From the NCBI RefSeq assembly GCF_000003605.2, contig NW_003118931.1:381017-445016 (forward strand): a stretch of 64,000 bases of DNA, read 5' to 3'. The notes beneath the pieces were generated by a model, which did no database searches, was not told the origin of the DNA, and saw only the letters and a program-made list of their open reading frames with translations. Of this stretch, positions 1-64,000 are shown one piece after another. The translations under genes were made by a program, and so were the position numbers. Numbering within the stretch: the stretch's first letter is position 1; each line of letters starts with the position of its first letter. This stretch comes from Saccoglossus kowalevskii. Lineage: Eukaryota > Hemichordata > Enteropneusta > Harrimaniidae.

Positions 1-335
1 CATTTTTGAGAGGCAAACTGAATATGGCATGAAATATTTACCGCATTTTACTTGTATTAACAGGTCATTGTCGAAGTGTAGTTTACGCACGGTTACCGTG
101 TTCTACGCATTCACAACATGTTCACAGCGGTCGATATCCACGCTGTATCATATAAAAACGATTACCAAGATTCGTTACGCAAGACCAAGTTTTAAATTAG
201 TTACATTTTGAAGGGGTGGGCGCTTTGCCGAATGTGACCCCGAATATAAAAAATGCGCAAAAGTAGGGGGTGGGCGCTTGCCCGGGCATGGGCGCTAACG
301 CGGTCGAGTATGGTAATACACATGCAGACATTTAC

Positions 336-3300
336 CTGGTGAAACCTGCCAATTCTCAGATGAGGATGCTTCCTCACAAGACCATCTGACGGTGAGAGTT
401 CACTGAGAAGCAATTTGATTAGTGTTGATTTTCCGGCACCATTAGGGCCAACAAGTGCGACCCTGGAATCCAAATCAATACCAAACTCCAAATTCTTGTA
501 AATAAAAGGCTGTATAGGAAAAACAAAATTAGAACACTTTGGAAGAGCAGTATGGTGGTTTAGTAATTTAAACTCAGTTACGTTAACAGTTCTCAATTAG
601 AGTACTACGGTACATTTTGTAACTATGCAATACGCTTAACAATGAGATCTGTATTGCCTGTGTGCTTAATGAAGTCAGATATATTGATTCGCTTCAGGTA
701 TTTTTAGCATTGTTCCCATAGCTTTAAAAGCCAGGGCACTGTAATTCGGCCTTTCGATGTCATCATTCTTCAACACACAACACTCAAAATGCACTAAGAA
801 GTCGTAATTTTTTTTCCCAGTGATTTCAGAGAATAAGTATTGAAAACATACATTTTACAAATAAAGTATGTAGGTATTTTCTTCTTTTTTATATATTTTT
901 TTTATAGAGACAGTTTTGCAGATACAAGGGACATGAATCATGTTCAATGTTTAAATTATCCAGTTTGAATTTCAGTAGAACATCATTTTTTGACGTTTTC
1001 TCAAGGTCTGGCAAAAAAATAAGGTAAGTTGATTGTAGGAACCACACAATGTTATATTCCTTGGCCTAGATACAAGCCTTCATTCAAACCAACCAAGTTT
1101 TCATAGCCATATTGGTTTTCACAAGTCCATAGAACAGTACAGCAACGGTAATACCAACATTTATATTCATTTCATGATTTCTGTTCTGTTCTTATGTGAA
1201 TGCTGGCTGCATAACTAAATATTGAGTACATAATATAACCTTACCAGATCGTCTCCATATTTGAAGCTGACATTCTGAACCATCAAGACAGGAGGAGGAA
1301 CTTTACCACAGTCAGGGAAGTAGAATGATAACGTCTAGAGATAAAAGAAATGTTAGTTTCAAATCAGGATGTTTAAGAGGTATGCAAGGTGACTGCTGAA
1401 ATTGCATTCAAATTTCACTGGCAGTTTGTATTCTAATGACAGATTATGCTACTGATCCACATTCTCTAGAAAGCTCAGTTTTTGATTGGTTTAAGTTCAT
1501 TCATTGACTGATGTTAGGGTCACAGGCTACACACAATTATTGTAAGCCACTGCAGATTAAAGTCCACAGAGGGCAGCAAAGCAAAGCAGTGACATTCATG
1601 CCAAGGAGTCAACCATATTTAGATAATCTTACCTTATCTGCAACCACTCTATCAGCTAGCCCACCAGCTACCATTTTACTCAATGTTTTCTCTTTGCTCT
1701 GTGCTTGTCTGGCCAATTTGGCACTACCATGACCAAACCTGGCTATGTAATCCTACAAAAAGTATGGTATGTGTATGGCATTTTGAGTGCAAGTTAGATT
1801 AGTGTAGAATTGGTGATTGCTACAGATCTGTGTGCTTGTTGAAGTCAGATATATTGATTCGCTTCAGGTATTTTTAGCATTGTTCCCATAGCTTTAAAAG
1901 CCAGGGCACTGTAATTCGGCCTTTCGATGTCATCATTCTTCAACACACATTTAACTTAAAGTTGTATTGCTGACAAAATTTAGTTTGATACCTTTGACGT
2001 AAAAGTAATACATGTAAATGTGACAAATGCAACAGCTGTGGCATTCACAAGATATCCACTTTGCCCATAGCCTGACATGACCGAGCAGTTCTATGAATTC
2101 GGTTGTAGTTTTCAGCATTTTTTGGTGTCAACACACAGAATCACACAAGATCCTCCAGTTGACAATGTGCTTCATTACAGAATCAATATCCGATGCCAGC
2201 AGCTACTTGTGTTATCAATATTACATACTTTTTAGGTTGAACTCTGGTCTAGTGACCACTAGTCTGATGCTGCAAGTATAATACTGGCGAACAGTTTTAA
2301 CTAACTTTTGCCAGCAATACAACTTTAATAAATATGGACGATAACCACATGACCTTACACATGCTTTCATCATACCTTCATGTGGGCTATTTGAGCCTGC
2401 TCCCAGTTATACCGCTTCATCTGATTCTCTTCAAGCTCAAACCTGGTTCGCACATACGTATCATAGTTACCCTAGGGGAAAAAAAACATGCGTCGCATGT
2501 CATTGAAAATTTATTATTGTTGCACAAATCAAATAATCTTCTCCTGTATATGACAATATCAAAGGTTCAATTCACTTGCCCTGGACAATTGTATATTGGA
2601 GGTGTAGATATGTAGCTCTGTATGACTACATCTGGGCTTGCATGAGCCGTTTAGTACAGTGAGACTTGCAAGGAAATATCACCATTGTTTATAGTATACC
2701 TGGGCTTTTAATTTGTATCAAGCCATATGAAACAAAACTTTACTTACACCATAATACTGTAATTTTCTGTTATGTAAATGTATAATATTGGAACAAACAC
2801 CATTCAGGAAATCTTGTGAATGCGATACTAGCACCAATATACGTTTATAGCTGAGAGAAAACACATAGACAGTCAGAATGCATGGTAGTTACAGTGCTGG
2901 ACTGAAGCTCCAGTGTTCTCCCCAGAAATTTACCAGAGTCGCGGCTAATTTTCATAAATTAACATGTTGTTTGTCATATGGGGAAATAACACAAGACTAG
3001 TTTTTTTTTCCTGTTTTTTCTATTTATTTTATGTACAATCTGTATACAATAAAAGTGCACTGCATGTTTAGTATTGCAAATGTCCCGCAGAAATACCGAG
3101 CTTTCTGTTTCTTTGCTTAACCCAGTAATCAGCAACTTTATAAAACCCTGTACGGTCCCAGTAAATTAAACATTGGGTTGACGATTCTCAGTGCTTGTCT
3201 TCCATTTCTGTTGTTTTCCGGTTAAGTACAACAACTGTTATGAATCACAATACTTGCGCTACTATGTTCGAGCAATAATAGTTTTTCTAGCTGAAATTAT

Positions 3301-6300
3301 TCATCTTTATGTATTTTTTTTAATCATCGATGTTGTGAACAAGTCAAGACAACGGAGGTCTGAATTACGAATTGTCGCCATTGTTATACCACGTAAAATT
3401 GAGGCTTTTCCTCCAAGGAATAACACAAGTGTCACTCCAAATTCCACACGTTTCTTGATTAGAATTCCTGATTTCTTGATAAATATATTATTTTCCATTA
3501 TGCTTCACTTAATTCATCCAGATCTGAGCACGATATGCGATCCGAGTAGGAAGTTCACGCTCGCTGGATCTTGCGTGGGTGACGCCATCTTGGATTCACG
3601 ATCACGAGGTCAAAATTGTTTACATCATAAATATATATTTTTTCACATTTTGATCTCAAAAAACAAATACAATATCAAAAATACTGATAAAAATCAAAAC
3701 CTAGAATAATAGTACGACTACGTTTCTAAAAAATAATAATGAAAATAAGTTTCGTACACACCGGAAACATGTGGCTTTTGACCCCAAGTGTGACTATATC
3801 ATTTGCATATGAATATACGTTTGGCAAAAAGCTTACGGCTTTGTCTTTATAGAACTGAGCTCCACCTTAGTTTGGTATGTAAGCAACTGGTTTATTCAGT
3901 TCTGAATCAATATAGTGATCAGTGTTCTCCACATTCCAAAATAGCTGGTGGGCGGCCTAATTAGCATAAATTTGCATATCATTTACGTACGGCATTCTAG
4001 CATCTATGTCATGAACTGCAATAGACACTAAGTTATTTACTATTCTCTTTTTAATTTAATTGAAACACGTTACAATTTTTTGAAATACAAACAGATTGGT
4101 CACTACATGTATTAATATTTACGAAATGCAAAAAGTTTAAAATCTGTATTTTATACGTTCGCAAATTATTCTGCATTCATGAAATGCAATTCGAGTAACC
4201 AAGAGCAAGTACAAGAGTTATAATGTAGAAAATATACGAGGTGATTTGTCCTCGATGCCAAAACGGACGATTTGTCAAAATAAAACCCATAACATTTTTT
4301 ATTTGTAGCATCAGTACTCACCCGTGCCGATGGACGGTAAGATGCATTTACGCATGTACGGTCACGATACATTGAGTTTTCACACGTTGTTTTGGAATTA
4401 AAGAAAAAATGCTAGCAATTGGCAAAATAAAAGAATCTGCTATGTTCTCGAAAGATTAGACATAAAAATGGATAAATTGAAAAAAGTATGTGGAAAAGAT
4501 ACCTAAAATATTATTCAATTACAAATACTCACGGTAAACTAATCCGGCATGCCATGTTTGATGTTTATTACCGCTTTCCGAATTCAGTACACGAACACCC
4601 AGAATGTGCTGTTCCCCTATGCAACTTAGATACTAAATCGTTACAGCGCCAACAGCGGTGGGTGGCCGACTGTCGTTGAATGGGGTAGGCCAAAAGGTCA
4701 CCAGTTTGCCTTTTCATTGCTGGTCTCACGATGAAAATCGAGCAAACGTAAATACGGCCAGAATTTTAATTTTTGTTCGAGTTTACTGGGAACATGCTAA
4801 TATATTTACTTCTTTCTTCATGATCGAAAGACGATTATTAAAAATACAGCTGTAAATTGAAACCACTGTAGTTGCGTATCGTGAGCAATAAGTGGCAACA
4901 ATGTCGGGCGACAATGAATTCAGGTGATTGACACATTGCCATGAATACACTTGATAACTGCTTGCAGACTTTCAATGGTCATTGTTTATGTTTAGACTCT
5001 TGAAGCAATAGCAAAATAAAGGGTTGGGCAACTACTCTTTTGTTTAGGCTTGGGAAGAACAATGCAAGCTTTTTACAAATAATTTCAGCTAGATGTACGC
5101 TGGTGGGCGGGGTGTTGAGAGTTACTAGGCAGCCGTAAAACTTGATGGGCGGGGCCGCCCACCTAAAACTCCTTGAGAACACTGGTGATAATTACACAAC
5201 TACACCCCGCCTCCCATACCACTGGCAAAATAGCATAGCATTTACTATTCAATTTTAGTGACTAGGCAAACCAATACCAATACTTTACATTGTGTATCTT
5301 CATATTTATACGACTCCCCAAAACCAAAACGTGAAGCGTCTCTGAAAATGGCTATTCTCTTGTTAAACTAAACAGATAAAATTATCAATTGTCTACAACT
5401 TTTTGGTAAGAAATTTGAATTTTTTAAGATAATTGACATTGTTAAAATTTTATAATAAGTAATTACCTAACTAAATAAATAACTAACTTATTCAAGCAGT
5501 ATATACTCACTCTTTTAATTCTTCCTCAAGCCACACGCACGCATCCAAGTCTAAATGATTTGTGGGTTCATCTAGAATTAGTAGATGAGGTTTTATATAC
5601 AGTGCCTTGGCGAGTGCTATCCGCATTCTCCAACCTCCAGAGAAGTGCTTACAGGCAGTGAGTTGCATTTCAGGTGTGAATCCCAATCCATGAAGTATAC
5701 TAGCAGCTGTCATTTCAGCTTTGTCAGCATCAAGTTCATCAAGACGTTCAAATATTTCCATTAGTCTATCGGCTTCAGCTGCAGTCAAGAAAAGTATGAT
5801 AATTTGATTAATAAGTTTGAATTAGAGCACATGCATACATCACATTCACATCACTAACTTATTACATTTGAATTGCTGATTTATCACTAACTTTCACAAC
5901 CCATTGCATACTGATGCCATTGTATACAGTCAAATCTATGGAGACTTTCAGCAGGCAATGTGTTGAACCTTTATGACAACCCACTAAGTATGGAGTAATT
6001 GCGAATATTAGGTTAGATGGTTACTACTATCAATGTGATGTGATGACAAATGTGTGACCCGACGCAATAACTACTCAAAAGTCATGGAGTAAAAGGATTA
6101 TGTAGTATGTCAGGTCATATAGCCTGTATGCTACTAGTATGAAGCAATTGTCCTAGTTGTCTAGTTCATGTTCACATGTGCAGTCAGCATATTCTGCGCC
6201 CTACCATAAAATAGTTATTTAAAACCACATCTCTAATAAAAGCCAAACCACATCCCTTCTGTTGCATTTCACTATTTTAATAGAAGCTGCAATTTCTCAT

Positions 6301-9262
6301 ATACAGTATAACCCAAAAATATGTTTTGTTTAGCATAAATCACTATTGTACCAGTACTTTTACATCAACTTGACCAGAGAAGGGTTAAACAAATTACTGT
6401 AACTAACAGCATTAATATTGAATGGTAATTATTTGATCATACTAACTGGGTTTTAAATTCACTAATTTTATATGTGGATTTAATTAAATATCAAAAGGCC
6501 ATTTAAACTAAGAATTAACAAAAAAGACTACTGTGAATGAAATGTTGACTCTTCATCATACAAAACTGATTAGACATCATGGTACATTCAGCATCTGGTA
6601 AAGCATAACAGTGATATAATCATCTGATAGTCAGGTACAACTGTACACGACTTAATTTACATGCCAGGTTTTATATTATCTTATTTTGCTAATAAATGAA
6701 GCTCAAATTAACACAAGTGAGAATATTTCTCTTCATAATAGCATAATGACACAGTACAGTGTACTGAGAATCACAGGTGCTTTTCAAAAGGGGTGGGGTT
6801 GTAATCTTGGCACTACAAGACAAAAACTTACACCAAAATCAGAAAGGCTCATGGTAAGGTTAGATGCTTATTTGTAAACAATGACAAGCTAAGGCTATCC
6901 GTCTGTGCTTGTATGATACTTGATAAGAAGGGGTGGAGACAACTCTTATTCATCGACTAATGATAATTTGTTTTAACTTTTTTTGTTGTATACAAAACCA
7001 ACAGCCTACAATACTGTAATAAATTATGAATGAATTAAATCTACAGTTAGTTAATACAAAAACAATCATTACACTCTAGATGTCCAATCTCCTCTGATTC
7101 TTTCTCAAGTCTGTTTCTTTCTGCATCTGCGTCCATCACACACTGCAATGCTGTCTTATCACTGGCCGATATCTCCCTGGTAAGATGGAAAATGTCTATG
7201 TGATCAGGTATTGGAACTTCACGAAGACCGAGTGCTGTTAGAAAGGTAGACTTTCCTACATGAAAAAAAAAATAATGACAATTCTTATAAGACCTAACTT
7301 ATCAAACCTGGGCAGATGGAAGTAAGACAAAGAACAAACTTGATGTCCAGTGTCTAAGCAGTTTCACTAGAAATGTCAAATCTGCTCAACAGGCTTTCTG
7401 GTAAGTAAGGGCTTTGTTTCTATCTTTTATATCGTAATTCATCAATTTTAGCAGGCACATGATTAGACCATTCACAAAGAGAAAGCAGAAAGCATTTTTG
7501 AACTTAAGGTATTTGTAGTTGCCACATTGTCACTGGGAGTTGACGCTGATAACTACAACTAAAGACATCAGCAAAACTTAAAGCATTAATTTGTTTCCAG
7601 AAGTTTGTTACAAAAACACAGACTTACCGGATCCGTTCAAGCCGACAAGACCATACCGCCTCCCACAGTTCAGTTCTATTTTTGTGTCTGCCAACAACTC
7701 CACACCATGAAACGTGACAGAGAAATTATAAATTTTAATATCTCTACTACGTGGATGGGATGCTAATACACCAGTCACTGATCTTCCAGTATTAATATCT
7801 AATGCAGCCAGCGATGATGCAGCACCATTGACACCATTGGAGCCTAGATGAACAAGGTTTGAATGAAACATTAACATGGGTATAAAGAGATATTTCCAGG
7901 TTACCAGCAAATACAATTTACAGTACCGTGAATACAAATGCTAATACAGTGGCCCCTTGCTAAGTCGCGGGTGTCGGGATCCAAGCAAAAACCGCGACTT
8001 ATCGAGGGCCGCGACTTACCGAGGGACCTCGTGAAAGAGGGAGATCGTGCATTGAAAAACATAAAAAGCGCATATAAACCCTCGGTTTAGCTAATTGATG
8101 TATCATCATATGTGTCATATGCAGTATTCGAATAAAATCATGATTATGTTTTCTGTAAACACTTCAGTGATGCGTTGTTTATTTTGTTTGTGTCCGATAG
8201 TATGTGGGTAGTTTGCTTTTTGCTTGCGACTTCGACGGTAACAGCTTCCAAAATGAACCAGTTTCATCGCAATTATAAACTTGTTCGTCATAATAACCAC
8301 CTTCATAGATAATTTCTCTCAGTTTTTCGGGAAAAGTTCTGACAGCGTCATGTTCGCAGAGCGAGCTTCGCCTTGGATTGAGACTGCGTGTATAGCACGT
8401 CTTCTTTGCCATCGCTAGAACCACCCTGAACTGGCCTCAAATTCGAGTTGCGTGCTTTGCATTGGGTGATGGAACCAGAGAGTGGAGTTCCGGCAGACCA
8501 TTCCTGAAGAAATGTAAACAGCTTTATCGATGTCACCATTGTCGGACAATTTCGCACATTTTTCTGTTCAGTCCCGCCTCTTGGTAAACTTTGAAAACAA
8601 ATTCATTTTTTACCCACCCACGAATAGTGGGCTAACCCACTGCTAGATCACGTGCAACCCTTAACTTTGTTTCACCTATGGTTTCACCTCTTGACATCGT
8701 CGATCGGTGTGAGTTTATGGCGTACGAACAGACTGGATAGCTTTCGCTTTGACATGCTGCTCAGTTGAGAAATAGAGATCAGATAATGAATTCAACTCAT
8801 TGTAACGAGTTATATAGAGGTATACCAAAATGGGACCGGCCGAGAAGCACGTATGATCACTACTCAACACCCCTGTTGACACCTTGAGTAAGGCCGCCGT
8901 CACCCATTGAATCTAAGCAATTGACAAACAGTAGGTGTTAAGTTGTCTTTTTAACGGTTGGTTAAAAACACTATGCAACAAAACATTAGTCTTTGTACTG
9001 CTGTCAAAACAATAGAAATTTTGGGAGCCATCAAAGTACCCGCGACTTAGCCGAATCGCGACTTACCGAGGGGTCACTGTAATACATCATTTGAGAAAGT
9101 TAAAGAATTTTCACTATTCTAAGATAGACCAAACTCACCATTTTGAGTGCCATTGCTTTCTCCATTCTTTACATCTGTTTCTTCAGCCTTCCCTTTCCTT
9201 TGCCTCTGCTTTGCAGCTTCTTTTTTTTTAGCCTGGCGTTTTTTCGCGGCTTCAGAAGGCAT
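336..9262 (-). CDS. ABCF2: ABCF2, ATP-binding cassette subfamily F member 2 (3' end off the window)
   Basis: Nine coding exons on the minus strand: 9139-9262, 7628-7843, 7073-7255, 5511-5778, 2748-2850, 2376-2471, 1633-1752, 1245-1334 and 336-509. All have GT-AG borders and compatible phases, giving 458 codons. The lysine-rich start [18 protein letters not shown] is typical of ABCF2. ABC domain 1 shows Walker A GLNGSGKS (residues 109-116), signature FSGGWRMR (220-227), Walker B with DEPTNHLD (244-251) and the switch histidine in LVSHSQDF. The ABCF linker follows (299-370), then Walker A of domain 2, GPNGAGKST (421-429). From memory the human protein has about 623 residues, so roughly 165 C-terminal residues lie beyond base 1. 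ABCF proteins have two ABC domains and no membrane segments; family members act at ribosomes, and the specific role of ABCF2 is not shown here. A TTAG just before the start codon may be a 5'-UTR splice acceptor. Confidence 0.95.
659..779. repeat. 121-bp MITE-like repeat, copy A
   Basis: Lies in the ABCF2 intron between exons 8 and 9. It differs from copy B (1829-1949) at only two bases by my count. The ends are inverted: TGTGTGCTT-AATGAAG at the left and CTTCAACACACA at the right. No coding potential. A target duplication is not clear. Confidence 0.7.
1829..1949. repeat. 121-bp MITE-like repeat, copy B
   Basis: Same orientation as copy A at 659-779 and nearly identical to it. It lies in the ABCF2 intron between exons 6 and 7. 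The inverted ends TGTGTGCTTGTTGAAG and CTTCAACACACA suggest a short non-autonomous DNA transposon. Confidence 0.7.
2911..2935. repeat. Solo terminus of a CAGTGTTCTC-type element
   Basis: CAGTGTTCTCCCCAGAAATT matches the first ten bases of the ends of the element at 3920-5184. I found no matching inverted partner nearby, so this is probably a truncated copy. It lies in the large ABCF2 intron between exons 4 and 5. Confidence 0.35.
3920..5184. mobile_element. hAT-like non-autonomous DNA transposon in an ABCF2 intron
   Basis: The ends are inverted: CAGTGTTCTC at 3920 and GAGAACACTG ending at 5184. The similarity continues inward to a GGTGGGCGGCC-like stretch on both sides. GTGAT lies directly before (3915-3919) and after (5185-5189), consistent with a 5-bp target duplication. 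No transposase reading frame was found inside. The end sequence recalls hAT elements, some groups of which make 5-bp duplications, but without a transposase the superfamily is inference. Confidence 0.55.
7947..9079 (-). mobile_element. Deleted Tigger/pogo-type (Tc1/mariner) transposon in ABCF2 intron 1
   Basis: The inverted ends begin CAGTG and continue into a shared TAAGTCGCG motif. TA dinucleotides flank both ends (7945-7946 and 9080-9081), the expected target duplication. On the minus strand at 8179-8424 a peptide contains [20 protein letters not shown], which resembles the DDE-transposase core of Tigger/pogo elements (typically IYNxDETGLFWK). At 1133 bp the element is far shorter than an autonomous Tigger of more than 2 kb. 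The DNA-binding region and the later catalytic residues are not found, so it is internally deleted and inactive. Confidence 0.85.
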
Positions 9263-11300
9263 ATTCACTAAGGCAATGGAATGCTAGTATTATGGCACAC
9301 AGCAGGAAATTCTGTCCAGAGAGCGACTCTACTGTGGAGAAAACCACATGTGGTAATGTCAAAGGGTGTTAGATGTGGATCCAGACATTAGTCCATACGT
9401 ATCCCATGTGATGATTAAGCGTTTAAAATGTACACAAAGCTTGAGATTCCAACCACTCATGCTGAAGGTTTTAGAGGTTATTTGACAAAGTGAAAGACCT
9501 CAATTTCAGTATTGAATTGAATGAATTTCACATTTTTGTTCAATACTGCTTTGAAGGTGGAATGAATAGCTAACGCCCCACGAGTCGAAAGTATTTATCA
9601 CTTCTGACTAGTGTACAACCAGTAACCAAAATATGAGAACGGGCCTTTACGAACTTGAGTCATACATACACAGTTGCCAACATGTTACAATCAAACACCG
9701 GTGACTAAGAGGTCGTCTACATGGTTGGATTGCATTAACTGGTTATCCGTACTTCAAATACAGTGTACTGAACTGCATTGCTTTGTGACGATTTTATTTT
9801 CAATACAAATTTTAAATTTAGTTGTGGGCCACTGGAGTTACGCGGGCTCTTCGAACATTCAGTTTCCTTTGTTAGGTTTGGACTTTTGAAGGTCAAATGC
9901 TTGCCAACACTTATGACGACTTATGACGTACTCAAACAGTCCACGCGTTACCAACATGGGACTGAATGGCATGTCAACAGATAATTACAAGCCTTCAGCG
10001 GACTGCCAACTCTGGATCGACAAATTTCAGATACAGGGTCGAAATCAAAAACTCCATTCAATAAAATCGCGCTTGAAAATTGCAGTATGGATCATTGCGG
10101 ATATTATAACGATTTAGCCATGGTTCTGAAAATGGTCGTTTTTCCTCGATTGTAATTTTACTGTTGTAAATGTTAGGGCTGTGGCATATTCTCCAAATAC
10201 TCACGAATGTTATACTTGACTTCGAAGCTCCCAGTCGTCTATAAAATCGGTGAAATCGGGTTAATATGACAGACAACTTTGAAATACATGTGCATCCACC
10301 GCTATTTCGTCACCGATGAATGAAAAAAGCCGGTTCCGCTTACCATATAAGGAAGTTCTCGGGAATTTTCGGAAAATGTAGGAATGTTCGGCGCTCGGGT
10401 GAGCTTTGACCTTTGGCGCGGGATTTGTGTTGTGTCACTCTTGCCAAATTATGTATAACGACATTCGACCGTATGATTGTTTGGATTCTTATTTGTATTC
10501 ATATAATTTATATGTGTATACACTGAACATTCACGTATTCATTCTTTTACTAAACAACAATATTTACGCCAACGTGATCTCACAGCGATACGAGAGCCAC
10601 GTCACAAAAGCGCCATCCACGTTAGGCATAAATATTGACACGTTTATGACCTAGAAGTGGGTTGAATTGTTTTAAATGTAAAAAGGCTCGGGAAATCCAA
10701 AAACAAATATTGGGGAAAACGCCTGAAACTGTTATTCTGGAGCCGTCTATGCCCGTTTCCCAACATATAGTGACGTGCTTATTTTGGAATTCTGACCTTT
10801 TCTACATATAACATCATCATGTTGCACTGCGCATGCGATTTGTAGTACTGAAATCGTAATACCACTGATACTAGTAACTATTTAGTCTAGAAGCGGGTTT
10901 GTAGGGGGGGGGGGGGTAAATGTAAATGATTAAATAGTAAATAAGTAGTAACCTCCGGGCGTATACATTATACTAAGGACTGGCTTGTACTACCTTATTT
11001 TGTAAAGTTCGTCAATTTTCGGCAATCATAATATTAAATTAAACCATTTTAATTCGCTTGGAAACTAATCCGTCGAAACTAATGGACCTGCAAACCCCCA
11101 TGATGTAATATATGGGGTCTCATAATATAAGAATGAAAGATAAATAAAGCTACTTTCAGTAACATTATACAATAAGTTGGCATACAATCATTATATATTC
11201 GAGAAGTACTAGTAAATTCCTCGCCACCATGCCCTGCCATAATAAAAACACGCCACTTGCACTATTATACACAAACCTCGTGCTTCAAACTATTTTGAAG
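9263..11300. other. Intergenic stretch upstream of ABCF2, no gene seen
   Basis: Only short, unconserved reading frames are present. The ABCF2 promoter and any non-coding first exon should lie here on the minus strand, but I cannot place a start site. A plus-strand G-tract lies near 10905-10917. Confidence 0.6.
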
Positions 11301-11307
11301 TTCACCT

Positions 11308-11462
11308 GTGAGGGCATACTAACGCGCGCCGAACACATCACACTAACATTACGTTTATACTTTTTCAGCCACTTTAAATACTTATGCTTGTTATCTAAAA
11401 GGTCGTTGTAGGTTTGGATGTATGTTCTGAAATCGAGAGAAACGACCAATAATGGCCTCGGG
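11308..11462. repeat. Dispersed repeat, partner at 45432-45600
   Basis: This segment, starting GAGGGCATACTAAC and running through CCGAACACATCACACTAAC, is closely matched in the same orientation at 45432-45600. That partner abuts the 5' end of a minus-strand LINE. Origin unknown. Confidence 0.6.
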
Positions 11463-11574
11463 TGCATAAATAAAGGGTACACGATGCCTAACAGTGTACC
11501 TGAAGCTGCTCGTTGTGGAATCTCAGTGTAGTGCAGAAGGGGGGGGGGGTCATGTCTCCTCCGCTAACTTCAAC

Positions 11575-11707
11575 TTAAAGGGCGGCAGTCGTCGTGCCGC
11601 GTCCTGTTCGATATGGGACTCATAGTCATGTATACAACGCGTGTAAAATACATTGTTTATTGACATGAAATTCGAACACGCGCTGCGCGACGACCACCAC
11701 GCTTTAA
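11575..11707. repeat. TTAA-bounded MITE with GC-rich inverted ends
   Basis: TTAA occurs at 11575-11578 and 11704-11707. The inner ends are inverted and imperfect: AGGGCGGCAGTCGTCGTG on the left against AGCGTGGTGGTCGTCGCG read inward from the right. TTAA duplications are used by piggyBac and Kolobok elements. A shortened copy in the opposite orientation lies at 17566-17640. Confidence 0.6.
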
Positions 11708-12438
11708 GCTTGGACGGACATGATTATTGACGACATATCTGGCAAAATGCAGAGTAGACCCGGGAAACTACATATTGTTTTTAAGTTTGTCATATTCATA
11801 ACTTGAAAAGCAAAATTCCCCACTGAAGTCAGCAAATACGGCAGCAAGGGCGGTATTCGTCACACCATGCAATATCTGGGTGCAACATGCACCGTTGATG
11901 GCTCCTTCGATACCTGCTAACCGCCAAAGAAATTGCCGAGTTAAAACTTAGTAACGTCTCAGTTTGTACTCATTGATCTTGCGTCAACGTCTTTGATTTT
12001 AGTAACAGTCAAAGTCGCCATCTTTGTTCACATGAGTCCCACATCTCGTGGCACGACAACCCCCACCCTTACAGAATAAATCAACATTATACGCCATTTA
12101 TTTGACAACATTTATTTTTGAAATTAAAAAGTCATGCCAATGGCACAGAAAAGTTGGATATATGCTTTGCTCCCGCTTTAACATACTCACTGGCGGGTTA
12201 CTAAGATGCAGAGAGACACTAGCCCAACATGCAGAGTGATATACTTATTTTAACAGTGTTTGACAAAGAATCCTATACCACTTGTACAATTTGGTTTGTA
12301 ATAAGTTTACATGGTAGAATTTTATTTGAGCCGAGCTATGGCTCCTCCCACCAATTAACAGGAGATTACCTCTTGTGCGTTTATACGGTTGGGGCCGAAC
12401 TGTACTCTCGTTTGGCTAGGTTTGTTCACAGTCAGAGG

Positions 12439-15400
12439 CAGGGGCGGACACAGGATTTTTTTTATAGGGGGGGGGGTGTCCAAACTTTAAAATCGCCAGA
12501 CTAAGTTAATGATTTTTTTTATGTTATACTAGTAGCTTCGCTATGAGTGGCCCTTGCGGTAAGCGGGTTTCGTATCTGTTGGGTTTCGCGGGGAGTAGGG
12601 CTTTGTCCCAGTAACTGGTCCTTTCATCCTTGTTGAGAATTAAAGTTTTATGTTTCTTTGACAACTGGCACTATTCTGGGAATACCATCCTGGCAGGATG
12701 TATGTATATTTACATACATTATTACTACTGCATTGCAATACAACTAATTCAAATTGAAAGAAATTGCAATATAAAATATTCCATCAGTAATACTTCTCAA
12801 AGGCGTATTTCGCGGTCAGTGTTATTTATGAAAATATTAGTTTACAATTTTATAATCTTGCTTGGCAATACCCACCCCAATTAGATATAATGTGTACATA
12901 TGTTAATAAATAAAGATATAGTAACAAAAATGAAATATTATTTATTTCATATTTTATTATATAACCTGCACAAAAGTAATCAATATTTTTCCTTGCTAGA
13001 ATGATATATAACTTCATACGGGAATCCTGATAAAGTTCACAACTGGCGATTTAGCAATATTAGGGATTATCAAATTCCTGTTACCTAACGTTTTTAGGTT
13101 CATGCGCTGCCTAAGCTGCCGTCCCCAGCAAATAATTAAGGTAGCGAGAAGGGAATTTTTAATTTTTTTTCTTGATTTTTTTTCAAAAATTGATAAAACG
13201 GTTACTTTCGACCTTGATACATCATCCCATGTTTTTAAAAGATCGAAATTGCGAAATAACGGTGCTCAAATGTATATTTGCATAATGTTTATCTTTGGAA
13301 CGATAACTGTATAATATGTTGTTGACGATTCTGATATAGCGGGTGATAAGCTTCCTGTCGCAAACAATGCGTGTTTATCTAACGTCCATTGCTAGCATTA
13401 TTGTCAGTCGAGACTTCGTCGGATAAACATGGTCATACAGTACTCATTTCGGTCAACTTTCCGCTTTTTTATCGACCGCTTATCTCTTAATTTCCGACCA
13501 CGCGGTCTCGTCCGACCGGAAACCGACCGCATATCAATCACGTTTTTTTTGCTCGCTCATTGAAAACATCGACCGCTCGCCCAAACACTGATCACTGGCA
13601 CATGAGTGGTCGAAACGGTGGTTTTGATAGTGAAGTGTGAACATACTGAACGACATTTCAAATCTAATGGTTGTATGACACTTGTATCGTGAAAACAACT
13701 GAACTGGGACCTCTTGTTACGTGTTTTGGGTGCTTGTTCTAGATGTACGGTAATATTTTATTTTATTTTAATGAGACAGTTACATGAAAAAAGCACAGGT
13801 AACTCATTTTGACAGAGCAGAGAAACTAGGAAATGTTAATGATTAATTCCAAAAATAACGATACCAAAACTACGTCGGTCCACAGGCGGTCGGTCTGGTA
13901 AAATTCAAATATCAAAATTAAGTCACGATCAGTGAATGAGCTAAAAGTATTCCCACAAAAAATATTTTCGACTAAAAACGGCCACATGCCCTGAAAAAAC
14001 AGAGCTTGATATGTATGAATAATGTATTGGGATTCAAAAAAAAAAACGTGTCAAATTTAGTTATAGCCATAAATATTTGGTGGATAGTCGATGAACAATT
14101 CGAAAATCAGGATTCACACGGAAGTCCTTCAGGGCTGAAAATCATCGACCCTACTCTGGTTTACTTTATTTCACAACTTGCAAAGAAAACTGATTCGCCG
14201 TGGACTCTAATGTATCTCAGCCTAGTTTTTTTTTTTTTTGAACTGAGGTCAAATCCCATCCGTTTGTCAAAATATACCGATGTTTTTCAGTGAATAATTT
14301 TGAAGCCTGTCACAGCACACAAAAAACTATGTGAATCGACGCCGGAGATTGGATGGTACCGTGACGACGACCCTTCAATTAGCGTCAAATATGCTTTGTT
14401 ACAACATCATTGATTGGCTGAAAGTCGCATGATCGGAGCACGACCTGGGTCACAGTACAATATTTGTCCGTATTATCACGGTTACTAGTAACCGTGGTAT
14501 TATCAACAGGACTTTGAACCACAACCACATTTTCAAACATTTTTAGCGCGGAAGTTGCCAACAAATTTCGAAAAACAAACATAACAAAACAAAATAAAGC
14601 TAGCGATTGGTAAGAATGGTTATTAATATATTCCCGGTGCTCTTCGAATTTTTATTTTTTGTTGATTTCAAGGTAAGAAATGGCTAGTTGAAGTTGCATC
14701 GACTTCAATGAATTACGGCCAATGTTTGCCCTGTCTCGGCCGATTGTGTTGAATGCCGGCGTCGGGGCCGACGCCCGTCCTAAATTCAGTATGGAGAAAC
14801 CAACGGGGATCAATATTCCACACAAATGAAATTATCAACAAAAGACGATATTTTTCTAGATATTTACACCCATACTGTCATGACAGACATAGGTAAATTC
14901 TACAAATACACAAAGAGGTGTAACATTAGGTTTTATTTTAGGCTTAGAAATATTTCCTTTCACTCACTCCATGCATGGAACTGCTATTTAGCTTCATGGT
15001 CCTTCAGCTTGTCTTCGCCTCGGGGGAAAAACAACAACAATTATACAAAAAACAAACAAACAGACAAGCATGTCGTAATTGTGTTGAAATTTCACGTCAG
15101 AATATTGTTTAAAATAAAATAATCAGTTCAAGCCAAATCGAGGTCAAAGGGTCAGATTGCGTGCATATAATTATAGATAGTTAAAACAAAAAGTATTTGA
15201 ACTTTTGTCGGCTATTCAACATAATATGAACCTCGGAAATTTGTCTGTTAGCCCGAATTGTAATTGTAATTGTAAGTCAATATTCTATTTTTCTAACGCA
15301 ATGGCGAGGAAAAGAAAAAAAAGCGTTGACAGACGAGGCAAAGAAACATCTGCCATTCAGTGACGCGGAGTAATATTACGGACCAACCTCGATACATCAG

Positions 15401-16427
15401 ACGAGAAAGCGAGTACAGAAAATCTGTTGCTCCGAGTCGTCGATATCAGCCAAACAAACAAAACCATCGTTCCCGTTTACACAGAGAGCACGTGCCCATC
15501 TAATTTCCGTTGACACTTTTAGTTTTCTATCCTCAGCTGTGGTTTCAATCCATTCACACAGCTGTACATTTTTTCTATTACAAAATAATATACGCGCTTT
15601 GTTTGACGTTTAAAGTAATTTGTATTATTTGATTATAGATTCCCGGGGATCAAATATTAGTGCTGTAATTCAGAGGAAGGCGTGACATTGCACTTTTTAA
15701 CGTTATCCGATATTATGTCTAAGTTAGACAGGTCTATTTGGGCAACTATTGGGACAGTTCGTTTTTCTCCGATATTATTGATTTCCGACATGTTAGTTGA
15801 CAAAGAAATGAAAGATTTTATGAATTTTCTCGGCGATAGCTACGTGAATTTGAAACAAAATGTTATCGGCAAGACTCAGAATGATGGCGTAAAATGGAGG
15901 CATATACCATTTTGACTCTTGAGGGGACTGGAAATCAGTTGATTTGAGGGTGTCACAATAAGCGTGTGAGCAAATCGTTTTTATGCTACTAAAAAATGAA
16001 GACCTTGAACGTACTTTTTGGACTTTAGTACAACGTCATTTCTGTTTGATTACCTAACGTTTTTAGGTTCATGTGCTGCAAGTTACACATACCTAAGCGG
16101 CCGTCCCTCAGCAAATAATGAAGCAAAGGCATTTTCGATGTCGAAATCGCGAAACTCTCCCTTTTTACGCAAACTGGGAAGTTCGAATTACTAAACGAAG
16201 TACAGGACGACGAAGATGCAATATTCAAGAACCAATACATACCAACAATTATATCTCAAAAGTGAATATTCGTGGCGTATTTTGAGTGTGAATTTCTCAG
16301 AACTCTAAATATCCAAACATATTTTAGTATAAGGTAGTAACAAAAGCAAATTGAATACATTTTTCAACGGTGTGTGTGGGGGGGGGGGGGTGTCCGGACC
16401 CCAAGAACCCCCTTAGATCCGCTACTG
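12439..16427. mobile_element. About 4-kb non-autonomous DNA transposon with GCGGA ends
   Basis: The left end is CAGGGGCGGACACAGGAT and the right end is AGATCCGCTACTG, which reads CAGTAGCGGATCT inverted. Both ends run into G-rich tracts. AGAGG lies immediately outside each end (12434-12438 and 16428-16432), a 5-bp target duplication. No transposase was recognised inside. The interior holds two related segments (13078-13135 and 16049-16120), both with CCTAACGTTTTTAGGTTCATG. It also holds a CG-rich segment (13450-13625) whose inverted relative lies at 40370-40495. Confidence 0.55.
13450..13625 (-). repeat. Dispersed repeat rich in GACCG motifs
   Basis: Its reverse complement aligns with 40370-40495, including CCACTCATGTGCC, CAGTGTTTG and GGTCGG motifs. 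It lies inside the 4-kb element. Non-coding. Confidence 0.5.
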
Positions 16428-17348
16428 AGAGGGACTGTGGTTCGTTCAAACCAGGGGTTCAGAACAGCTACCTCAATTACCTGAGAAGCAATATCTTTTT
16501 AATATTTGAGAATGTGCTTTGATTCTAGACGGCAACACCTCCTTGATACTGATGTCCCTCTATGAGCACCCACATTCGTGGGCTTTCTGTCATGACATGA
16601 CCTGTATTCCTTGAGAAACCGGTACGCTTAAAGAAGACAAGTAAGAATACAGCAAACGATGTGTGCCAATTGCCGCCGACGAACAACACCTGTTTTCGCG
16701 ATGGGGGGGGGGGGTGCAATTCGTTCATTTGCAGTTTCCGCGCATAAATTGCAAACGATATCGTCTCCTGAGATTTGAATGAAACGTAATTTTAGGGTCT
16801 TGTTGCGTCCAGTGCTTTTCGAACTCCGAGACTTCATCGGAGGCGAACGCGTTTACGCTACGACTTTGGCGGAAAGGAGTCGTTGTACAAAATGCTATCG
16901 TGTAAACAAGGTAACAGCCAAGCTGATGGGAAAGTTTATTTTTTATTTATAGCAGCATTCTACGAATATAGCATTATTTTGTCTAGTGTCTCCAGACTAC
17001 GTTAATTCAATGTACTCACGAACAATATCAATAACAAGAATTGTTTATTTTTATCACAGTTCTCACGCTTAGTAGGAAGTTTACTATTCCATTCATTATA
17101 ACATTTATTAGGGTTCTCATTCAAAAATAAGTTAATTCACAGTTCATTTAGATGGACAGGTTCCAGGGTAACAACATACTATTATAATACATCTTTTACA
17201 TGTAAGAGTAGTTATTATTTAGAATCATGGGCATTCTAACACATGTAATTTGATGGGAATGGAAGCGTCTTTTACACGCCAGATAGTACACCTTTTCTGG
17301 TTATCAAATATAATTACATTTTCGTTTGTTTCTCCTTTTCTAAACCAG
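16428..17348. other. Intergenic stretch before the patatin array, nothing specific seen
   Basis: No gene recognised. A G-tract lies at about 16701-16711. A pyrimidine-rich stretch ending in CAG at 17346-17348 may be the acceptor of a 5'-UTR intron for the downstream pseudogene. Confidence 0.5.
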
Positions 17349-17565
17349 TTCATCATGGGCATCTATTCTTCGACGATGGATGATGATGATGATACAGATT
17401 TGAATTTCTTACTAAAATCAAAGACGTTGACGCAAGAAGACGAAGAACTGAAAAAATATAATTTCCCATTTGAGAACCTCGTGATGGATGGAGGTGGGAC
17501 CAAATGAGTTACATATGCAGGAGTAATTAAGGTGATTTGTTAAGATAAATGGTCTTCATCTAGGT

Positions 17566-17640
17566 GTTGTTAAAGGCCGGTGGTCGTCGTGCAGCGACAA
17601 TGTATTTTACATGTGTTGTACGCGTTCCCATGAATGGTAT
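17566..17640 (-). repeat. Truncated copy of the TTAA MITE
   Basis: TTAAAGGCCGGTGGTCGTCG followed by ACAATGTATTTTACATG matches the reverse complement of the MITE at 11575-11707, with an internal deletion. It lies in the first intron of the patatin pseudogene. Confidence 0.5.
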
Positions 17641-20600
17641 GGTCAAAATGGTCATAAAAACATGACCCAGATTAGTCAGAAAAATGTCCCGTTTATGTTT
17701 CTATAACAAAACATGTTTTAGATATGTCCAAATCATGTCTGGGACAATTGTGCACTTCTATAGAGATATGTTTATAACACGATTGAAACATTTCAGACGA
17801 AAATAATTAATTTAACATTAGTTCAAAACTTGTTTGTTAGATGTAGGCATATTTCAGACTAGTCTTGAAAACGTCACAGATATTCTCAGTAAATTTTCAA
17901 ACCTTGCTGTTCATGAAATCGTATTCAAACTACAAAGATGGGCATTCCTCAGACAGGTCTCAAACATGTCCAAAAAGGCATAGAATATTTGTGTACTCCG
18001 AGGCATAATTACATGAAGTCTCACACTATCTCTCGGGATTTTATGAGATCTGTGGTCGGTCATGTTGCATTTTTAGGTAAACATGATGTGGTATCATAAT
18101 TGTTGAGTCTTCATACTGATGTCAGAGTGTCTTTGTTCAGACCACTAATTATATTCATGTTTGAAATGTGTCTGAAACACGTATATATTTGGGATATGTT
18201 TATGTTACGTAGTACCCCTAAAAATGGTTTAATAAGTTGCTACTTTGTTTTAGAACGACATTTCAAATACATATTTATGCAATTTTGATATAATCGCAAA
18301 TTTACTATGGTATTGCAAACTAATTGTTAATTGAATTGTCGATGTCCCAAGGTTAAATAAAATATACCTTATTTTCTATAAATATGAATGGTGTCCCAGC
18401 CTATAATCTTACATTTTATTGCATATGCCAAATGCGTATTATAAAGACTACCATTGTTATTTAAAGAGATCACACGGAATGCGTAATTTAACTAGTAACA
18501 TTGTTTACAAATAGCAAATACGTGTAAAGGGGGAACACAGATCAGAAGACGTTTGAAACAAACAAACAAAGCGATATATACGCGTGTTATAAGATTTAGT
18601 CCAATTGCAAGTTTCAGAATCTGATCCTGGTCAAAAAAAAGAAAATTGAAGTGCCAGGCAGCCCAGAAAGTCTATATTATGTACACCACTTTTTATACTC
18701 TGCCATTCATCAATGCATGTACACTATATATCCCTATACATAAATAAATAAATTATGCATATATTAAGAATAATAATCTGTTAACTATGCCATAACGGGT
18801 GCTTAGAATTTGTCACTCATCAACACTTAATTGCAAAAATCTGGTTTCACACAACAACACAAATGTTTGATGTCGCGATCATCATATGTTATGTGTGAAC
18901 CATCTTACGAAATACCAAACCGAACATGCCAAAATACATTCGGACATATTTACTCTGCGTTTTTGTTATTTTGTATTATTAAATCACTATTTACAGGCAA
19001 GGCGTACAATCAAGAGTATGTTTCACAGATGTAATTATTTAAAAAGCTGCTAAAATTCGGATAATTTAACATTTTCGGATTTTCTAACCTCCAATCTATG
19101 CACATACCCAATTTTCTACGAGTATTTTCTGCTATACTTCGTGTCTAACGAAACAACCCAACATGGGATTTACACCCATGTTTGGTGACTGGCGCAAATG
19201 TTACCATTGAACATATCAGCTTTTATTGAATTTCACAATACATATTTATTGTCATGACCCGTGCTGTCATATCGAATGCTTAAGTAATGACTTCCACTAG
19301 GCACATTTGTTTTGTCGGATGTCTATTTCAGGTGTTGACAGATGTTGGGATTTTTACGAATATTAAACGATTTGCAGGAAGCAGCATTGGATCCATAGGT
19401 GCATGTATGTTGTCTATTGGCTATGACCCTAGTGAAATCATGTCGTTTATGGACCAAGATCTTACTGAAAAAGTCGAAGGTAATGATTGCAACCAAATGA
19501 GTACATATTTCGTAGACACATGCACAATCATAAAATTTGAAACATCTGACGACATTTGCTATGTTATGTTTTAAATTATATTTCATTAATTTGAACAAGT
19601 AATTTATATTTGCAAGTCAAACGACGTGTGTTATGATTGTTGACAATTTTAGAACGAAGATTAAACACATAATATTTATATCATAATTACAGATCATTCA
19701 TGTGGAATCTGTAGTTTATTGGCAAATGTTTTATCTCGTTTCGGATGGAACCCGGGAAACACATTATACGAATGGATTGGTGATAAACTGGAAGAAAAGA
19801 CAGCCAATCGAGATATTACTTTAAAACAAGTAAGAATGCTTACCTAATATGTAAATATTATTTATATCAACTCACTGTCAAAGTGTATTTAAGGAAAATG
19901 CCGGTCTGATTTGCACTTGCATTAAACTTGACACAGTTTTAATTTAGTAGCGAAGCAGTGATATGATTTTCTGAAGTAATCGTTCAAATTGTGACACAAG
20001 CACGAAACTTTTTATGGAAGGTGTTAACATCAATAACATAAACTGTAAAATAACGTGAGCCAATGACAAATACAAGATCCAAATGGCCAGCTTTCAAGAC
20101 CACACCATAAACGTGATGGCTGTTTGAGGGAATCAGTGAAGACGGCAATTGATTATACATATTTATTTAGAAAAGCGAGTTTTGGTTTAATCCAAATTGT
20201 CCACATTGTATAATGTCAATCATTGCAGTTCGTTTTCGCAGCATAAATCAGATAGATGCTTTATTTGTTACAACATTTTGCTGTTCAAATTCTTGGGCCT
20301 AAATTAGCAGTCATACAAATAGATAAGCGGATTATGCCATATTATATTATACCAACATTTCAATTTCCTGATTACGTCGTTGTATTTTAATTATGCAAGC
20401 CGTGGTTAAATATACCATATACCACGTTTTTTGTGCTTTGAAGTAGGGCCCAGACAATTGGGGTCCCATTAGATTGTACCAGCATGTCATGAAACTGGTC
20501 AAAATTGTGTTTTTGTATAATTGCCTCTTGAGTGATTTTACCTTAATTTAATAATAAGCTGCATAACTTTAAAACAAGGTCTCGTTCAATCACATTACTG

Positions 20601-22358
20601 TGTGAACGGCACCGATAAACTGATATAATTAGTCTTAACCAATAAAACAACTATTTTTTCTAGCTGTATATCAAAACCGACAAAAAAGAACTGTGTGTGG
20701 CTGTGGTAAATGTAAATCGTATGTGTGTCGAGTACTGCCACGTTAAGACAACACCAAATTTACCTGTACGGCTTGCTGTCAGAATGTCAATCTCGATTCC
20801 AAGTAAGTATGAATATATATATATATTACATAGTCCTGGGACTTTTCAACTTTTTGATCGCGGCTAACTCGAAAAAACAAACTGCAAATTAATGGTTGTA
20901 TTGATTACGTGACATTTGTTTCCATGGAATCAACGACGTTGCGATCCCTATAACGTTAACCCCAACTTTGGGGCCAGAATACAAATCTAAAAATGTAAAA
21001 TCCTTTACAATTCACAAGCTGTGTCCTTTAATAAGTGTAATCTGTGTTTTCCCGGAATGTCATCATATCAGACCAAGATGTCATAAACATACATATCTTA
21101 GGAAAATATTTGTGTAATGAATATGTAATGAGTAACGAATACTTGACATTCTAAGCATGTGACCTTTCATCTACTTCAGTTTTCTTCGAACCTGTTAAAT
21201 ATAAGAACGGTGAACACGTGGACTACTATGTTGACAGTGGATTACTGGCCAATTATCCAATACACTGCTTTGACGGTACGATGCAAAATTTCATTCACAA
21301 TTATTCGTTTTATTGATTAATTGATTTGTGCGTGTCTGCTTACAAGGACGAGGTACCTTACCATAGTCACGGACCCCAATTCCACAAGTAGCGCGTTTAT
21401 TTTTGTAATTTGTCTATAATACATTACATAGACAGACTGATAAATTTTCCACAATCGGCTCAGCAACAATAAAGTTTGTCAAATGGTCGTTAATACACGT
21501 GTTTTAGCTTATGTTGAAGAGATAATTCGATTAAGATAATATTACCTACTTGATAAGTATGCGTGGTTTCTGTGAACTGTTTAGGTTGGTGGTGGTTGTC
21601 TCTGAAGCCCGAAGACAGTCTTCTCATTCGATTACAACACTTAAACCAAATACCTGAACTTCTGAAAAAGGAGAACAGATTCGGTGAATACAATGATAAG
21701 AATCTGGGGGTGTTAATGGTGAGGCATCTTTCCTTATTTGATGCGAGATAATGCGGAAGCCATAACAGAAACCCTTTAATCGACTTCGCAATATAAATTT
21801 ATAATCTAATTTTGACACATCATTTTGACTTTAATCCTGTATTCATTCGGTTTCATTTCCAGCTTAATTAGAATAAACTATAACAATAAAAGAGAATAAA
21901 TCGAAATCACAAGATGTATGTGTGTATGTATTATGCGCAAATAAACTCAGACTGATTTCACATACACAAATGTATGCACTCAGTGATATACTAATAATAA
22001 ATAAAGTCTATTTTTCTAGGTTGCTGACAACGATCCTGAATTATTTAGTGATTTACTGACAAGAGAAATACCACGGGAACAGTAGTATTGACAGACCTGA
22101 CACGGCAGTAGCTAAGTAAGTCGAATAACGGAAACTTAACTGCCTGGGTGCATACACATTTCCTTCTATAGTAGTCAGATTTGTACACACGTATTTCACA
22201 TTAGATACACTGTGGTGTCATGTGTTACATTAGGAAAGTTCCGTAACAAAGCTTGTAATTAATTCCACGGTACGGTTAAATTGATCTTGTCGAACCTTTG
22301 AGAACACCAATATTTGTCTTAACATGTATTATTTGATTATGCATTTTAAAATGTAGTA

Positions 22359-22560
22359 CAGTGACTCTTCGCTAAGTCGCGGGTGTCGGTATCCAAGCAA
22401 AAACTGTAACTTATCAGGGGTCGCCACATATACTGCATATACATACATGGGTTATTTATAATACGTTATCTTTATGAAAACATCACAGCGCCACAACTTT
22501 ATCGATGTCACCATTGTCGGATAATTTTCGACTGCTAGATCATGTGCAACCCTTTTATTG
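22359..22560 (-). mobile_element. Relic of the Tigger/pogo-type element
   Basis: CAGTGACTCTTCGCTAAGTC preceded by TA repeats the left end of the element at 7947-9079. Internal similarity follows, including the stretch encoding PTMVTSIKL on the minus strand. The right end is missing. It sits in the intron between exons 7 and 8 of the patatin pseudogene. Confidence 0.65.
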
Positions 22561-23550
22561 TCACAGTCAATCGCTGCGAGTTTTTTTACGTGCGGCGTAA
22601 TTATTATTAATGTGTTGTGTGTTTTGCTGTTATCTGTTGCCTGTTCTGTGTAAATCAATCATGTTTCTAGGAAATGCAATGACATGCAATATGAGAAGAA
22701 ACTATTAGAGCGAGACCATGAAAAATATTTGATTCAATCTGTCAATTGTTGAAAGTACTGGCTGAAACCGACCTCGATAACAGGAGTACCATCGATAGAA
22801 AAGAATTGCGAGATGCTTTAACCAATGTTTGTATCATATATTATAAGATCAGTAAACGTGGAGAACGTTTTATACAACATCTACATATATGGCATGTTTT
22901 AAATAGATTAGATGCAATTTCGTAATTAAAATACCTGTCAGGTAAACTGCATCTCTTCCTTAAATGTATTTATATTTTCAAGAACGATGCGTTCACTGTA
23001 GATCACAAAAAACAGATTTTTGGTGAGGACTATGATCTGGACACAATTTTTGACAAGTTGGATGTCGATAACAATGGTCAGGTTAGTGATGTTGTACTAT
23101 TTATAGAACAAATATTAATAACAAATGCGACGGCTCTAATACCGATTTATCTTTCTGTCGTGAGATATTATAAATTGATCTGATTATCTTATATACAGAT
23201 TCATTTTCGAGAACTGATGTCGCTTGCCGAGAAAAAAGGTCTTTACGTGCAGAACCTCTACCTTGGTTTCAACTGACAACACATCAACAATCTCAAAGAT
23301 TTTCTAACTTCCATGATTCGCGCTTCCTCATTTAATATTAGGAGATTGAACACGACTGTGAGTATCTAAGATTATTGATCTGTCACGTAACATTATGTAT
23401 CGGTTATGTATCAATATAATTTCAATTCACTGTTGTTGAAATATATCGATGTAATTTCAGCCGAGAGATGTGAATCGCACTATTGTTGTAGATACGGGTT
23501 ATCTTGGTGCCCTGGACTTTGAAATGGAATCGGCAGTTTATGCAGTGCAG

Positions 23551-24400
23551 GTATTACATATGTATATGCGCAAAAAACTTAAGATATATGTGCATTCTGT
23601 TGACACCGCTGTGTACAGATTTTCAATATTACTTTATTACATGATCATTGACGGTCATATACACAAGTGTTGGTTCACCTATATGCTTAGACGGCTTACA
23701 TAATTAGTATACGATTCATAAAGGTCAGTAAAACGCTGTCATGTATTCTTGTCAGAATAAAAACACTTAAACGACCATAGTTTATTCAGTAGGGCTGACA
23801 AATTGACAGTCATTCATTCATTATTCATTATTATTGCATTCAGTTTGTCATTATCCCAAATTACCCAATCATCTTCATATTATAACCATTTGCAATAAAA
23901 TGTATCTAACATATAAAATAATATCAGAGAACTATATAGATACTAGTATATACAAATAACTTATTCTGTAAATACCCAATTGATTATGCAACATAGCGAG
24001 TTCTCATGTCAATTGTCACAGGTTCATACAGGCAGGGGTTCTGTCACTCCACAAGACGGAGTGTCAATAGTTTGATGTTCAAATATCAAAGCCGCAACCT
24101 GTGCGTAGTTCCGTCTTCAAATACATGGATAACCAAGAACTTCAGTGTTCAACCCACGTTTACGTAGCCGACAGTTTCCCACTATGGTCTTGTTTTTTGA
24201 CCTCTAATTAAAATTGACATTAACGTTTAGTGGCACAGGTGACTGGGTAAAATTTTCTCAAATGGTTTCATCATACCTTCATATATGTAGCAATTGACCC
24301 CTCGGGTCGCTGAAAAAAATTGTTATCGATAAAACCGTAAACTCCCCAAGCATTTTTAATACAAACAAATTAATAACATAAATTCAAATATGCTTAGTTG
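23551..24400. other. Intergenic stretch after copy 1, no feature seen
   Basis: The short last exon present in copies 2 and 3 (starting QGMVGTLRYL) was searched for here by eye and not found. Otherwise AT-rich sequence without recognisable content. Confidence 0.45.
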
Positions 24401-25335
24401 ACTTATTATTAGTACACACAATGTACACACCTATACAAATTATCTTTTTAGATGCCTTCACCTGATATCACTTCATATAAAAATGATTGTTACTCGAAGT
24501 GCCATGTGCCATATTACAATATACACACTATTGTGCTTATTAACATGCTTATTAACATTAACAGTAGGTGTAAAACCGGGTTGAAGATATAAACTATACC
24601 TGCTCATTGACGTCGTGAGTAATAAGTGCGATGACATAGTGATAACATGACCACCGTAAAGACATTATATGGCATTTGTTCCACCAATGATTTAAATAAG
24701 GACACGTATGATAATAATATTATTTCATCTAATGCAGGCCTAATTTTTCTGGAATGAAAAACGTAACTTTTTGTAGATTGAAAAAAAGAAACAAAATTAG
24801 CAACGTCAAGTCAATGAAGTGAGTGAGAAACTTAATGTCTAACCAATTTGTTGTTGGGCATTTGAAAAAAAAATATTATTCAACCTTTTCAATCGACACA
24901 ATAAACTTGTTGAATCAGGCATTGGACTCTTTAGATGGCCCTTACCTAATATTGTCCCTCTACACAAACGGCTCATAATTCAGAAAATAAAGAGGTATTT
25001 TGTTATTGACTATGTTTAGCAATATGTTAACTTCCATCTCATAATCAGGTTTTTGTCACGGATACTTTATTAATGACAGTGTTTTCTTCTGCAATCGATC
25101 GAAAAAGTGAGAGAACCTTTATGGTGCGTTCATTTATTTTTCGAAAACACTGGCGCATCAAAAGGAGGGATGTAGAGTGGACGAGGAGTTCGGATTTTGT
25201 TTCCATACTTCAGGAAGATGTTTTCAATATTGGTGTAAACGGTAGAATATACCCACCAATAGATATCTATGCTACAACATGCTTTACAACATTATAATGT
25301 TGAGTGTCAAGATTAAACTATCATTGGTTTGTATG
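24400..25335. repeat. Segmental duplication, first copy (intergenic part 1)
   Basis: Two stretches are closely repeated further right in the same order. The region around 24412-24695 matches 45757-46045, and 25190-25330 matches 46905-47035. Shared landmarks include ACCTGCTCATTGACGTCGTG and CTACAACATGCTTTACAACA. Non-coding. Confidence 0.8.
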
Positions 25336-25384
25336 TAATATAATAGGTTTAGTTATACCTCACAGCAAAAAATAAATTTCTAAA

Positions 25385-26711
25385 CTCACTGCTTGCGCTG
25401 ACGACGTGGAATTTTTCATAACTCGCAAGCATGATTTCAATTTACTGAGTCGCTGGTTACATTTCTACGAGCTTTCATCAAAATCTAAAATCAATCTCCA
25501 AAAATCGGAAGGGTTATTGGTAGGTAGCTGGCGCAACATCACCTACTCTCCTCTCAATATCAAATGGAACAGCGTGGGGTTGAAACTGTTGGGTGTTTAT
25601 TTGGGGAATAGTCTAACTTATACTAATCAGAACTGGGCTGAACTTGTTGCAAAAGTAAATAATAAGATCAACTTCTGGACTCACTTTGTTCACAGCATAT
25701 CTTACAAACCGCGCGCTCTTAATACTAATAATCTGGTCTCATCGCAGTTAGTGTACCGCTTTAATAGCCTTGTGCCGCCATCGGACGTAGTTCCGAAGGT
25801 ACATAAAATGCTGCTCGATTTCTTTTGTCAAAGCTGACATTAGGTATCTGCCGCAACACTGTACCTCCCCTTGGAAAGAGGTGGACAAAATGTTACACAT
25901 CTTCCAACACGCATAAGTACCATGCAACTTTCCTATATTCAGAGATATCTATATAACAATTACCCCTGTTTTAAGTTTACAGACTTCTTTTTTATGCAAG
26001 CAAGTAATATATCATATCACTATCGAAGTACCTTTACACAGACTGCCATTATTTTATTGTGAACTCCTCCAGTGTTGGGAATCTGTAGATAAAGTGCGTA
26101 AATTCAATGATAATAAAGTAATTGATATTCTTAATGAACCACTGTTCAATAACCCACTCATCACACACCCCATAGGAAATGAGCCTTTTGTATGTGATTT
26201 GGTTCCAGAAACGAGTAAAACTTGGTTGGAGGCCGCTGATATGTCGGATAAAATTAAAATTCATTCTTAGCGTATTCTCAATCTCAGTATCAATGTTATT
26301 CACGATTCTATTCCTACTCAATGGAACAATACGATCAACAATTACTTCAAAGGGAACGGGGAGTGTAGTCAACCTTTTTCAAATCATAGCTTCGAACTGC
26401 ACTTTTCTGATGAACTAAATTTGCACTATATAAGTTTCAAAAGGGCGCAATCTATAAATATATAATACGTGTCCTTTCAATCCCACAACACTCACAAAAA
26501 ACTTGAAACTGTTTGGCGTGACATCCTTAGTCTTCCTTAAAATGCTAAACCCAACTTCAAGGATTGCTATGAAACACCAGTCATTAACAAACATGGGGAT
26601 CTGCAGTGGCGTATTGCCCATGGTGCCTTTCCAACAGGGAGATTTATTTTCAAAGCTCGTTTGAACAGTTCAGATAAGTGTCCGTTTTGTGACGAAGTCG
26701 ACACACTTTAT
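25385..26711 (+). mobile_element. 5'-truncated non-LTR retrotransposon (L1/Tx1-like) fragment
   Basis: Begins inside the reverse transcriptase at the catalytic box: CADD (A-D-D at 25397-25405) where YADD is usual. It continues with SKSKINLQKSEGLLVGSW and LKLLGVYLGN, the typical downstream region of L1/Tx1 reverse transcriptases. Further on, WRDILSLP, WRIAHGAFPTGRF and CPFCDEVDTLYL (about 26510-26711) match the C-terminal cysteine-containing segment of such elements. The reading frame shifts several times, so this is a dead copy. The equivalent place in the second duplicated block (after 47035) has no LINE, so it probably inserted after the duplication. Confidence 0.8.
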
Positions 26712-27320
26712 CTTGCAGCAGCAGCAGTATCACCTTGGTAGCTGGTAGCTGTAGGTGTGTCATGGCTCTAGTTACCCCCTGTCCAGGTCCAGGATGTTGG
26801 TGGAGCTCATTGATGTTTGTGTTGATGGTTGTGGGTACAGGGGAGGGTACTGGCTGCTCATGTAATGAGAGTTTTGGGAGCCCCAGACACTGGTGGGCTG
26901 TGATGGTGGAGGCTGCCACTGGTAACTCTGGGGCATTTTTGGGGGGTACTGCCTGCTGGTGGAACTTGGTAGGTACGGCTGAAGTTGTGGCTGGATTGGA
27001 GGGATTGGAGCAACCTGTCGCTGCTACTGGCGCTCTTCAGTCTGCCTCTGTCCCTCGTGTAGCACTGCCATGAGCTTGATCTTTGTTGCCCTTTTTATGT
27101 CCCTAAGAAGCTGTGCCAGACCCTCATCTATAAGTCTGGCAAAGGTGGGGGACCACCTGTTTTGCCAAACATAAACTCCATCAGACTTCGCTTAAAGTCA
27201 ACACTGAATGGCTGCTCTGAATCTGGAACCAGCATGGCTTCATCTTCTGCCGGCGGTGGTGTTGGAGACCTCGGCCTTTCCGCCACCTGGCCTCTGCCTG
27301 TCCGTCTCTGGCTCATCGAA
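26712..27320 (-). other. GC-richer segment with Pro/Gln-rich coding potential, unidentified
   Basis: Base composition differs clearly from its AT-rich surroundings. On the minus strand, 27128-27316 reads as 62 codons starting MSQRRTGRGQ with a run of prolines (SPTPPP). Downstream, one frame is rich in proline, glutamine and serine. No family recognised. It could be the first open frame of a mobile element or a captured host exon. It lies just upstream of duplicated sequence; the matching place in the second block is the assembly gap. Confidence 0.35.
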
Positions 27321-27324
27321 TTTT

Positions 27325-27805
27325 TCGAATATATACCACGAAAAAAGACGATAAATTCGGAGGATTCAACAGAGCCCAGAAACGTATGTATTTGCTGATT
27401 AGTTATACATTAAGAGGTAACACTTACTCAAATAATTGGATCAACTTATTGTCAACATCGCTTCCAAAAGAGGTTATCAAATGGCGAGTTTGACAACTGC
27501 CACGCCGATGCGAACTGATATATGCAATGTGTTTCAAGACAATAATAAATCATAATGTATTATTGTAATGTGGTCCTTTTTAATTAAATATGTGGAATAT
27601 GCAGTACATTCCTGCAGCCAAGACTTTTGCACTGTGTTCAGCAGATGTACACCCCCCCCGTCAGCCCTCACAGCGCCGCAAAGCAATATGGGAGTTGTGT
27701 AAAAAAGTAATAAATCACTGCATGGCACACGTGTAAGTATGCTCAATACACAGTCAGCCGGCGCACAAGTGATAATATATAAATGCGATATTTACTATAT
27801 GGGGG
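27325..27805. repeat. Segmental duplication, first copy (intergenic part 2)
   Basis: Closely matches 47524-48037 in the same orientation. Landmarks include GGATCAACTTATTGTCAACA, CTTCCAAAAGAGGTTAT and CAGCGCCGCAAAGCAATATG. Non-coding. Confidence 0.85.
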
Positions 27806-28154
27806 ATTGGATTAGATCTGGTGCATATCCTATCTTCAGACACATAGGTCACATGACCAGGCCGTCATCTTGGATTAAAGGCGAAATTTTCAATGCCGAA
27901 TTGCGCACCTTTCTGAGGATCTGAGTGCTCCAAATTGTTTATGGTGGTAGCAGTGGGACAAGGGCTGCAAATTTCATCAAAACAAACTTTAGCGGTCACG
28001 TGACTTTTTTCTAGAATTTTTAAAAATTTTGTTTTGCATCTCATTTGCATAATTTTCGACTAATCAACTAACCCTGCATAACTTGAAAGATCATATGACA
28101 TAATATTTAATTCCAAAATATAAAGTCCAGGCAATGAGCCGTTTTTTAGAAGAA

Positions 28155-28526
28155 GATGTGACTAACAAGTCAGATGACCATATATGGTCATGTGACATCA
28201 TTAAATATGGAAAATTGTAATATCTCAAGCAGTGTTACAGATAGAGACATGCAACCTGTGCAATATTGAAGCTATGGGACGAGAGATGTGACTAACTTAT
28301 GTGATAAGCATATATGGTCATTTGACCGCATTAAATATGCATAATTGTAATACCTCAAGCACTATTACAGATAGGAACTTGCAACCTCTGCATTATTCAA
28401 GCTATAGGACAAGAAATGTGACTAACAAATCAGATGACCATTAACGATCATGTGACCTCATCAATATGCATGACGTTAATATCTCTATTACTGCTACAGA
28501 TACGGACATGCAGCCAATGAGCTTAT
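28155..28526 (+). repeat. 130-bp tandem repeat, about three units
   Basis: Units start at 28155, 28285 and 28415, each beginning near GATGTGACTAAC. Each continues through GACCATATATGGTCATGTGA, a taATATGCATAATTGTAATA region and a GTTACAGATA region. Units are diverged from each other. Related single copies in inverted orientation appear at about 40890-41015 and 46395-46460. Confidence 0.75.
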
Positions 28527-28527
28527 G

Positions 28528-28634
<107 letters not shown>

Positions 28635-29420
28635 GTATGGTGTATGGTCGTCCTAACCAATCACCTTAATAACTGTCCGCCTTTTAGAACCACACCCAAA
28701 ATAGCATATTTATATATGCAAATATAAAAAAGTTGATGTGTTTGTAAACCCTCACTATTCTCTTGTTTTAAAATAGCAGTCTCGCTTAAGCTCTTCATAG
28801 TGACGGATTGTGCATAGATAACCTGTACTGACAAGTGAGTATTGAATTGTATTTTAGAAACACCATGTTTGTATAGTAGATCCTGATTTTTGTATTTAAA
28901 GATTTGGATAACACACAATAATAGACAGCTCAAAGTCTTTTATTTCAAATACTATACCCCAAATGTTAACAAATTGAATACACATTAAGTCATGGAGGGC
29001 GTCTCAAACGATTTGCACAAATTTGGAGAACAATTTGACATGGATGAACCACCGAACTCAATCACTGGGAATATGATTTCAAATAGAATGTTTATTTTTC
29101 AAAATACGATGCCTTTTTAAATTGAGCTCCAGGTGTGTGAAATAAGTTTTTATAGTTGCACAAATTGGAAGATTGTTATCATATTATTTTAGGTGTTCAT
29201 AAACCAAAATAGGGAGCATTCGATAAATATGTTTTCGATAAGAATGTTTTACCAAAATTTAGTTTTACATAGATTTAAAATTGCATCCACTGTACCATTG
29301 TGCAAATCCATTACTCGTACACTCGATTGGGTAAATGGACACAAAAGCATAATGTATATATACATCAACTTGCCATACGGCGAGAAACATATTGTATGTC
29401 TAATTAACATATGTTTGTGG
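28635..29420 (+). promoter_or_regulatory. Conserved 5' flank of copy 2: putative promoter and 5'-UTR exons
   Basis: This stretch recurs at 48590-49770 and 53045-54560. All three share TGGTCGTCCTAA, a TAGCTCTTCATAGTGACGG-like segment and then a splice-donor-like GTGAGTATTG (GT at 28835-28836). A conserved acceptor TATTATTTTAG follows, with GTGTTCATAAAC after it (29193 here). This suggests a non-coding first exon ending at about 28834 and a second UTR exon from 29193. The exon calls are inference; the sequence conservation is direct. Confidence 0.45.
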
Positions 29421-30109
29421 TAATACAAAATACGGCCACCTTCTTAAATGTACACGCTTACCAAAAATTAGTAGGAAGATTCATTATTTGATAAATTACA
29501 AGGGTTTCTAAATTAGCCCCCCCAAAAAGAATCACAAAATTATAATAGGATTGCTTTGATATGAACAAACCTTGCTCTCTCCAGCCTGATGTTAAATATA
29601 AATATCTGATGACACTCTTTCTTAAAAACTGTGAAATGTAGATGATTTTGCATGGCTCTGTTTTCACTGTTTTTTCAAGATTAATTATTTTACATATAAA
29701 TTAATGAGACATAGTTTTAAACTTCAATTAATAAAAAATAAATTTAACTATTCCCAAAAATGGCATGATGAACAATACTGTTAAGGCAATCCTCCCCCCA
29801 GTGAGCAATAGTTTTCTAACCCATGTTGACGGTCTTTTTGAAGTTAGCAAAATCTCTCATGTTATTTTACCACAGATGATACAAAATCGAGGCATTATTT
29901 CATTTACTGGAATATAGTGGTCTACTAACATTGCACCTGTGGTAAAAACATTCACCATGATCCTGTACGCTAGCATAGTGGTTAGAACCTATACATATCT
30001 AGTAAGCCTTCTCATCAGCTATTAAAGACTAACACTTTTCTGTACACAGGGTACATGAACGTGTGTACCACTGATATATTTCCTATCATAAAACGGATTT
30101 CCAAAAACA

Positions 30110-33100
30110 ATGGGGGCAGCTGAATCAAAGGATGACGTGGTCGAAGAGATTCTCAATAAAGACTCGTTGACAACCGCCGAAGACAAAGAACTGACAAAGT
30201 ACGAATTTCCGTTCGAAAATCTGATCTTAGAAGGAGGTGGTGTTAAAGGAGTGGCCTATGCTGGAGTGATAAAGGTAAACAAATAAACAATGAATTTAGA
30301 TTACACATCTTTTTGCACGAATCTACATCTTTCACATTTTGTGTATTTTCACCACAATTTACATGTTGGGTAGTCTATATATATACGTAAGATGGATAAA
30401 ATAAAAATAGTATAGATCTAATAACAGTTAATCGTTGCCCCATATCACATTATGGTACAATATACAATTGGGATACAATATACACCATTTAAAAAGTAAA
30501 ACATTATTATGTTATTATTACTGTTACTTTATTTCTGCTTTATGCCTTAAAGATTTTGACCGATGTCGGAATCTACCAAAACATAAAACGCTTTGGTGGT
30601 GGTAGTATCGGGTCTATGTTTGCCTGCATGTTAGTGGTAGGCTACCCACCAAACGAGGTCATGCTGATGATGGACCGTGAGCTCAAGGATATTGCTGAAG
30701 GTATGTACACTAAAAGCTATTTTTTAGCAGTATACGAAATGTATGCGTTATATAACCAACACAATATCTATACAAAGGTGATGGATAGTGAGTGAATGTA
30801 CTAGTATTCTTCGACATGACTTGTTGGCGGGCGTGAAAGGTTTATATACTTCCCCCATCCTCAGTTTACTTTTCACAAATTGCGGATCAACAGCTTCCAG
30901 GTCGCATTTCAACATCGCGGTAATTCACTTCCGCATTGCGTTGAAAAAAATACTTCGTCAATAATCGGAAAACTTCGTCTGTACGACACAGTATTTTGAT
31001 TGGTTAACGAAAGACATGACCTGTTAGGTCAAAGGAAGTTGTTCAGGTCAAATCATGATGAAAACACCATGGCGGAAATAGCTTTGTATCGAGAGTTTCC
31101 GTACGATCGAAAACATTCAACAACGAAGATAATGATAAAGATCTTGCCTTCGACCGTTTTCCTACAGACCCTACCCATTTTTGCACCGCAAATTCAAACG
31201 GTATGTAAAACCGTATTGTAATAAAATATGTGTATTTTTATGGACATGTTTATTTCTTCATTGTGAAAGTGGAAATCAGTGACGTATTTTTTCCTCAAAA
31301 AGACGTAGGATAATATTTCTCCGAGACCGGCGCTGTGAACAAAAAGTGCAATTTGGTAATTCTTCGAGGTTGGGAAGATGGTTACAATTTTAAACCCACC
31401 AACAAATTATCTTTTCTGAGGTGGTCCTCGAGTATAAGCCCATTTTCGGGCCCCTGGGCTTATACTCGGGGAAGTACGGTATATAACAATGTGTATACGA
31501 TGTAGGTAATTGTTCAAAATTATTATCTAATATATATGCTAACTCTAAACATAAACCACTGAATACCAGTACATTAACGTTCAGTTACTAATATTAATTA
31601 ATATTCATTAATATTCAGTTACTGAATATAAAAGAGAGTATATATTTTATATAATTGAGTAACAAATATGTACACTAATCAACTAAGTACTAACATATTG
31701 ATACTTGAGAATTCACCCAAAAAATGTGTACAATATAAATTTAATAATATAACAGTAGATATACGCTCAACTAAACGTACTGATGCTTATGAAAAATAAC
31801 TCAGAGAATAAACTGTTCCTTTTCTGAACTAGGCACTTACTAAAAGGTGTATTTGTCTGAAAACGGTTTGTTTCGGTTTGTTTTGGGTTTATTTGGTTTA
31901 AATATAATATCTTGTATAATATTCGCGTTTACTGACAAGCCAGTCTAGTGTTAATACGGCTTTGTAACAAACCATTTGATGTTGATTTATGTGTTTCAAG
32001 AACCGCCTAGTGTTTGAAATTACCAAACACGGAGTAGGAACCTGTTAATTTTCACTTTGATAGATGTTCCCTATGCCGAGTGGTGCAAGTGTTTTATTAT
32101 GGAAATACCCCAAATGAGTCAATTTTGTACCTTGCCATCATGGAAATGTGTATAGGTGTACTACACCAACTCTTTAATGGTAATAAACTGGGATAAGACG
32201 ACTTAATAGTAGATTCTTTTTAAGAATCAGTGCAAAGAAATTCCGATGTGAACGTATGACTCAATCACCATTGACGTATATGCAGGCTAATGAGTGGAAT
32301 TATATGCTGTGAATTTCGTTCATTAAATGATTGATTTGCATAAATGCCATTTTGCAACAGCAAATATTTCTGTAGGCCATTGTATATTTGATTGGATTAT
32401 AGACAACGCAATATGCTACAATTGGAGAACAATGTCTTTTCACCAACAAACCCGTTTTGTTATACACATTTAAGTGTATGTCCCGTACATGTAACAGTGC
32501 AAGGACATTACATAAAATATTCTAATCTTCAAACAAAGACACGAGAAGCTAATTTGAGATAAATAAAATACAAATATATCACCGTATCGCATAAAATGTA
32601 TACTTTCAGACCACTCATGTGGAATATTCAGTTTCCTGCCTAATCTAATTACAAAATACGGGTGGAATCCTGGATCCAAATTGTATAAATGGTTTGGCAA
32701 AAAACTTGAAGACAAGACTGGGAATAAAGATATCACATTTAAAGAGGTATGTATTGGCACGTGGATGACATATATTATATAATGGAGTTATAGTGATCTT
32801 TTAAAATTATAGTGTACTTGAGAAGAAACATAAAAACTAGAAACCTGAAAAACTCGCCAATACCATTATCGTGTCATGTTAAATGGGCTCAAGGACATAA
32901 CAAATAACTCAATTGACAAAAGATACGATAGTTCAAATATTTATATTTATATTGACATCGTGAATACACAGAAAAGCAATAGCATTAATTTTATACGATT
33001 AGCACTGAAATAATATTAGTATATATATGACAATGTTGTTATATTTGAACAGCGACAACAAGAGAAAACGAAAGTTGTAATTGTGGGTTCCGATTTTGAA

Positions 33101-36100
33101 GACAATTTCTGGAAAAAAAATTGCTCGAGCAGATTCACATTCATACATTTTATTTCCCCCAAAAATAAATAAAAATGCCTGAGTTTCATCGCCATGTCCG
33201 TTTACTTGCAGCTGTACAATTATACTGGCAAAGAGCTTTGTATAACTGTGACCAACGTCAGTCGTCGAACTACTGAGTACTGTCACATGAAGACTACACC
33301 CAATATGGCGGTACGAATGGCTGTTAGAATGTCCATGTCTATTCCTGGTAATTTACATAAATTATTTGTTTATTATATACTAAATTTCAAATTAATTAAC
33401 AATTTAACCCAAGTCACAATATTACATCTTGTAAAAACATGTTTTCCCAGTCGTGTTACAACCTTGGTATTTCGTTCTCGATTTCTCACACGCCCGTTTG
33501 AGATAATATAATCCTATTTTCTCATATGCCAGATCATTCGTCAATTACATTCAACTGCACTGCTACCAAACATTTTATATAATAAATTAAAAATGAAAAC
33601 TATGAAAAAGGCAATGACACGAAAAAGTGCATTGGAGATTGATTGCAAGAAAACGATTAGTGTTCATAGTGAAGTTAGAGTTGCAATTAATATTCATGAG
33701 CTTAAATCACATGACCAAGTTAGTAGAACACGGTGCATGCAGGATCGAAGTCACCAATATCATGATCGACCATCAACTAACATACTGTTCAAACCATCAC
33801 GATTCACATGGATTAGTTTGACATCAATAAATCATAATTTGAATAGCGCCGAGCACAGTGATTTAACGTGTGATATTTCGGTGTTTGGGATTTTTCAATT
33901 GATTAATTAAACTGACAATAATTTCACTTTAACATACCATTAAAATGTTTTTTTTTTAAATAGTTTTAAGTGTAACTGAGAATGAATAATTAAACTTTGT
34001 TATGCATTTTTTTTTATTGCTGGCTAATAATGCCAACATATTACGTAATCTTGTATTAAAGTATTAAATGAAAGTGTTTGAAATATGTATTGTAATTTTC
34101 TTTTCTATATACTGCAGTGACTGCTTTACTTAAAACAATAATTGCCTATTGCAATGAAATACAACCTAGTCAGTGACACATATTTTCCATATACATTTAT
34201 TTAATATTGCACTGTAGACCTTCGTCTGAATGATACACTAAAATGAAAAATCGAATACGAGTACGTATGATAAACTCAGAATTCGTCTCATATGCTATCA
34301 CATCTGCTATGTTTTTCTTTTGTTATTCTGTAGGGTTCTACGAAGCTGTTCAATATAAAAATGGTGAAAATGTTGACGTCTATGTTGATAGCTTCGTGTT
34401 GCTGAATTACCCATTGCACTGCTTTGATGGTACGCATTATGGACATGTGTTTTGCATGATTCTGTCTATATGAATACAAACTTGTAAATAATAAATAAAG
34501 ATAAGTACAAAAATATATCGAATGACAATTATAATATTTGTTTTTTTCTTTGGACAAATCGCTTCAAAAACACATTTGAATTGTTCACTATGTTACATTA
34601 ACATTGTAAATTTTTGTATATAATCTAATATTCAATTAGAAAACTATAACTACCAGCCTGGTTCTATGTATATTAATTTAAAAATATAAAAAACTCATCA
34701 CCACAGTTAAGCTACAGATTGAAAACAAAACATTCGATTAAAATATGACGAACTGGATGACAATATTTGTATCAAACAGGTGTATAATATATCACATTAA
34801 CACGATCTTACTATACAATATACAACTATACTGAGTATGGCACCTGAAATCACAATTTAATAAAATAAAATAGTGTTTTAGAAATAAAATGTTTAATTTT
34901 TCATCATTTAATGATCTAGGTTGGTGGCTGTCTACAAAACCCGAAGACAGTTTTCTAATTAAACTGCAACCCTTGAATCAAATGAGCAAGCTGTGGTCAA
35001 GCAGATTTGGTGAATTCAACAACAAAACTTTGGGAGTAATAATGGTAAGCTGAATTGGGCAAATACATATCAGTGGTTTGTTAGATTATACAGTGTATAT
35101 TGTTTTGTGAAGTTATTAAATAAACAAATACTGGTTTAATTCATAAACAAAACCAAACTAACTACTAGTATTATTATATTTTTATAGCAATCGGACACGG
35201 AACGTAAATTATATGAGGATTTTGTTTTCCGAGATGGAGAAGCTGATGCCCAGCCGGTTGAAAGACCAGATACTCCACTTGCTAGGTGAGTATGAATTGT
35301 TTGTGCAGATTACTAAATATTAATATAACATGGGTTTCTAAGTCGGTGTTTGTATGTTCTTGGATTTTTTTAGAACGGTAACACGGTACTTTTAGAATAG
35401 TTAACTTAATACTTTCACCAACAATTACAATTGTTATGTTAACACAGTGAAATTAAAATAACAGTTATTGATATATCTCATAAACTCTAAAACAAAAGCA
35501 TTAACATATATATTACACAAAAATTAAATGAAACGATAAATTAGAGCACTGACAATGGAATTACCATCCCAGACTATTACTGTAATGTTTAATATTAGAT
35601 AAATACTTAACGTAACGCATGAAAATGTATTTGTTTGTTTTTTCTTTAAATTGTCCGAATTTGGATTTTCATCACATATATTTTGTACTTGTCCTTGTGT
35701 TTACCCCACCTACGCCAAAACGCCACCTTGATAAAATATAAACCCACCCAAGGCGTTGTAATGAGTGTGATCTATATCCCCTGGGACTATATCCAAAGTT
35801 ATTGTATTACACATATTACACATACATGTACATTAGATAATCTGTTAATGTTAACCGATATTTGTGTTTAATACTCAAAGAGGTAGTGCAGAAGTAGAGC
35901 AAAAGAAAAAGGCATTGGACGAGTATCATGACAAGTTGTTTGCAGCATTCTCTGAGTTTTTGAAAGTTCTGTCTGATAGTAATCTGGACAAAAACTCCGT
36001 TATTGACAGAAACGAGTTAAGCAAGGCATTAGAAATGGTAAATAGCCCTTTTGGTTTTTGATGATAACAACGTTTTTTTTTAAAAATTAAAATGTCTTCA

Positions 36101-38350
36101 TTCTAACATAATTGTGCATATTATTTTTTTAAAGACTGACCAATCAACATTCACAACAGAACATGCAAGGACACTGTTTGGTGAGCAGTACGACTTGAGC
36201 ACAATTTTTGATCTTCTTGATGCCAATGGCGATGGAAAGGTGTGAATTCAATTCAAATATTATCACAAATATCCATTTTAATTCATTTCATTTACTTTAC
36301 CGTGTAGTCCTGGGGCTGATTTACTTTTAGGGCTGTTAATCAAAATTAGATGCATCCATTTTCAAACATATGTGTGTTGGTATTTATTTAGAAAAAACAA
36401 AACCTGACATTGTAGTTATTAAACAGGTGCTCAATATCACATATTGTCGTTTGGTGCATGTAGGAAATATTTTAAAACAACAACGTTTTGACAGGATATG
36501 TTGTAGATGTATGGAGAATACGCTAGTCTACACCAGAATTATATAAGTCTTGTATTTATTATGGCTATGTATTATGCGCTAGAAATATCGAATGAATTAT
36601 GCGCTAGAAATATCGAATGAAATTAGATATTTAGAGAATGATATATTGTTTACTGATTGGTTGCCTAATGAGTATCGCTCAAATATATAATTGTAGATGG
36701 TTATTCTCTCGCATTCGAGCTACTGTGGCATATGGAGTTTGACCCGCCGCATTGAGTGTTATAAAATGTAGAACAATTGTAAAAGCTGGTGTTATTTCTT
36801 CAGTTGAACGGGGTTATTTTGTGTTAACTGCTGCTGTCCGTTCTTTGCCAAGATGCCAAGCGATAGCAATATTTACAGTCACGCGCATGTTATATGAAAA
36901 CATCACTTTCTTTTAGATAAATTACTACGAGCTGATTACATTTGCTCAGAAGAGGGGAATTGATGTACAGAGTCGTTTTACTGGTTACGATCGAACAGAG
37001 ATAACCGGCATCGGAGGGTTTTTAGGATCAATGATGGAGTCTATGACAATGAACTTACAACGGATTGGCTTTACTGTGAGTAACCACAGATATATATACG
37101 ATATATCAAGACCTCGAAAACTTTTGTTCTCAGTCACTGGCCCTATAATATCTGATATATTAATAAGATCAATACTAATTAGTGTTTAAGGTTGTTGGAT
37201 ACACTTAAAATAAATACAGATTCTCTTGACTTTTGAATTGAATTAGTTTCTAGAATAAAAAGAGGCACCATATCTCAAAATATCTTTTGATGAAAAAATA
37301 GTATGTAGTTGTGAGATGATATTTATGGTTGCCAAATATTATTAGGCCATTCTGGTGATTACTGTTTATGTATAAATCGAAAATATTGTGACACTTTTGA
37401 AACAAAAAAATGTGGTAATTTCTTCGGCCCTAATTTTTGATCTAATTATCGCCATCTACTTTAACACAAAGATATGAATGTTTGAATAAATGTGAAAATG
37501 AAAGTTGATTAGTGTTCGTGGATGAATATAATGTGGTCTATCAATGCCTTTTTTCTTATTCCTAACCTGACTGAATAATTTCCCGGCTAGAATAGCAGTG
37601 TTATCATAACATACCAGCTGTTTATGCGTTTTCATTGTCACTGGTATGTTGGTTAAGAAAACCGCGGTCATAATATACTCCTTGACAGGCAAACTTAACT
37701 AACTTGAATTTTGACATCGAAAACGTATAATTCAAGGACTTCCTCCTGAAATATATTAATGTGCTCATATTTTTCGTTTTTTGGGATACATTGAAAGCCA
37801 TTCAAACCTATTACTAGGATTATATATTAACAGAAAATACATGATACTGTTAAAAGTTAATAGTAGTAAGCTACTTTCTTCCTCGGTTTAAAATGAGTAC
37901 ACTAGTGTTTATATATTTGCATATATATTATTTGTGGATGATATGCACCGTAAGATTAAGTAAAATAACAAAATATATTAACCAAAATTGATTATGACTA
38001 TGCTGTCGTACTGTTAATTTCAGGCAAATGATGTCGATCGTACTATTGGTGTTGATGTCGGTTATATTGGCAGTTTGGATATGGATTTGACTCCTGAAGA
38101 TAATCTATATGCAGTTAAGGTATTATCTTCTTCCAGTATATCTGCAACACTCAAATGGAATAAAAGTAGTGTTTTCATTATCCTTACTTCTGAGTTTATG
38201 CTTTGCAGGGGCCAAGTCGCTCTACTGCCCCCATAATCATATACCAATATTATTAAATCATCTTTTTATGTTTCTCAACAGCAAGGTATGGTAGGAACAC
38301 TCCGATATTTGAGATACTACGTGAAAAAATTTAACCCACCTGTAAAATAA
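30110..38350 (+). CDS. Patatin-like phospholipase with nested EF-hand pair, copy 2 (intact)
   Basis: Twelve exons: 30110-30274, 30553-30700, 32610-32746, 33212-33347, 34334-34429, 34920-35044, 35188-35285, 35881-36037, 36135-36239, 36917-37075, 38024-38119 and 38282-38350. They join in frame to 496 residues plus TAA. MGAAES fits an N-myristoylation signal. The patatin fold shows oxyanion loop EGGGVKG (41-47), nucleophile elbow GGSIG (71-75, Ser73) and a DITFKELY-TGKELCIT-NVS block. The RMSMSIP stretch and catalytic aspartate segment YVDSFVLLNYP (Asp214) follow. Two EF-hand loops come next: residues 336-347 (N, D, N, I, D, E at key positions) and the canonical 383-394 (DANGDGKINYYE). After them, RTIGVDVGYIGSLDMDLTPE (448-467) resembles the terminal patatin segment. 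Exon 2 follows AAAG rather than a strong acceptor. Known relatives are acyl hydrolases; the substrate is unknown. Confidence 0.9.
30765..31540. mobile_element. Insertion in intron 2 of copy 2, MITE-like
   Basis: Copy 3 lacks this stretch at the matching place (around 55585-55600). Near the ends are TATATACTTCCCCC (about 30845) and its rough inverse GGGGAAGTACGGTATATA (about 31469). It holds a perfect 14-bp hairpin: CGAGTATAAGCCCA at 31429-31442 pairs with 31455-31468. No transposase frame was recognised. Borders are approximate. Confidence 0.45.
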
Positions 38351-38414
38351 GAGAGACATGGTGTCGAAAAACATGGTGTGATTATTGCACGAAAATTTAG
38401 GAATTTACTGTAAT

Positions 38415-38420
38415 AATAAA
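38415..38420 (+). terminator. Candidate polyadenylation signal of copy 2
   Basis: AATAAA about 65 bases after the stop codon. Copy 3 has the same hexamer in the same context at 63763-63768. Confidence 0.5.
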
Positions 38421-38536
38421 AAGATCTACTGAATAATCGAATATAGATGTCCATTGCAGCGATGTGGACTAACATTAGTTTACATTTGTTTAGGGAGCCT
38501 ATCTACAAACTCATAGTCGATATAAAGTAGCAATGA

Positions 38537-38616
38537 TGAATAGAATAGAATAGAATAGAATAGAATAGAATAGAATAGAATAGAATAGAATAGAATAGAA
38601 TAGAATAGAATAGAAT
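38537..38616 (+). repeat. (TAGAA)n microsatellite
   Basis: About 16 pentamers. The matching place downstream of copy 3 (about 63900-63930) has only a short ATAGAATAGATTATATTC stretch, so the array expanded in one duplicate or shrank in the other. Confidence 0.9.
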
Positions 38617-38649
38617 TCATTAATTCCAGTCATATGACTTTATATAACC

Positions 38650-40365
38650 GGTATATATATATATGGCATATATATATATACTTGAGTACAAAAATGCCAA
38701 ATAACAAAAGTTAGTAATATACACATATTTGAAATTATATTGAAGCCTTCAACTAAATTAACTTGATACTTGTAATTGTTGATTTTAGTTAGTATAAATA
38801 TTTAGCAATAAAAATATGATCTAGTGCTGCACGTCATTACTTTTTGTTCACCACAGTTTAATAAATTGGTATTGTATATCACTTGTAACGTGTTTGGAAG
38901 CGTGCAGTCTCAGTTCTAGTCTCGGACGCCCGATTGCGCAGTGAGTTGCTCGTGGCAAGAGACTAGGGAAGCACAGTTTTACTTGTTGCAATTCAGGGGT
39001 TACCAGCAATGGTCAAATTATAATTATTACACTTCAGTTCTAATGCATAAAATACGTTTTCAAATTATTGCCGAGTGAATTCTAGCGTAAAACGACGAGC
39101 TAGTAGATTTGATATCGATTGAGTTCTTCTTCTTCATCTTGAGTTGTGGCACTCTACAGAGATCGGTTCGCGGTCCAAATACTCGTTGTCTTTTTGCGTA
39201 CATATCAGATGAAAATTTCTGCTTACAATTTTTCCAAGGGGAATTTGGATTATAACACGATCTAAATTCTACTTTTAGCCTATAACCGTTCCTTTGCATT
39301 TATTGCTAAGCCCCTTTGTTAAGTACAACAGCAAATATTTTGTTTTTGTGTTTGTGAGCTCTTGCGCGATTGGTCAATGCTTGAGTTCTTCCAATACTGT
39401 GTTTTATTCGGGGATTCGTGAACAAAGGATTGTAAGAGAGTTACGATGAGCACTGGAAAACTTCCAATCATTTATTAAACACAACTAATTAATGTGTTTC
39501 GATTACAGTGAGAAATTTTCTATACAGATTGAGCACCGGGATCGAACGTACACAATTTACTATGATGCCGGAGATGGTTGGATGGTTGGATGAGAAGTCT
39601 TTTCAGTTTCTCGGATTATTTAAAAGGTTTAAAATGATACAAATTTTCATATGAAAACTGCACAAATAAATGAATATAAAATCCATTACAATCTTAACAA
39701 TTTCGAATAACACTTTATAAAGGCTGCATCATAACATATAAAGCCGCTCTCTCGACTGCCTTTTCCGAATTTTAATATGTAATTATCTTAGGGTTATACC
39801 TCCGAAAGCGAAGTTTTTTATCTTCAATATAACGTAGCGGTTACACCTTACAAACAGTCTGATTCAACGTCGCTCAAGCAGCGTGGAATTTTTGTTTTGT
39901 TTTATTTTGGCCTATTTGAAAAAAAAACACGGTATCAATATTCAAAACTGTTTTGTTTGTCTGTGGCGTACTTCAGAATAATAGATTTTGGCCGGGCGTA
40001 TTTCTATAAATGATCGGTGTATTCCGACCGAATGTACAGTATTACTGGAACCCAACCTCTCGCCCGCTTCCGCTTTCGATCGTTTTGTTTTTGCTCGCAA
40101 GCACTTGTTGAATTCGAGCGGACAATTTCCACTTTATTCTCAACCACAAACACACACACACGGGAATGTCGCCTGCTCGCTCGCATTGTAAATACTTTAT
40201 CTGCTCTAGGGAGTTAGCATTGCTCCTTCAGCATGTTGAACAAGAGGTCATAGTTCAATTTGCGTTCACCGATACAAAGCTTCATAGATTGGAAATGTCG
40301 TTAGGATTTTAATATTTGTTCATATTCGTTGGGTCCTCAAACGTTACCATTAAATCAACAAATTC
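38650..40365. other. Intergenic stretch downstream of copy 2, no gene seen
   Basis: Only short unconserved frames. Composition is somewhat less AT-rich around 39980-40200, without recognisable coding similarity. Confidence 0.5.
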
Positions 40366-40369
40366 GGCC

Positions 40370-40495
40370 ACTCATGTGCCGATGAACAGTGTTTGGTCAA
40401 GCGAGCAAGAAAAGAAAGCGATAACAATGTGGTCGTTTCCGGTCGGAAAAAGGACCGCTTGGCCGGGAATAAAGCGATAATCGGTCGATTAAAAA
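40370..40495 (+). repeat. Dispersed repeat, inverted partner of 13450-13625
   Basis: Starts CCACTCATGTGCCGATGAAC and contains several CGATAA and GGTCG motifs. It aligns with the reverse complement of 13450-13625. Confidence 0.5.
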
Positions 40496-40889
40496 GCGAT
40501 AATATTAATAGAGATAATTTTAATTTTATTGGCCTTACTCTCTAGCATTTCTTTATTTATTTCGGATTCCATCACAATCTGCATCTGTTGAAGCAGCAGT
40601 CTCACTAGTACTTAGTACTAAGATCTGGCAATATCTTCTATCTAAAAACATGATATAAGGTCTCCACGTTTTTATTAGAAGCACTTCAATACATAGTTTA
40701 TTGCATGCAATACAGTAAACACACGTGTTTCTAATAGAGCAAATATAGTATTTAAAATACAACCGTTTAACAATGATAAATATTTCATTAAATAATGACC
40801 ATATAGGATGATTTGCTATTTTGGTCATATATCAAAATTATAAAACCAGTTGCATGCACCTATCTGGAACAGTACTTAAGATATTAAGA

Positions 40890-41015
40890 TATTATTGAGG
40901 TCACATAACCATATATAGTCAGCTGATTAGTCATATCACATTGTCAGATGCCTTCATTATAACACTGGGTACATATCAATATCTGCAGCAGTGCTTAGTA
41001 CATTACAGTTATGCA
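40890..41015 (-). repeat. Inverted single copy of the 130-bp repeat
   Basis: GAGGTCACATAACCATATATAG and the following AGTCATATCACA match the reverse complement of the tandem unit at 28155-28284. Diverged. Confidence 0.5.
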
Positions 41016-41460
41016 TATTAAAAAGGACATATAAAAGTATTTACAATAAGTAGATAATAAATGTGGATTTCAACCCTGAAGTAATCAGATCTGTGGATTA
41101 TCCAATAGCACCTGTATACATAATTTCATTAATTAAATTTGATCAGTGAAACTCAAGTTATCTGTGGATCACCTACAAATAGGTTAATGTATGCAAATTT
41201 GGTAATTAGTAAGCAAAACATTTAACCCTGAAGTTAACATGTAGGTGGCTTTTCCTAAAGCATTTATAAACCATGTTTCATTAAAATCTGTTGAATGGTA
41301 CATGAGGGAAAAGTGAACAACGATAAACTAATCAGGTCTGCGCAATATCCCACTCTGTATAAAGTTTCATTAAAATATGGTAACAAGTGAAAATACTTAA
41401 TATTGGCTAATTGATATGTAAATTGGATCATTAATATAATAAGACTTCAACCATAAACAA

Positions 41461-44400
41461 ATTATAGAATAGAATAGAAAATTGTACAGAAAACCTGAAT
41501 AAATATTAAATATACATGTATATATTTTTTCTGGTGGGGACCAGAGAGGTAGTTCTAGCAGAACTACTCTAGTCCCTGGCCCCGAAACCATACTCAAGTA
41601 TTAAAATGTACGTTGTTGTGAATAGTGATGCAAAAAACAAATTATATTGCTAAGTTAAAAATAAATAAATACATACATAATTAAGTAAATAAAGAGACTA
41701 CAAACTCTCACTAATAATAATAATGAAGAAAACAAAAATAGACAATAATACATATATTGCAATAACGCAAGTATTTATACATTAGTTAAAAGATATTTTT
41801 TTAATGCCGTTTTGAACGTGTTTCGTAAAGTTAATGTTTTTAACGAAGTTGGGAGCTCATTCCAATGTTTTACAAAAGTAAATGTCAGACTTTTCTTAGT
41901 TGAACTTAGATTAATTGGTGGTGTGACAAGTTTCTCAGAGGTTACTGATCGTGTATGGTATGGATGTGATATTGATAAGGCATAATGATCCAGAGAGTGT
42001 GCATGGCGGCCATTTTTCAAATCGTATGCAAATAAACATGTATTGTACTTACATAATTCATACACATCAAGAATGCCAAGTTGCAGGAAAAGTAGTGTGG
42101 TACTTGCTCGGAAATGAGAGAAAGAAATTAATCTGACAAACGTTTTTTGTAATTTAAAAACTGGATCAATATATGTGCTAAAAATGTGTCCCCATATTTC
42201 TAAACAATAAGCAATGTGTGGGAGAATCAACGAGTTGTAAAGTAATATCATAACGGATTTTGGTAAATAATGCCTCAAGTATGAGATTATCCCAGTTGTT
42301 TTACTGATTTTTTTAACAATGTTATTGATATGGGGTCTCCAACAAAGTGTTGAGTCAAGTGTAACATCTAAATAAAAAGCTGACGACACCATTCTTAATG
42401 ACAAATCATCAATTGATAATACGCCCTCAATAGCTGTTTTTCTTTGAGCTGTCTGAAAAATCGTGACATTTGTTTTGTCAATGTTTATACTTAATTTATT
42501 TGATTTGCACCAGGTAGCAACTTTATTTAATTCAATATTGAGTGTGTAAAGGTTTACAGAACGGTCTTTTACTGAAAAAATGAAAAAAAGGAGGGGTGAT
42601 CTAGAAATGTCATTAATATAAACTAAAAAAAGAAGAGGGCCTACGATTGACCCCTGTGGTACGCCTTTTGAAATAATTTCACAGTCAGAATCATTGTTTT
42701 TTAAACCAGTTCAAAGTTGACCCTCTAATCCCATATTGTTGTAGCTCAGTTAGCAAAATACTGTGATCAATGGTATCGAAAGCCTTTCTCAAGTCTATAA
42801 AAGCACCAAGTGTGACAAAACCTTCATCAATTCTTTTTGAGATTTCAGCTGTGAGATCAGCTAGGGCGAGTTTAGTGCTATATTGCTTTCGGAACCCGTA
42901 CTGATTTTCTGAAAGAATTTTTCAATTTGTCCATAAAGGCACACAACTGTTTATTGGCGAATGATTCGAACAGTTTGCTGAAGACAGGTAAAACGGAGAT
43001 CGGCCTGTAGTTTCTAACTTCATAAGCACATCCTTTCATGAAAATGGGATTCACTCGTGTTTTTTTCAGTTTGTTAGGGAATACGCCTTTCGACAAGGAA
43101 CAATTTATAATATAGGCGATTGGTTCGGCAATATATTCAGCAGCCACTTTCACGACTTTTGGGATTTACGAATGTCAAATTTGACATCGTGTGCACAGAT
43201 AGGGCGAAAGGAAAATTACTCTGATTGTCTGTTGCCAAGGCAGTCATTGCAATTGGTGTTACAGGTAATCTCCGAAGCATGCTTTGGTCCAAATGTGCAA
43301 ATCTGTAACAAATTCACCTGGTTTGGTGGTTGATTAAAATTTTTGAGGGGTCCCAGCTTTGCACATGTTTCCAGTCATTATTTCATTAATGGCCTGCCAT
43401 GTTTTATTATTATTGCCAGCGGAAGTGAAAAATCTGTCACGAAAATACGACTTTTTGGCAGCTTTCAACAGTTATATTACGGTACTTTTTATATTGATTG
43501 TGTACTGTTGAGCTGACAGAATGTCGTTTTGTTTTAGAAAATAGTTTGTGTTTATTTTTAATAGAGACAAGCAGTCCCTTGGTAATCCAGGGCTTTTTGA
43601 GTGATTTGGGCGAAAAACGAGTTTTAATCCTAGGGACATGTTTAGCGACAATGTTTATAAAAGGCGTCGTAGGCCAAATTTGGATCTGATATTTCATAAA
43701 TTGGCATCCATGACGTTTTTGCAACATCCGTTTTGAATGATTCAGGATTAAACACAGAAAAGTCATGTTTGTAACTATTTGTTGGATTTGTGTTAAATAT
43801 ATGACGTAAACAGCAAAAATGTGAATATGATCACTAAGATCCGCCTCTAGGGTACCGGCTTCAATAAAATAATCAAAAAAATTCATAAGACAGTGATCTA
43901 TTGTTGTAGATGTTGCTTTGGTTACTCAAGTTGGAGAGTGTATAATTTGTTGAAAATTATTGGCATAAAGAACTGTGTCATAGGCAGCATGTGCATTATT
44001 GCTGCTAGCAACATTAATGTTGACATCTCCAAGAATTTTTTTTTATTGGCACAAAACGTTTCAAGACAATGATCAAAACTATCAAGGAAATCTTGCACAG
44101 AGGTATTGGGCTTACGGTAAATTACACCTATTATAACTTGTTTGTTGTCCAATGTAGTTTCAATAAATAAACACTCACAATGACTTTGAATAACTGAGTC
44201 AATAACAGTATAAGGCAATGATTCGTGTATACACCACCTCCTGAAGTAGATGTGCGGCAATTCGAAATAAATTTTTAAGATGGCAGATTATAGATTGAGG
44301 TATCATAATTACTGTGCAACCACGTCTCACTGAGACCAATGACTGAATATTTCATTTTCAGAAGGAATAAAAGAGTTGAAAGGTCGTCAAAATGTGCACT

Positions 44401-45430
44401 AATGGACCTAACATTCACTGTTGTCAAATTTCTCAATTGAATAAGATTCACAGTTGTAATTACTGGATAGCAATGAGTCTGTTGCGTCAGGATTCATGAA
44501 TAATGCAACTTTTCACGCTGCAAACAGTCACCATTAACATATATTGCAAAGACTGTCTTCGTTTGGAATGTAGACAACTGGTGAATTCTCGTCTTTCTTT
44601 GTTAAAATTTAGCCATAATGTGTTCATAGAAATTTCCAGCCACACTGTTTCCTTTTCATGTTTACCCTAGTAAATAAAGCTTTTCCAATAGGCGTTAAGT
44701 TCTCATTTATATATATATCATTTGTAACTTCGTAACCGAAACTCAATGTTTTAACGGTTGACAGGTTTTTGAGGGCCTTGTACACAGCATCGCGAGCTCT
44801 TCTAATTGTAAACCTGACAATAATTTGAGAGATGGAGTTGTAACGCTGACCAACCGACGGCTTTCGTTTTCCGATACGATGCGAGACATCTATGTCCGAC
44901 ATAGTGATGTTTTTGTCCGCGATCTGAGCGATTTTCAGAGCTATTGCATCTGTATTTTCATCTTCTGTTTGTGGCACACCACTAATGACAATGTTTTCTC
45001 TTCTTATATACTGATCCAATTCGTTATGATTACATTATAAATCCGAGACTCAAGACTCTGTTCTCTTCAACAAATAATTGGTTATCAGCCTGCACCTCCT
45101 CTAATTTCTTTTTGTTTTCTTCAAAGAAAGCGTTAATACATTGCATAGATGTTCCTACCTTTTCAAGTTTTGCCTCCAAAGCACCCATTTCCTTCAACTT
45201 GTCATTAATTCCACGTATTTACTGTAGAATTGTTAGTATATTGGCTTCACTGTTGTTACCATCACCTGTTGCAGTGGTATGCACCGCCTTACCTATCATT
45301 GCCGAGTGATCATCGTGCGGGAAACGTTTCTTTTTGCATTTTTCACACAATTGCAAATCACCTTGGCACAAATGCACTCCCTGTTTTATATTACAGTCGT
45401 CGCACTTCATTCTTTCGTGGATAATGTTAT
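41461..45430 (-). mobile_element. Nearly full-length non-LTR retrotransposon (CR1/L2/jockey-like LINE), decayed
   Basis: Runs on the minus strand from about 45430 to a 3' tail of TTCTA pentamers at about 41461-41480. ORF1 begins at about 45410 with a cysteine-rich domain (CDDCNIKQGVHLCQGDLQLC). At 44624-45019 it has an L1-ORF1-like segment (DQYIRRENIVISGVPQ, VSHRIGKRK, RARDAVYKALKNL). ORF2 follows: apurinic-type endonuclease (IIGVIYRKPNTSVQDFLDSF, about 44100), a linker at 43437-43690 and the reverse transcriptase start (NYRPISVLPVFSKLFE, about 42970). GVPQGSIVGPLLFLVYINDI lies at about 42640, and the C-terminal domain (PHIAYCLEIWG, FVKHWNELP) ends at 41775. Several frame changes are present. 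The YADD box expected after the INDI segment is not recognisable, so this copy cannot be active. Confidence 0.88.
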
Positions 45431-45431
45431 A

Positions 45432-45600
45432 GGAGAGGGCATACTAACTCGCGCCGAACACATCACACTAACATTACGTTTATACTTACAGAGATTATTC
45501 AGCCACTTTATATATACTTGTTATCTAAAAGTCGTAGTAGGTGTGGATGTAAGCCTAAAGACATCGAATTGAACAACCAATATAATGGCATGGAACGAAC
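45432..45600. repeat. Dispersed repeat, partner of 11308-11462
   Basis: Same orientation as the left copy. It abuts the 5' end of the minus-strand LINE, so it could be that element's 5' leader or an older repeat the LINE landed beside. An isolated 5' leader at 11.3 kb would be unusual, because LINEs normally keep their 3' end. Confidence 0.5.
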
Positions 45601-45756
45601 ATAGCAATATAAGGGATGACGTCATAGTTATTGGATACCCATGGAAGTGAAGTCAATGGGTAATTAGCATTTCTAACAATAGAGTTTCTTAACCGATCTT
45701 CTAGTAACCGTGATACAAGTTAAATAGCATTATTTAAAATATTCTTATTTTATGTT

Positions 45757-47035
45757 GTTATTAGTACACACTTATTCAAATTAACGTTTTTGATACTTTC
45801 ACCTGATATCACTTCATATAAAGACGATTGTTACTCGTAGTGTCATGTGCCATATTACAATATACACACTATTGTGCGAATATAGTTCACATGCTTATAA
45901 CATTAACAGTAGGTGTAAAATTGGGTTGAAGATATAAACTAAACCTGCTCATTGACGTCGTGAGTAATAAGTGCGATGTAGTATTGATAACATGACCACC
46001 GTAGAGACATTATATGGCATTTGTTCCACTAATAATTTAAATATTAGTATTTCTTGTTTATATATTTGTTATGCTCTTTCCACAGCAAGAAATTGCTGCT
46101 ACACGGCGGTATCTACAAGCCACCTTTAAAAGACACTGTGTAAATAGTGGATGAACAATATAAGCAACCCACTGTGAAGTATGAATGAGCACTGATATAG
46201 TGCACACAACGAATATCAAAGAAAGCTTAGAATGGGCTTAAAATGAGTAGTAATTCACCGGATTTTGAACAACATGGTTTATGCGCTATATCATGCAATA
46301 TGTTATATACAAATTCCCAGTATGCTGTACACGCATATTCAAGGCCAGCGGCAGAAACCATTTTATTACATGAATTTAATATGCTGACATAATTAATAAG
46401 GTCTTCAAAATCTGCAACAGTGTTTGAAATATTACAGTTATTCATATAAATAGGGTCACATAAATATATGATATGTTTCATATTTCTTGCTTTTATTATA
46501 GAAATGGTTCATGTTCCTAATCACACCAGATATAAGAGATATAAGAGCTATTCTAGGCCATGTCTACATTCCTGTTTTCTGCAGTACCAATATTTTTATT
46601 AGACTGATTTCAATATTTTTTTGTAGACTCTAAGCATGCCATAATTAAGTTTGTTTGCCCCCCCTAAGAAAATAAACCACGTCCAAAATGCTTTTAAATA
46701 TGAAATGAAAACAAACAATTTATTATTCACCTGAATGCTAATACTGCATATTCTTGCAACTACTGCCAAATAAATGTCAAAGAAATTTACGAATACGGCA
46801 AATCAAATCAAAGCAATCAGTCAACTTGGTTTGATAATGAGTGTGAAATGTTAAAATGCATTTTAGTTTTCTTTTGTAATGCCCAATAGTTTATGAGTCA
46901 GGATTTTGTTTCCATGCTTCACGGAGATGTTTTAAATATTGGTGTAAACTGTAGAATATACCCACCAATAGCTATCTATGCTACAACATGCTTTACAACA
47001 TTATAATGTTGAGTGTCAAGATTAAACCATCATGG
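45757..47035. repeat. Segmental duplication, second copy (intergenic part 1)
   Basis: 45757-46045 matches 24412-24695 and 46905-47035 matches 25190-25330, in the same order and orientation. The sequence between the two matches is longer here and includes a relative of the 130-bp repeat at about 46395-46460. Confidence 0.8.
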
Positions 47036-47189
47036 GTTTATTTATTTTACCTAGTTTTAATTTCAAAGATATATGCTATAAGCAAGAAATAAGAAATGTG
47101 AATTATTGTCTGGCAGTCTTCTTTGACATATTAAAAAAATATCTTATTTATCTAGTGGTAATGCAAAGTCCATATTTAATTACTTAATA

Positions 47190-47427
47190 TAATATAATAT
47201 AATCGGGTGAACGCGGTGCTTTTCAGCGCTCCCCGATTTTCTGCCTGTTTTGCGTTTTTGCGCTCGTTGTGCGCCCGTGTTTCTACACAGCTGTATATAT
47301 AGTGTGTCTACCTTTTACGTGAGTAATTTATAGTTGTTGTTTTCGTTATTATTGTTGGTTTTGGAGTGTTTTTGCCTTTGCCTTGGCAAGGTGGTCGGCA
47401 ACCAAGATGGCTGCCGCTCACACGAGG
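47190..47427. other. GC-richer segment running into the assembly gap
   Basis: Starts near TCGGGTGAACGCGGTGCT and ends with CAAGATGGCTGCCGCTCACA just before the N run. It looks like the 5' start of some inserted element. Its continuation is hidden by the gap, and no family was recognised. Confidence 0.3.
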
Positions 47428-47523
47428 NNNNNNNNNNNNNNNNNNNNNNNNNNNNNNNNNNNNNNNNNNNNNNNNNNNNNNNNNNNNNNNNNNNNNNNNN
47501 NNNNNNNNNNNNNNNNNNNNNNN
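47428..47523. other. Assembly gap
   Basis: 96 consecutive N. True length and content are unknown. Confidence 1.
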
Positions 47524-48037
47524 TTTTTCGTATATATTACCAAGAAAAAAGACAATGAAATCGGAAGATTCAACAACGCCCATTAATGGCTCCCTGAGCC
47601 CAGAAACATGTGTATTTGCTAATTAGTTGTACATCAAGAGCTACCACTTACTCAAAGAGTTGGATCAACTTATTGTCAACATCGCTTCCAAAAGAGGTTA
47701 TTTAATGGCGAGTTTAACAACTGTCACGCCGATTTCTAAATAATATATGTTTCAAGACAATAATAAGAAATCATATGTATTATAGTGTATTGTGCACAAT
47801 GGTCAATTAATTTTTTAATTAAATATGTGGAATATGCAGTACATTTATGCAGCCTAGACTTTTTGCACTGTGTTCGGCCGATGTACATTTCCCCCGCCAG
47901 CCCACACAGCGCCGCAAAGCAATATGGGAGTTGTGTAAAAGAAGCTATAAATAACTGCGTGGCACACGTGTAAGTATGTTCAATACACAGTCAGCTAGTG
48001 CACAAGTGATAACAAAATAAATGCGGTATTTACTATA
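47524..48037. repeat. Segmental duplication, second copy (intergenic part 2)
   Basis: Matches 27325-27805 with small insertions and base changes. Non-coding. Confidence 0.85.
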
Positions 48038-48362
48038 TAGGGGCCGCCATCTAGAATACATAATGAAACCTAATAAAGACAAGTTGTGAAACGCGTTTTT
48101 CAGATACCTACAAATCAGGAAAGAAATATCAATCTTTCACAGCCAAACGTTCGGGATAATATTAGGCCAACTGCTAACACAATTGTGTGAAAAAGTTCAT
48201 TGCATACGAACACCTAATTACACGAAGAACATAGAACACTTTCCTGGAGTATTCCAAAACAAAAATGTTCATTCCAACTCAGCAGCAAATCAGCGACGGT
48301 CGTACGCAACAACTATGTCCTGCGGAAAAGACCTGTAACGACTATATTACCCGATAGGTCAG

Positions 48363-48480
48363 ATTATTATTATTATTATTATTATTACAACTCATCAACA
48401 AATTGATGATCTTTATTATATGCATTTAAATAAACTGGAATTATAATTTTACGTTAATGCATCGTTTAGATTCTAACCAC
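48363..48480. repeat. (TTA)n plus flank, partner of 50893-51010
   Basis: A TTA-repeat run is followed by ACAACTCAT, an ATCTTTATTATATG-like stretch and GGAATTATAATTTTACG. The same layout recurs at 50893-51010, so the duplicated block that includes copy 3 begins at or before 50.89 kb. Confidence 0.65.
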
Positions 48481-48589
48481 AAATATGTATTTTACACGAA
48501 ACAAGTCCCCGGTGGTAAATTAAAAGCTCAATATTTAATTGCAAAAGATAATAAAAACAATATAGATTTTAATTTTACAACCAACTCTG

Positions 48590-49770
48590 GGGTATGGTCG
48601 TCCTAACCAGTCACCTTTATAACTGTCTGCCAGAATATCATATTCAAATATGCTAATTAAAGAAAATCATATGACATCAGCAATACGTTGTTGCTGTGTT
48701 TGTAAACCATCACTATTCTATCGTTCTAAAATAGCAGTCTCGCGATAGCTCTTCATAGTGACGGATTGTGCGTAGATAACCTGTATTAACAGGTGAGTAT
48801 TGAATAGTTTTTTAGAAACAACATGTTTGTATAGTAGATTCTGTTATTGGTATTAGATAGATTTGAATAACACACAATAATAGACAGCTCAAAGTCTTTT
48901 ATTTCAAATATTATACCCCAAATGTCAACAAATTGAATACACAACGATTTGCACAAATTTGGAGAACAATTTGACATGACTGAGCTACATACATTTGATG
49001 GTCAGAATGGCGGTCATTTTTGTATTGAAAAATCATTGATATGAAGTATTGCTGTCATTCCGGCCGTTTAAAGATGGATTTTGGTCTACCTTGGTACTTA
49101 CATTGGACGTTATGGAACGTTGATGCATGTCATTTTGTTTTTCAGATATGGTTCAAATTGGCCGACTGGCTAACACCTCTTTTAATGAATGCGGTTCTGG
49201 AGCAATATCTCTGATATGCTTTGACTAATTATATTCAAATTTTATATATTATACATCATGTCATAGACAATCAAGATGTATTCAAAATGGCCGACTCGTG
49301 GCCTTTTTGTTTTACCTAATGTTGAATATTATTGTGAACATATTAGCGTTGTCTTCGGGGAACTTCGTACCAGAGATGTGCCACATAGTTAAACAATTGC
49401 AAAGTTCCTACTGGTAAATACAATTAGTAAACACGCTATTTATAGGACTGGGACTGTTCGCAGGTTTCACTTATCAGATTTCATTCTGTGAATAATTAAT
49501 ACATTTACAATACGAGACTTTGTTTTAAATTGACGTGAAATGTCTGGGTTTGTGAAACAAGTTTTTATAGTTTGTGTTTTTTCATAAAGTGAATTTTTTA
49601 TCATATTATTTTAGGTGTTCATAAACAAAATTAGAAACCAATGCGACCAAGACCAAGTTCTTAGGAAACTTTAGATTTAAATTGCGTCCAATGTACCACA
49701 ATCCATTACTCATACACTCTATTAGGTAAATAAATACACAGACATAAAACCAACTAACCATAGAGCTACA
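48590..49770 (+). promoter_or_regulatory. Orphan copy of the patatin 5' flank (no gene follows)
   Basis: Homologous to 28635-29420 and 53045-54560. It keeps the donor-like CAG/GTGAGT (GT at 48793-48794) and the acceptor-like TATTATTTTAG before 49615. Similarity stops near 49770, and none of the twelve coding exons follows before the next flank copy at 53045. If the flank acts as a promoter, this one drives no recognisable coding sequence. Confidence 0.5.
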
Positions 49771-49951
49771 TACACTTATTTTCATAGTGTTACATTAATA
49801 ACAGTGTGTGACACATCTTTAGTGCTCTGTCATTCCCGAATAGGTGTGATAGGTGTAGCTCTCGTGAAATCAAATTATCTGATTCTGGTCAACCTTGATC
49901 CAAACGATTGGCTAAATAAAATGACAACGCAACAATAAAACAATGGTCACG

Positions 49952-50778
49952 CTATGGGTTGAGATCAGTGCCAATAACATTCCTCTTAGCATTTTACCAT
50001 TATGTTCACATTCTTTCTTAATTTGTTTTTCATCATTGCGTTCACATTTTTATATTATTTTATCACTATGTTCACATTATTTTTCATTATGTTAGCATTT
50101 TTGCATTATTTCATCCTTATGGTCATATTTTTATCGTTAATTTATCATTATGTTTTCATTTTTTTTATTTCATCTTTATGTTAGAATTTGCATGTTATTT
50201 TATCTTTATTGTATCATTATTTTTTTCATCTTGTTCTCATTTTTTTTTCATTATGTTAGCATTTTAATATTATTTCATCGATATGGTCATATTTGTATTG
50301 TTATTTGATAATTATGTTTTTATTTTTGTTTTTCATCATTATTATATTATTTTATCATTATGTTCACATTCTATTTTCATTTTGTTATAATTTTTACATT
50401 GCCATCATTATATTCACATTTTTACATTATTTCATCATTGTGTTCACATTTATATTATTTTGTCATTATTTTTTCATTATGTTAGCATTATTTGACATGT
50501 TTTTCTGTCTAATTATGATGTTGAAGAAACTCCCTAGATTAGCGTAGGCGCGATTACATGCGAGTAGTTGTCCTTGGTTTGAAACTAAGCGTTTGTGGCA
50601 TAAATATATCTTGTATGTATATCCCAGTGTACTAATACTCCATAAGCATAAGCTTTATTTTATCGGACTTACTAAAACAAATCGAAGCTAATTATAACCT
50701 AGCCAAAATGAAAATAGAATGTGAACATAATGGTAAAATGCTAAGAGAAATGTTTTTGGTGCTGATCTCACCGCATAG
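49952..50778. mobile_element. Fold-back element with 62-bp inverted ends and a minisatellite core
   Basis: The left arm (49952-50013) and right arm (50717-50778) are inverted copies with six mismatches in 62 by my count. The core from about 50000 to 50500 is a degenerate tandem array of roughly 25-30 bp units built on TTATCATTATGTTCACATTT, strongly strand-biased to T. No protein of its own. No clear target duplication. Confidence 0.7.
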
Positions 50779-50892
50779 TACACCGCATTTGGGTGAAACT
50801 AACAAGCAAATTTATTAACGTGAAACTTTACAGGCCAGCGCTGCTTTTGTACATACGGATCAAGTGATCTGAAACACTAACAATAATTACGA

Positions 50893-51010
50893 ATTATTAT
50901 TATTATTATTATTATTATCACAACTCATTAAACAATGGGTGATTGTTATTATATGATTTTCAATGAACTGGATTTATAATTTTATGTCAATGTATCTAAA
51001 TTACAACAAA
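50893..51010. repeat. (TTA)n plus flank, partner of 48363-48480
   Basis: Shares the TTA run, an ACAACTCAT segment and the ATTTATAATTTTATGTCAATG-like stretch with the copy 2.5 kb to the left. Confidence 0.65.
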
Positions 51011-51039
51011 TAATATGAATAGGATTTTTATTAACTGAT

Positions 51040-53036
51040 ACATGGTCATCGGCCCACAACAGTAAATACAAAACATTTAAATTATTTACAATATTTCAGC
51101 AGCTCCCTTTCTAAGTTTCATAGCATTAAATAGAAACGCAGCTAAGCGCTGTAGAAGTACATCCTTTTGAGTTTAGAGCAATTCAAGAAATTTATTTACA
51201 GTTGGTGGGGTGCAGTAGTAGTGTGGAATATTACTATTTGGTGATCTGTTTGAAAACACCAAGAAACATTCTACAGGCAAGATATTGGACTCGTTCCAGA
51301 TATTTATATTCTCTAAAACCCCAGATTTCCGCCCTATACGTTAGTATTGGTAGTATCATTGTATCGAAGACGTTAAAGTAGGTTATGTAGGATACAGGGC
51401 GTAAACAATTCAGAGCTTTAAATGAAGAATTTTTTTTTCGCTTGCTGCGCCAATAGTTTCGTTGCCATTGACCAGTGTAGTCTACAGAAGAACATAATTC
51501 CAAGATATTTGTAGTATGAAACGATGTGGACCTCCATCCTTCCATAAACCCACTTTTCGTTCCTTGATAAATGTCCCCCGCCCTTGAAAACAATAATTTT
51601 GGTCTTGTCCAAGTTTACATATATACAATTATAGTTTATATAGTAACCTCTGGAGCCCGACAACTGAATCTGATACAATTGCAACGTCATCAGCAAATAA
51701 AAGACAGAATAATTCAATTAAATCATGAGATAATTGAACACCGTGGTGATCCGAATTATTCGGCTCATTACATAATTCATTATTAGGAAGGAGAATAGGA
51801 ATGGGCTTAACATACAACCCTGGCGAACACCCATAGGACACTGGAAGTATTCAGTATATCCGGTTAAAGTTTTGACACATGAATTTACATTAAACATTAT
51901 TACCTTAAACATCTTTCCATTTACTCCCCCTTTAAGTAGGACAATGTCTCTCTACATTATCAAATGCTTTGGAGAAATCCACAAAGGCGCAGTATAATTT
52001 TCCCCGTTTCTTGGTTATATATTTTTGGAAAAGTAGTAAAACTGCCCTATAGCTCCCGGGACCAACCCTCGACCACTTTGTATATATAGGTATAATGATT
52101 GCATTTGACCAGTCAGTTGCTATTTTGCCAGAATCAAAGATTTTATTGTACAGGGCGTGTAGATATGGCAATAGTATATTTAAAAAGGATTTAAAATACT
52201 CGTTAGGCAAACCATCAGGTCCTGTTGATTTATCATTCTTGAGCCGTTTGATGCTCTAATTTTTTTTCTATTTCAGTAATTAGGCCATTTAATTTCCAGT
52301 TCTAGTCAATTTCATTTGTATAACTAAATTCATTTGCGGACTTCAAGTAACTTAACAGTTTCCCTGATAGACGAATTCAAAGTAGTCATGTCATTGGTTT
52401 GCTTGTATGGCAGGTGAGATATTATTACTGATTGTATTATTGCGTCTAATTGTTGACCAAAACAGCTTAGAACTTATTTGAGGTGACATGAGGTTAGCTC
52501 TTTTGTTTTCCAAGTATTCACGTTTTTTATTCCTGCATATATTTTTGAATTTATTACGAACATCCTAGTATTCGCGTAAATGGTGTGCATTATTTGTTTG
52601 GCGGAATCTTCACAATAGCTTATGTTGTTTCCTTTGAAGTGCATTCTGTATCAAACCATATTGGTTGATCACGCTTAATACTTTTATTCGATCTAATCAT
52701 GTGACATTAACCAGCTGCGTCCTTTAACACACTATGGATTATCTTAGCACAGATTGTGTTTTCAATATCTGGAGTTTCTAAGATAGCATTTAGTTTAATT
52801 ATTGTGGTGTCTAAACAGATAATTTGATTAAAAGAAATTGCACGCCCAGACATATTTCCTCAGAGTACCGACTTTATCAGGGATTTGAAGGCAAAGGTAA
52901 AGGCAAATGATCAGACGCCCCGAGTATCAATAGAAAAATCTAGCACCTTATAAAACAATTAAGATGTGACAAGAACATAGTCAACAGTGCTTCTCCCATT
53001 GTGTGTGATAATAAAAATAATGAAAAGATTCTATTT
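51040..53036 (-). mobile_element. 5'-truncated non-LTR retrotransposon (endonuclease/RT type), decayed
   Basis: Minus strand. Near 52900-53000 is the end of an endonuclease domain (STVDYVLVTS and a degraded SDHLPL-like motif). The reverse transcriptase follows: PNEYFKSFLNILLPYLHALY, LYCAFVDFSKAFDNVERH (about 51950) and MGVRQGCMLSPFLFSF (about 51830). The catalytic FADDVAIVSD is at about 51680, and YKYLGIMF and PILTYRAEIWGFREYKYLERV follow (about 51300). Frame changes separate the blocks. It lies between the (TTA)n flank at 50.9 kb and the patatin 5' flank at 53.0 kb, so it probably interrupted a duplicated block. It is a different family from the LINE at 41-45 kb. Confidence 0.82.
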
Positions 53037-53044
53037 TACCAACA

Positions 53045-54560
53045 AGTATGGTGTATGGTCGTCCTAAACAGTCACTTTAATAACTGTCAGCCTATTTGAA
53101 CCGCACCCAAAATAGCATATTTATATATGCAAATTAAAGGAAATCACACGACATGAGTAGTACGTAGTTGCTGTGTTTGTAAACCATCACTATTCTATCG
53201 TTCTAAAATAGCAGTCTCGCATAAGCTCTTCATAGTGACGGATTGTGCGTAGATAACCTGTACTAACAGGTGAGTATTGAATAGTTTTTTAGAAACAACA
53301 TGTTTGTATAGTAGATTCTGTTATTGGTATTTAGAAATTAGGATAACATAAATTGAATACACTTGGAGTGGTAGTAGGAATAAATTGACAGAGGTCGTCG
53401 TGAATGCTTGTATTTTTGTATTTTACTTATGCATAGAGCGTCCACAAGCAAAACTTTTCACGTGAAAGACTTATTAAGCTAAGGAGGGCTTCTCAACATT
53501 TAGAGAACAATTTGACATGACTGACCCACTTACAATCGTGTTTTTATGTTCGTGCACTGATCTCAACCACTGACCTGATGCCGTCTGATAACAGGGCTGC
53601 ACATGATTTCGACCAATCAAGGAATTCCCTGCACAAGCTATTATAATGACATTTAAACCTACCGACTTTAGTCTGTATTTGCTTAGTAGAAAACGCAAGT
53701 ACAAATGGAAATATGGTTTTGAACGTGACACCTAACACCACGGGGAGTTGAGATGGCGAATAACTTTGACTCAGCACAAACCACATATCTATGTATTAAT
53801 GCGCTATATAAATAAATATTACCCACACAGCACTCTACAGGTTACTTGTTGTATTTAGTAGTGGCAACTTCGCAATTTTTTAACCGTTAGACACATATAT
53901 GGTAATCGCGTGATCGTGACAACGACTGCAGCGATTGGCTGGTCGCATGTTTATTCTGCCACGATTTACAATAGAGTTTGTAGGACTTTGTAATAGGAAG
54001 GCGTTACCTCAGCTGAGAGTTTGGATGAATAAAGCTAGAATATCTGTAACGAGCTAATGTGTAATTCTTTTAGTCCAATGTAGTATGTTTACGTGTTGTC
54101 AGCCAAGCGAGACGAAGTTCCCCGAACACAGCACTACTGTAAAACCATTTATTTTTTTGGCATTAAATTTTACTATTTTGATGTTTTGAGCCTTTTACTT
54201 GGCGTTACGTTCACGAATTTAGCAGAGAGACAATGAGTTTTATTGTTGTTATGTCCACGCTGTAAATGATTTAATTTCACTTATCAGATTTCACTATGTG
54301 AATAATTATTACATTTACAGTACAAGTCTTTAAAAAACGTGGCTTCAATCGTCTAGGTTTGTGAATAACGTTTTTATAGTTTTATGTGTTTTCCACAAAT
54401 TGGATATTTTTTAAAATTTTATTTCAGGTGTTCATCAACAAACTCAGAGACCAAGTATACGAAACATATTTTTAACAGAAGACTTGGCAAATCCATTACT
54501 CATACACTCGATTTGGTTAATTTATACACAGGCATAAACATCAACTAGCCATAGAACTAC
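53045..54560 (+). promoter_or_regulatory. Conserved 5' flank of copy 3: putative promoter and 5'-UTR exons
   Basis: Homologous to the flank of copy 2 and to the orphan flank at 48590. The donor-like CAG/GTGAGT has its GT at 53270-53271. The acceptor-like TTATTTCAG precedes 54428, followed by GTGTTCATCAAC. About 700 bases between the two sites are longer than in the copy 2 flank. Exon assignment is inference. Confidence 0.45.
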
Positions 54561-54954
54561 ATGGCCAGGAACCTATAATTGTATGTCTAATTAAAATATT
54601 TTGCGGCAATACAGAACTATACACTCTCCTCAATATACACATTTTCTTATTTTTTCCAGGATTCATTATTGCAATGGCTTCAAAATTATAACCCACTAAA
54701 TCACAAAATTATAAGAGAATTACATGAACAAGTTTTTTTCACTCTTTTGCCTAAAACTGTTAAATGTAGGTGGTTTTGAGACTGAACGAAATCATTCCAA
54801 ATATTGCTAACGAGTTTTATAAGAATTTGCTTTCACAGGCTAATTGTTAACTGCTATTTGAGTTATATAATATTTAAAAACATTCATATTCTAGTATACC
54901 TCTACCTATCTAGTAAGCCTTCTCATCCTACCATAAAACGGATTTGCAAAAACA

Positions 54955-57900
54955 ATGGGGGCAGCTGAATCAAAGGATGACGTGGTCGAAGAGATTCTCA
55001 ATAATGACTCGTTGACAACCACCGAAGACAAAGAACTTACAAATTACGAATTTCCGTTCGAAAATCTGATCTTAGAAGGAGGTGGTGTTAAAGGAGTGGC
55101 CTATGCTGGAGTGATAAAGGTAAACAAATAAACAGTGAACTTAGATTACACATCTTTTTGTACGGATCTACAGCTTTCACAGTTTCCCCACAATTTACAT
55201 GGTAGGTAGTCTATATATACGTACGATGGAAGAAATAAAAATAGTATGGATCTAATAACAGTTAATCGTTGACGCATATCAAAATATGGTACAATATACA
55301 ATTGGGATACAATATACACCATTTTGAAAATAAAACATTATTATGTTATTATTATGGTACTTTATTTCTGTTTTATGCCAGGTGTTGACCGATGTCGGAA
55401 TCTACCAAAACATAAAACGCTTTGGTGGTGGTAGTATTGGGTCTATGTTTGCCTGCATGTTAGCGGTAGGCTACCCACCAAACGAGGTCATGCTGATGAT
55501 GGACCGTGAGCTCAAGGATATGGCTGAAGGTATGTACACTAGAAGTAATTGTTTAACAGCATACGAAATGTATGCGATATATAACCAATATTTAATTTAT
55601 ATGCTAACTCTAAACCTAAATCACTAATTATCTGTATATTGACGTTGTTGATGATGGACATAGTTACTTAATATACAAGAGAGTATGTAATCTAAGTACT
55701 AGTATATTTATATAAATATAAAGTTATGGACAGCCAAACCAGTATGTAAACTATAAGCAACATTAATATAACTGTGGATATACACTATTCAACTAAACGT
55801 ATTGATGCGGTAGTACAAGTAACGTATATATCAGAAAACTGTTTCGACTTTTTATAATACCTGTTCAATATTTGGGTTTACTGGCAAGCCAGTCTAGGGT
55901 TTATACAGCCACGATGTCGGTCATTTTATGTGTTTCAAAAACCGCCTGATGTTTCAAATTACAGCAAACATGGCATAAATGAGGAGCCTCTTAATTCTCA
56001 GTTCGATTCCTTTGATTTATGTTTCATCGGCGGATTGCGGTTATTATGAATTAAGCCCCTCTTGTGTTTTTTTTTATGAAATTTCCCCAAATGAGACAAT
56101 TTTGTACCTTGCCATAATTAATTTAAAGTGGTTCAAAGGTAAGCTAATGGAAATGTGTGTCATAATAACTATTTATTGGCGTGCCAATAAACTGAGATAA
56201 GACGTCTTATTAGTGAATTGTATTTAACAACCGCGATAAAATAACGATGTGAACGTATTCGGGTTTAATACAAGACTCTATTTCAATTTGTTGCAGGTCA
56301 TACGAATCAATTACTATTGATCTATATGTAGGCTACTGAGTGGACTTATGCTGTGATTTTCGTTCATCAAATGATTGATTTGCATACAGTCCATTTAGCA
56401 ACAGCAGATATTTCTGTAGGCCATTGTAAATTTGATTGGATTGTAGACAACGCAATATGTGAGAATTGGAAAACAATGACTTTTCATAAAAACCTGATTT
56501 GTTATACACATTTTAGTGTATGTCGATTACATGTAACAGTACATGTACATTACATCAAATATTCCAATCATCAAACAAAAACAGGAGGAGCATGAATTGA
56601 AATCTCAAGCTAATTTAGGATAGACAAATATATCACCGTATCACATAAAATGTATTCTTTCAGACCACTCATGTGGAATATTCAGTATACTGCCTAATCT
56701 GATTACGAATTACGGGTGGAATCCTGGATCCAAATTGTATAAATGGTTTGGCAAAAAACTGGAAGACAAGACTGGGAATAAAGATATCACATTTAAAGAG
56801 GTATATGTTGGCACAACGATGAACAAATACAAAATATGTAACCGAGAACAATTCTAATAACACGTATTATTATACATCTGTCACCTTAACGCCGTAATCT
56901 TGCGGTATTGCATTTGGTTTTCTCATCCTATCATATTAGGAAACGTGAATTTCAAATATGGAACGACTACGCGCGTAAGCGTCCCCTAATGCAGTCGCAT
57001 CGATCTCCATTTCGCGTCGGTCGGTACTCCAGATGTACTGTATTCGTGCATACTTTGCATTCTTTTCGTAATAACCCCATCTTGTATAGTGCTCTCGGGA
57101 AAAACTAGGAACCTGAAAACCACGCCAAATGTCATTATCAGTCATGGTATAGGTTTGAATAGGTTTAAGGACATGACAAACTATAAAGTACAAACAACAA
57201 TTCAATTGAAAAAAAAAGATATGATAATTCAAAAAACTTATAGATCATCTAACATTATGAATACATAATGTCAATAATGTAACTGCGGGTTCCCATCTTT
57301 GAAGTCAATTTTCGAAAAACTGTCCAAACAGATTTATATCAGACTAGCAGATTTAGATTTTACACAAAAGTCTGGTCTAGAAAAAATTCAAACCTTTTAG
57401 CCCCCATAAAGTGCCAACGCTTTTGGACTAAAATACAGTTATTTATGATAAATGTTTCATCACAGTGTCCATCTACTTACAGCTGTACAATCATACTGGC
57501 AAAGAGCTTTGTATAACTGTGACCAACGTCAGTCGTCGAACTACTGAGTACTGTCACATGAAGACTACACCCAATATGGCGGTACGAATGGCTGTTAGAA
57601 TGTCCATGTCTATTCCTGGTAACTTACATACATTATTTGTCTGTTATATACTCAATGTTATATTTGTTATATTATTGTATTCATTAATCTGTAAAAAAAC
57701 CTAAACAAGTTACTTCACAATATTCACCTTGTAAAAACATGTTTTCCTAAACAGGTTACAACTTCGGCATTTCGCTCTCAAATTCGCAATATTATCCTAT
57801 TTCCTCATATGCCTGATTATTCGTCAATTACATGCAACTGCACTGCTACCAAACACGTCAACATTCATAAGTCATCAACATTTTGTATAATCGCTTTGAC

Positions 57901-60900
57901 TTGCTCACATGTCTTAATGTTTTTTTAAAAATAATAATGATGAAAACGATGAAAGCTAAAGTACATTGGAGATTGATTGCAAGAAAACAATTTGTGTTTC
58001 TTGTGAACTTTGAGTTGCAGGTAATACTCATGAGCAAAACTCACATGACCAAGTTGGTAAAACATGGTGTATGCAGAATCGAAGGCACCCACTTTCTGCG
58101 CGACAAACACATCCATATCATGGTCGACCATCAACTAACTTGGTTGACCATGTACGATTCACAATTAACAAAACGCATAATCATTGACCATATTCGCGTC
58201 TGCCTGGCCTGGTAAATTACTATTGTTATCTGTCATGGTATGAGGTAGATTTGGGAGGCCAGAGTGATGTACATTTCTCGTCACCTGTGTATCACAGTGA
58301 TGCGGATAACGACTGGCAAAAATAAAAAAAATGTCAGTATGGCTAACAAACACTAAGCCAGATGTGATCTAATTTTAGTAAAACACCATGTTAGATACAA
58401 TGAAGATGTTAACATGGGAAACACTGAAGAAGAACAACTGGTGAGATGATTTGACGAAAACAACAGACATAACCATACTGGAAAACCAGAGATGAGAAGT
58501 AATTCCCCACAAAGGCAAGGACCAAGGCCATGGAAAATATGTACTAGACCATCACAAGCAGCCAATAGCCAGCAAAAATGGGGAAAAGTTGCAGAAAGTT
58601 ACCTAATTAAACAATACGGTTGGACACATAATACAATGGTGATTCAATTACGACGACGATTGTGTTAAACTGACTACCGCCTTTTGTTAATAACTTATAG
58701 TATTGAGGTTTGAATTTGGACTAAACGAACGTAAAGAGAAAATCATGGAAAGACATGATCAGGAAATACTCCTTATAATACAGTCATATTTGAATAAAAA
58801 CACAGCCAACACAGTTGCAAAAAAGTGAATAGCCATGCTCTGAAAATGATTATCCCATAACACCCTCAGCATCAGATATGTTCTAATTGTTTCTTGGCGA
58901 CAGTGAGGAATAGCCACAGAGTTGTGAACACGACCATATTGTGTTCATCATTTATATATACACATGTGTATTCCATAGCTAAGTGATTGATATAGCTTAG
59001 ACCTAAATCCGAAGAATAGTTAACCCAGTGTATTACTGACTCTGTTTTGGATGAATGCATGTCATACATTTAGATGATAAGACATACCTTTGAGATGATT
59101 ATTGGCAGTTGGAACATTGTAGTCTATGAAGTAATGGAGAAGATAATGATTGAAGATTTTCGACACATTGTCAGAATGGTTACACAGTGTACTATTCAAA
59201 AATTCAAGATTGATATGGTTAAGTGTGACATCAATAACACCTCATTTGAATAGCGCCGAGCACGTGAGATCACGTGACTTACAGTGCCAGATGGACCATG
59301 TGAATGTGAAGACTTATGCTACAATTTTGTAAATTATGTTCATTTAGTTGTGTTATGTCTTTTAAGTAATTAAACAGGGAATTAGATCAGTTTAATATTC
59401 GTCTTTGAGATTTTTTTGAATAGTTTTAAGTGTATAAGTGAGGATAAGTAATTTTATTTTAGACTGTGTTACATTAACATCTACCAACAGGTGAATTGTT
59501 TTCTTTATTGCAGAATAATAATTCTAACATATTACGTAACCTTGCTAAGTTTTTGTCTATGCATCCAATCAGGGTTTCCGCGTATAAGAAAGGTTTTGAA
59601 ACATTTTCACATTATCATGGGGTCCTGTATATACGATAGTTTCATCCAAAAGATGATGGTGTATTGTAAAGAATTAAATAAATAAATAATTAAATTAGTA
59701 TTTTATTTTCATTGTAATTAATGAATTGATGATACACATTACCCTTAAATAAACCTCTGAAATTGTTGAAATGAACATGTGAAAATGTGTTTTTATTATT
59801 CAAAAACTGTTCCCGTGAAATTTCAATCACATCTGTTATGTATTTTCTTGTTATTCTGTAGGGTTCTACGAAGCTGTTCAATATAAAAATGGTGAAAATG
59901 TTGACATTTATGTTGATAGCTTGGTGTTGCTGAATTATCCATTGCACTGCTTTGATGGTGAGCCTTATGTGTTTTGTATGATTCTGTCTATATGAATAAG
60001 TATAAAAAATATATCAAATGAATATTGTAATATTAGATTTTTCTGTGGCAAGATCGCTTAAAAATATATTAGATTTGTTCATAATATTACATGCAAGTTG
60101 TTACTTTTTGCCATCTTTGGCAGTTGATCCAATTCATCACCAGATTAGCTACAGCTTGAATACAAGACATTCGATTAAAATTAAAACTAAAAACAGGTGC
60201 CCAATAGATCACATTAACACGATGCAATCATATATTTACCGAGGGTGACACGTGAAGTAACTATTTAATTGAATAAAGTAATGTTTTAGAAATAAAATGT
60301 TTAATTTATTAGTATCATTTGATGATCTAGGTTGGTGGCTATCTACAAAACCCGAAGACAGTTTTCTAATTAAACTACAACCCTTGAATCAAATGAGCAA
60401 GCTGTGGTCAAGCAGATTTGGTGAATTCAACAACAAAACTTTGGGAGTAATAGTGGTAAGCTGAATTCGTAAATACATATCAATCGTCTGATAGATCATA
60501 CAATATACATATTGTTTTGTGAAAATAATATAACCATCACATATAGGTTCAAGGTATGAACAAAACCAAACCAAACTATTGTCATATTCCTCTAGCAATC
60601 GGACACGGAAAGTGAATTATATGAGGATTTTGTTGTCAGAGATGGAGAACCTGATGCCCAGCCGGTTGAAAGACCAGATACACCACTTGCTAGGTTAGTA
60701 TGAATTGTTTGTGCAGATTACTAAATATTAATGTAACATGGGTTTTTAAGTCGGTGTTTGTATGTACTTTGAACGGTAACATAAACAGTTCACTTAACAA
60801 TTTCACCAACAATTAATCTTGTTACGTTAACACAATGAAATTAAAATAACATTATGCATAACCAATATCGGTGAGTGATATATCTTATATATTGCATATT

Positions 60901-61802
60901 TGTGAAACAAAATGATAGCAAAAATTAAATGTGGCGAAATGTGAACGGTGTCAATGTGAACGTTGTCAATATGAACGGTGTCTATAGATAAATTAGAGCA
61001 CTTACACTAACCATTGAACTATCTTTCCAATTGGTACTTAATAAATGTAGAATAACTGTCGGTGGCCAGATATTTTTAGTTAGAATTCAGCCCGTTAAAA
61101 TAGTGTTAAAACACGAAACACAAATCTATATCCACATTTATTGTATTACATATTACACCTAACTGCACTGAATGATCTTAATAATGTTAACCGATATTTG
61201 TCTTTAATACTCAAAGAGGCAGTGCAGAAATAGAAAAGAAGAAAAAGACATTGGAAGAGTATCATGACAAGTTGTTTGAAGCATTCTCTCAATTTTTGAA
61301 AGTTCTATCTGATAGTAATCTGGACAAAAACTCCGTTATTGACAGAAACGAGTTAAGCAAGGCATTAGAAATGGTAAATTGCTATTTTGGAATTTGATAA
61401 CTTTTTTTTTCAAAACTTAAAATTCAAATTTTGTTCATTCTAACATATCTGTGCATACTTTTATCTAAAGACTGACAAGTCAACATTCACAACAGAACAT
61501 GCAAGGACACTGTTTGGTGAGCAGTACGACTTCAAGACAGTTTTTGATCTTCTAGATGTCAATGGCGATGGAAAGGTATAATTTCAGTTCAGCTATTATT
61601 GATTATCTATGTTTCACATACTCACTTTTATTTATTTCATTGATTTTACCGTATAATCCTGCGATTTTCTTTAACGCCTTAAATAAACATTATTTGCATC
61701 ACTTTGCATAAGTTTGTTTGCATTTAATTAAAAATATACCCGAAATTGTAGGTGTCATAAGTCATATATTTATTTCTATACTATAACTATAATGTATATA
61801 TC

Positions 61803-61882
<80 letters not shown>

Positions 61883-63714
61883 AGTTTCATACATTATTAT
61901 TCATACGGTGATCATTATGCGACGCAATGCCAATTTTCTAGGATAAACGCCGATTCCCTGAACAAAAATGTTAATCTAATTGTTGACACAATGATTGGCT
62001 CACTGACTGGTTGATTATGAGTATCGCTCAAATGTATAATTGTAGACGGTTATTCTCTCGCACTCGAACTACCGTTGAATACGGGATTTGACCTGCCGCC
62101 TTGAGTGTTATACAATGTAGAACAATTGTAAAAGCTGGTGTTATTTCTTTAGTACATTATTGAATAGGGTTTTTTGCTGCTGTCCTTTCTTTGCCAAAAT
62201 GCCAAGCGATAGCAATATTTACAGTCACGCGCATGTTATATGAAAACATCACTTTCTTTTAGATAAATTACTACGAGCTGATTACATTTGCTCAGAAGAG
62301 GGGAATTGATGTACAGAGTCGTTTTACTGGTTACGATCGAACAGAGATAACCGGCATCGGAGGGTTTTTAGGATCAATCATGGAGTCTATGACAATTAAC
62401 TTACAGCGGACTAGCTTTACTGTGAGTATATACCATGACCTCATGTTACAATTGTTCTGTTCTCAGCCATTAACCCTATAATATCGGATTCAATAATAAC
62501 AAGTTCAATAATAATAATTACGTTCCATGGTAAAATATGTAAAGGATATGTATAAATCAATAATTATGTGACACTTTTGAAACAAAAAATTGTGGTAATT
62601 TGTTTGTCCCTATTTTAGATCGTATTACCGCGACTAACTTTAACACAAAGATATGAATGTTAAAATAAATTTGAAAAAGCAAGTTGTTCGTGAATGAATA
62701 TTGTGTGGTCTGTCAATGCCTTTTTCCTTATTCCTAACCTGACTGAATAATATCCCGGCTAGAATAGCAGTGTTATTATAACATACCAACTGTTTATGCG
62801 TTTACTCAGTGTCATCACTGCAATCGTTTATTACATCTATTATGGGCTCAAATGATAATTACTACACTAGCTTAATGATTTGGTGGTGCATTAACATATT
62901 TATGGTTTGAGACGCAAGTTGATGACATGTATATTCATTATCTAGCAAACGTTACGAACTAGAATTTTGACATCAAACATTTACAGAAATATTCAGATTT
63001 ACTACAATTTAAAAAATTCAAACCTATTACTGTGATCTTATTTCAAAGATACAACAGAAAATACATGGTGCTATTAATAGTTACTAGTGATAAGCTACCC
63101 TCATCCTCGGTTTAAAATGAATACATTATTGTTCATATATATTCACATATAAAATAACAAAATATATTAACCAAACTTGATTAATGATTTTGTTGTTGTG
63201 CTGGTAATTTCAGGCAAATGACGTCGATCGTACTATTGGTGTTGATGTGGGTTATATTGGCAGTTTGGATATGGATTTGACCCCTGAAGATAATCTATAT
63301 GCAATTAAGGTATTATCTTCTTCCAGTATATCTTCAACACTCAAAGTAATGAGTAAATATCATTGAATCCGCCGTCGCTGCATACAATGCAATGACTGTT
63401 GATTGTATTATGATGACTCATGTGTGGTGTATCTTATTTTTATTATTATAAAATTTAGATGTTTAAATATTCAACTGAGACGATAATATTACGTCATTGA
63501 ATATTCAAGTGGTTTCCAATGGAATAAAAGCAGTGTTTACATTATCCTCACTTTTGAGTTTATGCTTTGCAGGGACCAAGTCGCTCTACTGCCCCCATAA
63601 TCATATACCAATATTATTAAATCATCTCTTTATGTTTCTCAACAGCAAGGTATGGTTGGAACACTCCGATATTTGAGATACTACGTGAAGAAATTTAACT
63701 CATCTGTGAAATAA
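54955..63714 (+). CDS. Patatin-like phospholipase with nested EF-hand pair, copy 3 (intact)
   Basis: Twelve exons matching copy 2 one for one in length and phase: 54955-55119, 55382-55529, 56664-56800, 57483-57618, 59862-59957, 60331-60455, 60596-60693, 61217-61373, 61471-61575, 62263-62421, 63214-63309 and 63646-63714. Together they give 496 residues plus TAA. It has 34 residue differences from copy 2 by my count. Kept without change: MGAAES, EGGGVKG, GGSIG, the first EF loop (NLDKNSVIDRNE) and the late RTIGVDVGYIGSLDMDL. The aspartate segment reads YVDSLVLLNYP and the second EF loop DVNGDGKINYYE. The start has A at -3 and G at +4. Unlike copy 2, exon 2 follows a normal CAG acceptor. Substrate and role are unknown; family members are serine-aspartate dyad acyl hydrolases. 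Confidence 0.92.
58160..59190. mobile_element. About 1-kb insertion in intron 4 of copy 3, unidentified
   Basis: Copy 2 lacks this stretch. The two introns align up to the CGACCATCAACTAAC region and again from the TTTGAATAGCGCCGAGCAC region. The inserted DNA is moderately AT-rich, with no recognised protein or inverted ends. Borders are approximate. Confidence 0.4.
61806..61880. repeat. (TA)n microsatellite in intron 9 of copy 3
   Basis: About 37 TA units. Copy 2 has no such run at the matching place, so it arose or expanded after the duplication. Confidence 0.95.
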
Positions 63715-63762
63715 GAGATACATGATGTCGAACAACATGGTATGATTACTCACGACTGTAAT

Positions 63763-63768
63763 AATAAA
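63763..63768 (+). terminator. Candidate polyadenylation signal of copy 3
   Basis: AATAAA about 49 bases after the stop codon, in the same context as in copy 2. Downstream similarity to the copy 2 flank continues to near the window end. Confidence 0.5.
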
Positions 63769-64000
63769 ATGTACCGAACAATTGAATACGGATTGAACTA
63801 ACATTAGTTTACATGGTGTATTAGGGAGCCCGATTTACAAACTCATACTCGATATATAATTGGATATCAGACTTTATTTTACTAATTGCTGGGTAAATGA
63901 TAGAATAGATTATATTCTACAGAAGAATTCATCCATTAATACCAATTATATGACCTTGGGTAAAACTCGTAAATACTGTTTATCTCTATAGATTTAGTTA

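Follow-up and report, generated by a model that had tools for sequence, protein, structure and literature searches.

Putative patatin-type hydrolases of Saccoglossus kowalevskii with an EF-hand pair predicted to interrupt the patatin fold

The window, by which we mean the whole 64,000-nucleotide stretch of Saccoglossus kowalevskii DNA that was analysed, contains members of a tandem gene family with at least seven copies or fragments on one contig. The gene described here, copy B, is a single open frame of 496 amino acids assembled from 12 exons, and all 11 of its introns are GT..AG. The exon plan is repeated in copies C, D and E, and in copy F for exons 2-12. Copies B and C differ at 34 residues, and copy E is 506 amino acids long. 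Copy A has in-frame stops in the equivalents of exon 1 and exon 10, and no equivalents of exons 7 and 12 were found.

30110-38350 (+): copy B; exons 1-6 at 30110-30274, 30553-30700, 32610-32746, 33212-33347, 34334-34429 and 34920-35044; exons 7-12 at 35188-35285, 35881-36037, 36135-36239, 36917-37075, 38024-38119 and 38282-38350
54955..63714 (+): copy C; intact, 496 amino acids, with exon plan and order as in B
17355..23613 (+): copy A; diverged and broken, with the order of B retained in pieces

MGxxxS opens all five of the C1169 copies whose first exon is complete (A, B, C, D and E). By motif, the N-terminus is like the consensus for N-myristoylation (initial Met-Gly, with Ser or Thr as residue 6), and a putative modification of this kind is suggested; the encoded enzyme is probably intracellular. 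The overall dN/dS values (0.36 for B-C, 0.23 for B-D and 0.18 for E-F) indicate that the whole protein is under constraint. In the piece of a further relative, C2562, the last stop is not followed by a start codon; the 3' part falls in a stretch reading N, which makes this relative uninformative about an EF-hand-less form in this animal. The landmarks of copy B used below are as follows.

30110..30130 (+): start MGAAESK, N-myristoylation-like (Gly2, Ser6, Lys7)
30233..30250 (+): oxyanion loop GGGVKG, residues 42-47
30598..30612 (+): nucleophile elbow GGSIG with Ser73
34387..34389 (+): putative catalytic Asp214, within VDSF
35027..35044 (+): TLGVIM, residues 264-269, strand 5 equivalent, aligned with the bacterial TLG segment
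35203..36955 (+): insert, residues 275-402, exons 7-10
35981..36016 (+): EF-hand loop 1, NLDKNSVIDRNE, residues 336-347, with Asn at position 1
36219..36931 (+): EF-hand loop 2, DANGDGKINYYE, residues 383-394, interrupted by the intron 36240-36916
37013..37066 (+): helix-like GGFLGSMMESMTMNLQRI, residues 422-439, aligned with the bacterial segment preceding the RT strand
38039..38059 (+): RTIGVDV, residues 448-454, strand 6 equivalent
38093..38320 (+): equivalent of the C-terminal patatin helix, residues 466-487, in two parts (38093-38119 and 38282-38320)

Strand numbers and the name of the C-terminal patatin helix follow PMC12871566, a review of 2026.

The Pfam Patatin profile (PF01734) matches residues 38-224 of copy B over profile positions 1-188 of 191 (E 5.2e-24, 86 bits, cut-off 27.7), and the cut-off is also exceeded by copies C, D and E. 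In a joint alignment with 26 bacterial relatives, which are not independent because six Flavobacteriales rows are near-copies, the column of Gly42 is Gly in all 26 bacterial rows, and the columns of Ser73 and Asp214 are invariant in the 26 bacterial and the five animal rows. We read the product of the gene as a patatin-type acyl hydrolase of a bacterial-like branch with a predicted Ser73-Asp214 dyad. The earlier note had placed the oxyanion loop, GGSIG and an aspartate segment ahead of the EF-hands, and the translation of copy B has exactly this order; the aspartate is there too, but its segment reads VDSF and not the DG[AG] of the family. This motif is likewise missing from copy C (DSL), and D, E and F have DGG, so that by the DG[AG] test B and C are patatin homologues that are not safely classed as active enzymes. 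NCBIfam scans of copy E and of a bacterial relative stayed below the cut-offs of narrower classes: copy E scored 66.9 bits with VpdC (curated equivalog cut-off 1000) and 24.2 bits with the anti-phage DS2_1 (cut-off 400), and CBASS_lipase was listed only for the bacterial protein L024, at 26.1 bits (cut-off 200). With the spliced copy B protein as query, no confirmed relative was obtained in viral_contigs or genome_contigs; viral_contigs also gave none to P0001 or to alignment A3, and phages gave none to P0001. Within the reach of these pattern-based scans, then, neither a viral nor a single-exon form that carries EF-hands was seen.

Both EF-hand loops lie at precisely the residues given in the earlier note, 336-347 and 383-394. 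Pfam EF-hand_7 covers residues 337-399 (31.8 bits, cut-off 30) and EF-hand_1 covers residues 375-400; EF-hand_7 is above its cut-off in B and C and below it in D and E. When the PS00018 pattern for the canonical 12-residue loop was applied, loop 2 fitted in all five assembled copies (B-F), and loop 1 fitted in E only, missing it in B, C, D and F; in B and C its first position is Asn where the pattern has Asp. When the copy B protein was shuffled 2000 times, a loop of PS00018 type arose in 31 cases, and on this count we rejected a chance origin of the motif. At least one functional calcium site is likely. The EF part is under looser constraint than the N-terminal catalytic part, with dN/dS of 0.52 (B-D) and 0.33 (E-F) over residues 321-402, and of 0.62 for B-C over residues 313-405, the last from only 10 and 4 changes. 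Because copy B has Asn in loop 1 and DSF for DGG, its calcium affinity and its catalysis are both uncertain; catalytic activity of copy B itself is somewhat probable.

The relation of the EF-hands to the patatin fold was examined by a profile search together with a joint alignment permitting large gaps, which replaced global alignments that had paired the bacterial TLG strand with the wrong animal stretch. Left out of the 26 bacterial rows were L042, whose frame reaches the sequence end (241 aa), and the distant, unaligned patatins L043-L046 (the source list had 23 loci); from the ten loci L053-L062 we omitted L053, the same protein as L024, and L058 and L062, which have no frame passing the motif filter. 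The bacterial profile matches copy B twice and collinearly, at residues 33-274 (191.8 bits) and 403-485 (19.6 bits), and two matches likewise surround the EF block in C, D, E and F. The 128 residues between them, which include both EF-hands, have no bacterial counterpart (-2.4 bits). By the joint alignment the insert measures 123-134 residues, and the landmark-to-landmark spacing is 44-50 residues in all 26 bacterial rows vs 173-178 in all five animal copies. All five assembled copies have the insert, which is smaller than the approximately 150 residues first suggested. By the fold anatomy of PMC12871566, the insertion point appears to lie after the equivalent of strand 5 and before that of strand 6, in the "regulatory segment", where known patatin partners act.

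Behind the insert, the patatin elements return in collinear order in the alignment. Arg448 and Thr449, at the start of RTIGVDVGYIGSLDMDLTPE (residues 448-467), are each conserved in 25 of the 26 bacterial rows, and the column of Gly476 is Gly in all of them. Compared alone with the bacterial profile, the C-terminal part scored 24.0 bits, and the best shuffle reached 12.7 (5000 shuffles, 3330 reported by the program); a profile-profile comparison also supported its alignment with bacterial patatins (probability 95.4, E 2e-8). RTIGVDV pairs, in a weak match, with the strand-6 stretch of VipD, and the direct score of the C-terminus against VipD is 5.8 bits, insignificant alone. By alignment, the elements needed to complete the fold (strand 5, strand 6 and a closing helix) seem to be present. 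The earlier proposal of an EF-hand pair nested in a patatin fold stands at the sequence level and agrees with published fold anatomy, and we consider such an insertion very likely. Its author had also pointed to a pseudogene segment, VDTGYLGALDF, which does occur in the broken copy A (~23488-23520); as far as it goes this argument holds, as copy A keeps the same order, in pieces.

Could the order of domains be explained otherwise? A complete patatin followed by an independent EF-hand domain with an unrelated tail would fit the Pfam profile, which has 191 positions and has spent 188 of them at residue 224; the earlier note had set a patatin domain complete before residue 300 against its own proposal, and only in this narrow sense is the domain complete there. 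However, the tail aligns in order with bacterial patatin ends, above shuffles, and strands 5 and 6 fall outside the equivalent PROSITE patatin profile (PMC12871566). We therefore regard two separate domains as very improbable and rejected them on the collinear C-terminal alignment. Still less credible is a dead gene or a faulty model in which exons of neighbouring genes are wrongly joined: copy A is indeed broken, but the exon plan recurs from copy to copy, a single exon carries both the end of EF-hand 2 and the patatin helix, and overall dN/dS is below 0.4 for B-C, B-D and E-F. This explanation was rejected on these three observations.

Two other explanations accept the nested pair and differ on what it does. 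The pair may be structural or targeting, with calcium steadying it, or the pair binding a partner or membrane, and catalysis not being switched; the off-pattern loop 1 in four of five assembled copies and the looser constraint on the EF part speak for this, and we nevertheless hold it unlikely, as loop 2 fits the pattern in every assembled copy and the insert lies in the segment where partners act on patatins (PMC12871566). It is also doubtful, to a similar degree, that the changed aspartate motif has left B and C with little or no catalysis, as lipid sensors or decoys that bind calcium, and that only copies of the D, E and F type work as enzymes. DSF and DSL in place of DGG speak for such a role; against it, the catalytic Ser and Asp are both there, the oxyanion loop is unbroken and the overall dN/dS of B-C is 0.36.

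The best explanation overall, to which we give a probability of about 0.6, is a patatin hydrolase with an EF-hand pair in the regulatory segment, in which calcium would shift the helix, strand 6 and a lid. Calcium binding, chiefly via loop 2 in copy B, would move helix 422-439, strand 6 and a lid-like loop at ~454-465, and the pocket would then open or close much as Rab5 acts on VipD, while an N-myristoyl group would anchor the enzyme to a membrane. As the EF-hands lie within the segment controlling the active site in related enzymes, direct switching by calcium is plausible, and we infer such control here, with some doubt left by EF loop 1 and the DSF motif of copy B; the odds that activity within the family changes with calcium are slightly better than even. 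More tentatively, the built-in pair might replace an external co-activator, with calcium moving strand 6 and the lid and the N-myristoyl group keeping the enzyme membrane-bound.

The Pontibacter and Nitratidesulfovibrio-type bacterial patatins (L024, P0001) share with the animal copies the one order of oxyanion loop, GxSxG, Asp, TLG strand, helix, RT strand and closing helix, with 39% identity to copy E in the best segment (residues 38-230). Unlike these copies, the 26 bacterial rows examined have no EF-hands, and several Bacteroidota rows have, by eye, an apparent signal peptide at the start. CDPK, the calcium-dependent protein kinase family, combines an enzyme and EF-hands in one chain, but its EF-hands come after the catalytic domain, whereas those of copy B interrupt it. 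PMC12871566 describes patatin-fold enzymes as controlled by separate partners, namely Rab5, ubiquitin, ABHD5 and calmodulin. VipD, a Legionella effector and the best PDB match by sequence, is regulated via the equivalent segment, but by a separate host protein, Rab5, and the sections consulted in PMC12871566 mention no EF-hand for it. PNPLA9 (iPLA2-beta) is an animal patatin inhibited by calmodulin with calcium; unlike copy B, it depends on a separate calcium sensor, has N-terminal ankyrin repeats and is termed calcium-independent, as group VI members are described (PMC12871566).

With a sensor nested between strand 5 and strand 6, the switch would sit on the enzyme's own chain, in the segment through which the partners work, and control of the active site through this segment would become testable in one compact protein, for which natural copies varying in EF loop 1 and the DG[AG] motif are useful. 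If the proposed switch is real, a fold that animals are known to use for "calcium-independent" phospholipases would have a branch gated by calcium. As a separate observation, PDB entries matched by the EF block include CDPK and calcium-binding proteins of Entamoeba, several of them weakly.

Copy B, the gene at 30110-38350 on the forward strand, had an open frame of 496 residues, assembled from 12 exons over 11 GT..AG introns. The residue numbers of the earlier note, which had proposed an EF-hand pair nested inside a patatin fold, were exact on re-translation. Pfam placed a Patatin match at residues 38-224 (E 5.2e-24); its match for an EF-hand pair covered residues 337-399 and scored 31.8 bits, over a cut-off of 30. 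EF loop 2, DANGDGKINYYE, agrees with the PS00018 pattern, in what we take to be its form, and EF loop 1, NLDKNSVIDRNE, departs from it at position 1; of 2000 shuffled versions of the protein, 31 contained a match of this type.

Further members of the family were sought in the genome from which the window comes (572 Mb in 4830 contigs), in which the window is C1169:381017-445016.

Family members and other features (window positions unless a contig is named)
201-7940, reverse strand: ABC-ATPase gene pieces, with Pfam ABC_tran matches in frames 201-596 and 5507-5821
~17355-23613: copy A, diverged and broken, with in-frame stops in the equivalents of exons 1 and 10
41775-42710, reverse strand: reverse transcriptase-like frame of 311 residues between B and C (RVT_1 26.6 bits, below the cut-off of 29.6)
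54955-63714: copy C, intact, with 34 residue differences from B
C1169:470227-483260: copy D
C1169 ~486.4-488.6 kb, reverse strand: gene fragment that retains counterparts of exons 6 and 8-11
C1169:495653-504681, reverse strand: copy F
C1169:520840-529975, reverse strand: copy E
C2562:48163-51047: partial patatin relative (L017) on another contig, in which DGG and GTSAG are present; the 3' part lies in a stretch reading N

The 12-exon plan is common to B, C, D and E, and exons 2-12 of it are present in F, whose first exon was not found; a run of N lies upstream of it. For copy A, no equivalents of exons 7 and 12 were found. Copy D has an open frame with canonical GxSxG and DGG motifs, and the AG expected ahead of its exon 7 is missing, with ATAA at the acceptor site (C1169:478300-478350, L010); a recent loss, use of another acceptor or an assembly error could each account for this. 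Copies E and F and the fragment form a second subtype on the opposite strand (C1169:486438-505000 and 520840-529975; L011-L013, L015, L016). Both EF loops of copy E fit the pattern, and loop 1 is off-pattern in B, C, D and F.

The bacterial relatives are single open frames, namely a Nitratidesulfovibrio plasmid protein (P0001) and proteins at 23 loci, mostly of Bacteroidota. We compared the animal copies with 26 bacterial rows, comprising P0001, 18 of the 23 loci and seven drawn from 296 sampled genomes around genome G001, of which 56 match at E 1e-10, ten across nearly the whole profile; the rows are not independent, six from Flavobacteriales being near-copies. Positions 23-259 of the bacterial profile matched residues 33-274 of copy B (191.8 bits) and positions 259-341 matched residues 403-485 (19.6 bits, i-Evalue 1e-7 in a search of five sequences), leaving residues 275-402 as an insert, which itself scored -2.4 bits. 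Two in-order matches were likewise obtained in C, D, E and F. Scored by itself, the C-terminal part of B reached 24.0 bits versus 12.7 for the best of 5000 shuffles, and a profile-profile comparison of the five animal C-termini with 14 bacterial rows (alignment A4) gave a probability of 95.4 (E 2e-8, 72 columns). The distance from the strand-5 segment to the Arg of RTI is 44-50 residues in 26/26 bacterial rows and 173-178 in all five animal copies; Arg448 and Thr449 are each conserved in 25/26 bacterial rows and Gly476 in 26/26. A single unbroken exon, 36917-37075, encodes the last part of EF-hand 2 together with the patatin helix GGFLGSMMESMT, and the order of these two elements is therefore independent of exon joining.

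According to passages of PMC12871566, the patatin sheet has six strands, four of them within the PROSITE domain profile, and the Asp segment is followed by strand 5, a variable "regulatory segment" and a conserved C-terminal helix; the regulatory segment supplies strand 6 in four solved structures and spans 48-83 residues in the five proteins tabulated. In VipD, the same passages place strand 6 at Met371-Asn375 and the helix at Thr387-Ser408, and Rab5 opens the pocket by shifting loop 376-386. The MIYIN of VipD aligned to T449-D453 of copy B, a match insignificant by itself (5.8 bits), in which the chain index, judging from the letters, is the residue number + 2. Read against this scheme, TLGVIM (264-269) would be strand 5, RTIGVDV (448-454) strand 6 and residues 466-487 the closing helix, and the EF pair would lie within a regulatory segment of an estimated ~196 residues (~270-465).

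Such a position suggests how calcium might act. Binding to the EF pair, mainly at loop 2 in copies B and C and possibly at both loops in E, would shift helix 422-439 together with strand 6, and the lid-like loop and pocket would take new positions as a result. Passages of PMC12871566 offer a precedent in PNPLA9, which is inhibited by calmodulin together with calcium, there from outside the enzyme chain. At the catalytic motif B reads DSF and C reads DSL, and DGG is kept in D, E and F; judged from sequence, B and C may have little or no enzyme activity.

All dN/dS point estimates (Nei-Gojobori, without significance test) were below 1, with the weakest constraint in the EF part. The overall values were 0.36 (B-C), 0.23 (B-D) and 0.18 (E-F); in the same order they were 0.28, 0.14 and 0.13 for the N-terminal catalytic part and 0.26, 0.34 and 0.17 for the C-terminal part. 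The insert gave 0.38 (B-D) and 0.36 (E-F), and the EF part alone 0.33 for E-F, 0.52 for B-D and, on the basis of 10 nonsynonymous against 4 synonymous changes, 0.62 for B-C. The identity of D with B and C is 93-97% for exons 9 and 12 and 74-90% for the remaining exons, a pattern that hints at gene conversion or unequal crossing-over inside the array and lowers the reliability of regional dS.

In a tree of 31 rows the five animal copies formed one group (support 100/100); they are the only eukaryotes in it, and the tree is therefore uninformative on origin. The NCBIfam model of VpdC, a Legionella effector, gave 66.9 bits with copy E and 64.4 bits with the bacterial relative L024, far below its cut-off of 1000, alongside resemblances to VipD and ExoU in the PDB. 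All five complete first exons begin with MGxxxS, four of them with MGxxxSK, which we take to resemble an N-myristoylation consensus; no start codon was seen in the C2562 piece. Since several Bacteroidota relatives seem, by eye, to start with a signal peptide, the animal proteins probably became intracellular.

Among the literature matches listed (titles and abstract openings, outside subscription journals), none dealt with a patatin that carries EF-hands. EF-hand was not found in the available passages of PMC11811501; those of PMC12724359 name patatin and EF-hand separately, and in those of PMC10470789 the EF-hand belongs to PI-PLC, not patatin. The architecture may already be recorded somewhere, for example in eukaryotic protein-domain databases.

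Elsewhere in the window, the ABC-ATPase pieces are, at a guess, of ABCF type, and an AGAAT-type pentanucleotide repeat lies at ~38545-38615, directly past the last exon of copy B.
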